Under the pieces are notes generated by a model. It was not told the DNA's origin, ran no database searches, and saw only the letters and a list, made by a program, of their open reading frames with translations. A program made the translations under genes and the position numbers. A DNA stretch of 64,000 nt, taken from the NCBI GenBank assembly GCA_028753945.1, contig JAPNXP010000007.1, forward strand, positions 4,898,001-4,962,000. The letters run 5' to 3'. Shown here one piece after another: positions 1-64,000 of this stretch. The number at the start of each line of letters is the position of its first letter. Position 1 is the first letter of the stretch. This DNA comes from Hexactinellida sp. DTS-2022. Taxonomy: Eukaryota > Porifera > Hexactinellida.

Positions 1-129
1 TATTGCTGAGAATTGGATGAGAATTCTTAAAATTACAATTCTACAGAATGAATCAAAAATAAGACCAGGTGATTTCATCCGTAAATTACGTGAAGGTATT
101 GTTGGAAGAATCAAGGCATTTAATTTTGC

Positions 130-1058
130 ATTCGAGCCATTGAGCTCCAAAATTTTCAAGAGAGTAAAGAAGAGAATGATGGTCAGATTGAGGAGGTTTG
201 GAATAAGAAAAAGTACAGGAAGCAAAGCTATTTTAATCCTGGAAAAGTGGTATTCGATAATTCGGATCGTCTGATACCAAAGTCAGCAAAGATATCTAGA
301 ATAACAAAACAATGTAAAAGCACTCGCTCTGAAGATTTATCTTTTATCACCAAAAAACGGTTAACAGAGGACACTTCACTGAATGCTGGCAAAGAATTGA
401 GTGAACGAGGGAAAATTGAGAATTCTGTATCTATAGTAGGTATTGAAATAATTTCTCTTGGATTATATGCGCCAGTTACTCCAAGTTGGCAGAAATCAAA
501 ATGCAAATAACTCAATCTGACGTATGCTACGGGTATTTTGTATGAAAACGAAGCAAGAGATAAATCCCTTGAAATTAGGCAGCTCATTCCGTCTCGAGAA
601 AAAAGAATATCTCCAGATGGTAATTGCTTATTTAGATCGCTTTCATATGTAATTGCAGGAACAGATCACCATCATAAAGAAATAAGAGAGTTACTTATCC
701 AACAAATGAAAGGAAAATATAATGAAGTGTGCTCAAACTATTGTAGCGCTCGAAATGATTTAGTAACTGAAGCTCGGTGTAAATCAGTAGAAGAGTACCT
801 TAAGATAACTAAGATGGACAGATCTGGATCTTGGGGGACAGATATGGAGATATTTTTAGCAGCACTGATCCTTAAAACTGATGTATTTGTATACAAGGAC
901 GATGACCAATGCTGGATGAAGTTTTCCGGTTATGGATTCACTGGTAAGAATTCTAGACCTGAATTAACTGAAGATTAACTGAAGATTTTCGATTATATCT
1001 GGACCATTTTCAGCCTGTAACAAAAGTAAAGGATAGGAACAACATGCAAACCAAATGA
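130..1058 (+). pseudogene. Broken OTU-domain cysteine protease (deubiquitinase-like) gene
   Basis: One reading frame from about position 130 carries an unrecognised N-terminal region, then an OTU domain with the catalytic motif DGNCLFRSLS (Asp codon 616, Cys codon 625). OTU domains cleave ubiquitin or related isopeptide bonds. The frame is broken twice. A TAA at 508-510 interrupts it just before the OTU domain. An exact 11-bp tandem duplication (964-974 and 975-985, ttaactgaaga) shifts the frame just before the catalytic His. The expected LDHFQPV end, with His at 1005-1007, is read in another frame up to the TGA at 1058. Everything else in the domain is intact, so the damage is recent or the copy is a transposon-borne OTU gene that is dying. 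The region before position 130 is also open in another frame (17-274) and may be an older part of the gene. OTU identity is confident; function of the N-terminal part is unknown. Confidence 0.75.
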
Positions 1059-1202
1059 TTAATAGATTTGTAAGTTTTACATTGCTTACATTTTTAGAAT
1101 GTATTAGACTAGTTTCATAGCTCGATATCTTAAATTAACAAAAATATTAATATAATATGATTAGTCAATATGGGATGAAAATGGATACAATGTTTTTTAA
1201 AT

Positions 1203-1868
1203 AGCGTAAACCTACATCGGGGATAGAGCTGTGGTATAAATTTTAGCCCGTCAGGCAATGGCAAAGTGGAGTTATAACCAGGTGAATCGTGCTCACTCAA
1301 ATTGGATGTGGGGTAATTATTTAGTGAAAATGGGTCATTTTTGCACTGTCACTGTCAAGTGGTTTTGGGGATTAGAGACTAAAAATTAAAATAACGTAAA
1401 CCTACATCGGGGATAGAGATGTGGTATAAATTTTAGCCCGCCAGGCAATGGCAGAGTGGAGTTATAACCAGGTGAATCGTGCTCACTCAAATTGGATGTG
1501 GGGTAATTATTTAGTGAAAATGGGTCATTTTTGCACTGTCACTGTCAAGTGGTTTTGGGAGTTAGAGACTAAAAATTAAAATAACGTAAACCTACATCGG
1601 GGATAGAGCTGTGGTATAAATTTTAGCCCGCCAGGCAATGGAAGAGTGGAGTTATAACCAGGTGAATCGTGCTCACTCAAATTGGATGTGGGTTATCTAG
1701 TGAAAATGGGTCATTTTTGCACTGTCACTGTCAAGTGGTTTTGGGTGTTAGAGACTAAAAATTAAAATAGCATAAACCTACATGGGGGATAGAGCTGTGG
1801 TATAAATTTTAGCCCGCCAGTTAATGGTAGAGTGGAGTTATAACCAGATGCATCGTGCTCACTTTTTG
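1203..1868. repeat. 190-bp tandem repeat, about 3.5 copies
   Basis: Units start near 1205, 1395, 1585 and 1771 with cgtaaacctacatcgg or a close variant. The first two periods are exactly 190 bp and the third is 186 bp because of a 4-bp loss around gggtaattatttag. The fourth copy stops near 1868. Units are almost identical and contain no long ORF. This is a minisatellite/satellite block directly after the broken OTU gene. Confidence 0.9.
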
Positions 1869-2156
1869 CTGCTGGACTTGCTGCTAACTTCACATCCATG
1901 ATGCGATAACGAAAAAAGTTCCGATTGATAAGTAGTTGTTTCTTCTTGATTTTTTGAAATTGGTAAAAGGAAATATACGAGCTTACGTCAGCTGTAAATA
2001 GTGTATTATATAATTAATAAACCTATTTTGAATGAATTAAGGCAATAAGTTAATTAATTTTCTAAGCAATTCCTAGGGACAGTCGACATATAATTGCAAA
2101 ATATTACTTTAAGGGGATAAATTAATTAATACCAGAAATTAAAAAAAAAAACGGTT

Positions 2157-2411
2157 GTATGACGTCATAACTAATACATCTGGAGCCATAAATAATTTTT
2201 TTACATGTCAAAAGATGCATAGGCATCGATAACCCATATGTAATTAATTCATAGTACAACGCTAACTCTAAAGATATAGCGGATTTCAGAATTTCAAAAA
2301 AATAAGTAACATCATCATGACGTCATAACAGACAAAGTATGAGGTGTAAATAAATTTTGATATGACCAAACATTTTCTAAACATCGATAACCCATATGCA
2401 ATTAATACATT
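2157..2411. repeat. Diverged 159-bp spaced repeat pair
   Basis: Two related stretches start with gacgtcataac (2161 and 2320) and end with catcgataacccatatg followed by aattaat. Spacing is 159 bp. The surrounding 1870-2425 is AT-rich and otherwise shows nothing recognisable. Confidence 0.55.
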
Positions 2412-2424
2412 ATAATAGGCTAAA

Positions 2425-2843
2425 GTGCACACCAGAGTGGACCATGGGTCGATGGGTCATGGGTCATGGGTCAGATGGGTCACCTAAATCGATGAGTCAG
2501 ATGGGTCATGGGTCACGGCTCCGTGACCCATGACCCATGACCCATTTGGAATTTCAAGTGATCTTCAGTTAAAATACGGTTCACTCAACAGTCATATAAC
2601 ATTGATGTGCATTGAAATACTAAACATATTCGACATTGCAACAAGTAGGTTTGTTGAGGTAATTTAAACGGTTATTCTGTTATTCTGTTAATGTTACATA
2701 TAGTATTTAGATATTTAAAATTGTGTGATGGGTCACTCGATGGGTCATGGGTCAATGGGTCAATGGGTCATGGGTCAGAAATGGGATGGGTCAGATGGGT
2801 CATGGGTCACCAATGTTGACCCATGGTCCACTCTGGTGCACAC
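2425..2843. mobile_element. Fold-back element made of ATGGGTC heptamers
   Basis: Inverted ends of about 20 bp (accagagtggaccatgggtc at 2431-2450, complement at 2818-2837) enclose two blocks of imperfect ATGGGTC(A) heptamers, one of which turns into its own reverse complement near 2515-2545. GCAC flanks both ends. A fragment of the same family occurs at 63578-63626. It has no coding capacity; the ORF across it is a repeat artefact. Confidence 0.7.
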
Positions 2844-4951
2844 AGATATCTATTCCCTACCAACTGCGATTTTAAGCCACTGTGAGCTAGTAGTGCTACT
2901 ATCGAATAACTTGATTTTTTCATTTTAAAGGAATCCCTAGCTAATTCGAATATCTATGTTATAAATGAACAACGAGAGAGCGTCGCGCGCAAAGCGAAAA
3001 GTTTTGACGCTTAGACGCATGAGTCAATGTTCAGGGAATTCTTGGCATGCGTCCAGGGATTTGTCTGGACAATGTTAGCAGGTATGAATCATTGTAATCA
3101 ATTCCTTAAATTAATTATTTAAAAACTTAAAAATGATATCATGAACATAATAAAATCAACTTTACATAAGATCAATTTTAACATCGACGAACAGTTGACC
3201 GACAAGTTTCAATAAAAAGATTTTCCGAACTTTAATATTAATGATGGAATAATTGTGTGCTTTAATAATTCAAACCAATTCAAACAGTTTCAGTATATAT
3301 GACATTAACATACAAATCAACAACGTGATTTATTAATAATTTGTATTTATTCTTTATCCTACTATCTGTTGCTAGGATACGTATCCAGAATCGAAGAATT
3401 GTGTACAATCATAGATTATTCTCTTCTCACATTGAAATACATTGAGTTGTTACACTTTGTTGTATTATGGAACTGACACCAGATATTTTGGTTTGTTTAT
3501 TTGTATTCACCTGTTTATAGATCATAACAAGATATAAACATAAACACAGATCAAATATTTACCCTCAGACACCAAGTAAAGTTATATTGTGTTAATTATG
3601 TGTATCTAATGACTCTGTTTGATAACATTATCTTTTTAACAGTGATAATATTTGAGAAAATTGTGTTATCGAGAAAATAGTCTAATTTGAGTATATTAGT
3701 AGATAGATACAATCTGTGACTATATGAAAAGTGTACTTGTGCGTATTCCACTGTAACCATAGAACCACCTTTACCCCCAATCTTGCTAATGTATCCACTT
3801 TCTATCTATTATGGTAGAGCGTGTCATAACCTTTAATGAAGTAGCTTGTGTTATTAGCAACCCATAAGGAATGCTCTAGTCACAATCTCCTAGTCGTCTA
3901 GAATGCTTACTTAGTTCTACTTGTTAGTTATTGTTACTCAAATACTAGTTCTCTTATTACGTCTACTAGTGATTACTGTGTGTCCCACATTAAACACTAT
4001 ATCTACGATCACTTTACGTGCACCTAACACTTGTGTTTTTTCTCAAAAAATGTATTATATAACTCTCGTATTATATCTAGTGGGGCAGCATAACAGCCAT
4101 ATTGGAGTGAATTGTTCAATTTTTGATACAAGCATGAAAATTGGCACAGACATAGATAAATATATTATAAAAAGATATGGATATGGAGGCATCACGAAAT
4201 TTTAATATTTTCAAGATGGCGGCCAAAAATTGTCGGAAAGTGTCGGACAAAAGCCCGCTCTCGCGATTACTTGTTAAATGACCTCGTAGAGTGTTTATAT
4301 GCGCATAGTTATTCTCAAATGACTGTGCGATGAAGAAAGAGGGGTCACTCGATAGGGTATAAACAATATTTGAGAATGGAATGTGTCACATTCCAGCGTT
4401 GTCAAGGAATGTCATCCCTCCCAAACATGGTCATGTGACCCCTATAATGACTGGAAATCTTATGCTGATTACGAATATCAGCATTAAACATTTATTAAAC
4501 TTCAATTGACAGAGTTAATTTGCTTTTGTATACATTTATGTACTACATTATAACTCGGTTAGTACGTATTTCGGCTTAGTAGGTACTAATTTATTTAACC
4601 ATTTAGATAATTTATATGTATCTCAATATAATGTAAAGTCAGTTATTACTGTATAAATCAAATAATCACTTTTCGTTTCTATTATTTCGGCTATTTTGCC
4701 CTAGTCTATTTGCACGTTCATGATAACAAATTGGTATCAACCGGTGTTATTCGAATTGAAGATTCTTTGAAGGGTCAAAAAAATTGTCTTCATCGTAACC
4801 GGAAATTCGCATTATCCGTGTTCGTACTAATGAGGTTATACTTTATATTTCAATTTTTGAATTTCATTAGGATTAATTTCAGTTTAAGCGCTCAAAAATA
4901 TTTTAGGCGAGAACAATCAGGGGCTAAGGATTTTAAGAAACTATTGATGAA
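2844..4951. other. Non-coding AT-rich stretch
   Basis: No convincing gene. The short ORFs at 3921-4205 and 4710-4964 show no domain and AT-driven composition. A ggaatgtg-t-cacattcc hairpin at about 4378 is shared with the fold-back elements near 55.2 kb and 59.7 kb. The stretch at 3020-3065 (gggaattcttggcatgcgtc) recurs near 29.6 kb. Confidence 0.5.
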
Positions 4952-5389
4952 TCTATATTATTAAAACTTCGACTGTTGTTTATGTTTGTGTGTGTGTGTG
5001 TACCACTGTATTGTTTGTTTGTCCAGGTTGCTTTAAAGTGATGGGGGAATAGAAAGTGCATTTATATACCAGATAGAGACTAACTTCCAAATGTTATAAT
5101 AGGTAAACAAATATGCTGATTTCAAATTTCGCATTTTTAAAATTTTAATATGAATATTATTGTTGTTGTTTACAAAAAAGGTAACAAATTAATGTAAATT
5201 CAAAATCACCCTAGAAGTTTGCTTTCAACTGATATTAAAGGTAAACAAGTTAAAAGTATAGAAATGGTAGGAAGGGATGTTTACTAACTCTATCATCAAT
5301 GATTTAGTGAGGAGTTAGGCCACATAGCGGTAGTTAACTTGAGGTGCCTAGCACCGATCCGTCGCAAAGCGACCCAGACCGAAGGCTCT
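4952..5389 (+). mobile_element. Non-autonomous Helitron-like element, copy A
   Basis: It starts TCTATATTATTAAAACTTCG directly after an A and ends GAAGGCTCT before a T, matching A-TC...-T junctions of the other copies. The interior has the family hallmarks: a TG/TTTG-rich start, the words gtgatgggggaatagaaa and ggtaaacaa, and short 3' hairpins GGTGC-CTA-GCACC and GTCGC-AAA-GCGAC. No ORF. Confidence 0.6.
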
Positions 5390-5628
5390 TATTTAATAAA
5401 TAACGACTTAGAAGAGTTTATGACTGCAACTATTAATAACCGATGATCAGTGGGTAACTCTAATGGCAGGGGGCGTATCGAGCCATTCTCCTGGAGGATG
5501 TAGTCCTCAATCGGCGCAGACTTTTCTTATAGTATAAGAGCCAATATTCTAAGGAAATCGAATACACAATATTGATTTCTATTAAAATCTGTATAAGATC
5601 TTTACATGCATGCCTAATTGCCTATATA

Positions 5629-5816
5629 CAGTAGAACCTCGTTAATACGAGCACCAACGGACGATAAAATTATGTTATTTTATCCGGAGTTCATATTAAC
5701 CGGAGTAATACCCAATGAATAGCTTGTAGGGACCTGATTCTGTGGAACTGTTTGTCGTCTTATTCGGGAAATGGTATTAACCGTGTTCGTAACTTCGTAC
5801 TAACGAGATTCTACTG
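5629..5816. mobile_element. pogo/mariner-type MITE with TA duplication
   Basis: CAGTAGAACCTCGTTAATAC at the left and its degenerate complement ending ctactg at the right are flanked by TA (5627-5628, 5817-5818). It is 188 bp with no coding capacity. Further members of this TIR type are at 13021-13194 and around 51261-51606. Confidence 0.75.
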
Positions 5817-5818
5817 TA

Positions 5819-7038
5819 ATCTTATATATTAAATCACAATGATTTTTTGTTTTTGTTTGTTTGTTTGTTTGGTCAGAATTGATTGAGGAACTGGTAAGAG
5901 CTACAGGCTTGAAATTTGGCAGGGAGTTGGGAAATAGTGTATCTAGGAACAAGTTCTAATATCTAAGAAAAATATTCATATCTTCCCTCTCAAAAGGTGA
6001 CAAAACTATCAGCTGTTAAGAATGCATTATAGAGAGCCTAACTGAGACTGCAATTTAATTGGCTGAAAAAATATATACAAATAATTCTGGGTCAATACAT
6101 TTGACCAATAAATTTTGCCCTGTAAGTTAGTATACTTTAATAGTCCCATTAATCGCATAAATAGTCTATTTAGTAAAAGTTAAACTAAAACCTTTCATTC
6201 CACCTTATAAAATCTTCATTTCCAAACTTTTGATTAATTAATCAATTTGATTTCAGATTTGCTACTCATAAACCCGAAAAAATATATATTTGTCAGTTAA
6301 GAATAATTTCGTATCAATGAGTTTTTTAGCAAGAATTAACGTATTAATTTACCGAGGCTCATGAGCATATATTATTATGATTTAGTCTAAAAGTTTGAGC
6401 TGTTTACTTTCTTCCTGAAGTAACAAATTTGTCTAATCTAATTAAGGAATCAAAATTGTTGTAAATTCACGCGAGGGCCGAAGGCTCGAGAATAAGTTGT
6501 GAGAACGCGCGTAGCGAGGTCGGTCAGCTTAAATATACTGCTTAGGGGGGGACAGCTCAATAAGGTTGGGATCTGCTACCTACATACTGTATAGTAGAAT
6601 CTGCTAAAGGTTACTCTATACAACGGTCATTTGTACATAGGCTAGCGGCCAGCTATTATAATTCCTAAAAGATTTCCCGTATTATAATTAACTTGCGTAT
6701 GAGGCCTTCGAACGTTACGTAACGCTTTCGAAGGGGGAGAAGGATTACGAATGTCACAGATCGTACTTTTTATTCCAAAATGGCAAAAAACTTGAAGTAA
6801 GGAAAGGGATGTATAATTTTCGTTAAATTTCCGTTACACTCTACAGTATTTAAATACAACTGGCATACATTTGAAAAAGTATTTGCCATGAATACAAGCG
6901 AGGGCCACAGGCCCGAGTGCAAGTTGTAAGAACGCGCGTAGCGCGGACGAGCAGCTTGTCTGTCATTATGTTGTTTATTAAAAAATATTGATAAGTTTCT
7001 TTAAATCTATATTTAAATCAATGTTGTCCAATAAAATG
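5819..7038. other. Repeat-derived non-coding stretch with GC hairpins
   Basis: No gene seen. At 6467-6530 and 6891-6960 there are two related GC-rich patches in AT-rich DNA. Each holds short inverted repeats (GGGCC-ACA-GGCCC and CGCGC-GTA-GCGCG in the second). They resemble, but are not the same as, the hairpin arrays at the Helitron-like 3' ends. The stretch after 5830 starts tcttatatattaaatcac and may be another Helitron-like 5' end. Confidence 0.4.
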
Positions 7039-7230
7039 CAGGGTTCATACAGAGGGGGGGAACCTGGGATTCCTCCCCCCCCAAGGTTCAGTTTCCCCAC
7101 CCCCCCCCCCAGAATTTGAGAAATTTATATTATTACCCCCAACCCCTTCACATTTCCTCGCTTCGTTGATGCACCAATAGATTTCTCCCCCCCCCCCCCC
7201 CCCAAGCCAAAAATCCTGTATAAACCCCTG
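7039..7230. mobile_element. C/G-homopolymer MITE, copy 1
   Basis: Ends cagggttcatacagag and ctgtataaacccctg are near-inverted. The interior is dominated by poly-C runs. The reverse-complement copy lies at 63042-63218. The CAGGG ends suggest hAT type, but no clear 8-bp target duplication was found. Confidence 0.55.
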
Positions 7231-7796
7231 AAATGTATTAAGTGGTGATGAGAAATGGATTTAGGACTACATATTCTGATAAAATTCAAAAAAATTTAAT
7301 ACTTTATACATTAATTTCCCAATAACTCTGCTGTTATTCAACAGACTGGCTAAGGCTAACTGGTTAATAAAATCTCTAACAGTTAACCGATGTCAGCAAC
7401 GGTTAACCGGTTAACCGAATCCAGCCTTGTATGGAAATATTCGTTGAATATAAGATAGGTATTGGTGTCGATTAAACGCAGTCGACTCCGCTTTATAGAG
7501 CTACCAGTTAGTAGATTTATCCGCTTAATCGAGTAAAAGTTTCACAAGACATTTTGGCTTAAAATAGAATTCGATTTTATTTTAGGTGATATCCTCGTTA
7601 TTCTATTCCTTAAGTTTCTATTCATATGGCAGCTCTGTACACATATATAGGTTTATACGGAAAACTGGATTTCTGAAACTGTCCTACAATAATAATCAAA
7701 GTTCGGAATTTGTCCTACATACCATTTGGAATCTGTCCTACAAATAATCAATGGTTGGAATTTGTCCTTAATATATATCTTTCTACTAAAGAAATA

Positions 7797-7936
7797 TCTA
7801 TATTATTAAATCTCGATTGTTGTGTGTGTGTGTGTGTGTGTGTGTTGTGTGTTGTGTGTTTGTTTGTGTTTGTGTTTGTGTTTGTGTTTGTGTTTGTGTT
7901 TGTGTTTGTGTTTGTGTTTGTGTTTGTGTTTGTGTT

Positions 7937-7974
<38 letters not shown>

Positions 7975-8433
7975 TTTGTCCGGATTGTATTAAAGTGATG
8001 GGGGAATAGAAACCGCATTAATATATGAGATATAAACTAATTGTCAAATGTTATAATTGGTAAACAAATGATATAATAGGTAAACAAGTATGCTGAACAC
8101 GAATTTCGCGTTTATAAATTTTTAATATGAATAATTGTTGTTGTTGTTTACAGAAAATTGGTAAACAAATTGATTAAAATTAAAAATCAACCTAGAAGTT
8201 AGCTTTCAACAGGTATAATAGGTAAACAAGTGTGCTGAATACGAATTTCGCATTTATAAATATAGAATATGAAAAACAAGTTAAAACTATGGAAATTTCC
8301 TAAAGGGATGTATATAACTCTCTTTCTGCCATTTTCCATGATAGAAAGGGTGAGGAGTAAGGCCACACAGCGGCCGTTAACTTGAGGTGTGTAGTACCGA
8401 TCCGTCGCAAAGCGACCGAGACCGAAGGGCTCG
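7797..8433 (+). mobile_element. Non-autonomous Helitron-like element, copy B
   Basis: It starts TCTATATTATTAAATCTCG after A7796 and ends GAAGGGCTCG before T8434. Near its 5' end it holds an expanded (TG)n/(TGTTTG)n microsatellite (7821-7978). The 3' end carries GTCGC-AAA-GCGAC plus two weaker hairpins in which G-T pairs replace G-C. The ORFs of FVFVFV or HKHKHK type over the microsatellite are artefacts. Confidence 0.65.
7821..7978. repeat. (TG)n / (TGTTTG)n microsatellite
   Basis: A dinucleotide TG run, then about 13 copies of the hexamer tgtttg, then TG again. It sits in the TTTG-rich 5' part of copy B and is a likely polymorphic locus. Confidence 0.95.
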
Positions 8434-8437
8434 TTAA

Positions 8438-8985
8438 TCTATATTATTAAATCTCGATTGTTGTGTGTTTGTTTGTTTGTCCGTATTGTATTAGAGTGAT
8501 GGGGAATAGAAACCGCATTTATAATTGAGATAGAGACTAACTTCCAAATGTTATAATTGGTAAACAAATGTTATACGTAATAGCCTAATAGGTAAACAAG
8601 TATTCTGAACACGAATTTCGCACTTATAAATATATAATATGAATATTTGTTGTTGTTGTTTACACAAATAGGTAACAAATTAATGAAATTCAAAATCAAC
8701 CTAGAAGTTAGCTTTCAACGGGTATTATTGGTAAACAAGTATGCTGATTTCGAATTTCGCATTTATATATTTATAATATGAATATTTGTTGTTGTTGTTT
8801 ACACAAACTAGGTAAAGAATATGAAAAACAAGTTAAAACTATGGAAATTTTCTAAAGGGATGTATATAACTCCCTTTCTACCATTTTCCATGGTAGAAAG
8901 GGTGAGGAGTAAGGCCGCACAGCGGCCGTTAACTTGAGGTGCGTAGCACCGATCCGTCGCAAAGGGAACGGGACCGAAGGGCTCG
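8438..8985 (+). mobile_element. Non-autonomous Helitron-like element, copy C
   Basis: It starts TCTATATTATTAAATCTCG after A8437, only 4 bp downstream of copy B, and ends GGGCTCG before T8986. The 3' hairpins GGCCGC-ACA-GCGGCC and GGTGC-GTA-GCACC are perfect; the GTCGC-AAA hairpin is broken in this copy. No ORF. Confidence 0.65.
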
Positions 8986-9189
8986 TATAATTTCTAACGT
9001 CTAAAACGACGATCGGAGAGAGATCGGCGATCATATTTTACAGGAGGATCTAATTGGAGATCGCGATCGTTTCCCCTTAACATTTCCATCATATGGGATT
9101 GTTGACTATATCATATTCGGAATCAGCATGCTTAATTACCCCTTATAGTCGGTGGAAGCAAGCGGCTACGACAATTTCAAAATTTGTTC

Positions 9190-9440
9190 CATGTTTATTT
9201 GTTTGTCCGAATTGTATTAAAGTGATTGGGGAGAAGAAACTGCATTTAGAATTGAGAAATAAACTAACTTCCAAATGTTATTATAGGTAAATAAGTATGC
9301 TGATTTTGAATTTCACATTTATAAATTTCTAATATGAATATTTATTGTTGTTGTTTACCAAAATAGGTGGACAAATTAATGAAAATTCAAAGTGAACCTA
9401 GAGACTAGCTTCCAACGGGTATTATAGGTAAACAAGGTTC
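9190..9440 (+). mobile_element. Helitron-like element, copy D (5' part, joined to the Rep remnant)
   Basis: It carries the same 5'-half words as copies A-C (tttgtttgtccgaattgtat, gtgattggggag, ggtaaacaag) but has no hairpin 3' end. Instead it runs directly into the Helitron coding remnant. This suggests copies A-C are deletion derivatives of the element whose coding part follows. Confidence 0.5.
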
Positions 9441-10552
9441 TAGCCGAGGGTCTACTGTATGGTATATAGGAATTTCTGGGAAGGAGTACCTATGAAAATG
9501 TCAGGAGGCCCTCAAACAATGTGAGACTGAGGCTAAATCAACTGAGCGCTTGGAGCACCAGTGCAAACAGCAGGAGGTCCTCAGACAAAGGAGACTGAAA
9601 ATGATCGAATTGTTTGTTTTAAGTCCCGGACTCTGTTGTATGAGACAAGTAGGACTCTGCAATCTAAGAGGGTACATGAATTTTGCTAGATCACAAATCT
9701 CTTCTGAGGTTAGTGATGGTTTGGTTGATGAACATTCAATAGGTAGTATGTCCTATAGTTGTCCAATTTGAGATGCTAAGTTTTAGAGAATGAAAAGCTT
9801 TCCACAAGTACGAAAGCATGTGAAAAGTTTTCCCTATGTTGCGTAGAGGGAAAGGTTGTTCTTCCCTCTTTAGATAAACTTCCTGAGTTGTTAGGTCATC
9901 TGCTCACAGCTGCTGATAGCAGAGGCTGTTGTGGAAAACCGTAAGAGACATCTAGGCGAGGCCAAACTTCCTGAGTTAAAGGCCTTGCAGCAGATGTTAC
10001 ATGAGGTTAACCCCTATGTCTCACACTTCAAACACGCAGTTGATCGAATTCGAGCACAAGGAGAAGTGGACATCAGGATGATCATCAGAGCTGATGGTTG
10101 CCCACACCCACACCGATACAATGCTCCTTCTGCTCCTGAAATTGCAGTACTGCTCCCTGGTGGAGGTTACTCTGAGGGAGTGGCAAACAGGGACATAGTG
10201 CTGCATGCTCACAGTGGTGGTCTCAAAAGTATTACAGAAACACACTGTGCGGATGACTCACTACATTATGTTTTGCTGTTTCCTCTAGGAAATGATGGCT
10301 TTAACCACCTGCACCTCTCGGGAAGGCTATTCCACCAGCATATATCGTTGACATGTACGCTAAAATTGATCAGCAGCGACTCAACTACATTAAGACCAAT
10401 CAGCAGAAGATCCGAGTTGATCTGTATAGTGGATTGGCTGATGCTGTTGCCAAAGGAGACACTAATGCGACTGAGTTGGGACGAAATATTATTCCACCCT
10501 CGAGCTACACCAACTCTCCGAGGCAAATGTTCCAACTTTATCAGGACGCAAT

Positions 10553-11138
10553 CAGGCCCAGATTAAGGCACGTTCAGAATGTTCAGCTGAACAGGGCCGC
10601 CCACCAAACGGGGGCGGCCCACCACCAGAGTGGGACCGCAATGCCTAACATTAATTGGTCTCACTGCATCTTTTATTGAGATATAGAAGAGCTTATTGAC
10701 ATTATAGTAATCTTAACTATCTTAAGAGTATATAGTAACAGAGGCGTAACTAGGCCTGCATGAAGGTGCGGCACTGGTAGATTATGGTTGCGGCATTTCC
10801 GCATTATAGTATTATACTAGTGGGCATTCTTGTAGGCACAATTTTTTTGGGTGCGGCCTGTGCCCCAAGTGCCGCTGGCTACGCCTCTGTATAGTAGTGT
10901 CGATTAGTTGTCGATTAACGTGTCATCTAATTTGTTGCTAAAATGCGTTCAATGGTCAATGTGTATTTGATATTGATTTCATTTACAGTAATTGTGTTTG
11001 TTATTCCTACGCAGGAACACTCTTTTATAATAAAAAAGGAATTATGTACAAATTAATTTGCTTTGCATAAACAAAAAAACGAGGGGGCCGCCCACCAGCT
11101 GTCCGAACGAGGCCGGCCACCAGCTTAATCCGGCCCTG
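10553..11138. mobile_element. hAT-type MITE inside the Helitron ORF
   Basis: The ends caggcccagattaag and (complement) cttaatccggccctg are flanked by an 8-bp target duplication, gacgcaat (10545-10552) and gacacaat (11139-11146). Removing it restores continuity between LYQDA and MKIVRKF in the Helitron protein. Internal GGGCGGCCCACCA-type words recur near both ends. Confidence 0.85.
10739..10889. mobile_element. Nested 151-bp hAT-type MITE
   Basis: CAGAGGCGTAACTAG and its complement CTGGCTACGCCTCTG form the ends, flanked by tatagtaa (10731-10738) and tatagtag (10890-10897). It lies inside the 10553-11138 MITE, so three insertion layers are visible: Helitron, then hAT MITE, then this one. Confidence 0.85.
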
Positions 11139-11402
11139 GACACAATGAAAATTGTGCGGAAATTTTGTAAACCAGATTTATTTATTACATTCACATGCAA
11201 TCCGTATTGGGACGAAATAACGTGTAGCCTTCTGCTTAACCAGAAAGCTACTGGTCGCCCCGATTTAGTTGTACGGGTATTTAGACAAAAGTTAAGGGAA
11301 TTACTAAATAACATTCTTAAGAAACATGTTCTTGGTAATCCCGTTGCACACGTCTACACAATTGAATTTCAGAAGCGTGGTCTTCCGCATGCCCATATAT
11401 TG

Positions 11403-11590
11403 GTTATCTTAGCTGACACTAGGACCACAGGTCCGGGGGGACATCTGACCCTAGGGCCACTGGTCCGTGAGACAGCTGTCCCTAGTGCAATAGGTCCGGG
11501 GGGACATTATTTGGGGGGGACCGCTGGCACTATGACACCAGACCAGTGGCGTGGTCCTGGGGATCCTAGGACCCCCCAATCTGTCGCATC
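11403..11590. mobile_element. GGTCC-rich insertion truncating the Helitron ORF
   Basis: The Helitron frame is lost after ILVILAD and replaced by DNA with repeated ggtccggggggaca words and loosely inverted ends (actaggaccacaggtcc; ggatcctaggacc). Probably another small element; boundaries are approximate. Confidence 0.4.
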
Positions 11591-11965
11591 AATTTTATAT
11601 TGTAAATTGAATTACATATAGCTGTTGAATAAACATAAAAATAGGCCAAGCGATAGCCTACTAGGTTTATGGAAATGTTAATTAGTGGGTTTTTTTGTTG
11701 TTAATGGGTAGAGATTACTGCAATAGTTTCCCGTACCGCAAATCGGTCTTTTGTTAAAGTAATTAAAGTAATCGGTCTTTTGTTAAAGTAGCAGATTACA
11801 AAGTGCAAGTGGATATGTCAACTTGGGTGATTAATGTGTCCCAATATGGAGCTGACTGATTGGTTACCAAGGTGGTAGACTGGTAGTATGGAATGTTTGG
11901 TGTTAAAGTGGTTGAATTGTGTTGTGTGGTGAAATCTTTACGTGTTTTGGAGTTTATATCTCAGG
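11591..11965. other. Non-coding stretch
   Basis: AT-rich, with a short duplicated phrase aatcggtcttttgttaaagta (about 11741-11790). No gene seen. Confidence 0.5.
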
Positions 11966-12815
11966 CAAGGTTGACAACCCTCCCGATTTTTTGCTTTTTT
12001 TTCTCTCATCCTCCCGACCTCCCGCCAAACTTTTCAAACTCCCGCTTTTTTGGAAATTGTTTCTATGTTATTATTTTATAATATATAAGTAAATAACTGG
12101 ATTTTTTAATTAGTCAAGATACGAGTACCAAGGTTTGTTTTACTCATATATACTTGGAAGTTAGTTAAGATTCTTTAGCCCCTTATTAATACACTGTATT
12201 ATTATGTTTTAATTCGAATTTGGAAGAAATTCATAAAAATATCCCGGATGGCCTTCCGCCTACATCCTCCAGAAAGTAGTTATACAAAATACGATGCTGA
12301 ATTTTTTTATAGTTTAGTTTATATGTCGATCTATGTAGCCACGGGTGGATTAAGTTTACAACACATTTTACAAATCTGATGGCCTAATCGTCATGAAATT
12401 CCTAGAAATCTCAAGAAAAATGTCCATAAATTACGAGAACTTTCGAAGATATTTAAACTGCTACATCTACGTATATCTGATAAAAAAACATAATTTGTAA
12501 AAAAATTATGATTCATTAATCTAGCTATTTCGTTTTTGTTGTATTATTGCATACATTGAGTGAATACGAGATACGCGGATAAAATTTTGATAGATACAAC
12601 TATCAAAATAAGCGTTTCCTAATTGTAGATATTCAAACATAAAAAATAATCATACTGTTTCATTCTATTCACGATAGATTCAAAGAAATGGCATATATTT
12701 TAAGTCTCCCGCTTTTCTCCCGTTTTTTCATCTTCGACCTCCCGCTTTTTTGGCAAAACTCCCGCCAAAATGGCAAAATCTCCCGATTTTTTGTTTTCAG
12801 GGGTTGGCAACCCTG
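11966..12815. mobile_element. hAT-like element with CTCCCG-repeat ends
   Basis: The ends caaggttgacaacc and ggttggcaaccctg are imperfectly inverted. Both subterminal zones are packed with ctcccgc/ctcccga words, and the middle is AT-rich. Flanks share ctcagg, a possibly degraded target duplication. A related reverse-oriented copy occupies about 23690-24290. Confidence 0.6.
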
Positions 12816-12970
12816 CCTCAGGTTATACCAATTATGTTTATTTTAAACTATGGGATAAATATTAATATGTTCGCAATTTTATGGTATTTCCGGCCAGTAA
12901 ATAATGTGTAAACAAGAACTCATTGTTGTAGATGTAAACAAACAAACAAGCAAACAAAACAAAAAAAAAA

Positions 12971-12972
<2 letters not shown>

Positions 12973-13005
<33 letters not shown>

Positions 13006-13020
13006 CTAATTAACTAACTA
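12973..13020. repeat. (AACT)n microsatellite
   Basis: Tandem taac/aact units; the block continues at 13195-13214 after the MITE at 13021-13194, which therefore inserted into the microsatellite. Confidence 0.9.
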
Positions 13021-13194
13021 CAGTATAACCTCATTAATACGAACACTGTTAATATGAAATTCCGGGTAGTGCGAACACTATTTCAGTCCTCTTCAAAGCC
13101 TTTTCAATACAAATGTTATCGGTTAATACGAATTCCGGATAAAGCGAACACATTTTGACGGTCCCCTGGTGTTCCTACTAACGAGGCTCTACTG
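13021..13194. mobile_element. pogo/mariner-type MITE
   Basis: Left end cagtataacctcattaatac, right end acgaggctctactg, flanked by TA on both sides. The interior repeats gttaatacgaa-like words also seen at 5629-5816. Confidence 0.75.
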
Positions 13195-13792
13195 TAACTA
13201 ACTAACTAACTAAGGTATCTAACAAAAGTTACAACTTGTTTATTATTTCAGTTCCAGTATCTTTTCCTTTGACAGGTCATTTTCATAAATTAAATTGGGA
13301 GTTTACTGTAAATAGCTGTGTATGTATAGTTTCTATATAAAGTAATTCAGGCGCCATAAATTGATTAATATCTGATTATTTTAGGCGGGAAAAAATTCGA
13401 AATTACTAAACTATCCTCAAACTACAAATTTAGGTGCCATGTACTGTATTTTGGCGCGTATAATTATAATCATGAATTTAACAAAACGCAATAATGTCTG
13501 CAAGATAAGAATATGAATTGTTTGTGACAAAAAAGAGAATTTTATAAAAATTTATAAACTACAACTTTAAACCGATAAACAAATCCAGAATATTCTATTA
13601 GTAGACTCAATTACCCAAGAAAAATTCCCTAACTTTCCAGATATCACCATAGCAACCATTGACGTCTTTGGTATTCTTAAGTTACACAAGTATAATTATA
13701 GAGCTTGTATTAAATTAATTCTATAATATTATTTGAATAAACTCAATTCGTGAGGTATTAGAAAGTACTGGGCGCCCAGTACAGTCTAATAT

Positions 13793-15052
13793 ATGCAATT
13801 CGTATCTAAATCTAAAATGGCCACTAATATGCCTACAAACGTTATTTCCGATAAAATGGCATATTTCGACAATGTCGCCACTATCATCTACCAAACATTT
13901 GATCCCCTAATCGATCAGCTGATCGCGAGGAGGGACGCTCTCCTCCAGAGGGTCTTTGAGCTGAGGGAGGACCACAGGAACAAAGGCCACTCGTATCGCT
14001 GCCATAGAAGAACTGGAAAGGGTACAACAACACAAATGACGGAAATGAGCATAAAGGTAAACACAAACCGAGAGTTCCACGAACAGGCCACACAAGCCTA
14101 CCAACAGGGCATTAAGAAACTGGGACCATCTGCCACATTCCTATGTCCCGTCTTCAGGTGTCAAAATAGGGACACAATCCGACAGCTGATATCCGAGCTA
14201 GGAGAGATAGTCCCGTGTGAGATACCGGACTATTCTCTCAAGCGAGAACCGGTATTAACAGCTGGAAAGTTAGGTCATGGTGCTAATGAGTTGAGTGCCG
14301 CAGGAATAACATTCGATGAATCCACTGAGCTAATGTACATAGCAGATTATTTGAACAGACGTGTGCAAATAGTGTCGTTAAAGGGAGAGTTTGTGACGCA
14401 ATTCAGGGATGATAAGCTCAGGTATCCGTGGGGAATAGCTGTTAATAATGAGTCCATATTCGTAACCGACATAGAACACCATGCATTGTTACATTTCCGA
14501 AAGAAAGATTGCAAACTTATCAACATAACTGGAACTGAAGGCAACAATGAAGAAAAGTTGTACTATCCCAATGCGCTTTGTATCGACACTAACGGAGATG
14601 TGTTAGTTGCAGATAGAGGCAACAACAGAGTGTGCGTATACTCGAAACTCCTCAAATTCAAGTCCAGCATCGGAATAGGACAGCTGGATTACCCTAGAGA
14701 TGTTAAGCTGTCAGCTGATCGAATCATGGTGCTAGACAGGAGTCCCAAATGTGTCCATTTCTTCTCTCGAGAAGGACACACCCTCAGCTCCTGTGTCTCT
14801 CTAGGGACAGAGGACAGTTTGGTCGCTATCCCTTCCTTCTTCTGATTGGACTCAGCTGGTAATATTATCATTAGCGATTATGGGATTAATGCCATCAATG
14901 TATATACGGAATCTGGACAGCATATTCACACCTTGGGAAGGAAAGGGGAGGGAAGGGGAGAGTTTATTGACTCCTATGGAGTTTGTATTTCCAAATTAGG
15001 AATTATTTGTGTTGTCTCTCGTAACCCTAATTATCCTCTGCAATGTTTCTAA
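13793..15052 (+). pseudogene. Coiled-coil/NHL-repeat protein gene with one in-frame stop
   Basis: A single uninterrupted exon encodes 350 residues, a TGA at 14843-14845, then 68 more residues in the same frame. The N-terminus (about residues 20-130) is helical and charged, like the coiled-coil of TRIM-NHL proteins, but there is no RING or B-box. From about residue 160, NHL blades can be aligned: ELMYIADYLNRRVQIVSLKG, ESIFVTDIEHHALLHF, GDVLVADRGNNRVCVYSK, RIMVLDRSPKCVHFF and, after the stop, NIIISDYGINAINVYTESG. The stop separates the last blades, so the protein as read would have an open propeller. NHL propellers bind RNA or protein. The ATG at 13793 is chosen; ATGs at 13817 and 13829 are alternatives. 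It may be a recent pseudogene or a sequence error. Two relatives are at 52372 and 61102. Confidence 0.75.
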
Positions 15053-15299
15053 TTTGATTGTATTTATTATTTGTGTATCCATTGATTCTATTAATTGTGT
15101 TAACTGAATATGATTCAAATGGCCCTTTTTATTGAATACGTATTAGTATATACAGAATATAAATGCTATATTTAAAACTATCTATGAGGTGTGTCTGTAA
15201 TATGGAACTAGAACCTAACTTGGTTACAAATGGAACCATTAAAAATTTTGCGCGCAAACTGAGAAATTCTTGCTTGAATTTAGGTGTGTTGGGATATAA
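15053..15299. other. 3' flank of the NHL gene
   Basis: AT-rich non-coding DNA; the small overlapping ORFs here have no recognisable content. Confidence 0.4.
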
Positions 15300-15416
15300 C
15301 AAAATTGCAGCTGTGCCGACAGCATGTTCCTTTGGAGCCACTATCTTTTGGTGGCTAATGGTTGGTTAATTGATAGTGTCTCCAAAAGAATGCTGTCGGC
15401 ACAGCTGCAATTTTTG
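15300..15416. mobile_element. Palindromic MITE (GCTGTGCCGACAGCATG family), copy 1
   Basis: Inverted arms of about 45 bp, beginning aaaattgcagctgtgccgac, enclose a short spacer. Other copies: 30149-30255, 38030-38137 and 56182-56310, plus a single-ended relic at 46152-46198. Confidence 0.8.
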
Positions 15417-15759
15417 ATATTTTTTGCCATGTCATGAACGCCTCAAGGTGTTTACACCCATTTATCAAGTTGTTATGGAACAAAGGAACGATTGATAAAT
15501 TAAAGTTTATTTCTATCTAAAACCATCATGAGTTTAATGTCATTCATTAGTTATGTATTGTTAATAAATTATATATAAAATAGTTAATTATTTTAAGCAA
15601 TGAGTTAATTAATTTAATTAATTTTAATTAACCCACGTCTGGCTAGGAATGTAAAATTGAAACTGAAAGTTAATTGAATTTCAATTGAAAGTGAAAGTGA
15701 AAGTGGGGTTTTTCTATTTATACCTTTTACCCCAAGACATCCGAGGGTTTTAACTTAAG

Positions 15760-16388
15760 TCAACAAATTCCTTTTTTTATTATATTTGTTTTAAGCAACC
15801 TCCTGTCTTTCCTTAAAGTTCGTACTTAAAATTCAACTTAATTTTTTAATGAACACGGCCTTTGTCCAAATTATAGTCAAATTTCAATTTCCATAAAATT
15901 TAAAGCAAACATCAGAATCAACAATTTCCTCACTAACTTGTCAGATTCGTAGTTGGAAAAGATTCATCATTTGAATGAAGAATGTACGTATTTATTAACA
16001 AGAATTCTTAAGGAATAGATTAATTGAAATATTACTACTTGCAATTGGGTTGTGTTTTAAATCCCAGTCCGTGTATGACCGAGTACTAATGTAATCAAGG
16101 ATTTATCCAGCAGCGCCAGACGCTCCTTTTGGAGTATGATTTTTTGAAATTTTAATTAGAAGCGAGAAAATTTGGGATTTTCTCCTATACCGTAACACCA
16201 ATTTGTGATTTAGGAGTATGGAAATTGCATCAGACCCGGATTAGGAGCGTATTTACAAATCACTGTATAATACACTGAATGTAATATATTAAATCTAGTT
16301 TGATGACATTTTCTAGATTCGATATTTTAGTATATTTTACGTACTTGATGTATTCCTATGAGTGTAGGCTAAAGCGCGATTATTCTTT
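15760..16388. repeat. Dispersed repeat, copy 1 (split by a MITE)
   Basis: The text from caacaaattc through agattcgtagttggaaaag, gaccgagta and tgatgacattttctagattc is repeated at 49613-50094. Copy 1 is interrupted at 16096-16277 by the hAT MITE; copy 2 is not. No coding capacity seen. Confidence 0.75.
16096..16277. mobile_element. 182-bp hAT-type MITE
   Basis: It is flanked by the perfect 8-bp duplication aatgtaat (16088-16095 and 16278-16285) and is absent from the homologous repeat near 50 kb. Starts caaggatttatccag, ends tgtataatacactg. The phrase aggagcgtatttacaaat also occurs at about 48083. Confidence 0.85.
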
Positions 16389-16776
16389 TAGTCTCGATAG
16401 TTGTGTGTTTATATGTGCGTTTATTTTCCGGATTGTATTAAAGTGATGGGGGAATAGAAACCGCATGTATATATGAGATAGAAGTTAGCTTTTAAAGGGT
16501 ATTAAAGGTAAACAAGTATGCTGCACACGAATTTCGCATTCAGAAATTTATATTATGAATATTTGTTATTGTTGTTTGCACAAATAGGTAAACAAATTAA
16601 CGAAAATTCAAAATCAATCCAGAAGTTAGCTTTCAACGGGATTATAAGTATTTAACTATGACAAATATTACAACTATGTAATCAATTGTTTAGTGAGGAG
16701 TAAGGCCGCGTAGCGGCCGTTAACTTGAGGTGCGTAGCACCGATCTGTCGCAAAGCGACCGAGACTGAAGGATTCG
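16379..16776 (+). mobile_element. Non-autonomous Helitron-like element, copy E
   Basis: The 5' end is degraded. The 3' end has the clearest hairpin series: GGCCGC-GTA-GCGGCC, GGTGC-GTA-GCACC and GTCGC-AAA-GCGAC, then gaaggattcg before T. Confidence 0.6.
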
Positions 16777-17574
16777 TGTATATTACAGTGAAAACTACGA
16801 GATATGTTGCAATGTAAACACGTACCCGGTCAGGGACGTCGCCAGGATTTTCATCTAGGGGAGGCATAGAAATTGTCAGGGGGGGGGAATATTCTATTGG
16901 TGTTAGATCTAACTTTTACAGTTGACGTTACCAAAAACTAGGCGATTAAGATCAACCTTTCTAGTTTAATGTTTTCAAAAGTATGAATATCTTATAAGGT
17001 GTAACTAGATGATTAACTGTCCATTCCTGTGAAAAGTACAGGGAATTCTGTACACTAGTATTGGGATTTATCCATTTGGTTGTTCCATCCAGGCTTATAG
17101 TGGTGTATTAAATTTGTACGGTATATGGAATATTTTTCAAAATATTAAAATCACACCATCAAATCAATCTGTAATAATTTGAAGAATACTCAACTAATTC
17201 TTTCAAAAATGTTGTACTATATTTTAACAGATGGAGATGAAGAATTAAAAAATAATGACCAACTGTATTACCAAATGTATTACCTGAAATTTTCACATAT
17301 ATTAAGAATTGTTAGTAGCTTGATATACAACAAATTTAAGCAAAATCGGTTGAAAGTGGTGAAATGACTGGATGACTTGACACGGAATTCTCCTGTAATC
17401 ATTTAGCCTAGTATATCGATTCATTGTATGCAAGCTGCACATTTACATAATTGTTCACATCTTCGGGAAATATTTCTAGGCATTATCACATAAACTCTAT
17501 TCAGGACAGCTGGTGCGGCCGGACATTACGATTTTCGAATCTATAGTAAAGTATAAATTGGATTTTAAATCCAA
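16777..17574. other. Non-coding stretch
   Basis: AT-rich, with a poly-G run near 16881 typical of the G-homopolymer MITEs. The 62-codon ORF at 17179-17367 has no domain and is not supported. Confidence 0.45.
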
Positions 17575-17995
17575 CGAGCCCTTCGGTTTTGGTCGCTTCG
17601 CGACAGATAACTCAACCACTACGCGGTTTCGCAATAGATAATGTATTATGTATATCAACAAAATGTTTTAGAAAAATTTGAATCCGTACTCAGAATAGTT
17701 ATTTGCCTATGATCTCCGTTGGAAGCTAGCCTGTAGGTTCCTTTGAATCTTCATTAATTTATTTAAGTATTTAGTAAACAAAAACATTAAATCTTCAAAT
17801 TAGAAATTTTTTAATTAGAAATTCGAAATCAACATACATGTTTACCTATAATAACATATTGAAGTTACTTTCAATCTCAAATATAAATGCGGTTTCTATT
17901 CCCCCATCATTTTAAAACAATCCGGACCGCAACAAACAGCGAACAAACAAACAAACAAACAAACAAACAAACAACAATCGAGTTTTCATAATGAA
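17575..17995 (-). mobile_element. Helitron-like element, copy F (reverse)
   Basis: On the minus strand it runs from a degraded ...ATTATGAAAACTCGATTG start near 17995 to a GGGCTCG end at 17575 followed by T. It contains GTCGC-GAA-GCGAC. The same start variant occurs in copy J at about 56675. Confidence 0.6.
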
Positions 17996-18009
17996 TCCAA
18001 TATACGCAT

Positions 18010-18185
18010 AGTGTAGGAAGAGCACTAAAAACCTAGGTCAACCCCAAATTTCACATTTAAAAATAAATTTGAGGGAGTCTCCCCAAAATATGGGGGGACT
18101 TCCCCCCAAAGTGTTTTTCTGTGGGTATTTTTGGGGGGGGGGGGGGTTCCACCAAATTTGGGAGACCCTCCCAAATACATATTCA
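18010..18185. mobile_element. G-run MITE next to copy F
   Basis: Repeated tccccccaaa/ttggggggac words and a poly-G run. The same unit sits next to Helitron-like copy J in the opposite orientation (about 56430-56660), so the two elements were copied together. Confidence 0.5.
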
Positions 18186-18204
18186 GTTGTATAAAATGGG
18201 GATC

Positions 18205-18290
18205 GTGTTTCGTGTTCGTGTTCGTCTTTCGTCTTTCGTCTTTCGTCTTTCGTCTTTCGTCTTTCGTCTTTCGTCTTTCGTGTTCGTGTA
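18205..18290. repeat. (TCTTTCG)n minisatellite
   Basis: About eight tandem 7-bp units (tctttcg) flanked by tgttcg variants. It ends exactly where the left arm of the inverted duplication begins (18291). Confidence 0.9.
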
Positions 18291-20637
18291 GTTTCCAGTT
18301 CTAACCCTGTGTTGATATTATGGTTTTCCGTAGCACAAAATATGAAAGAACAAGATTTGTAGAATGACTGGTCAATGAGCGCTCATTTTGTATAAACTTA
18401 AGTTCATGTAAAATAATATATTTAATAATAAATTCAAATATACGTACGTATTTAAATTATTTTTAATTCCTGCTGAAAACATTCATTAATCTTATCAGGT
18501 CATACCTCAACTTGTATGGCCCCCTCGAACTTGGTAAACTCTTCATACATAGACAAATTACCATTAAACCTGGCTGCTTCCTTGGCATTTACAATCCCAC
18601 TTCTCAGGGGGCACCTGCAATCCGACTCTTTGTGGCCCTCATTCCGAATACAATTGCATTGTTATAAATCTTTTTCTTTAAAACTAATATCAAAACTATA
18701 CTCGTAAGATGTCTATTTTACTAATTATATACTCACAATAATTACAATATGGTAGAATTAATTAATAAAGAAAATAGTATATAATGAAAAGTACAAACTG
18801 TTCTGGTATTACCAAGTCAGCCACTCAACTTCAATACCCAATGATATGCAATCATCCCTGCAAAAATAAAGATTTTTAAGAATTGACTGTGTAATAAATG
18901 AAGCAATTCCGAATCCTTTATTCCTCAGTTGAGTTGGTTTCTTGAAGCTAGATGAGTATTTTTCGAGCTGAGATTTTGTTATGTCTTCTGACCATATACG
19001 ATTGTTTCTATTATCATTTACATTGAATAGAACAATTTTATATCTATATTTGAAAGGCCACAGCAATTTGTCGTCAAAATCACCTTTCATAACACATATA
19101 TAACAGCCAAGATGTCCTTTATCAGTTTTCCAATTAATCTGAACTTGACACTTGTATAAACCCACATTGAATGGATCACTGAAACTACTCTCTTTGTTAC
19201 GAATCTTTTCATTGATTCCAGTTATCTTCCACACAAATTTCCAAGCTGGTATCAAAGTTGCAATTGCTGTTTCCAATTTCTCAATCCTTTCAGCTTGTTT
19301 TTCAATTATTTTCTTCATCCCATTCATCGTAAGTTTGAAATGTTTGTGGGTAAAATCTATTTCATGCTGATCCATGTGTCTTCTTTCCATTCTCTCCACA
19401 CAACCGTACTCCAAGTAAGGACAATATAGTAGCTGAAGTGGACACTCGTTAGCTAGATGAGTGCTAACACATTTCCTTGTTACTTGTCCACTACCCTCGA
19501 GATCAAACCCACAATTATTGGGACAAGGAATCGGGAAATATTCACAGTCCTCTAAGTGATAATTCATTTCTTTGGCCTTCACTGTTTTGTCGCCACAAAA
19601 GTCACACTCCAGTTCTCTCATCGGACAGGAATCTCTCTGGTGTTTAGCCAAATATCTCCTCTCTACTTTCACCATTTCCCCTTTCTTTTCGCCTTTTGAG
19701 TACACACATTTTAGAGGGCACAACACAAGTATGTAGGTACATTCTTCTAAGTGATGTTCTGCATTACACAATTGACCTGTCCACTTACATCCTCTCTCTT
19801 GACACGGGCATATAATCTATAATTAGATATTCAGTTAATAAAAATAATAATATTATCACATTACATTTAGAACCTATTATTTTGTTATTGACTAATTCAC
19901 GATTCATTGTCAACTGAGCTGGTTGTTTGGTTATACTCTCTGGTATGCACATAGAGCATCTAAGTTCTTGTCCCCCATCAAACTCAAACAAACTTGCTTC
20001 TCTTAACAACCCACCACATAACTTGCAAAGGAGAAGTGTCTCTTCTACTTTACCATTCAATTTCTCAATTAACAAAGCTACCCTCCATCCCCTACAAATA
20101 CCATTAACATTGACAAATAGAGTATCTTGAGTTCCATCAGAAACTTTTGCACTAAGATCCATTACATTATTCTCTTTATCAACAATACATATACCATGTA
20201 TACTTATAGTGCAACATACTGATATTTTAATAAGCTTATCATTTAAATGTAGTGGAAATGAAACATGATAGTGGTAATAATCAAGGCAATGTACGTTTAA
20301 ACATTGTTATTCAACTTTGGTTAAACCTGAAATGAAAACATTAGTGATCTGGCTACTTCAAATTTTGCAATTTGCTACTGCACGAAGCTACAATGATTTG
20401 AACTTAAAATAACTTCTCAGATATATATTTTGTAATTCAATAAACAATATCATTATACCATATAAATTTGTGACTCTTTACCTGCTTGTGAATGCACACT
20501 AGATCAAAGTTACCAAAGTGTATTTTGGGGCACTGTCACGAAATATTCGGTTCGTATTGTTTTTGGTCCTGTATGACCAAATATTTGAGACATTTTTGTC
20601 CGGGTGTATAATATTGTGTTCAATAGGGTAATATATA
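18291..20637. repeat. Left arm of the 5.4-kb inverted duplication
   Basis: It matches the reverse complement of 21071-23671 from gtttccagttctaaccctg inward through the whole TRAF gene, its upstream region and the CTGTCACGAAAT motif. Differences are scattered substitutions and indels, plus a 79-bp MITE present only in the right arm. Confidence 0.9.
18809..20162 (-). CDS. TRAF-type zinc-finger/MATH protein, copy A
   Basis: Two exons: 20162-19860 and 19816-18809, joined across a 44-bp intron (donor GTGATA, acceptor ...TATAG, phase 0), giving 436 residues. The order is: an N-terminal segment with RING-like CKLC and CSMC pairs (about residues 47-80) that lacks a full set of eight ligands; TRAF-type zinc fingers (about 104-260) starting CPCQERGCKWTGQ; a short coiled coil (IIEKQAERIEKLETAIATL); and a C-terminal MATH/TRAF-C domain from PAWKFVWKITGIN to the end. 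TRAF proteins trimerise and bridge receptors to ubiquitin signalling in the cytoplasm. Start ATG at 20162 gives MDLSAKV, conserved in copy B apart from an 18-nt insertion there. The gene is divergent from copy B, with the upstream region also duplicated. The finger Cys192 is intact here. Confidence 0.88.
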
Positions 20638-21070
20638 TGTTATGTCGATTTTGTCAAATACGTAGTCGATTTTACAAAATCAACATCCAAACTTAAGGCT
20701 CGACCCACACCTTCACTAATAACGTCCCCTTCAAATCCATACATATATCAGTTTTAGCCTTATCTATAATGGTAATAAATCCGCAATCAAAATTTAATTC
20801 GAATAATATTCGCTCGAGTGATTGTGTATAGTTCCATATTACGTAATATTAAATTCCTATACCTAATGATTTTATTTGCGCCCAAATTGAAAAAAAAATA
20901 TTGATGATTAATAATACAATGAATTCCTGTTATAACGTTTTCGGATAAAATGAAATATAGATTTCCCCCAGTGCAATAAATACATTAATTATTATCCGCT
21001 TATAACGAATATCCGGATATAACGAAGGAATTTACAGTTCCCAAGTCCTTTTTAGAATGAGTATACTGTA
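20638..21070. other. Spacer between the TRAF inverted arms
   Basis: Unique AT-rich DNA of about 430 bp at the centre of the inverted duplication. Words such as ttataacg and ggatataacgaagg resemble pogo-type MITE interiors, but no clean element ends were found. Confidence 0.5.
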
Positions 21071-21725
21071 CGTATATTACCCTATTGAACACAATTATAT
21101 ACACCCGGACAAAAATAAATAAAATATTTGGTCTTGGTTAAAATTTGGTGCGGCTGGACGTAATATTACTGAAATATTTGGTCATACAGGAACAGGACCA
21201 AAAACAATACGGACCGAATATTCCGTGGCAGTCCCCCTAAATACACTTTGATAACTTTGATCTAGTGTGCATTCACCAGCAGGTAAAGAGTCACAAATAT
21301 ATATGGTATAATGATATTGTTTATTGAATTACAAAATATATATCTGAGGGGTTATTTTAAATTCCAATCATTGTAGCATCGTACAGTAGCAAATTGCAAA
21401 ATTTGAAGTAAAAAGAAATATGGATACTATATTCACATGTAGAGTTCCGCATGCTGTCACAAAATCTTGAGGTATTTTATATTTAACAATGTGTACGGTG
21501 TACCTATTATACGATAAAGGACTTTTACACCACGCCAAGATCACTAATGTTTTCATTTCAGGTTTAACCAAAGTTGAATAACAATGTTTAAACGTACATT
21601 GCCTTGATTATTACCACTATCATGTTTCATTTCCACTACATTTAAATGATAAGCTTATTAAAATATCAGTATGTTGCACTATAAGTATACATGGTATATG
21701 TATTGTTGATAAAGAGAATAATGTA

Positions 21726-23096
21726 ATGGATCTTAGTGCAAAAGTTTGTACCGAGTTAAAGGTTTCTGATGGAACTCAAGATACTCTATTTGTCAATGTT
21801 AATGGTATTTGTAGGGGATGGAGGGTAGCTTTGTTAATTGAGAAATTGAATGGTAAAGTAGAAGAGACACTTCTCCTTTGCAAGTTATGTGGTGGGTTGT
21901 TAAGAGAAGCAAGTTTGTTTGAGTTTGATGGGGGACAAGAACCTAGATGCTCTATGTGCATACCAGAGAGTATAACCAAACAACCAGCTCAGTTGACAAT
22001 GAATCGTGAAGCAGTCAATGACAAAATAGTAGGTTCTAATGTAATGTGATAATAATATTAATTTTATTAACTGAATATCTAATTATAGATTATATGCCCG
22101 TGTCAAGGGAGAGGATGTAAGTGGACAGGTCAATTGTGTAATGCAGAACATCACTTAGAAGAATGTACCTACATACTTGTGTTGTGCCCTCTAAAATGTG
22201 TGTACTCAAAAGGCGAAAAGAAAGGGGAAATGGTGAAAGTAGAGAGGAGATATTTGGCTAAACACCAGAGAGATTCCTGTCCGATGAGAGAACTGGAGTG
22301 TGACTTTTGTGGCGACAAAACAGTGAAGGCCAAAGAAATGAATTCTCACTTAGAGGAATATGAATATTTCCAGATTCCTTGTCCCAATAATTGTGGGTTT
22401 GATTTCGAGTATAGTGGAAAAGTAACAAGAAAATGTGTTAGCACTCATCTAGCTAACGAGTGCCCACTTCAACGAATATATTGTCCTTACTTGGAGTACG
22501 GTTGTGTGGAGAGAATGGAAAGAAGACACATGGATCAGCATGAAATAGATTTTACCCACAAACATTTCAAACTTACGATGAATGGAATGAAGAAAATAAT
22601 TGAAAAACAAGCTGAAAAGATTGAGAAATTGGAAACAGCAATTGCAACTTTGATACCAGCTTGGAAATTTGTGTGGAAGATAACTAGAATCAATGAAAAG
22701 ATTCGTAATAAAGAGAGTAGTTTCAGTGATCCATTCAATGTGGGTTTATACAAGTGTCAAGTTCAGATTAATTGGAAAACTGATAAAGGACATCTTGGCT
22801 GTTATATATGTGTTATGAAAGGTGATTTTGACGACAAATTGTTGTGGCCTTTCAAATATAGATATAAAATTGTTCTATTCAATGTAAATGATAATAGAAA
22901 CAATCGTATATGGTCAGAAGACATAACAAAATCTCAGCTCGAAAAATACCCATCTAGCTTCAAGAAACCAACACAACTGAGGAATAAAGGATTCGGAATT
23001 GCTTCATTTATTACACAGTCAATGATTCTTAAAGATAATTATTGCAGGGATGATTGCATATCATTGGGTATTGAAGTTGAGTGGCTGACTTGGTAA
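21726..23096 (+). CDS. TRAF-type zinc-finger/MATH protein, copy B
   Basis: Exons 21726-22040 and 22089-23096 encode 440 residues, the same architecture as copy A: RING-like Cys pairs, TRAF-type zinc fingers, coiled coil and MATH domain. Three differences matter. An 18-nt insertion near the start adds six residues. A 1-nt deletion just before the donor (ggttctaat against ggttctaaat) would break the frame with copy A's GTGATA donor, but a GTAATG donor right after AAT restores phase 0. And the zinc-ligand Cys of HLEDCEY in copy A is Tyr here (HLEEYEY, residue 196), so one finger is probably weakened. Most other residues are identical. Function is inferred from domains only. Confidence 0.85.
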
Positions 23097-23240
23097 TATC
23101 AAGAACACTATGTACTTTTCATTATATACTATTTTCTTGATTAATTAATTCTACCATAATGTAATTATTGTGTGTATAATCTATTATATAAATAGTATAA
23201 ATAGACAGACATCTTACGCGTATAGTTTTGATATTAGTTA

Positions 23241-23319
23241 CAGTCGACTCCGCTTAATAGAGCCACCTCGGGACCGGAGAAACCGATTAACCGGTGGCTC
23301 TATTAAGCAGAGTTTACTG
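23241..23319. mobile_element. 79-bp pogo-type MITE, right arm only
   Basis: cagtcgactccgcttaatag at the left, attaagcagagtttactg at the right, flanked by TA (23239-23240, 23320-23321). The corresponding site in the left arm (about 18690) is empty, so insertion came after the inverted duplication. Confidence 0.85.
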
Positions 23320-23689
23320 TATTAAGAAAAAGATTTATATCAATGCAATTGTATTCGGAATGAGGGCGACAAAGAGGGGATTGCAGGTGCCCCCTGGGAA
23401 GTGGGATTGTAAATGCCAAGGAAGCAGCCAGGTTTAATGGTAATTTGTCTATGTATCATATGAGCTGATAAGATTAATGAATGTTTTCAGCAGGAAATAC
23501 AAATAATTTAAATACGTACGTATATTTGAATTTATTATTTAATATATTATCTTACATGAACTTAAGTTTATACAAAATGAGCGCTCATTGACCAGTCATT
23601 CTACAAATCCTGTTCTTTCTTATTTGGTGCTACGGAAAACATAATATCAACACAGGGTTAGAACTGGAAACAATTATTAGGATATCACT

Positions 23690-24290
23690 GTCAAAAAACA
23701 TGTAGGTTTTTGGGAAAAAATAGACACGTCTCGACTCTCGAGTGACAACCGTGAATATATAAATACAAGAAAATATAATTGTGATTATGACAAACAGACA
23801 AAGTATTACTCAAACAAAGTAAGGAATTACAGAAGTATGCAATAATACAACAAAACGAATAGCTAGATAATTGAATTATAATTTTTTTACAAAGTAAGTT
23901 TTTTAATTAGATATACGTTGATGTAGCAGATTTAAATATTTTCAAAAATTCTCGTCATTATAGACATTTTTCTAGAGATTTCGAGGAATTTCATGACGAT
24001 TAGGCCATCAAATTTGTAAATGTGTTGTAAACTTATTCCACCCGTGGTTGCATTGATTGACATATAAACTAAACGATAAATAATTCAGCATCATATCTGG
24101 TATAACAAATTTCTGGAGGATGTAAGCCACCCGGGTTATTTTTAAGAATTTCTTCCAAATTCGAATTAAAACATAATAATACAGTGTAATAATAAAGGGG
24201 CTAAAGAATCTTAATAACTTACAAGTATATGAGCAGTGCTGCCAACCCTCCCGCTCTCCCGCCTCCCCTCTCAAACCTCCCGCTTTTTGG
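23690..24290 (-). mobile_element. Partial reverse copy of the CTCCCG-end hAT-like element
   Basis: It shares with 11966-12815 the phrases aatttcatgacgattaggcc, gaggatgtaagcc and the tail tgccaaccctcccgct, in the opposite orientation. The far end has decayed. Confidence 0.6.
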
Positions 24291-25203
24291 ATGATTGTAT
24301 ATGTAAATATTAGAATCGGAATTTTATAATTACAAGCAATATATTTTAGAAGTCTTCACTTAACTAATTTACTCTAACCCCAGAAACATATTTGTCTCTT
24401 ATAAAATACCATAATTCTGTATATTATCTTGTATTTCCAATTTTTTCATTCTGACACATCATTTAGGAAATTTTAAATTTTAGTGCGCATTTTTTATACA
24501 CCTTAAGTAGTGAGCAATAATTTCTAAGTCACCACTTGAAATGACATGAATGTAAATTTATGACGAAGTTGAAAAGTTAATTAATGTGATCTATTCAAGT
24601 TAGGATCAGTTATTTAATTGTCAACTATTGTTTAAATAATTATCCGATGGGCCAAGGATTGTTTGGGAAATAAGGGGGGAAGGTAGGGCAGAATGAGACA
24701 ACCCCGTGCACCACCACAAGTCCTGAGCTGGCTACGCCACTGCATATTCAACACTTGATAATATTAACTTAAGTATCATATTTTTGGTTTTATTTCAGCC
24801 ATACTTCAAATTTGTGACTGTTATCTTATCTACACAGCTTCGAACTTTATTATCTACTGTTATATATGTTCGTAGTAAGTTACTATCCAATGTTGACTGA
24901 ATTAGAATAGAAAATTTATTTTTTTAAAGAATGAAGTTTTAAGAAAAAATCATTTATCATGATCGTTAGAACGTGAGTATTGGAACCAACTGAATTGCTT
25001 TTTGCAGTTTTGCAGTTTTGCAACTAATAGCAGTTGTTTCTTTTTTCCTTTATTTATTTCTTATTCCCTTTATTTACCTAGTATCAATTGCTATGAATCA
25101 AATCTACAATATTTAACAAAACATGCCTAGTAATTAAGATGTTTTGGCCGGTTATAGAGATAAATAAATAATATGAGTATTGAATACATATAGATAATTA
25201 AAT
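24291..25203. other. Non-coding stretch downstream of the CmcI-like gene
   Basis: AT-rich; no ORF, repeat or RNA signal recognised apart from a short tgcagttt direct repeat near 25000. Confidence 0.45.
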
Positions 25204-26742
25204 TTAGTTGTCCTTCATCTTCCTTAGATAACTGTCCCAATTGTTAGTGGAATTATATCCAAACATATCTGTGAAATATGTGTCCACTGCATACTTGCTT
25301 CCCATGCCACTTATCACTTCTTTCAAACAGTTTAGTTTGTCTGGTCCAAGCGGTTCATATTCACAAGTTTGTGATTGTTCATTCGTATATTCATCGCCTA
25401 GATACAGGTACTTGCTGGAAATGGGATTTGTGTCGTCGACCACAAAATAATCTCCTGTCTCCATATATTGGTCAAAGTATTTTATGACTCCTTCTAGATT
25501 GGTATGGCAGTCTTCTAGCACCACGAGGGGATGCTCTATGCATTTCATAAAATCAGGCGGGAATTCCCTAGGGCATACAACACATAAATAGAGCAATAAA
25601 GTACCATTTCAGTGCATACCTGTCAATATGATTAGCATCTCCCTGCATGTACGAAACAGAGTCTCCTGCTAGCTCTCTCACCTCCGGTAGAACATAAGAG
25701 CTGTCTACATCAATGGTATATACTCGACAGGGACTAGATATCAGTTTCATTGTGTCGCTAACCCAAAGAGCACACGCGCCATTGTATGTCCCCAGCTCTA
25801 TAACAGTGCGTGGCTTCAGTTGCCAGAACAGTTGCTGGTATACAATAAAGTCAAGGGGACCTTTAAACATCGCTAGGCCCCTATGGAATATAGTAATAGG
25901 TATTTCACTAAAACAGAACTACCAGTGTTTTCTGAAGCCTTTGTTTAATTAAGTACATTGCTCCATATTTAGTCCTTACACAAAATATACAATTTATTAT
26001 TTTAGTAACGAATAATGATGGTTACTGTTGAATAGTATGTGAAAAGTAGAGTTAGTGCATTAATTTACTTACCTTTAAACATTCTCCGCCATCAATGTAA
26101 AATTAAACACTTAGGGTAATTTAACCTTGTGGAATTCAAATCTGCTATCAGAATTAATATATAAACATTGCATCTTAATGATCACAAATTAATTATTTAA
26201 TTAGATAATTAAATATTTAATGAGTTTAACGCCTCCACAAAATGTAAATTCGAAAACTTTGCTGTTTTATCATACCCTAAACATCGTTTCATGTAAATAG
26301 CCATTTTGTAACATCTACCAATGTTATTATGCTGGTATAACCTCAAATGTCGGAATGCCAATTATTGCTGTTCAAATACTTTTGGTCGGTTAGTGTATAT
26401 TTGTCCATCTATTATTCGAGACAATATATATCTCGATTCATAGTACATGAATGGAACTTTCAATCTATTGTATTACCTGTAGTTCATCTGGTACTTGCCT
26501 GCCATTATTTCCTTGTACTGCTGTAAACTGAACAAGCCCCTTTCTTCCCTAGACTCAATAGGAACAAATCTATTTGTTCTCAACTTTTTCTCGATAATCT
26601 CTGCCCTATCTCTTGCCAATGTGGCATAGTTGACTTCATCTGAATATAAGCTAATAGAGTATCTCCTGGCGCAGATACTGCTAGAAAGAAAAGAACTATT
26701 CACTTTGAGGAACTGGATGGACAGTTGGAAGAAACTTTTCAT
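25204..26742 (-). CDS. CmcI-like (cephalosporin hydroxylase family) SAM-binding protein
   Basis: Three exons, 26742-26477, 25880-25620 and 25567-25204, join with GT-AG introns (599 and 52 bp, both phase 2) into 296 residues. After a helical N-terminus with a basic, Ser-rich start that could be a mitochondrial signal, the core reads GLAMFKGPLDFIVYQQLFW, then VIELGTYNG, a Rossmann-type SAM-binding loop (residues 115-123), then YTIDVD, VVLEDCHTN and YFVVDDTNP. This order matches the CmcI/rhamnosyl O-methyltransferase family (PF04989), small SAM-dependent methyltransferase-like proteins best known from bacteria. Substrate unknown. Spliceosomal introns show it is a host gene, not contamination. 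The start ATG at 26742 is the first in frame. The third exon ends in a lysine-rich tail at TAA 25204. Confidence 0.82.
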
Positions 26743-27263
26743 TGCTGAGTTGAATGTATCTTGTGACTCATTTTATACTCTCCAGAATCTTCGCTGTAGG
26801 CATTAGTACACATAACTTAAAATTTTTAGTTCCTACTTATTAATAGCTAACATACCTATATTTATTGCACAAACTTGAATTGAACAAAACAAGAACAGAA
26901 CAGAACAGAAAGGAAATTGAGTATCTCCTTAGTGATACTTTGACTTCCCATATTATAATATTGCATCTAAATTATATAGGCGTCGTAAACCACCAGGGCA
27001 CCCGGACTGACATGTCCGGGTGTTCCAGAGGAGCTACCCGGAGTTACCCGGAGTCCGGGTAAACTCCGGGTAAAAGTCATACCTGCCAACCTATTTTAGT
27101 TGGCAAAAATCTATGGGCAACCCAAAAGGTTTTTCTCGCTCGCCACGCTCGCTCGTCTGGAAATCTCTTTGCTAAGAGGAATTACACTAAGACCATGCAT
27201 TCAAGTTGTCAATGCAGACAGCATGGCAATAAATACAATAAATTATTAATGCTATTTATATTT
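26743..27263. other. Upstream region of the CmcI-like gene, with a CCCGG-rich repeat
   Basis: At about 26995-27075 short inverted words (cccggactgacatgtccggg; several cccggagt) form local hairpins in AT-rich DNA, probably a small element. 27130-27165 is rich in cgctcg words. Confidence 0.45.
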
Positions 27264-27420
27264 ACGAGCCCTTCGGTCTCGGTCGCTTCGCGACGGATCA
27301 CTCTCTCACAAAAGTCGCTTCGCGACTTTTGTTTGTTCATGTTAGACACTACGCAACATAATTAATTAACGGCCGCTTCGCAGCCTTACTCTCCTCAATT
27401 ATCACTCATGTTAATAAATT
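27264..27420 (-). mobile_element. Helitron-like 3' end, copy G (reverse)
   Basis: Read on the minus strand it ends GGGCTCG at 27266 before T. It has GTCGC-GAA-GCGAC plus a second, longer hairpin (aaaagtcgcttcgcgactttt, 9-bp stem) not seen in the other copies, then GGCTGC-GAA-GCGGCC. The 5' part is missing. Confidence 0.6.
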
Positions 27421-28773
27421 AAACCTGTGACTTCTAAATTACACGTACTCAATTCAGTTTGCTGCTATTTGGTTCCAAGTATGTCAACTAATTAATTAAT
27501 TAATTAATGTTATTTACTAACCCAGGATGACTGCATAGTGAATTGTTTGATTATTATTAATTCGCTGCATCATCAATATGTCATTAGTTATGCAGAAGAT
27601 ATAGGTACTATAGTAAATAGTTGAATTACTTGATAGTAATATTATGCATGCTTATGCGATTGAAGTAAGCTAATACATCACGAATATTTTTTGTATAAGA
27701 TTGTTGAATATAAGTATACAATATTCCCGTTCTTGGCTGATCTACAACACTAAATAGCTATGTTCGGGGTGTGCGGGGAATGTGATGCCCCCACTTTTCG
27801 CTTATTCGTCGGTATTTCCTGGAGCGTCGGTAAAACGCTTTGATTAGGATAAAATTTGGAATGAAGATTCCTTTTAGAACTAATTAATCATAATTATCTT
27901 TTAATTAATTTAATACGTCGATTTACACATTTATATTTACGCATTTATAATCATGTTCTTTAGTGTCGTCGTTGCAGTTAACGTTCGTAGCGTACGCAGT
28001 TGCTGTCCTGTATAATCCCTATTTCCGGTGAACGAAATGGTTAAATATGCATATGTTCTATCTGTTTCCATGTATATGTCAATGCATGTTCGCATACCTG
28101 CCAAATGCCAACCTATTTGAGTTTATCCCTGTACAGGGCTCTAATTTTTCCATGTACATTTTCCAAAATCCCTGTAACCCCGGGGGTTTTTTCAGTGGCG
28201 TTTCTAGGGGGATGCGACCACCTAATCCTCCTTGCTTTTTAGTTTGCACCCCATTTCCCCCCTCCCACTTTTTTAAGATATACTGCATAGGCGCCAAGTT
28301 TGGGGTTTTGGGGATGAATTTGTCATACTTGCAAACTATCCAGGGATGTAGGGACTTCATCGAAAATTAGGGATATTTTTGAAATTATATTTGCTTATAT
28401 TCCCGTCACTAAATAAGCATTGTATTACAAATAGTAGTGATATTCTTGAAAAAATAATTATCTCAAATAGTGTTAATAAATATTTATTTGCTACTTTGGG
28501 GATCGGCGACAAAGGTGGGCACAGTTAATCAAAAAGTTAACTTCGTTAATTGTTAATCCGTTAACCAAAAAGTTAACTCCGTTAACCGTTAATCCGTTAA
28601 TTCGTTAAAAATGTAACGGAAGTTAACGATAAACTGCTAACGTTAATCTATATTATGCAAACAACAACAAAATCTGCTATTTTGCTCTAAAACACTTAAA
28701 AGTGCTAAAACTATAAAATGAGCCTTTGTTGGGTCTTTCTAAGCTCAAATTTCTGTTAAACAACATTGATATA

Positions 28774-28949
28774 CAGTTGACTCCGCTTTATAGAATTACC
28801 TCGGACCAGGTGATGTTGACCCAATTGCGCAGAGAGATTATTTAACCGAAATTTCAAACTGTATTTCCGTCCCATAAATTCTGTGATATTTTGATCCCAT
28901 TATGCAGTTAAATCTATCAACCGGTGGCACCATTAAGCGGTTTCGAGTG
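28774..28949. mobile_element. pogo-type MITE nested in the hAT element
   Basis: cagttgactccgctttatag ... attaagcggtttcgagtg with TA on both sides; same family as 23241-23319. The mirror copy is at about 39015-39189. Confidence 0.7.
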
Positions 28950-28954
28950 TATAC

Positions 28955-29250
28955 CAGTGCACGGAAAACTGAAATTTTGATGGTGGGTTATTAAGCTACC
29001 ACCTCACTTTTTCTGGAAGCTAAATAATAAACAACAACCGGTTTAACAAACCACTGATGGCTTAACAAACTTCTGATGCCGTAAACAATACCTATATTAA
29101 TAACAAATAATACAACGAAAATATAATATACACAAAGTTAAATAATCCACAATTTATGGTTACTTAAGTCGCCAAAGGCAAAATAAGGTGGTTTTAGAAA
29201 TATTATTTTTGGTGGCTATGCTACCAAACCATCTTATCTGTCGTACACTG
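28955..29250. mobile_element. Nested hAT-like MITE with GGTGG words
   Basis: Ends cagtgcacgg and cgtacactg; flanks gtgtatac and ctgtataa are a possible decayed 8-bp duplication. Interior words ggtggtttt and ggtggctatgctaccaaacc recur at 47867-48073. Confidence 0.6.
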
Positions 29251-29531
29251 CTGTATAATTGTATAATAGTTTAAGAAACAGCATTAAACTCAATTTTTAA
29301 AAATTCACTTCAGCATTGAGGAGCCTCGCCCAATATAATATAGAGGAGCTTTAACGGACTTGTAACGGAAGTTAATTAGAGCGTTAACGATGTTTAAAGT
29401 TAACTTAAAAGTTAAATCGTTAATAAAATTTAACTTCGTTAATTAACGATTATTAACGGATTAACGGTTTAGTGCCCAGCTTTGATCGGCGATGCTACTA
29501 TTCGAGATATACGGTAATAATATGCATGTTC

Positions 29532-29850
29532 TCGATGAAAAGCGAGCGAGCTAAGGTTTATAGACATTCGAGCCTCAGAAATATGTCCAGGGGAATGAGT
29601 AAATTTCCAGGGAATTCTTGCCATGAGTCCAGGGGTTAGCCTGGGCGAAGTTAGAACATATAATTTTAACTTGAGAATTTAAACTAGGGGGGGGGGGGGC
29701 GACATCCCCTCCTATGGGCCATGGCGCCCCGCATGTCTGCAACAATAGCCCAAATAATGGGCTCCAGTTTCTCCTCTACATTTCCCAAAATCCTGGACAC
29801 CCAAAATTTATATTTTTAAATACGAATTTAAAAAAGTTCGAGTGAATTGT
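29532..29850. other. Left-arm-only segment
   Basis: Present between atgcatg and tgaattgtggcaac in the left arm, absent at the matching right-arm site (about 38443). It contains a 13-G run and the gggaattcttgccatgagtc phrase related to 3030. Either an insertion here or a deletion in the other arm. Confidence 0.7.
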
Positions 29851-30148
29851 GGCAACTTTGAACCAAATTATCAGGAAAATGAGGATGGATTAAAAAAATC
29901 GTGAAGAGCTACTAGCTCCAAAAAACTTTTCTGAAGCTAATGATTCGGATAATTTTTTTGTTTATTGCTTGTATTTTCCAATGGAACGAAAGAAGCTAGA
30001 AGTCCCGTTAAAATTTTTACAAATCGAAATTAAAATTCGGCCCACGAGATGCACATTAATCAACATTCATACACCTATCCTGAAAATCTCAGAGCTCTAG
30101 CACTTATAGTCCAGCCAGGGTAGTTTACAAGGAGAAAAAATAAAAATC

Positions 30149-30255
30149 TAAAATTACACCTGTGCCGACATCATGTTCTTTTGGAGGCACTATCAATCCA
30201 CCACCACAAAGATGGTGCCTCCAAGGAACATGCTGTCGGCACAGGTGTAATTTTA
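30149..30255. mobile_element. Palindromic MITE (GTGCCGACA family), copy 2, left arm
   Basis: Inverted arms ctaaaattacacctgtgcc...; the mirror copy is 38030-38137. Same family as 15300-15416. Confidence 0.8.
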
Positions 30256-30677
30256 TAGTTTTTGTAACTAATACTTATCGGAAACAAAAGGCATTTAAAC
30301 TGTAATTATAGTTGAGATGAATAGAATTTTGAAAGATTAAACTAGAACCATAACATAATCTGAGTTTATTGATATAAGTAGTAGTCTTGGTTAGCTTAAC
30401 TTTGCTTTACTTAAAACTTTACAACTTTCAAAAAACTAACTACAGGTAAGTTGGCTCTATGCCTAGGTGTCTATCCGACGCCTTATTAAAAAATAAAGTA
30501 CGTAGATTAGTTAATTAACCACTTCATTTAAAATGCAATGCTCTCTCTATTTTGTTAGATGACCTACCCGGCTTGTCAAACTAAGTCCACTTCTGTTTGA
30601 GGCTGCTTCCTCGTCAAATTAGACACGATCTGAATCAAATTTGTCCAAATCGTTTAGTGCAAACAAAACATGTACTA

Positions 30678-30832
30678 CAGTCGAAATCGCTTTTTTTGCC
30701 TCCCCGGTTATTTTGCCTCCTTGCTTCTCCTTGTTTCTCCATAAACTCATCGCACTGTATAATGTCAAATACGGGTTTTTTTCCTCTTTTTCCATGTATT
30801 TAGGGGAGCAAAAAAAAAAACGATTTCGACTG
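30678..30832. mobile_element. pogo-type MITE (CAGTCGAAATCG family), left arm
   Basis: cagtcgaaatcgc ... cgatttcgactg with TA duplications (30676-30677, 30833-30834). Its mirror is 37454-37610. The identity between the palindrome arms breaks down inside this element. A third copy is at 51280-51466. Confidence 0.8.
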
Positions 30833-31510
30833 TAGTATACTATCTAAATACTTGTCCGAGGCTTATTTTTGTATATTTATGATTTTCCTACTTTTATACG
30901 AAAAATACTTCGGGCTAGCGAAGGTTTCATTCAGAGGCGGCGCCAGGATTTTCAGGTAGGGGAGCTCAGTGGGCCAGGGGGATTTTAGGGGGGGGCAGCC
31001 CGGGCCACACTGTACAACAATGTTATTCTAGGGAGGGGAAGCCTTAAAAGAGGGGGCCATGCCCCTCCCCTGGCTCTGCCACTGGTTTCATTAGCAGGGT
31101 TCAGATTAGTGAGGATGTACTGTACTTAGTTATCGATGACTGATGGTCGATGGTCGTAGGGAGCGAAGTAGTTGACCCAGTCGGCATAGTCTAGTGTATA
31201 CTGTTAGCATAGTTTACAAATTGGCTGTTGAGTATTTCATATCTAGGCTCTCTGAGAATGTAGGGTCGCTACAAAAAGTACTAACTGATGACATGAGTAC
31301 ATACAATAAAAACAGAATTCGAAATGTAATCCTAGAATATGGAATCTCTGATTGAGCCCACTATAACAACAGGTAAACATAACTATAAGTGTCAAAAAAA
31401 ATTACCAAACAGTATAATTGGCGCTGATATTGGAATAATGCTCAATAACTCTAGTTGACAGATGTGTTCAAGGAAATTCAATAGAGACAAACAGCAAATA
31501 TTTCCCTATA

Positions 31511-31695
31511 CAGGTAAACCTCCCAAAAGCGGCACCCATCGGGAGAATGATTTTGTGCCGCTTCTCGGAGGTTGCCGCTTTGGGAGGTTGCTCGTAAGGT
31601 TAAACTCCCATAGCGGCACCCATCTGGAGAATGATTTTGTGCCGCTTCTCGGAGGTTGCCGCTACTCGGAGGTGCCGCTTTGGGAGGTTTACCTG
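31511..31695. mobile_element. 185-bp pogo-type MITE (CAGGTAAACCTCC family), left arm
   Basis: Ends caggtaaacctccc/gggaggtttacctg, TA on each side, interior made of gcggcaacctccgaga-like words. The mirror copy 36591-36775 is identical in the stretches compared; a third copy of exactly the same length is at 51976-52160. Confidence 0.85.
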
Positions 31696-31802
31696 TATTC
31701 ATATTTTTATTATATTTGAATAAATCATAATATAAATAAGCAGTATAATTAAATCACTATACGTATCTCCTACCAGTAAAAATACCTCCATCATTACAGA
31801 CA

Positions 31803-32936
31803 TTACTGTTTTGATAGAGACGCTTGTAAAGTAGAATCATCATCAGAACATATTCCTTTATATCTGAATTTTATTTCAGAACTAAATTTGATCATTTTTC
31901 GTGCTGAATTAATCCAAATTCCAATCGTGATGACAATTAAAGGAAGAACTGCTATTACTACTCCAATAAATCCGAACGCATTAATGAATGCATTAACAAA
32001 ACTGAAACTCTTGAGTACCTTTGAAATATCTTCCGCTTTATGCAGTGGTAAGGTAAAGAAATCAAGTTGAAAGTAGCAATTCTCAAAGAATAGTAAAGAA
32101 AACACTCCACATTCAATGCAACTGAGGTACGTGGCTATTAGAATAATGATAAATCCAATGGAAATAAAATAAGTATTGTATGAGAAATATCGGTACCTTC
32201 CCATTTCTCTTTCGTTTGATCCATGTTGTGCGAGACATTCGATTGCGTTTTGAAGGAGAGCCTGTTTGAATCTCTTAATCTGAATTACAAACTTAATAAT
32301 GCAAAAAGTAATGGTTGGGAAAAATAAAACTCTCCATAAGTTGATAACGAATGTAAAATGAGATGATAGGACTAATAACACACTTATCATGGATAGTATT
32401 AATAGAAATCGTTTCAGATTGATGTCTCCAGGTAGGCTTTTAGACTTCTTCATCCTATGTAGCAGATAATTTATCAAACTGATGCACAATGCAATAACGA
32501 ATAGTTCAGAAATATCACCTAATGTACTGAGAGTATTTAGAACTGGATCTGAACATTGATTTAGTTTAAAATTTATCAAGTTGGAGCTGTTAACAATGGC
32601 ACAACCTTCCAATCTTGTCCTATAATTGTTCTTTCCAACAATAATGGAGCCATAAAACTTAAATATTGACTGTATGGTATAACAAGTAGCTCCTGATACC
32701 TCAGTGGAGTTAATCATAATCAAAGTAGCATACTTACGAATTTCAGTCTCATAATGGTAATAATATTGTGCTGCCGTATAATTTGAATCTGGATCCGTTA
32801 TAATTCTAGCTGCAGCTCTTTTGTACCTCCTATATAGATAAATTCTCCGAGTGAATACTACTATCCAGTAACCACTTATCGAAACAAAGATGATGTACAG
32901 TATTACTATTATTATAATGAATATCAGACTGAACAT
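31803..32936 (-). CDS. Multi-pass membrane protein of unknown family, left-arm copy
   Basis: One exon, 377 residues, ATG at 32936, TAA at 31803. Strongly hydrophobic segments lie at about residues 2-27, 134-158, 173-197, 200-218, 251-285 and 316-345, with a weaker one near 66-95, so six or seven membrane passes. A long region after the first segment holds Asn-x-Ser/Thr sites (NYT, NST) and several Cys, as in an extracellular domain. The C-terminal tail is Ser-rich (SDDDSTLQASLSKQ). The pattern resembles an orphan seven-pass receptor, but I recognise no GPCR signature such as DRY or NPxxY. The deduced protein is identical to the 35350-36483 copy. Upstream DNA contains a duplicated ~310-bp segment (33007-33312 and 33684-33993). 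Not a shadow ORF: it is long, intact in both arms and protein-like in composition. Confidence 0.75.
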   Translation of the reverse strand: MFSLIFIIIIVILYIIFVSISGYWIVVFTRRIYLYRRYKRAAARIITDPDSNYTAAQYYYHYETEIRKYATLIMINSTEVSGATCYTIQSIFKFYGSIIVGKNNYRTRLEGCAIVNSSNLINFKLNQCSDPVLNTLSTLGDISELFVIALCISLINYLLHRMKKSKSLPGDINLKRFLLILSMISVLLVLSSHFTFVINLWRVLFFPTITFCIIKFVIQIKRFKQALLQNAIECLAQHGSNEREMGRYRYFSYNTYFISIGFIIILIATYLSCIECGVFSLLFFENCYFQLDFFTLPLHKAEDISKVLKSFSFVNAFINAFGFIGVVIAVLPLIVITIGIWINSARKMIKFSSEIKFRYKGICSDDDSTLQASLSKQ

Positions 32937-33006
32937 TTCTCACAAACAAGAGTTAATTTGCTAATATTATTCAAATTTCATATTCTTATAGATGTTGATT
33001 CGATTT

Positions 33007-33993
33007 GAAGGAGAATTACTAATGCAGAAGTGTAAATCATCAATTACACTTATGCAATATCAATCTGATTAAGGGACAGGATTTAATACTTTCTGTATAT
33101 TAACAATTGCAAGCATTCTGGAGATTATTCTTCCAATAATACTGTAAGCAAATCAGAGCCAAGAATGTAGTAATAACTCATACATCATTTTGAGAATTTT
33201 TAATGGGTTGTTACCTCCTCATTAATATTTTGATTTGAGTTCTCAATAAGGCAATTTACAAGAAACTTTTAAGCAAATTTATATCTCTGATATACTGGTT
33301 TCCAGCCCTATATTAAATGCAAACTATTGTTTGTGTGGATGTTTGTCCGTAATTGACTGAAGGGACCATACTACCTAGAGAGTTGAAATTTGGTATATAG
33401 GAGTAGTTTATCATAGGAACATGGGTCTATTGGTTTTCCAAGCGAAATATTGTGAGTATGATATCACAGGGTAACCTTTTCCTCAATAACTTTTGCAAAT
33501 TTGGCTCGATTAGTCTAAATTTTATATGAAAATAGACAACACATAATGGAACACCTTTGTGAAAATTATCAATTTTACGCAATTATTTAACGATAGTTAT
33601 TAGTTAAAATGTGTCCTATTAATATGGGTGATTTGATTTGTTTGGTTAACAAGAATGCACTAGAGTAGTTATTGTTTCGAAATGAAGGAGAATGAATTAC
33701 TAATGCAGAATTGTAAATCACCAATTACACTTGTGTAATATCAAACAGAATTGGGGACAGGATTTCATGCTTTATGTATAATATTACTTGTAAGCATTCT
33801 GGAGATTATTCTGCCAATAATAATACTGTAAGCAAATCAGAGTCTAGAATGTAGTAATAACCCATGCAATATTTTGAGATTTTGAATGGGGTTTTTATCT
33901 CATCAATTTTTGATTTGAGTTATCAATAAGGCAATTTACAACCAACTTTTATAAGCAAATTTATATATCTGATATAGTGTTTTCCAGCCCTTT
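33007..33993. repeat. Direct repeat pair upstream of the membrane-protein gene, left arm
   Basis: 33007-33312 and 33684-33993 are about 90 percent alike (gaaggagaat...attactaatgcagaa; caataaggcaatttacaa; ttccagccct). The 370-bp spacer begins tattaaatgcaaactattgt and looks Helitron-like. The pair is mirrored at 34293-34602 and 34974-35279. Confidence 0.75.
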
Positions 33994-34049
33994 GTTTCAT
34001 ACTTCCTCTTTTAAAGCCGTATAAAACAAATACTTACTATTTCAACTAG

Positions 34050-34240
34050 TTCTGTCACGAAATTCGATCCGTGTTGTTTCGGTCCAGCCGGATCAAATTT
34101 AACCAGAATCTAATATTTAAATAAGCCAAATCTCAATGGCTTATTTAAATATTAGATTCTGGTTAAATTTGATTAGATTCTGGTTAAATTTGATCCGGCT
34201 GGACCGAAACAACACGGATCGAATTTCGTGACAGAACTAG
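34050..34240. mobile_element. Palindromic element at the centre of the 13.4-kb palindrome
   Basis: CTGTCACGAAATTCGATCCG and its complement CGGATCGAATTTCGTGACAG face each other around an 8-nt loop (34129-34136). aactagtt, itself palindromic, lies at both outer edges. The right side has an extra 21-nt duplication (gattagattctggttaaattt, about 34171-34191). Related TIR-like DNA lies at the inner edges of the TRAF inverted duplication. Confidence 0.65.
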
Positions 34241-35349
34241 TTGAAATAGTAAGTATTTGTTTTATACGGCTTTAAAAGAGGAAGTATGAAACAAAGGGCT
34301 GGAAAACACTATATCAGATATATAAATTTGCTTATAAAAGTTGGTTGTAAATTGCCTTATTGATAACTCAAATCAAAAATTGATGAGATAAAAACCCCAT
34401 TCAAAATCTCAAAATATTGCATGGGTTATTACTACATTCTAGACTCTGATTTGCTTACAGTATTATTATTGGCAGAATAATCTCCAGAATGCTTACAAGT
34501 AATATTATACATAAAGCATGAAATCCTGTCCCCAATTCTGTTTGATATTACACAAGTGTAATTGGTGATTTACAATTCTGCATTAGTAATTCATTCTCCT
34601 TCATTTCGAAACAATAACTACTCTAGTGCATTCTTGTTAACCAAACAAATCAAATCACCCATATTAATAGGACACATTTTAACTAATAACTATCGTTAAA
34701 TAATTGCGTAAAATTGATAATTTTCACAAAGGTGTTCCATTATGTGTTGTCTATTTTCATATAAAATTTAGACTAATCGAGCCAAATTTGCAAAAGTTAT
34801 TGAGGAAAAGGTTACCCTGTGATATCATACTCACAATATTTCGCTTGGAAAACCAATAGACCCATGTTCCTATGATAAACTACTCCTATATACCAAATTT
34901 CAACTCTCTAGGTAGTATGGTCCCTTCAGTCAATTACGGACAAACATCCACACAAACAATAGTTTGCATTTAATATAGGGCTGGAAACCAGTATATCAGA
35001 GATATAAATTTGCTTAAAAGTTTCTTGTAAATTGCCTTATTGAGAACTCAAATCAAAATATTAATGAGGAGGTAACAACCCATTAAAAATTCTCAAAATG
35101 ATGTATGAGTTATTACTACATTCTTGGCTCTGATTTGCTTACAGTATTATTGGAAGAATAATCTCCAGAATGCTTGCAATTGTTAATATACAGAAAGTAT
35201 TAAATCCTGTCCCTTAATCAGATTGATATTGCATAAGTGTAATTGATGATTTACACTTCTGCATTAGTAATTCTCCTTCAAATCGAATCAACATCTATAA
35301 GAATATGAAATTTGAATAATATTAGCAAATTAACTCTTGTTTGTGAGAA

Positions 35350-36483
35350 ATGTTCAGTCTGATATTCATTATAATAATAGTAATACTGTACATCATCTTT
35401 GTTTCGATAAGTGGTTACTGGATAGTAGTATTCACTCGGAGAATTTATCTATATAGGAGGTACAAAAGAGCTGCAGCTAGAATTATAACGGATCCAGATT
35501 CAAATTATACGGCAGCACAATATTATTACCATTATGAGACTGAAATTCGTAAGTATGCTACTTTGATTATGATTAACTCCACTGAGGTATCAGGAGCTAC
35601 TTGTTATACCATACAGTCAATATTTAAGTTTTATGGCTCCATTATTGTTGGAAAGAACAATTATAGGACAAGATTGGAAGGTTGTGCCATTGTTAACAGC
35701 TCCAACTTGATAAATTTTAAACTAAATCAATGTTCAGATCCAGTTCTAAATACTCTCAGTACATTAGGTGATATTTCTGAACTATTCGTTATTGCATTGT
35801 GCATCAGTTTGATAAATTATCTGCTACATAGGATGAAGAAGTCTAAAAGCCTACCTGGAGACATCAATCTGAAACGATTTCTATTAATACTATCCATGAT
35901 AAGTGTGTTATTAGTCCTATCATCTCATTTTACATTCGTTATCAACTTATGGAGAGTTTTATTTTTCCCAACCATTACTTTTTGCATTATTAAGTTTGTA
36001 ATTCAGATTAAGAGATTCAAACAGGCTCTCCTTCAAAACGCAATCGAATGTCTCGCACAACATGGATCAAACGAAAGAGAAATGGGAAGGTACCGATATT
36101 TCTCATACAATACTTATTTTATTTCCATTGGATTTATCATTATTCTAATAGCCACGTACCTCAGTTGCATTGAATGTGGAGTGTTTTCTTTACTATTCTT
36201 TGAGAATTGCTACTTTCAACTTGATTTCTTTACCTTACCACTGCATAAAGCGGAAGATATTTCAAAGGTACTCAAGAGTTTCAGTTTTGTTAATGCATTC
36301 ATTAATGCGTTCGGATTTATTGGAGTAGTAATAGCAGTTCTTCCTTTAATTGTCATCACGATTGGAATTTGGATTAATTCAGCACGAAAAATGATCAAAT
36401 TTAGTTCTGAAATAAAATTCAGATATAAAGGAATATGTTCTGATGATGATTCTACTTTACAAGCGTCTCTATCAAAACAGTAA
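35350..36483 (+). CDS. Multi-pass membrane protein of unknown family, right-arm copy
   Basis: Mirror image of the gene at 31803-32936, encoding an identical 377-residue protein in one exon (ATG 35350, TAA 36481-36483). The same six to seven hydrophobic segments are present. The two copies are transcribed away from the palindrome centre, so each has its promoter side toward the middle, about 1.2 kb from the axis. Identity of both coding sequence and flanks suggests gene conversion or very recent duplication of the core rather than selection on the protein alone. Function unknown. Confidence 0.75.
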   Translation: MFSLIFIIIIVILYIIFVSISGYWIVVFTRRIYLYRRYKRAAARIITDPDSNYTAAQYYYHYETEIRKYATLIMINSTEVSGATCYTIQSIFKFYGSIIVGKNNYRTRLEGCAIVNSSNLINFKLNQCSDPVLNTLSTLGDISELFVIALCISLINYLLHRMKKSKSLPGDINLKRFLLILSMISVLLVLSSHFTFVINLWRVLFFPTITFCIIKFVIQIKRFKQALLQNAIECLAQHGSNEREMGRYRYFSYNTYFISIGFIIILIATYLSCIECGVFSLLFFENCYFQLDFFTLPLHKAEDISKVLKSFSFVNAFINAFGFIGVVIAVLPLIVITIGIWINSARKMIKFSSEIKFRYKGICSDDDSTLQASLSKQ

Positions 36484-36590
36484 TGTCTGTAATGATGGAG
36501 GTATTTTTACTGGTAGGAGATACGTATAGTGATTTAATTATACTGCTTATTTATATTATGATTTATTCAAATATAATAAAAATATGAATA

Positions 36591-36775
36591 CAGGTAAACC
36601 TCCCAAAGCGGCACCTCCGAGTAGCGGCAACCTCCGAGAAGCGGCACAAAATCATTCTCCAGATGGGTGCCGCTATGGGAGTTTAACCTTACGAGCAACC
36701 TCCCAAAGCGGCAACCTCCGAGAAGCGGCACAAAATCATTCTCCCGATGGGTGCCGCTTTTGGGAGGTTTACCTG
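36591..36775. mobile_element. 185-bp pogo-type MITE, right arm
   Basis: Mirror of 31511-31695; TA on both sides. Confidence 0.85.
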
Positions 36776-37453
36776 TATAGGGAAATATTTGCTGTTTGTC
36801 TCTATTGAATTTCCTTGAACACATCTGTCAACTAGAGTTATTGAGCATTATTCCAATATCAGCGCCAATTATACTGTTTGGTAATTTTTTTTGACACTTA
36901 TAGTTATGTTTACCTGTTGTTATAGTGGGCTCAATCAGAGATTCCATATTCTAGGATTACATTTCGAATTCTGTTTTTATTGTATGTACTCATGTCATCA
37001 GTTAGTACTTTTTGTAGCGACCCTACATTCTCAGAGAGCCTAGATATGAAATACTCAACAGCCAATTTGTAAACTATGCTAACAGTATACACTAGACTAT
37101 GCCGACTGGGTCAACTACTTCGCTCCCTACGACCATCGACCATCAGTCATCGATAACTAAGTACAGTACATCCTCACTAATCTGAACCCTGCTAATGAAA
37201 CCAGTGGCAGAGCCAGGGGAGGGGCATGGCCCCCTCTTTTAAGGCTTCCCCTCCCTAGAATAACATTGTTGTACAGTGTGGCCCGGGCTGCCCCCCCCTA
37301 AAATCCCCCTGGCCCACTGAGCTCCCCTACCTGAAAATCCTGGCGCCGCCTCTGAATGAAACCTTCGCTAGCCCGAAGTATTTTTCGTATAAAAGTAGGA
37401 AAATCATAAATATACAAAAATAAGCCTCGGACAAGTATTTAGATAGTATACTA

Positions 37454-37610
37454 CAGTCGAAATCGTTTTTTTTTTTTGCTCCCCTAAATACATGGAAAAA
37501 GAGGCAAAAAACCCCGTATTTGACATTATACAGTGCGATGAGGTTATGAAGAAACAAGGAGAAGCAAGGAGGCAAAATAACCGGGGAGGCAAAAAAAGCG
37601 ATTTCGACTG
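37454..37610. mobile_element. pogo-type MITE (CAGTCGAAATCG), right arm
   Basis: Mirror of 30678-30832 with several differences and 2 bp longer; arm divergence starts here. Confidence 0.8.
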
Positions 37611-38029
37611 TAGTACATGTTTTGTTTGCACTAAACGATTTGGACAAATTTGGTTCAGAATATAGTATCTAATTTGACGAGGAAGCAGCCTCAAACAGAA
37701 GTCGACTTAGTTTGACAAGGCGGGTTAGGTCATCTAACAAAATAGAGAGAGCATTGCATTTTAAATGAAGTTGTTAACTAATCTACTTTATTTTTCAATA
37801 AGGCGTCGGATAGACACCTAGGCATAGAGCCAACTTACCTGTAGTTAGTTTTTTGAAAGTTGTAAAGTTTTAAGTAAAGCAAAGTTAAGCTAACCAAGAC
37901 TACTACTTATATCAATAAACTCAGATTATGTTATGGTTCTAGTTTAATCTTTCAAAATTCTATTCATCTCAACTATAATTACAGTTTAAATGCCTTTTGT
38001 TTCCGATAAGTATTAGTTACAAAAACTAT

Positions 38030-38137
38030 AAAATTACACCTGTGCCGACAGCATGTTCCTTGGAGGCACCATCTTTGTGGTGGTGGATTGATAGTGCCTC
38101 CAAAAGAACATGATGTCGGCACAGGTGTAATTTTAGA
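38030..38137. mobile_element. Palindromic MITE (GTGCCGACA family), right arm
   Basis: Mirror of 30149-30255. Confidence 0.8.
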
Positions 38138-38486
38138 TTTTTATTTTTTCTCCTTGTCAACTACCCTGGCTGGACTAGAAGTGCTAGAGCTCTGAGATTT
38201 TCAGGATAGGTGTGTGATTGTTGATTAATGTGCATCTCGTGGCCCGAATTTTTAATTTCGATTTGGTAAAATTTTAACGGGACTTCTAGCTTCTTTCGTT
38301 CCATAAGAAAATACAAGCAATAAACTAAAATATTATTCGAATCATTAGCTTCAGAAAAGTTTTTTGGAGCTAGTAGCTCTTCACGATTTTTTAAATTCGT
38401 CCTAATTTTCCTGATAATTTAGTTCAAAGTTGCCACAATTCACATGCATATTATTACCGTATATCTCGAATAGTAGCATCGCCGAT

Positions 38487-39452
38487 CAAAGCTGGGCACT
38501 AAACCGTTAATCCGTTAATAATCGTTAATTAACGAAGTTAAATTTTATTAACGATTTAACTTTTAAGTTAACTTTAAACATCGTTAACGCTCTAATTAAC
38601 TTCCGTTACAAGTCCGTTAAAGCTCCTCTATATTGGGCGAGGCTCCTCAATGCTGAAGTGAATTTTTAAAAATTGAGTTTAATGCTGTTTCTTAAACTAT
38701 TATACAATTATACAGCAGTGCACGACAGATTAGATGGTTTGGTAGCATAGCCACCAAAAATATTTCTAAAACCACCTTATTTTGCCTTTGGCGACTTAAC
38801 TAACCATAAATTGTGGATTATTTAACTTTGTGTATATTATATTTTCGTTTTATTATTTGTTATTAATATAGGTATTGTTTACGGCATCAGAAGTTTGTTA
38901 AGCCATCAGTGGTTTGTTAAACCGGTTGTTGTTTATTATTTAGCTTCCAGAAAAAGTGAGGTGGTAGCTTAATAACCCACCATCAAAATTTCAGTTTGCC
39001 GTGCACTGGTATATACTCGAAACCGCTTAATGGTGCCACCGGTTGATAGATTTAACTGCATAATGGGATCAAAATATCACAGAATTTATGGGACGGAAAT
39101 ACAGTTTGAAATTTCGGTTAAATAAGCTCTCTGCGCAATCGGGTCAACATAACCTGGTCCGAGGTAATTCTATAAAGCGGAGTCAACTGTATATCAATGT
39201 TGTTTAACAGAAATTTGAGCTTAAAAAGACCCAACAAAGGCTCATTTTATAGTTTTAGCACTTTTAAGTGTTTTAGAGCAAAATAGCAGATTTTGTTGTT
39301 GTTTGCATAATATAGATTAACGTTAGCGGTTTATCGTTAACTTCCGTTACATTTTTAACTAATTAACGGATTAACGGTTAACGGAGTTAACTTTTTTGTT
39401 AACGGATTAACGATTAACAAAGTTAACTTTTTATTAACTGTGTCCACCTTTG
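38487..39452. mobile_element. hAT-type element of GTTAACGG words, right-arm copy
   Basis: Mirror of 28510-29484, flanked by tcgccgat (38479-38486, 39453-39460), the complement of the left-arm duplication. The shared target site shows this insertion came before the palindrome formed. Confidence 0.85.
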
Positions 39453-39649
39453 TCGCCGATCCCCAAAGTAGCAAATAAATATTTATTAACACTATTTGAG
39501 ATAATTATTTTTTCAAGAATATCACTACTATTTGTAATACAATGCTTATTTAGTGACGGGAATATAAGCAAATATAATTTCAAAAAAATTCCTGGATTTT
39601 CGATGAAGTCCCTATATCCCTGGATAGTTTGCAAGTATGACAAATTCAT

Positions 39650-40140
39650 CGTAGCTCCATTGCTTTCAGATAAATTCTGACAGATCGAAAAGCTATCCCC
39701 TGAAAAATTGGTTTTCCCCCAGTTCGAAAAACCTGGCGCCGTGCATGGTTGCAGATTGCAAAATGTCGGGGCTTATTGACACAAATGTGTCACATTGTGT
39801 TGGATGGCTTGATTTAGTCAGTTTAGTATACTATATCTCATAGGCGTCAAGTTTTGGAACTTATAATCAAAGATGGGGAGGGCCCACTTGGGGGGTCTGG
39901 GGGGGGGGCCACTGGGAGGTTTGCTAAATATTTCCAGATTTGTTTCTTCAGAAACAAAATCTGGATATATTGAGTAAACAAACGTGATTCTCACCCTCTA
40001 TCATCCCTTGGTCGATCAAAAGGACCAGTTTCATACAAAAATTAAATCCACCGAAAGGTCCGGGAGGTCGCTCCCAGTGACCCACAGCCCCCCAATCAGC
40101 AATATGGGGGGGCGATCAACAATATGGGGGCCAGCCCCCC
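39650..40140. other. Right-arm-only segment
   Basis: DNA between acaaattcatc and aaccccaaacttggcgcc has no counterpart in the left arm (near 28312). It contains G runs and a second caggcgtcaagttt-like phrase, so it may be a G-run MITE retained or inserted only in this arm. Confidence 0.65.
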
Positions 40141-40539
40141 CCAAAACCCCAAACTTGGCGCCTATGCAGTATATCTTAAAAAAAGTGGGAGGGGGGGGGA
40201 AATGGGGTGCAAACTAAAAAGCAAGGAGGATTAGGTGGTCGCATCCCCCTAGAAACGCCACTGCAAAAACTCCTGGAGTTACAGGGATTTTGGAAAATGT
40301 ACATGGAAAAATTAGAGCCCTGTATGTACAGGGATAAACTCAAATAGGTTGGCAGGTATGCAAACATGCAATGACATATACATGGAGACAGATAGAACAT
40401 ATGCATATTTAACCATTTCGTTCACCGGAAATAGGGATTCTGCAGGACAGCAACTGCGTACGCTACGAACGTTAACTGCAACGACGACACTAAAGAACAT
40501 GATTATAAATGCGTAAATATAAATGTGTAAATCGACGTA

Positions 40540-40888
40540 TAGTAGAACTCGGCTAAGACGTACCACCTTGGGAGACAAGAAAAAGTACGTACTAACCGAG
40601 GTACGTCTTATCCGTATGGATATTCCACAAGTTGAAATACTGACTTGTTCAATGATGTGAATAAGATGTATGGTACACAAGTACATAACATACCTAACGA
40701 TATGGTTTAAGCACTCTAGTTGTCACCTGTTTACTTAAACCAAATAATAACCGAGTTCTGCTGATACTTTTCTAGAGTACGTACTAACCGATTAAAATAC
40801 ATACATTTTGTTTAACTTGGGAATATAAATTGGTACTTCTTATCCGAGGTACGTCTTAAGCCGAGTACGTACTAAGCGATTTCCACTG
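40540..40888. mobile_element. pogo-type element (TAGTAGAACTCGG), right arm only
   Basis: Flanked by TA (40538-40539, 40889-40890); ends (t)agtagaactcggctaag and ...gcgatttccactg. Interior repeats gtacgtactaaccgaggtac-type words. The left-arm site (about 27916) is empty, so it inserted after the palindrome formed. Confidence 0.8.
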
Positions 40889-41274
40889 TATTAATTTAAT
40901 TAAAAGATAATTATGATTAATTAGTTCTAAAAGGAATCTTCATTCCAAATTTTATCCTAATCAAAGCGTTTTACCGACGCTCCAGGAAATACCGACGAAT
41001 AAGCGAAAAGTGGGGGCATCACATTCCCCGCACACCCCGAACATAGCTATTTAGTGTTGTAGATCAGCCAAGAACGGGAATATTGTATATATTCAACAAT
41101 CTTATACAAAAAATATTGGGAGAACAAGATTAGTGGTATACTACACTCATGCACACTATATAAATGGAAATTAGAGGATCGCACGCAAGTAGATAAATAA
41201 ACACAGTATATATACAAATGGTATATTTACTATATACAGTATATATAGCCAAATTAATATGTGCCCTTTCAAAT

Positions 41275-44168
41275 TTAATATATTATTTGAGGCAAATCAT
41301 TTCCTAGCTTGAGACTAAGATATCGCAGTTTGCTCTGAAACTCATCAAGAGAAGTATAACATCCAATAAGATGCCTTGTTCCTCCATTCAATTGTATCTT
41401 AGTTCTTCCATGTACCATTCTAAAGTTATGGAATGAAGCGATATCACCTGGTCTAAAACGAAACTTAGCCTAGAAAAACCAAAGGAAATACATAAAATCA
41501 ATTTATGCATTGTATGGTAATACTAATTTGATAGGTAATATTAAAACTGGATAACCCTTACCTGTGGTGGATAGGATTCCACATACTTAAGAAATTGAGT
41601 GTATGCTCTGAAGTATGCATCTAAAGTAGAAGGTTCTTTTGTATTAATTACAGGACCTTGTGTGTTCGGTCCCCATCGAATGTACTTAATCTCACCATTA
41701 CTATTGAGATCAAAAGTTGTACATCTTACCCTAATAAAATATGTTTAAAAGAGTTTTTACAATTATTAATACAATTGTATTTATTTTAATTAATTGTTAA
41801 GGGTTAATTAATGAATTAAAACTTTAAACAAAGGGCTTACTCCAAGTAAGTTCTCATTCTGAAAGTGATTTGCTGAAAGATGACAGGCACTATGCTAAGA
41901 GTATGGAAATGTTCAGGAAAATCCCTCCTAAATTCTTCAGCTATCTTATAGATATCTTTCAATGTTAGTATTCCACCATCCACACAAGGATCGTTTTGAA
42001 TACAGTGAAGGTGTTGAAGACCAGCTTGATGCCAATTATATGCAAAATCCATGTGATGTTTAAGTTCTACATCGGAATATGCTGCGTGTATTGGATCGTC
42101 AACAACTAATACATCCCATTCAAGTCCATAAAATGAGTTCAAGCGATGAGATATATGTTCGGCCAATTGAACCCCCCCATTTTTTCCAGGAGCATTTATA
42201 ACCTTGACAACACCATATTGGTTTATTAGAGAGAGGTATTTGTATAAACCTTCATCACCAGAAAGTATTTCATCAAATTCTAATTCATGGAATTGAAACT
42301 TCAGAGTTTTCTTATCTACAAGAGAAAGGGGAAAATTATTTATATAGAAAATTGGCTAGTATTAATCCGAAAAAGGATAGGAATTTTAGCAAAAAATCTT
42401 CGATCAGATATTACATAACAACAATAAGACTGCTCTTAATTTCAAATTTTCTACACAATGGCTAATGATTCAATACAAAAAATAATCAAAAAATAAAATA
42501 GTTCCTAAATATACATTTTTTGCTACGTAATAGTTCTGGCCTATTTCCCGTGTGGTTTCAGTTCCAATTTTCAGGAATATAGTCAACTTATAACTCAATT
42601 TAGCTCTCTTTTTGAATTCTCCATTTATTACAGTAATTTTAAACGAATTGGTAAGTATGGTAAAAGATATTAGAGTTTGAACTGAGATGGTGCTTTTGCA
42701 ATTTACAAAAACAACAAAAACTATTGACCGATTAATCGAAAATTTCACAAAGTAAAGACTTGCTATTAGTTTGCTTGACATGGACTTGACATGAAATTCC
42801 AAGGCAACATTAATTATAGGGACATGTTAATCGCACCCAGCGTTATGCCTAAGCCTTTTGACTGATCAAATCGACTTTAAAGCCGCTCAAAATGAATTCC
42901 AAAATATATTTTGCACCCAGGGGCGGCATTCCCGGGACGGCTGGTCCGGGGTCGCCGTACTACTTTAAGGATGGCCAACTTCGCTATACCACCTATATTT
43001 GTTCGAAATTAAACAATTCATTGATAATTTAATGACTTTCTATACCTTTAAAACTGTACATACTGTAGACAGGTTATAAGCATAAATTCCCACCGTGAAA
43101 CCTTTAACTGGTGCGGCGTCGCAGGACCAGTTAAAAGTTCAAATAATAATGTAAAATTCACCTTCGTATCACTTTCAAAAGGACATGCCGTCTGGTACTC
43201 CTCAAAATCGAAATCAAGACCATTTACCTGTGATGGGGGAATGGTTTTCCATTTATTATGAAGGTTTTGGGTAGTAAGTCATGTAGTCAACTTAGTATAG
43301 CCACGAATTTTTGAGATTTTTGCTTGATACCGAAGTTATATTGTATTTATGTGTTGAAAAAGTGTCGTACTCTCAACCCACCGTATTGTCGTTTCTGACC
43401 TTTATCGGTCGATGTAGCCGAAAGAAGCCGGCCTAATGTGGCCCATAACTTGGCTAAGGGCGAACACTGATCAAATAATATTATCATTATGCTCAATCAT
43501 TATCGAATGATGACGCAATCATTAATATTTCAGTGTTGAATTTAATGAATTCATGCCTTGCCTATTTACGCGATACTTAACGTTAGGAGAATTAATTAAT
43601 CCCACACAACCGCTTCGCGGTTATTACTTGGTTGTGTTCTGCCGAGAATCAAGTTAGCAATGGAGTCGCGCAACTATAAAATAAAAATTCAGAAAAGTAA
43701 AATGTAGTTACTTGTTTTTTCTCTCATCTGATAGAGCCAGTTTAGAGGGATGAAACCTTTGTGGGTGCGTCCATCTTGATATTTCCATACAATTGACAAA
43801 GAGTTTGAATCCATCTCCACCTGTTCCAATGAAATGGGTGGAATGAGGAAATCAGGATGAACAATGTTCTGACCAGAACTCGTTTGCAAACATTCTTCAC
43901 AGTGACACTGGTGTCTCATCCAGAGACCGTAAAATTCGCTAATTACATTTTCAGATTCCCATCCAATACAGAGTTGTTTTTTGTCGGCAGAGATTGAATG
44001 TTCTCTTACATCAAAGGCAGGATTTAATTGCAACTCTAGGTCCATATGCCCTATGGACATTGTGCGAACTTGATATTTCACTGCATTTATTAGAGGAACA
44101 TTGTAATTAATACGGTTACAACTCCTAAATATGGAATAAGCTGTTCTGCACACAGTTGATATCCTCAT
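41275..44168 (-). CDS. Gamma-butyrobetaine / trimethyllysine dioxygenase-like enzyme (carnitine synthesis)
   Basis: Four exons, 44168-43712, 42315-41841, 41730-41562 and 41469-41275, join at GT-AG sites into 431 residues. This Fe(II)/2-oxoglutarate oxygenase family hydroxylates trimethyllysine or gamma-butyrobetaine in carnitine biosynthesis. The N-terminus (MRISTVCRTAYSIFRSCNR) is basic without acidic residues, like a mitochondrial presequence. A zinc site follows: Cys88, Cys90, Cys93 and His104 (HQCHCEEC...H). The oxygenase core has the iron ligands His240-x-Asp242 (HHMD) and His387 (MVHGR), and Arg399 (GGTRH) in the place that binds 2-oxoglutarate. Length fits both BBOX1 (about 387) and TMLHE (about 421); the presequence favours a TMLHE-like location, but the two cannot be separated here. 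All key residues are present. Intron 1 is 1.4 kb and repeat-laden; introns 2 and 3 are 110 and 92 bp. Confidence 0.93.
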
Positions 44169-44213
44169 AATTATTTGTAGAATTTATCCTAAACGATGGA
44201 AAGCAATAAACTA

Positions 44214-44400
44214 ATAATTATAACTAGAGCTATTTCTTGCTTGATCGCTTCGCGACGTGTTACGTACTGAAGCACAACAACCTCTTTCGCTGCTGTTGTA
44301 TTTTGAGGAGGGAAAGATCGCTAAGCGGCCGTTAATTGTGTCGCGTAGTGTCTGAACACGAAAAACAAAGGTCACGATGTGACCGAGACCAAAGGGCTCA
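44214..44400 (+). mobile_element. Helitron-like 3' end, copy H
   Basis: It ends AAAGGGCTCA before T. The stem GGTCAC-GAT-GTGACC replaces GTCGC-AAA-GCGAC of the other copies, with both strands changed. It lies immediately upstream of copy I and 46 bp upstream of the dioxygenase start codon. Confidence 0.55.
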
Positions 44401-44773
44401 TACTATTAAAACTCGATTGTTGCTAGTGTCGGTGTTTACTGTCCGGATTGTATTAAAGAGATAGACTAATAGAAATCGCATTGATTCGAGGTAGAGACTA
44501 ACTTCCAAATGTTACTATGAGTAAAGAAGTATGCTGACTACGAATTTAGCATTTACTAATTTCTAATATGAACATTTATTGTTCTTTACAAAAATCGCTA
44601 AACAAATTTTCTGAAAATTCAAAATGAACCTACTCCCAAAAACTACTTCTAAATGTTAGATAAGGTAAATAATTCTGCTGATTATGAACTCAATTTTGTT
44701 ATTGACTAGTGAAAAAAGAGACCGCGTAGCGACTGAATTATCCGTCGCGAAGCAACCGAGACTGAAGCGTTCG
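44401..44773 (+). mobile_element. Non-autonomous Helitron-like element, copy I
   Basis: It starts tactattaaaactcgattg, contains ggattgtattaaagagatag and the ttccaaatgtta words, and ends GAAGCGTTCG before T. The hairpins are decayed. Confidence 0.55.
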
Positions 44774-45396
44774 TTAATAATATACCAAGTCACATTTTAC
44801 ACGAAATTTGCTTTGCCATTAGGCGAACTTGCTTTTAGACAAACATAATTAATATTACATGCTCGCTTGGGGACAGAAAATAACTTGCTAATAGAGCAAT
44901 TACTGTTAGGCGAACACCACTGTAATTAACTTACCTGAATTACAAAAGAACAGTGAGTTTGGAGAAATACTACATTAGTTAAATGCATTTCGACTAGCCA
45001 ATTTATACCAGTACAGGGATGTATTAAGCTATCGAAGGGAATCAATTAGCAATACATAAAGGAATATTGAATCAGAAATTAGTCAAATTACACTTCAATA
45101 AAACTTCTTCAACCAAATGCTGACCGTTAAACACTATTTGGTCAACCGAATATACTCTGTTATGTTAACCAAAAATATTCGTTTCCAACCAAATACCAAA
45201 TACTGATATTCGTAAACCAACAGAACAGAATATCAACTATTTTGCAAATACGTAGTACGTTTTGTGATAACTATAACTTATTGATAACTAAGTATCATAT
45301 AAGCTGGGCAACGTAATTTATCAACAGTTCATTGGAGGATTTATGGAGGGAAACAGGTGGCATGTGCCCCCCCTTGAAAATATTGCAAATAAAATA
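44774..45396. other. Non-coding stretch
   Basis: AT-rich. 45293-45396, with 45587-45650, looks like a G/C-run MITE (tgaaaatattgca; cccccccttaaccaatcctg) split by the MITE at 45397-45584. Confidence 0.45.
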
Positions 45397-45584
45397 CAGT
45401 GGAGTTTGCTTATTAGCAACTCCCCTATTAGCAATATTATATATATATATATATTGCTTTATTAGTAACCGCTTTTCAGATCCCAACGTGATAATACTGT
45501 CAATTTCATTCCCTATTAGTAACTTCGCCTATTAGCAACCAGATTTAGTGCCAAACACGAGTTGCTATTAAGAGAAGTCCACTG
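45397..45584. mobile_element. pogo-type MITE (CAGTGGAGTTTGC)
   Basis: cagtggagtttgcttattag ... aagagaagtccactg, TA on both sides. The interior repeats ctattagcaac words. Confidence 0.8.
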
Positions 45585-45650
45585 TATGTGCAAAATTAAA
45601 TGCTCCCCCCCCCCCCTTAACCAATCCTGTATCAGCCCCTTCAGTTATAT

Positions 45651-46700
45651 AATGTAGAGTGTAGACTCTAAAACTAAATACAGTATACAATAAACAGATA
45701 CTGTCAAATACGTATTTTCTTTTACAGAAATGTGGACTTAATTAATCATCCGATGTAACAACAAATGAAGACAAAAATCAAGCTTGGACTGCATGTAATT
45801 GTAATATTATATGGTCTAAGATTCTAAGTATTCACAAAAATATACGACCATTCCAGTAGAAAATTTTTGTAATCGTTTCAAATGTTTGTCAAGAATAGAA
45901 CCATACGCATTCAAAGATTGTATATGAATCGTGGTGAAAATCAAATTGTGGAAATAAGAGAGTAGTAAGCATGCCATTTTGACTAATTATCGTGTTACCA
46001 AATGGATCTCGACAAGAGTTAGATAATTAGACATGGCCTACTTAATCACGTACGCCAAAAATTAGAGTAGTAACTTCACCAATTTCTCATGTTTCATACT
46101 TTTGAACATCAAAGTGATCCTACTTAGTTTTCGATTCAATAATTAAAATCTATAAAATTACAGCTGTGCAGACTGCATATTCCTTTGAAAGCACTATATT
46201 TTAATTTTGTTTGAACTTTGAAGGCAATAAATCCTAAAAATTAGTCAACAAATTAATTAATTAAATCCAAAGCCAATTTGACATTATACTGGGATGCAAA
46301 ATGTACCATTCGTGTTTTGATCATCCATTATGTGAACATACAAAACGCTATACATCCTATCCTAGAAAATGGATCACGATCCGGATCTTGGATGGTTATA
46401 GGACCTGAATCAACAGTAAGTGGGCTCATTTTGGGGAGAAAACAGAGTAGAAAACAAAAAACTAAACTTTAGAAAAGTTACCTTCCAAATAATGCAGTAT
46501 TGTAAAGTTAAAATTTTAATATGTTACTACCAGAATCTCTGATTACCTGACCTGGTTGACTGTTCCTAAACACAAAACTTTCTAATAGCAAATGTCGCTG
46601 TACACAAAAGTATCTGCTCAATGTATAATGTTGTACACAAGTGCCGCACTAAATTGTACACAAATATCTCTGTACACAAGTGTCATACTCCCAAGTATAT
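45651..46700. other. Non-coding stretch
   Basis: Nothing recognised apart from a single-ended relic of the GCTGTGCCGACAGC MITE (46152-46198). The 64-codon ORF at 46278-46472 has no recognisable domain. Confidence 0.45.
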
Positions 46701-46873
46701 TTACTCGATCAATGCAAAGTGAACTTGTGTGTGATGCTTGTCAATAAGCTTTTGCACGTCTGGTTTTATATCTGTTAGAAGCAATCGCAGAACATCTCTT
46801 GATACAATCAGTGCTATCTTGTCTACATTTCCCCTTAAGTTCATCTCTGTGGTTGAGTTTATCAGCTTCAGGG
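46701..46873 (-). CDS. Possible terminal coding exon, unknown
   Basis: On the minus strand an open segment reads ...LKLINSTTEMNLRGNVDKI... to a TAA at 46701. It has protein-like composition and an upstream tttacag that could act as a splice acceptor. That tttacag is, however, the end of a hAT-type terminal repeat (CAGGGCTGTAAATAAAT, from 46869), and no upstream exon was found. Weak call. Confidence 0.22.
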
Positions 46874-47050
46874 CTGTAAATAAATACATAATTTTTTCTT
46901 CACTCAAATCAAATCAAATTAATCGAATCATTTGATTCATTTTAGATTTCATAACATTTCAAACAAATTGCATCAAATACATATCTGAAATTTGGAAAAA
47001 TTTCAAATAATTTCGAATCAATTCCTATCAAAAGAAATATATTTACATCG
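46869..47050. mobile_element. Relic of the TGATTTGAAA-satellite hAT element
   Basis: It begins cagggctgtaaataaatac, matching the end of the elements at 54066 and 57101, followed by decayed caaatcaaat words. The other end was not found. Confidence 0.5.
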
Positions 47051-47866
47051 GACAGTCGTTATTACAAGGAATAGCAAGTTTAATTCCCCTAATCAAAACA
47101 AACGCGTGTATATACATTGGTAAATACAATTTTCTTGATAATAGAAACTAATTGATATTAGAAACAAAAACAAAAAAACAAATTTGAAAATTTTAAATTT
47201 TCAAATGAAATCTATTTTATTTATATTATACAAAGCTTCAAATCAATAAAATAAACTGAAATTACAATTACTTAAATTTTTAAAAACTCAGGTTACTACC
47301 ACCGGTTCGAATTTCGTAGATGTTTTGCAAAGATAATTTATCGTATATAGTCCCCCCCAGTTCCCCTTACGTTAAAACGGCCCACTTTAACAATTGAATA
47401 AATCAGTGAAGATATAAATCTATCATAGTCAATAAAATAATGAATAATATGTCAGAAATGAAAACACGTTCTTTAATTACGGAGACATACAGAATTACAA
47501 CTATTCCCTGAGCTCATCCTTTTAGAATGCAACTTATGTGTAATGCAATAGTTCACACTCTGAAAGGCGGAGAATATAAACATGTGAGGAAAGTATTAGA
47601 GAAATATATCCAGTGTATCAAATGCCCTATAACCTTTCAAGTCTACCAGTAAAGATACTGCACCTGAAGGGGGGAGGATCTATCACAATGACAAGAGTTT
47701 AATTGAATGCTTGTTGAGTTTAAATTTATATCACCAGATTAATACTACTGCATTTAATTTTACTGCATTTATCTTTCAATAGTCTAATCCATGAGATCTT
47801 ATTATGTACAATTATAGTAGATTACATGACGTTGCATACAAAATTAAGGAGGCACATGCTAAGTTC
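47051..47866. other. Non-coding stretch
   Basis: AT-rich with no recognised gene. The phrase ccggttcgaatttcg near 47300 is not part of a tRNA. Confidence 0.45.
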
Positions 47867-48073
47867 CAGTGCTCGACAAATTAGGTGGTTTGGTGGCGTG
47901 AGCCACCAAAATATTTCTTAAACCACCAAATTTTGCCTTCGGTGGAATAACTAATCCAGCATAAATTGAGGATTATTTGACTTGGTGTAGATTATATTTT
48001 TCGTTGTATTATTTGTTACTAATATTGGTGTTGTTTTACGGCATTAGAAGTTTGTTAAGCCAATCAGTGGTAT
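47867..48073. mobile_element. GGTGG-word hAT-like MITE, second copy
   Basis: cagtgctcgacaaattaggt, then ggtggtttggtggc...gccaccaaa and a tail shared with 28955-29250 in the opposite orientation; cut near 48073. Confidence 0.5.
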
Positions 48074-48254
48074 CAAACCAGGTAAGGAGCGTATTTACAA
48101 ATGGCTGTATAATATCCAGGTTTATGATACGTCAATTTTCGATACTCCCGAAGAACACAACATATATCGAGATAAGAAAAGTAGGAAGCGAAGATGTGAT
48201 CCAGCAGATGATCAACGCCCAATTTAGTTCCAGCAGCAGTCGGAAATGAAGGTA

Positions 48255-49418
48255 CAATAAAACATTCAGAAGTGAACACCCTGGGGACCAGCAAAAATGT
48301 TCACTTTTGAGAAGTGTTCATTTTTTATGATTTATCATAAAGTGTCCTGTCCAGATTGTACCTCCATAATAACTTACTAGCCAAGTGACCCGTCGCCTTG
48401 CGACGAAAAAGTCGGCATAAACAATTGGGATGCGACCCCCAATTATAGTCTCTTACAATGCTACGTGTTGCAGCTTAGCTGTTAAATACTTCCCGATATA
48501 CAATATTAGTCATATAGAGCCATTCCCGAGCTTTCCAACAAAACTGTTTGGCACTCTTCCTGCATATCCCTTCCTCCATGCTTCTGCCATCAGCGATAGT
48601 TTTTATGCTTCCTGGTTTATGACGAAAAGGATTACCTCGGGTCACCAACGCGGGATCCAAAGACGTTAATGTAAGCCCCTCTAGGGACAACCATGCATTT
48701 TGGAATCTGCATTCGTTTCGCCTTACAGACTTATTACATTGCAGGATTCAGGGTTGTTATCAATCCGGGGTGTGTGGGTGAACTGTCTGACTGGATTACG
48801 TTGCATGATTTAGTAAATGATTAACAAATTGATTTATTTTAGGCACCGCAATTGGTAGTGCACAATAGGATTAATATCCCAGTTAGCAGTAACCAATAGG
48901 ATTAGACCTTTAACAATAGGCTTATATATGCACATTAGTACGTAAACACAAAATGCCGTGTAATTCTGGAACTAACACCTTTTAGTGGAACCAAGTATAT
49001 TTCCCGAGGTCTCCCTTGGAAGATTTCGATTGATATTTATTTCGTCAGGATCGGATAATGTAGCAAAGAGTTACAGGGGCGGACGGACAGACAGACAGAC
49101 AGACAGACGGACGGACGGACCAAGCTTTCTTAATAATATAGATCACATCTTGACTAATGAAGCCGCATCATGAATTACCTGTGCATTCACAACAAGTGTG
49201 AAAACATAGCTGCCTGTTAGCCACCAGAAAGTCCATCTCAAGTAGATCAAATAACACCCCAAAAATCCTCCAAAAATTTGGACAATTGGGACCAGATTAG
49301 GTGTTCACATTTCACTTTTCAGTGTAAACAAAGAGAAAATTTTGGGACCGAGAAATAGTGTTCATATTTTGGAGTTGTTCATTTATTGAAGGTGTTCACT
49401 TTTGGAGAGGTTTTACTG
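48255..49418. mobile_element. pogo-type element split by a Helitron
   Basis: Left end caataaaacattcagaagtg after TA, right end cacttttggagaggttttactg before TA. gaagtgaacacc and aagtgttcat words repeat at both ends. A Helitron-like element (48377-49142) sits in its middle. Confidence 0.65.
48377..49142 (-). mobile_element. Non-autonomous Helitron with canonical CTAG end
   Basis: On the minus strand it starts TCTATATTATTAAGAAAGC after A (49143) and ends GGCTAG before T (48376). A hairpin, GTCGC-AAG-GCGAC, lies about 14 nt inside the 3' end. A (GACA)n/(GACG)n microsatellite follows the 5' end (49081-49120). These are textbook Helitron signals: 5'-TC, 3' hairpin then CTRR, insertion between A and T. 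No coding capacity. Confidence 0.75.
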
Positions 49419-49612
49419 TAGTTGACTTACAGCAGGAAGTACTGTTACAGATGGCTGTATTCTCAACACAACTTCAGCTAATTGATGAGCAGAGGGAAAC
49501 AAGCTGAAACGTCAGAAGCTGTTAGAAAAATCATAAATTATTGTTACTAAAGTGGAACTACGATGATGTGAAGAAATCTAATAAATACATCAAACTTTAA
49601 TGGAATTATTCC

Positions 49613-50094
49613 CAACAAATTCTAAATTTAGTCTAATACAAAATTACTTAAGCAACCTCCCTAGTTTTCCTTAAAGCTCGTACTTAAGTTTCAACTTAAT
49701 TTTTTAATGAATACGGCCACTAATCAGCTTTTATGGATATAATTATTGGACTGTCTTAAAAAATGATTTTTCCAAATTATGGTCAAATTTCTATTTCCAT
49801 CAAATTTTATGCAAACATCAGAATCAACAATTTCCTCACTAAGTTGTCAGATTCGTAGTTGGAAAAGATTCATCATTTGAATGAAGAATGTACGTATTAA
49901 TTAACGAGAATTCTTAAGGAATAGATTAATTGAAATATTATTTACTTGTAATTGGGTTGTATTTTAAATCCCAGTTCGTGTATGACCGAGTACAAATTTA
50001 ATATACTAAATTTCGTTTGATGACATTTTCTAGATTCGATATTTTACATACTTGATGTTTTCCTATGAGTGTAGGCTGAAGCGATTATTCTATT
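49613..50094. repeat. Dispersed repeat, copy 2
   Basis: Same family as 15760-16388, without the MITE at 16096-16277 but with about 50 bp extra near 49727. Confidence 0.75.
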
Positions 50095-50204
50095 AATAGA
50101 TTTATCCGCTTAATCTGGTCAAAGTAACCTGTCCCGAGGTGACTCTATTAAGCGGTGTTTACTTATAATACCCGTTGAAAGCTAGTCTCTAGGTTCAGTT
50201 TAGA

Positions 50205-51202
50205 CAAAGCTGGGCACTAATCCGTTAATCGTTAATTAACGGAAGTTTAAATTTTTCGTTAACGATTAACTTTTAAGTTAACTTTGAAATCGTTAACGGA
50301 CTTAATTAACTTCCGTTACATTTACAAGTCCGTTAATAGTCCGTTAACGCAATTATTAATTCTTGATAGTTTCTAAAACAATAACCGAACAAATGTTTTT
50401 GAACAACAGGTATTTTATCCCACACACAATATGCTTCTTGTAGCGTATTAACGGCTGTTTAACCTACTTTGGAAGACTTTAAATATCTTGCTATAGTTAT
50501 AAACTTCATAAACTTGCGATTTGAAGATTTTTTTCTAATATCCATGAATATGTGTCCCTGCCACGTGCCACTTGTAGTACAAGTGGAACAAATGGGAATT
50601 CGACTGTATTTCATTAGAAAATAATCGCAATGGTTAGAAAATAAGCACCTATAGTAATTCGACCATGTGGTATTCAAATCTTAAATCAGAATTTGTATAT
50701 TCTAATCTTCTCATGTCAACTTATCGTTTTATGTAAACATCAATGTTGAAGCATCTACAAGTGTTATTATCGTGCTAGAAGCTTGAATGTATGAATACAA
50801 ATTATTATTGTTTAAATCCTTTTGACCGTTTAGTGTATTTTTAGATTTTCAATAGTGACACTTTCACACTTATGTGAATTTGAATCTTATATCTATATTA
50901 GTCAACATCCCTTAAACAACTTATTATTCGCTGATTATACGATAAAGGTTGTGCTAGCATATATCGTAACTTGAATAACCCAACAAAGAAACATTTTATA
51001 GTTAGAGCACTTTTTGAGATGTCTTATAGCAAAAAACTGATTTTGTTGTTGTTTGTATATATAAAATAACTGTAACGGATTAACGTTAACTTCCGTTACA
51101 TTTTTAACGTATTAACGGATTAACTGTTAACGAAGTTAACTTTTTGGTTAACGGATTAACGATTAACGAAGTTAACTTTTTGATTAACTGTGCCCACCTT
51201 TG
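50205..51202. mobile_element. hAT-type element of GTTAACGG words, third copy
   Basis: CAAAGCTGGGCACTAA ... TGTGCCCACCTTTG between perfect duplications agtttaga (50197-50204, 51203-51210). The ORF at 50459-50677 inside has no transposase similarity. Confidence 0.85.
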
Positions 51203-51260
51203 AGTTTAGATTTTCATTAATTTGTCTACCTATTTTGTAAACAACAGTAATATGCATTTA

Positions 51261-51606
51261 CAATAGAACCTCGTTAGTACAGTCGAAATCGGGTTTTTTG
51301 CAACGGGTTTTTTTGCCTTATCTGGTTATTTTGCCTCCTTGATTCTCCTTGTTTGTTCATAACCTCATAGAACTGTATATTGTTAAATACGGGTTTTTTT
51401 GCGTATCGGGTTTTTTTGCCTCTTTTTCCATGCATTTAGGGGGGCAAAAAAAACCAGTTTCGACTGTACGAACACGGTTATTTCAAATAAGGTTTAATTC
51501 CCCTAGCCTAAACAAATGCATACAAGTGACTCCATTTAATATGAATTCTGGATAATACGAACACATTTTGACGGTCCCCTGGTGTTCCTATTAACGAGAG
51601 TCTACA
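51261..51606. mobile_element. pogo-type MITE containing another pogo-type MITE
   Basis: caatagaacctcgttag ... taacgagagtctac is the outer CAGTAGAACCTCG-type element. The inner one, 51280-51466 (cagtcgaaatcggg ... gtttcgactg), is flanked by TA inside it. Confidence 0.7.
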
Positions 51607-51975
51607 ACAACAGTACTGTAGAACCTCGTTAGTAGGTTAGTAGAGTCGTTAGTCGTTAGTAGAGTCAAATGTAAATCTTACACAACTAGCTGCTACTCCC
51701 ATTGAGTGCCACTAGTTTGTAACTTTACCATACTAGCTATTATCAGAAGGATTACCCGAGTGTCCCTGTTAGGAGATTGACATTAAGGCAGGCTGCTGAC
51801 TATAGGCGAGATGTGCCAGATGATGCTATCTAAGCTGGACCCCGTCCTCAACTTCCTATTCAATGATAATACATTTAGATGCTCTATCTCCAACCATTTC
51901 TGCTCAAAATGTGTATAACCATTTGAATGTATATTACAATAATCACAATTCTCAGAAAATCCGCCAAACTAACTA

Positions 51976-52160
51976 CAGGTAAACCTCTAAAAGCGGCACC
52001 TCTGAAATACGACAACCTCCGAGATACGTCACAAAACCATTCTCCCGATTGACTTTCCAATATAAATAATGCATGTGGGGGCAACCTCCGAAATGCGACA
52101 ACCTCCGAATATCCGGCACAAGCGCTGCTCCCAAAAGTGTCGCATTTCGGAGGTTACCTG
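51976..52160. mobile_element. 185-bp pogo-type MITE, third copy
   Basis: caggtaaacctctaaaagcg ... atttcggaggttacctg, TA on both sides, same length as the two palindrome copies; internal cgacaacctccga words. It lies about 210 bp upstream of the NHL gene. Confidence 0.8.
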
Positions 52161-52371
52161 TATATAAAAAATTTAATAACTCCGAATAAACAGTTCCAAT
52201 AAGAACCAGTGTATAGAATAGAACTAAACTAAATATAGAACTAGTAACCCAATCTGCTAGCTGCTAAGCTATATGAGCACAGACAATACTCAAACAGTAT
52301 AACAGTATTCAGTTGGAACTGAGAGCTAACCGAACTAACTAATTGCATAAGTATTGTTTGTGTGTGTATTA

Positions 52372-53624
52372 ATGGCGACACGTGTGTTGGCAGCAAGAGA
52401 GCTGCTGGGGGCTGATGGGTTGGAGAGAGCGCTAGCGGCTCTGGTTAGCCACGTGCAGCGAGAGAAAGAGAGCGTGAGAAGTAACTTCCTACTGCTACAC
52501 TCTCTGCTAGCAGCGAAAGAACTCAGTCTGCTGCAAGAGATGGATGGGATAGTTGCACGAGCGAGACACGAGTTAGTAGAGAGGAGAGAAACCCTCAAGG
52601 AACTGGACACAGCCAGAGAATCAACACAAAGAGATCTGACCAAGAACAAACTGAGAGATGTGCTCGAGAAGAATCTCCGTACGCTGGAAGATAGGATCGG
52701 AGAGGAGGTATCAAGGGGTGTGAGTGTGGGGTGGGTAGAGTTGGATTGGAAGAGGGAACAGCTGGAACAGTCAGTGATTGAGGTGTGTACGGTTGTGACT
52801 CTGAAGGAGAGACCTTTCAGATCAGAGGACTATTCTCTGAAACTGAGTACTGTCTGGTCCCGTGAAGGGACAGGGCCTGGGGAAATTAAGCAGCCAATGC
52901 AAATAGCAATTGATAACACAACGCATAATATATTTGTGACTGATTTTGATGCAAACGCATTTCAAGTATTCACAGAAGAAGGTAACCATCTCTACAGGAT
53001 ACCAACACCTGAAGATCCTATAGGAATAGCTCTGACAGAAGAATATATTTACGTATCGGTTTACGACCAGCTAGTGAAGATAAGAAAATCTAACAATGAA
53101 TCTGTGAAGTCAGTTCAAACAGAGAAGCGTGTCTGGGGAATCGAAATTGATAGAAACAATAACATTTACGGATGTGAGTCTAGAAACAAATCTGTTATTA
53201 TTTTTGACAACAATCTCGAATTCCTGAAAAGAATTAAACTCGCAACTTCTCAAATCAGATCCTACACTTACACTAACAGCGTAAAACTCTACAAAGACAG
53301 TATGTATGTCATGTTTGTTAACTCTCCTTTCCCTCTACAGATATTCTCCCTAAAAGGAGAGCTAGAGAGGTGTTTGATACCAAAAAGTGAGATTGAAAGG
53401 AGTGATTTCTTCTCACTGGATCGATTGGGCAATACCATTGTAGCTGACACGGCTAATAATCGAATCAAGATATTCAGCAAAGAGGGAGAGCCAATACACA
53501 CTATCGACAGTGATGCGTAGCTGGAGATCAGAAGTTCGATTATCCTTATGGGGTAACAATTGACAGGAAGAATAGAATTATTGTGGCACATAAGAACAAG
53601 GAATGTTGTCTTATTGCTTTTTGA
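52372..53624 (+). pseudogene. Coiled-coil/NHL-repeat protein gene with a late frameshift
   Basis: Intronless; ATG 52372 (MATRVLAARELL). About residues 1-150 are strongly helical with heptad-like Leu/Glu/Arg content (coiled coil). NHL-type blades follow: GTGPGEIKQPMQIAIDNTT, NIFVTDFDANAFQVFTEEG, EYIYVSVYDQLVKI, NNIYGCESRNKSVIIF, SMYVMFVNSPFPLQIFSLKG and NTIVADTANNRIKIFSKEG. The frame stops with TAG at 53518-53520 after 382 residues. The expected last strand (KFDYPYGVTIDRKNRIIVAH) continues in the +2 frame to TGA 53624. So a 1- or 2-nt indel near 53515 removes about the last 33 residues, which normally close the propeller. No RING or B-box. The upstream 300 bp contains (TG)n and a MITE. Confidence 0.75.
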
Positions 53625-53741
53625 ATGCGCGTATTCGTATTTGCTAGTGCCTATTTACTAGTTATGAACTACAAACTATAACTTGACTGGTATTAGAACC
53701 TTGTTTGCAATATTATTGTTCTTTCTATGTGCCCATATAAT

Positions 53742-55588
53742 CTGGTCGTTGAAATCCCAAAATGGGCCATACCTAGAAAAATTCATACAATGCGTATTTT
53801 AGTATCATTAGAAGCGGAATTTTTCGTAGAATAACATATCCAAAATCCGCTAAAATCCGTTTTGGGGAAAACTTTTTACACGGGTGGCAGTGTCGGCCAT
53901 TTCATAGTAAATCGCCGACATTTTCGTAACTAACTTTCTCAAATCAAATCTAATCAACTTATAATCACCATATTTGTACTCAGCGTAAAATTTCCAGCAA
54001 TTTGATATATCACATGACAACATTTGGAGGAACTCCACTAGTATAAGTATACACATATCGAGACTCAGGGTTGTAAATCAAATCAAATATTTCAAATATT
54101 TGATTTGATTTGATTTGATTTAAAAGAATTTTGAGTCGCTAATTATTTGATTTGATTTGATTTGAAATTATTTTAATTCTCAAATGATTTGATTTGATTT
54201 GATTTGAAAATATTTGAATTCTCAAATGATTTGATTTGATTTGATTTGAAATAATTTCAAATCATTTTCAAATAATTTTTCAAATCATTTGCAGATCATT
54301 TTCAAAATTTGAATGCGATTTAATAGTGATTCGGAATTGATTTAAAAGTGATTTGAAAATGATTTGAAATTCAAATCATTTCAAATCATTTTCAAATCAT
54401 TTTTCAAATCATTTTCAAATCATTTTCAAATCACTTTTCAAATCATTTTCAAATCATTTGCAGATCATTTCAAATCATTTTCTATTCTTATTCAAATCAT
54501 TTCCGGATCCATTTCAAATATATAAGATCATTTTCAAAATTTGAATGCGATTTAATGGTGATTCGGAATTGATTTAAAAGTGATTTGAAAATGATTTGAA
54601 TTTCAAATCATTTCAAATCATTTTTCAAATCATTTTCAAATCATTTTTCAAATCATTTTCAAATCATTTTCAAATCATTTTTCAAATCATTTTCAAATCA
54701 TTTGCAGATCATTTAAATAATATTCTTTAAATCATTTTCAAATCGTTTCCAAATCGCTTTTAATATAATTTCACTTCATTTTCAATTCAATTTCAAATAT
54801 ACAAGATTATTTTCAAAATTTCTATACGTTTTGACAGTGATTCGTAAATGATTTGAAAGTTTCAAATATTTCAAATATTTGATTTGATTTGATTTGAAAT
54901 TATTTGAAATTTCAAATATTTGATTTGATTTGATTTGAAATGATTTGAAATCTCAAATGATTTGAAATGATTTGATTTGAAATAATTTTAAATCTAAAAT
55001 GATTTGATTTGATTTGATTTGAGAAAAAAAAAATGTTTATTTACAACCCTGATATCGACCCTCTAAAATGGGATTTGACGAGATTTATCTGAAAATCTTC
55101 AATTTTAGGTTTATCTCGAATAATCTCGACAAATCCCATTTTAGAGGGTCGATATGTGTTTAATTATACTAGTGGAGTTGAACGCGTGGCCACTAGATTG
55201 GATAGGCCAACAATTTGAGAATGGAATGTTCGCACATTCCTGACATATATTTGATACATTCCCGCGTTGCTATGGAATATACTTATACTAGTGGAGTTCC
55301 TCCAAATTGTGTCATGTGATATATCAAATTGCTGGAAATTTTACGCTGAGTACTAATATGGTGATTATAAGTTGATTAGATTTGATTTGAGAAAGTTAGT
55401 TACGAAAATGTCGGCGATTTACTATGAAATGGCCGACACTGCCACGGTGCCACCCGTGTAAAAAGTTTTCCCCAAAACGGATTTTAGCGGATTTTGGATA
55501 TGTTATTCTACGAAAAATTCCGCTTCTAATGATACTAAAATACGCTTTGTATGAATTTTTTCTAGGTTCAACCTTCCAACGACCAGAC
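53742..55588. mobile_element. Fold-back element with ~300-bp arms
   Basis: 53742-54050 is the reverse complement of about 55290-55588 (cggaatttttcgtagaataa; gtgtcggccatttcatag). The middle holds the satellite-type hAT insert, a separate ~107-bp perfect-looking palindrome (55052-55158, cgaccctctaaaatgggatt) and a ggaatgttcgcacattcc hairpin (about 55243). No coding capacity. Confidence 0.8.
54066..55051 (+). mobile_element. hAT-type element built of a TGATTTGAAA-like satellite, copy 1
   Basis: CAGGGTTGTAAAT ... ATTTACAACCCTG ends enclose about 960 bp of 5- to 11-bp words (tttcaaatca, tgatttgaaaa, gatttgattt). It is reverse-complementary to the 57101-58053 copy, including the longer unit with gaatgcgatttaat. 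Flanks tcgagact and atatcgac do not give a clean duplication. Confidence 0.75.
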
Positions 55589-56181
55589 TAATAGAAATAC
55601 AGAGTATATGATCCTCTTTGTTAACTGGGGTCAATGGTTACATTCCAATTGACACCGGCGGATCCAGGTAGCGTTTGGGGATCCAACCCAACCCTTTGTT
55701 TTAAAATAACATTTGATTTCCACTATACTTTGGCCTAATTAGTGTGCAGTTGTGCCAGGTGCTATAATTACCTATTAGTGACCCCAACTTCTAATAAAAA
55801 TTGATTATTTTCCGAATTAATAATATTTTCATTAAGCTTAAAACTTAAATTGCTTAGCTTCTAACAAATTTTCATAGTTATTTGATTGCCTTAAAAATTA
55901 CTAAATCGCTCCTCGACCCAAATGGGGGTCTTATATCGCCCTACAGAATCCTTGCTGGAATTTGGGCCATCCTAAGAAACAATGTCCACTCCTTGGGTGA
56001 CAGTGTGCATATGATCTCGTGTATTTTCGAAATTTCCTGAGTAATATACGTCTAAGAATTGCCCTTGTTAGGAATTGGAAATTGGGCAAATAGCACTCTA
56101 TCGTATCTGGCTATTTTATAATAAAAATTCGTAACCAATGTAGCACACTGAATTATAGTCAAAGCATAAATTAGAAAAAAT
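55589..56181. other. Non-coding stretch
   Basis: AT-rich; no gene, repeat or RNA recognised. Confidence 0.45.
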
Positions 56182-56310
56182 CTAAAATTACAGCTGTGCC
56201 GACAGCATTTTCTTTTGAGGGTTTCAGCTGTTAATCAACCAACCACCAAATTATATGCCTCCAATAGACATCATCCAGTGGACATGCTGTCGGCACAGCT
56301 GTAATTTTAG
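56182..56310. mobile_element. Palindromic MITE (GCTGTGCCGACAGC family), copy 4
   Basis: ctaaaattacagctgtgcc ... ggcacagctgtaattttag arms of about 35 bp around a spacer. Confidence 0.8.
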
Positions 56311-56429
56311 ATTTTTGAAAGTAATTTTGTTGATTTATCAGGCCTATTTTCAGTATATTTATATAGCATAGATTATCTGAATACAAAAGCATACTTTACT
56401 TCCATCAATATCTTTATGCCTGTAGGGTT

Positions 56430-57000
56430 TCATTTCGGGGGGCCTCCCCAAATTTGAGGGAACTCTCCAAAATCTGCAACCATGAAAACTAGTTTGGGGG
56501 GACTCCCCCATTTTATACAACTGGATATGTATTTGGGATTGTCCCCCCATAATTCCCACAGAAAAACTTCCCATATTTGGCGGAGATTCCCACAAATTTT
56601 GTTTTTTGATATGTGAAATTTGGAGTTGCCCTAGGTTTTTTAGTGCGCTTCCTATACTATACTTATATTGGATCCATTATGAAAACTCGGTTGTTGTTTG
56701 TTTGTTTGTTTATTTGTTTGTTGTTTATTTTGTTGTTGTTTGTTGTTTATCCGGATTGTTTTAAAATGATGGGGAATAGAAACCGGAATTATATTTGAGA
56801 GTGAAACTAACTTCCATCTGTTATTATAGATAAACAAGTATGTTTATTGCGGATTTCGCATTCTAAAATTTTTGATAGAAATATTTAATATTTTTGTTTT
56901 AGTAAATACTTAAATAAATTAATGAAGATTTAAAGGAGCCAATAGACTAGCTTCCAACGGGGATTATAGGCAAACAACTATGTTTAGTACGGATTATAAT
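56430..57000 (+). mobile_element. G-run MITE plus Helitron-like copy J
   Basis: 56430-56660 carries ccccc/ggggg words as at 18010-18185. From about 56675 (ggatccattatgaaaactcg) follows the 5' part of the Helitron-like family (gttgtttatccggattgttt, atggggaatagaaacc, gcaaacaac). The hairpin 3' end is missing. Confidence 0.55.
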
Positions 57001-57100
57001 TTTTCTAAACACTTTGTTATTATACACTGTCTATTACAGAGCGAAGGATTTGAAAATCCAATAAATACTGGTATAGGTTCGAAAATCGTGATGCCTTGAT

Positions 57101-58053
57101 CAGGGTTGTAAATAAATCATTTTTTTTTCTCAAATCAAATCAAATCAAATCATTTTAGATTTAAAATTATTTCAAATCAAATCATTTCAAATCATTTGAG
57201 ATTTCAAATCATTTCAAATCAAATCAAATCAAATATTTGAAATATTTGAAACTTTCAAATCATTTACGAATCACTGTCAAAACGTATAGAAATTTTGAAA
57301 ATAATCTTGTATATTTGAAATTGAATTGAAAATGAAGTGAAATTATATTAAAAGCGATTTGGAAACGATTTGAAAATGATTTAAAGAATATTATTTTAAA
57401 TGATCTGCAAATGATTTGAAAATGATTTGAAAAGTGATTTGAAAATGATTTGAAAATGATTTGAAAAATGATTTGAAAATGATTTGAAATGATTTGAATT
57501 TCAAATCATTTTCAAATCACTTTTAAATCAATTCCGAATCACTATTAAATCGCATTCAAATTTTGAAAATGATCTTATATATTTGAAATGGATCCGGAAA
57601 TGATTTGAATAAGAATAGAAAATGATTTGAAATGATCTGCAAATGATTTGAAAATGATTTGAAAAGTGATTTGAAAATGATTTGAAAATGATTTGAAAAA
57701 TGATTTGAAAATGATTTGAAATGATTTGAATTTCAAATCATTTTCAAATCACTTTTAAATCAATTCCGAATCACCATTAAATCGCATTCAAATTTTGAAA
57801 ATGATCTTATATATTTGAAATGATCTGCAAATGATTTGAAAAATGATTTGAAAATGATTTGAAATTATTTCAAATCAAATCAAATCAAATCATTTGAGAA
57901 TTCAAATATTTTCAAATCAAATCAAATCAAATCATTTGAGAATTAAAATAATTTCAAATCAAATCAAATCAAATAATTAGCGACTCAAAATTCTTTTAAA
58001 TCAAATCAAATCAAATCAAATATTTGAAATATTTGATTTGATTTACAACCCTG
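57101..58053 (-). mobile_element. hAT-type element built of a TGATTTGAAA-like satellite, copy 2
   Basis: CAGGGTTGTAAATAAATC ... GATTTACAACCCTG ends, perfect 8-bp duplication gccttgat (57093-57100, 58054-58061). The interior is inverted relative to copy 1. The clean target duplication proves these satellite blocks move as transposons. Confidence 0.9.
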
Positions 58054-58100
58054 GCCTTGATGCCTTCCCGAAGGTGTGAGTGAATGTGTGGATGTTAGTA

Positions 58101-58559
58101 CTGTTGCGTCTGATTTTAACTCGCGTCTGATCTTAACTCGTTACTATAGCAGTACCATGGATACTTTTTACCGTCTGATTTTAACTCATTCTGGAATAAT
58201 GAAAGTATGATTTCATAATTGCTTGTAATCATTGCCATTTGCAAAATATTCATTACCGAAAAGCGAAGGAATTTGTTAGTGGGAAATAAGTTTTGAAAAT
58301 TTCATAATAGACACCTATTATTGGAACTAAAATAGAGTTATAATTACGCAAGAATGAAAATGTATTGTAAACATCCGTGTTGATCACTTCTTTGAGAAGA
58401 ATTAATGTTGATCTGTATGAATTGTATAGGCTCAATATATGTACTGAAAGTATTACTAAGTAATCAAGAACGAGTTAAAATCAGACGGTAAAAAAGTATC
58501 CATGGTACTGCTATAGTAACGAGTTAAAATCAGACGCGAGTTAAAATCAGACGCAACAG
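58101..58559. mobile_element. pogo-type MITE with ~90-bp inverted ends
   Basis: ctgttgcgtctgattttaac ... cagacgcaacag with TA on both sides (58099-58100, 58560-58561). The ends repeat gtctgattttaactcg three times each. Confidence 0.85.
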
Positions 58560-58804
58560 TACACCTCTGTATACGATCGATATGTGCAAATTACCACAAT
58601 TACGAAGCATTTTTTGATAATTTAGTTATGTTTATTGTACGAATATTCTATACAGTAGAAAATTGTTTTTAAAACAAAATATGTTAAGTGATGTCATCTG
58701 AAGCCTCTTTCATTCCCAATCAAATCGGACCACGGATTTGGTACTTAATTTCCAATCAAGATTTACTATTAGTGCAGCGGCATAACCATACAATTGCTCA
58801 TTTA

Positions 58805-58950
58805 TTTAAATAAAAGCACCAAAATTTGTTTTTGGCGCGCTGTCATGGCCGATATACGTAGGTACTCTTTCAATTGCCTCAATATCCAAAAATGTTCCTA
58901 CTGCATCAAAGTACATGTGTACAAATTTTGGTGCTTTTATCAATTTTTTA
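58805..58950. repeat. Short inverted-repeat element
   Basis: ataaaagcaccaaaatttgt and acaaattttggtgcttttat face each other about 85 bp apart; both sides have tttaaataaa. Confidence 0.6.
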
Positions 58951-59029
58951 AATAAAATGTTGAAATTTAAGGCTATGTCACTGGACTATTTGCCATCATA
59001 TATTCTGAGATTTGTTGGGTGTTGTGAAT

Positions 59030-59345
59030 GAGCATCACAATGACCTTTAGGAGTAGTGTCCTTGGGAAAGGCACTAGGTGGCAGTACGGGCAGACTATGA
59101 CTACGGGTCTTAGTATTCACATGCCGGCAGTACGACTGGTAACCTACACTAGGTTGGCGCGAGTCGCAATAAGAGTGGTCGAGGGTTACCCTCCTGATGA
59201 GTCCCTGCGATGGGACGAAACCACTGACATATCATCCCTATGAGTTGGGAGTCTATGGACGATTAGTCTCCAAGTCGTGGCCTCATCTCATAACATTAGT
59301 ACCCCTTAACCCCCCCTAGTTAAATAAGCTGACCTGACCTGACTT
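59030..59345 (+). mobile_element. SINE-like unit with hammerhead ribozyme and (TGACC) tail
   Basis: A GC-rich unit of about 310 bp in AT-rich DNA. It contains tgtccttgggaaaggcac (about 59056-59073), which from memory resembles a segment common in animal SINEs, then the ribozyme, and ends in ctgacctgacctgac, a simple-repeat tail as SINEs have. No tRNA-type A and B boxes could be assigned with confidence. The ORF at 59028-59243 is incidental. Confidence 0.5.
59174..59225 (+). ncRNA. Hammerhead self-cleaving ribozyme (type III layout)
   Basis: All core parts are present in order. The helix III 5' strand is AGTGG plus U16.1, with the cleavage nucleotide C17 at 59180 (GUC). Helix I is GAGGG-TTA-CCCTC (59181-59193). 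Then the core CTGATGA (59194-59200), helix II GTCCC-TGCGAT-GGGAC (59201-59216), core GAAA (59217-59220), and the helix III 3' strand CCACT (59221-59225) pairing with AGTGG. Every helix is perfectly complementary. Predicted cleavage falls between 59180 and 59181. Helix III is the open one, so the topology is type III. Whether it acts in the SINE-like RNA is inference. Confidence 0.9.
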
Positions 59346-59361
59346 TTGAGTGACCTGAACC

Positions 59362-60431
59362 GTGACCTTCGATATAAAAGGCCTGAGTGCTGGTTTGAAC
59401 CATGGATCACTTAAAGTACATTGAAAAATGGAGAATTGATCTTTATTCCAATAATTAGCAATGATAGAGATGAAAAGTGTATTATAACTACGTATATAGG
59501 AATATGGTATTCAGGTATACATAGCACCCTCCAGAATTGTGATATGTCATCATCTGATTCTGATGACGTTATGGTAATTTTGGTTGCGAATTATCTTGTT
59601 TTTCTAGCATACTTTTAACATAGTTAAACGCGTTCTAAATGTTCTAAATTGGAACATGGTTCACCCAGAAGTAGTAGAATAAAATATATCGAAATTATAA
59701 ATGGAATGTTACACATTCCTCGGTTGCCATGGAAAATGTATATTTCCTAAAATGTGCCATAACTCAAAAACTATGAATGTTATGTGAACTAGGCTGGTAC
59801 TGATCTGTCCGGAATAGGTAACTTCCTATTCATCGATAATACATTTTCTATGCCTAACTTCAATAATTTTTGAGATAGTGAGTCATTACCTAATAATGAA
59901 TTAAGTGTTAATTATCTCATTATCTCAAAATTATTGAAGTTGTACATAAAAAATGTATTATCGATGAATAGGAAGTTACCTATTCCGGACAGATCAGTAC
60001 CAGCCTAGTTCACATAACATTCATAGTTTTTGAGTTATGGCACATTTTAGGAAATATACATTTTCCATGGCAACCGAGGAATGTGTAACATTCCATTTAT
60101 AATTTCGATATATTTTATTCTACTACTTCTGGGTGAACCATGTTCCAATTTAGAACATTTAGAACGCGTTTAACTATGTTAAAAGTATGCTAGAAAAACA
60201 AGATAATTCGCAACCAAAATTACCATAACGTCATCAGATGATGATATATCACAATTCTGGAGAGTGCTATGTATACCTGGATACCATATTCCTATATAGT
60301 ATAATACACTTTTCAGCTCTATCATTGCTAATTATTGGAATAAAGATCAATTCTCCATTTTTCAATGCACTTTAAATAATCCATGGTACACAAATTTTCG
60401 CTTAGAACTCAGGCCTTTTATATCGAAGGTA
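59362..60431. mobile_element. Fold-back element with ~530-bp arms
   Basis: 59362-59895 is the reverse complement of about 59915-60431 (accttcgatataaaaggcc to the centre). The arms contain ggaatgttacacattcc (about 59703 and 60079). It is flanked on both sides by TGACC pentamers in the same orientation. The ORF at 59421-59618 lies in the arm and shows no domain. Confidence 0.85.
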
Positions 60432-60443
60432 TGAACCTATTTT

Positions 60444-60570
60444 CTGAACGCCTTGACCTGACCTGACCTGACCTGACCTGAACCTAATCTTGCATGATTT
60501 TGACCTGACCTGACCTGACCTGACCTGAACCTAATCTTGCATGATTTTGACCTGACCTGACCTGAACTTT
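60444..60570. repeat. (TGACC)n array with a ~53-bp higher-order unit
   Basis: Five TGACC units plus tgaacctaatcttgcatgat form a unit repeated about 2.3 times. Confidence 0.85.
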
Positions 60571-61101
60571 TTTAGTGTGCTTCTTCTAGTAAAAAACGTT
60601 ATAGTAGGGTCCTACTATAGTTTTATACTATAAGTGCACAGTATTGAATTTACCTCTGTCGGACTTCCGGCCGTACGCGATGGCCTGACTAGACCATTGG
60701 TGATGGACAATTCAAATTTGGACAGGAGATATAGAATTTCCTGGAGACGATCACCTTGAAGTCCAATTTCTCAATTTCGCTTTTGTTTGTCAGTTAAATC
60801 GAAATTTGTATTCTGATCCAGTGACTCTTTAATAATTCGAATTAATTAGCGAAAATATGGAAAAACACTTGGAACATTTTACAGTTGATGATTATGTTAA
60901 CCATAATAAATTGTTGAGCTTATTACAGAAATTATTATTTTATTCTATAGATAAGGTCGATATGCTAACTGAGAATATTCATTATAAGAAAACAGATTAG
61001 GTTTCAATACGTGCTAAATAGGATGATCTTATAACATATGAACTTTAAATATATTAATTTTATAGTTCAGAAACTATCTCTAAATTTCCTAAGATTTACG
61101 A
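60571..61101. other. Upstream region of the third NHL gene
   Basis: AT-rich without recognisable repeats; probably holds the promoter, but no specific site can be named. Confidence 0.4.
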
Positions 61102-62330
61102 ATGGCTGCAGTTAGTCCATTGAGTGAAGTAAACTACGAGTTCGAATTACATCGAATGGGAGAAAATATTAGAAATAAGTTTATTGAATTAACTGATTGC
61201 TTGAAAGCTAGAGAAAGTGAGCTGTTGAGAGAGTTGGATAATATTCTAGCTTCTTATCACTCTTATAGAAGCGAATTGGAGAAAGTTAATGATAAGAAAC
61301 GAGATCTTGAAACAACAAAATCTTTTCTTCAAAATCAACTTCTAACTTCCCCAAATAAGTCTATTCATGAAAAAATTATTTCACAATTGAACACAGAACT
61401 AAAAGCTATCGAAACTCCAATGGAACCTAAAATGGTTAGTTTTGAGTGTGACACCAACAAAATGTTAGCTAAATTGAACAAGTTGGGTAAGTTGGTAGAG
61501 AAAGTCAGAAGTGGAATAGACTTTAAAAGCAAGAGCCAACCTCTAGTGAGTGTTTGTGAGAAAGGAATTGGGATGGAACAACTTAATAGGCCACGTGGTG
61601 TAACAGTAGATAATAAAACAGGAAATATTTACATAGCAGATCAATGTAATAACTGTGTAAAAGTATTCGATAGTACTGGCAAGTATTTGTTCAAATTTGG
61701 AGACAATGAAGGAGAAGGAAAGATGTTCTTACCGAAAGGTGTAGCTATTGTGGAGATATAATTCTTATTTCTCAAGCTAACGACTGTATTCTCAATTATC
61801 AACTCAATGGGAAGTTTGTTTCTAGAATCGGTAGACTGGGGAGAGGAGAGTTAGAATTTGACTTTCTCTTTGGTCTAACGATTGATGAGTCTAATGGAGA
61901 CATTTACATTTGTGATAATAATAATAATCGTATTCAGACACTCAATAGTGATTTCTCTTTCAAGTCTCAGTTTGGTAAAGGAACACTCAAACACCCTCTT
62001 GATGTTAAACTTTCCAAAGAATACATTTATGTTCTCGATTCATCTAATCCTTGTCTCCATCTCTACAACTATAATCACATTCTACAGAAGACTGTTATTT
62101 CTCGAGGCAAAGGATTGGAAGTTATTTATCCTTATTACTTCTTCGTTGACAAAACTGATTATATTCTAATTTCAGACCGAGATTCAAACTCTATACATAT
62201 TTTCAATACTGAATTCAAATTGATTCACAAGATCTCTGTGTCTCCCCATCCTATGGGTATTACAATGGACAACAGAAGAAGAATTATAGTCGTGTGTCGA
62301 GCTAACAAAAACTGTCTACAGATATTTTAG
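61102..62330 (+). pseudogene. Coiled-coil/NHL-repeat protein gene with a mid-gene frameshift
   Basis: Intronless; ATG 61102 (MAAVSPLSEVNYEF). Residues 1 to about 145 form a charged helical coiled-coil region. NHL blades begin at GIGMEQLNRPRGVTVDNKTG and NIYIADQCNNCVKVFDSTG. After GKMFLPKGVAI the frame breaks near 61748 and runs to TAA 61759-61761. The remaining four blades continue in another frame from CGDIILISQANDCILNYQLN to TAG 62330: FGLTIDESNGDIYICDNNNN, HPLDVKLSKEYIYVLDSS, YILISDRDSNSIHIFNTE and HPMGITMDNRRRIIVVC. A loss of a few bases between GVAI and CGD would explain it. Without the shift the protein would be about 410 residues, like the other two NHL genes here. No RING/B-box. Confidence 0.75.
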
Positions 62331-62682
62331 TAAACTATATAAACTTCTTCTTTCTTGTATTGTTTGCTAACTATTCTACTCGCCTAATTTGTTTCCCCAT
62401 TCTTCTATTATTGAATTATTTCTAATATTTCTTACTGCTTTGTTTGCTAGTACACAAATTATAAACCTCAATTATTATCATTTGCAAACTATTTATGTTT
62501 AAATGCCTTAATTATCTTAATATCGAGACTAAATGGTCTAGCGACTCTATTGCTCTACTCCCACTAAACTATAAGGGAATTTTAGAATTTTAAGATTCAG
62601 TCAATCACAAGTTGTGTAATATAATTACTAAAAATATCTGGATAATCCCTAGGTTAAAAGATATAAGTATATCCCCTTAAAT
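62331..62682. other. 3' flank of the third NHL gene
   Basis: AT-rich non-coding DNA; nothing recognised. Confidence 0.45.
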
Positions 62683-62867
62683 CAGGGTTTCATCCAGGCG
62701 TATGCAACGCGCCTGTAGGCGCGTAAATTTGGATGAAAAAATTTCTAGGCGCGCGAAAATCGAGAGATGCTCCCATAGACTTAATACAAAATGATTAATT
62801 TAGGCGCGTGTGAGCGATCTCAAACTAAATCTAGGCGCGCGGGAAATTTAGTCTGGATGAAAGCCTG
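62683..62867. mobile_element. 185-bp hAT-type MITE with TAGGCGCG words
   Basis: CAGGGTTTCATCCAGGCG ... CTGGATGAAAGCCTG, perfect 8-bp duplication ccttaaat (62675-62682, 62868-62875). Interior words taggcgcg are repeated four times. Confidence 0.9.
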
Positions 62868-63041
62868 CCTTAAATTATATGTTCACAACATCAATGTTTC
62901 TACTATTGGATTTGCTACTGAAAGAAATGTGAAACAAACAAATATAAATTCAAATGATAATATAATTGACCATTTGTGTATCCATTGACCTTTTTAAATA
63001 TCTAGACATTCTGTAACACAATACGATATTCAAATATACGG
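62868..63041. other. Short non-coding stretch
   Basis: AT-rich; no supported feature. Confidence 0.4.
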
Positions 63042-63218
63042 CAGGGGTTTATACAGGATTTTTGGCTTGGGGGGGGGAGAAATCTATTGGTGCATAAACG
63101 AAGCGAGGAAATGTGAAGGGTTTGGGGGTAATAATACAATTTTCTCAAATTCTTGGGGGGGGAAACTGAACCTTGGGGGGGGAAATCCCAGGTTCCCCCC
63201 CCTCTGTATGAAACCCTG
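63042..63218. mobile_element. G-homopolymer MITE, copy 2
   Basis: Reverse complement of 7039-7230 (caggggtttatacaggattt ... tgtatgaaaccctg) with several 7- to 9-G runs. Confidence 0.6.
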
Positions 63219-64000
63219 CGTAATACGTATGTATGATGCTAGTCAATCAATTAATTCTGATAGACTTCTAATACCAAAGAAATTGCCTGTTTCTGGTAAA
63301 TTTGGTTTCTCATAGGATCATGGGCGGAAAAGTGGGGGGGGGGGCAGGAGGGGCGCGCCCCCCAAATTTACAACTAGGCCCCATAGTTGTAATATGTACA
63401 ACCGATAATTGACAGGTCTCGCCCCCCCAGAATTTTAGGAATTTTTAGATAATTTTCCGCTTATGCATAGGATGATTATATAATTTATGTTCTTTGCATT
63501 AATCTAGTATTTCTATGCGCATAATCATGACGATAATCATAAGTGATTCGTACTATAACTAGACAAACATCGAAATTCCAAATGGGTCATGGGTCACAGA
63601 GCCGTGACCCATCGACCCATGGTCTTTTGGTATATTCTGCAGTAGACACACACGCGTTTGGAAATACCACTTATTATCTTTGCGTTCTCCTTTCATGTTG
63701 TCAGCATAATCACCATACTATATCAGCTTGGCATATCATTGTAGAAAACATTGTATGAGTCTCTAGTTGGATGGATGGTAGCTATAAACTGGTAACTTTC
63801 CATCCAACTTGCATTAATATAGTCAGAATCAATTGATGGAGAATTCAATACAACTCTATTCTCTTCAAACGTGATAATATTATTTCCCCTTAAACTTCAT
63901 TTTAATGGTTTTTGTTCTAAATTTTCATTTAACAGATCAAAATATTTCTTAAACAAAGAATCCTGGCCTACTCCTGACTGCAGGGAATTCTTTTGATGGA
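63219..64000. other. Repeat-rich terminal stretch
   Basis: A further G/C-run MITE appears around 63322-63470 (gggcggaaaag ... attttccgctta). An ATGGGTC fragment lies at 63578-63626 (atgggtcatgggtcac; gtgacccatcgacccatggt). No gene recognised; a gene running off the window edge cannot be excluded. Confidence 0.5.

Follow-up and report, generated by a model that had tools for sequence, protein, structure and literature searches.

The window analysed here is a stretch of 64,000 nucleotides from the sponge Hexactinellida sp. DTS-2022 (GCA_028753945.1, contig JAPNXP010000007.1, positions 4,898,001 to 4,962,000, forward strand). It contains a hammerhead ribozyme motif embedded in a short repeated unit, with the following features:

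59020..59295, + strand: full extent of the repeated unit, interpreted as a solo LTR, 276 bp, TGTTGTGAATGAG...CTCATCTCATAACA (16-copy alignment)
59173..59226, + strand: type III hammerhead ribozyme motif, RF00008 (Rfam, over the gathering score; three-helix fold)
59174..59180, + strand: 5' strand of helix III, AGTGGT (59174-59179), then core C (59180) (sequence, Rfam alignment)
59178-59180, + strand: core GTC (sequence)
59180/59181, + strand: predicted cleavage site (hammerhead model)
59181..59193, + strand: helix I, GAGGG-TTA-CCCTC (sequence, Rfam alignment, fold)
59194..59200, + strand: core CTGATGA (sequence, copy alignment)
59201..59216, + strand: helix II, GTCCC-TGCGAT-GGGAC (sequence, fold; both-side changes in three of five pairs)
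59217..59225, + strand: core GAAA (59217-59220), the last A of which opens the 3' strand of helix III, ACCACT (59220-59225) (sequence, copies)
59296..59307, + strand: TTAGTACCCCTT, first hairpin arm as in the palindromic copy L078, the rest missing here (copy alignment)

The motif at 59173-59226 matches Hammerhead_3 (RF00008) on the + strand over the entire model (1-54 of 54) with 61.1 bits against a cut-off of 48.5 (E = 3.6e-11), and it is the sole Rfam match over cut-off in the window; a lax threshold yields 32 matches, the others being of miRNA type plus one snoRNA. At minimum energy the 54 nucleotides fold into the three-helix hammerhead (z = -2.39; equalled or exceeded in stability by 6 of 200 shuffles), with helix III open, the layout of type III. 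By sequence, a complete hammerhead of type III with an intact core occupies 59174-59225 (+), as the initial annotation of this DNA had proposed, and the hammerhead model predicts cleavage at the same position, 59180/59181, as that annotation.

A genome-wide covariance-model search, suggested in the initial annotation, returned at least 68 matches to RF00008 in the sponge's own genome (112.4 Mb, 18 contigs), 64 of them over the cut-off; the figure is a minimum, for scoring covered 68 of the 12319 first-look candidates and every one of those scored matched. The exact pattern GGTC-N13-CTGATGAG-N8-20-GAAAC has 234 matches in the genome, 117 per strand, whereas its reversed control has none. A helix II of the TCCT type is present in 60 copies and one of the TTCC type in 36. 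Together, these counts place the hammerhead beyond chance. Type I hammerheads numbered zero in this genome by a search that also found zero in control genomes and is hence uninformative.

The 103 copies from the fetched loci and the window reduce to 76 distinct 66-nt sequences in a gap-free alignment; as these were picked by their core pattern, the core is invariant by construction, but the stems are not. Pairing in the stems holds in 97.1% of cells among the 76 distinct copies. Both sides have changed at 5 of the 15 pairs, a count that is weak on its own because 45 of 500 shuffles also reach 5. Counted by cell, however, both-side stem changes number 45, against a shuffle mean of 8.9 and with no equal in 500 shuffles, and sliding the structure by one to three columns leaves 1-24 such cells compared with the 45 in true register. 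Helix II varies from C-G to U-A, chiefly at two pairs, and helix III among U-A, G-C and A-U. Thus, helices II and III covary among the distinct copies, which is the compensatory change that had been named as a check on the ribozyme.

A second set comprised the window copy and 15 of at least 47 loci with similarity to the whole unit, chosen without use of the core. Among these 16 copies, bases other than the majority base occupy 36 of 830 cells in the ribozyme, compared with 255 of 2324 upstream and 118 of 1084 downstream (373 of 3408 for the rest of the unit). By eye, core bases are broken in three of the 16 copies (L071, L076 and L077), as would be expected of old insertions. The picture is thus one of a unit repeated many times, with covarying stems and a ribozyme less variable than its surroundings, and not the randomly decaying core in an unrepeated unit that the initial annotation had set against its own reading.

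The 16 copies share the ends TGTTGTGAATGAG... and ...CTCATCTCATA(A/T)CA, with a few copies truncated or altered at one end, and the sequence outside these ends varies from copy to copy. The termini of the window unit are TGTT...AACA, and loci of its family end at CATAACA, CATATCA or a near variant. A script based on end motifs recognised both ends in 41 of 86 rows (85 loci and the window), the remaining 45 being dropped for unrecognised ends or core; L060, L085, L086 and L094, each with one of two LTRs recognised, have their outer ends outside this 41-locus test. Exact target duplications flank 22 of the 41 loci, 18 of them of 4 bp and four of 5 bp, when lengths of 4, 5 and 6 bp are allowed; equality over 4 bp alone is found at 18 of 41. 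Mis-paired flanks gave 0.39 duplications on average and never more than 4 in 5000 trials, in a control that keeps the ends and tests the pairing only, the end motifs having been drawn from copies already inspected and the ends thus not chosen blind. The window copy is among the 19 loci without a target duplication; two of its four flank bases agree. The number of pattern copies and the duplications at 22 loci bear out the earlier view that the ribozyme belongs to a repeated mobile unit.

Relatives of the unit occur as pairs and arrays. L087, L088 and L093 consist of an LTR of 222-229 bp, an interior of about 150 bp and a second LTR of 222-223 bp, within 5-bp target duplications (ACATG, ACATG and GTTAC, respectively). 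A hammerhead lies inside each of two direct LTRs at these three loci and at L040 and L060, both of the window's class. L060 is an LTR-interior-LTR copy whose first LTR lacks its 3' end, with CTAC as a candidate duplication; like the other candidates, at L048, L085 and L086, it comes from a scan for TG..CA alone, which mixes true and chance pairs. L040 is a five-LTR array of 2184 bp in the order ++---, with CTAT bounding the whole. L085 belongs to a third LTR class and has two LTRs in tandem, with CTCC as a candidate duplication. At L092 the 5' LTR is a remnant without a ribozyme. Paired LTRs are 98.7% identical at L087, 97.3% at L093 and 99.7% at L040; those of L088 are unlike, with 85.6% identity over 181 bp. 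Ten LTRs of 325 bp, two of them from L040, are 96.6-99.7% identical to one another, and some of the copying is therefore recent. In two-LTR copies with both LTRs recognised, about 90-160 bp separate the LTRs, which leaves no room there for a gene such as a Penelope reverse transcriptase. The identical duplication ACATG at L087 and L088, at sites that look unrelated, points to a possible target preference.

tRNA primer sites were seen in the TGTAG class, and they are not those of tRNA-Met. The LTR end is followed directly by TTGGCGACGAAGGTGGGAT in L087, L088, L092 and L093. Here the primer site, TGGCGACGAAGGTGGGAT, corresponds to TGG and the reverse-complemented 3' end of a tRNA-Ser(GCT) gene of the same genome; the word CGACGAAGGTGGGA occurs at seven places in the genome, namely these four loci, the tRNA-Ser(GCT) gene itself (L090, by ARAGORN), L089 and L091. 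A second primer site, TTGGTGCATTGGCCGGGAA, is present in L094 and L096, and the word TGCATTGGCCGGGAA occurs at eight genome places, one of which is the exact 3' end of the tRNA gene at C1:8725891-8725961, presumably a tRNA-Gly gene. A purine tract precedes the second LTR in seven of the eight loci shown (AAGGTGAGAGGAG, CGAGAGGAG, AAAGGGAAGGTGA and AAGGGGGGTGA; one tract in the longer form GGTGAGAGGAG) and is weaker in L095. TG..CA ends, target duplications, LTR pairs, a primer site and purine tracts are, as sequence features, the marks of LTR retroelements.

L089 and L091 carry the 3' box ATTATTACATTGGCGACGAAGGTGGGAT, made up of LTR end and primer site as in the retrozyme loci, followed by an ATG within 15 bases. 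The frame at L089 (P0026) is open across the 98 residues read, and that at L091 is interrupted by stops. P0026 has no Pfam match of its own. It has 34 relatives, however, and of the 10 scanned, five match PNMA and/or Retrotrans_gag at E < 0.1, so the frame is regarded as gag-like; P0036, 65% identical to P0026, is the one relative over the PNMA cut-off. An Integrase_H2C2 match lies in an open frame of 179 aa 1.86 kb beyond L091 on the same strand; none was near L089 among the 150 matches listed of 885 candidates. No reverse transcriptase was seen at these two loci. The link to a gag-like partner is confined to the TGTAG class.

No tRNA primer site was seen in the window's class; in its copies with an interior, the LTR is followed by a hairpin. 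At L012, L040 and L046, this hairpin stands behind the LTR at the usual position of a tRNA primer site, before the interior starts. Its far arm repeats the LTR end in reverse-complemented form, CATAACA...TGTTATG in L040 and L046 and CATGACA...TGTCATG in L012, and LTR end and arm thus change together between these copies. The window copy diverges after the first arm, TTAGTACCCCTT, and a similar arm is present in L048, L070 and L082. This class is tied to LTR elements by its ends, by its target duplications, by direct LTR pairs and by the purine tract.

A whole or partial LTR in inverted orientation comes after a hairpin at three loci of the window's class (L048, L070 and L078) and at two of the third class (L025 and L086). 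The outer duplications of such inverted pairs are CGTA at L025 and, as candidates, ATAT at L086 and TGAA at L048; L095, of the TGTAG class, has the opposite order, with 5' ends inward, within the duplication GATTA. Inverted pairs are untypical of LTR elements and are frequent here by a crude count, in which several rows (for example, L029, L030, L053 and L083) are unrelated flanking repeats and which gives no class frequency. It is conceivable, if doubtful, that a second class of animal LTR retrozymes, including the window copy, primes itself on the fold-back hairpin without a tRNA and so yields LTR-hairpin-inverted-LTR palindromes. The 3' end of the LTR would pair with the downstream arm, and reverse transcription would be primed on the element's own hairpin, which would replace the tRNA site. 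Fold-back copying run to the end would produce palindromes, which integrase could insert, both outer ends being LTR ends. Multiplication of a retroelement with a ribozyme would then proceed through palindromes in addition to circles. A caution is that the window has other large palindromes, one of them of 8.6 kb, so that palindrome formation may be common throughout this genome or a product of its assembly.

The window unit is very probably the solo LTR of a small, non-autonomous animal LTR retrozyme with one type III hammerhead per LTR. The initial annotation had instead taken it for a SINE-like unit with a TGACC tail, which would be moved by a LINE. The unit is indeed short, repeated and non-coding, and TGACC repeats lie directly downstream of it in the window. 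However, the TGACCTGACC run beside the window copy is absent from all 15 fetched loci of its family, which end at the CATAACA-type termini described above, and the tail is not part of the unit. The TG..CA ends with exact target duplications of 4 or 5 bp, and the two-LTR relatives with a purine tract and, in one class, a tRNA primer site, also speak against a SINE; neither a shared 3' tail nor LINE-type insertion was found, and ARAGORN, consulted for a tRNA-derived SINE head, shows no tRNA within the window. This reading is contradicted by the alignment of the 15 similar copies and has hardly any probability left. The TGACC repeats themselves are local, at window positions 60453-60565 and about 59330-59345.

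It is also unlikely that the window's class is a MITE-like DNA element with terminal inverted repeats, mobilised by a transposase resembling an integrase, in which the ribozyme would be incidental. Such an element would account for the short inverted termini TGTT...AACA with 4-bp target duplications, for the inverted or palindromic pairs, some of which lie within target duplications (L025 and L095, with L086 as a candidate), and for the lack of a visible tRNA primer site in this class; further palindromes are common in the window as well. Against it, the same class contains copies with two direct LTRs around an interior and a purine tract immediately ahead of the second one (L040 and L060); a sister class bears the same ribozyme together with tRNA primer sites and a 3' box common to loci with gag-like sequence, and a motif that cuts RNA is of no obvious use to a DNA element. 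Another explanation, in which an infectious circular RNA of viroid or satellite type was the source of the ribozyme and LTRs then carried it as a passive passenger, is very improbable, although it concerns origin and is compatible with an LTR retrozyme. The motif agrees with the type III model of Rfam, RF00008, whose seed consists largely of plant satellite RNAs and viroids, and it forms a module of about 50 nt common to LTR classes that otherwise do not align at that site. On the other hand, one long exact hammerhead pattern had no matches in IMG/VR contigs, and compensatory stem changes are unexpected for passive passengers.

As the initial annotation suggested, the hammerhead likely processes the element RNA, perhaps into circles, and the following cycle is inferred. 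A two-LTR copy would be transcribed, and the ribozyme in each LTR would cut the transcript. Ribozymes on the same strand are spaced by 372 nt at L087, 380 at L088, 371 at L093, 385 at L060 and 238 at L085, and by 486 (twice) and 527 (once) at L040; these intervals would be the lengths of the unit RNA at the six loci. The predicted 372-nt unit RNA of L087 folds with z = -5.23, none of 100 shuffles being as stable; the window LTR, taken as 59012-59293 (8 nt early and 2 nt short), gives z = -0.42, a stability like that of its shuffles. Unit RNAs would end in a 5'-OH and a cyclic phosphate, and ligation would close them into circles. A circular-template model has been proposed for plant retrozymes (PMC4918200), and a circular template would fit the presence of solo LTRs, two-LTR copies, an LTR-LTR tandem and a five-LTR array. 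Reverse transcriptase and integrase would presumably be borrowed from a protein-coding LTR element of the same genome, for instance one of those that left remnants or copies at L089 and L091, and integration of the copied unit would make the 4- or 5-bp target duplication.

Hammerheads are known from cave-cricket satellite DNA. The sponge elements resemble plant LTR retrozymes, as described in the passages cited (PMC4918200), in having a type III hammerhead in each LTR (LTRs of about 220-330 bp here and 300-400 bp there), a short non-coding interior, a purine tract, solo LTRs, a primer site (in one class here), target duplications of 4 bp (at most sponge loci having any) and, in the sponge, a 3' box common to loci with gag-like sequence. 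They differ from them in their animal host, in primers that correspond to tRNA-Ser and a second tRNA and not to tRNA-Met, in the 5-bp duplications of the TGTAG class, in a predicted unit RNA of 238-486 nt (one of 527) versus about 700 nt, and in a hairpin class without a tRNA site and with palindromic insertions. With metazoan non-LTR retrozymes they have in common an animal host, units of a few hundred nucleotides delimited by hammerheads, and the occurrence of tandems; those elements, however, are described as having type I hammerheads and no LTR, primer site or purine tract (PMC7229834), whereas the sponge motif is of type III and its relatives have LTRs and a purine tract, and in one class a primer site too, so the sponge elements do not belong among them. 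Metazoan repeats are likewise reported to have neither primer site nor purine tract, with the exception of a tRNA in schistosomes (PMC4918200).

Type III hammerheads in animals or their RNA agents have been described from HDV-like RNAs of toad and termite and from dipteran genomes; these have longer helices and loop pseudoknots, with no LTR context reported in the parts of the source cited (PMC7936874), whereas the sponge motif is of the short Rfam type. TRIMs, for example those of bivalves, a find termed among the first in animals, are also tiny non-autonomous LTR elements, but no ribozyme is mentioned in the corresponding passages (PMC6934838). Complete LTR retrozymes are stated to be known only from dicots, the metazoan ones being non-LTR and of type I (PMC11722881). 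Animals typically have type I, and plants with their RNA agents type III (PMC7761336, PMC6155905), and among the many metazoan hammerheads catalogued, no sponge is named in the text searched (PMC3088659). The initial annotation had called a type III ribozyme in an animal SINE-like unit unusual, in agreement with published animal hammerheads, which are mostly of type I (PMC7229834, PMC7761336, PMC6155905). A type III or LTR retrozyme from an animal or sponge was not recognised in a literature search that was limited and thin on subscription papers. The sponge elements would thus be animal LTR retrozymes with type III hammerheads, a layout hitherto described, in the sources cited, from flowering plants. 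A plant-like architecture in an early-branching animal lineage would argue against a plant-only origin, or demand convergence or transfer. It would also provide an animal model for linking small circular RNAs made by ribozyme processing to one defined LTR element and one tRNA primer.

Contamination is argued against by the presence of copies on many multi-Mb contigs and by primer sites that fit the genome's own tRNA genes. A TRAF-like frame in the window has 25 protein matches, of which all 11 named ones are from Oopsacas minuta, a glass sponge, at 37-54% identity; three others reach 75-89%. These matches point to a glass sponge other than that species as the probable host. The TRAF-like gene is present as an inverted duplicate (window 18682-20353 and 21534-23239, 95% identical), the scanned copy having a zf-TRAF and a MATH domain, and a frame with a Helitron_like_N domain lies at 11058-11621 (E = 3.7e-34). 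The window also contains an 8.6-kb palindrome (29842-38443, 98.7% self-inverted) with outer arms at 28313-29529 and 38442-39650; both halves (28313-39650) encode a 377-aa frame, the scanned one without a Pfam match. An inverted pair of ATTTG-rich arrays (54066-54980 and 57130-58053) has an inner tandem period of 232 bp. Downstream of the ribozyme unit, 59365-60430 forms a self-inverted palindrome of 1.07 kb, and related sequence occurs in both orientations in L052.
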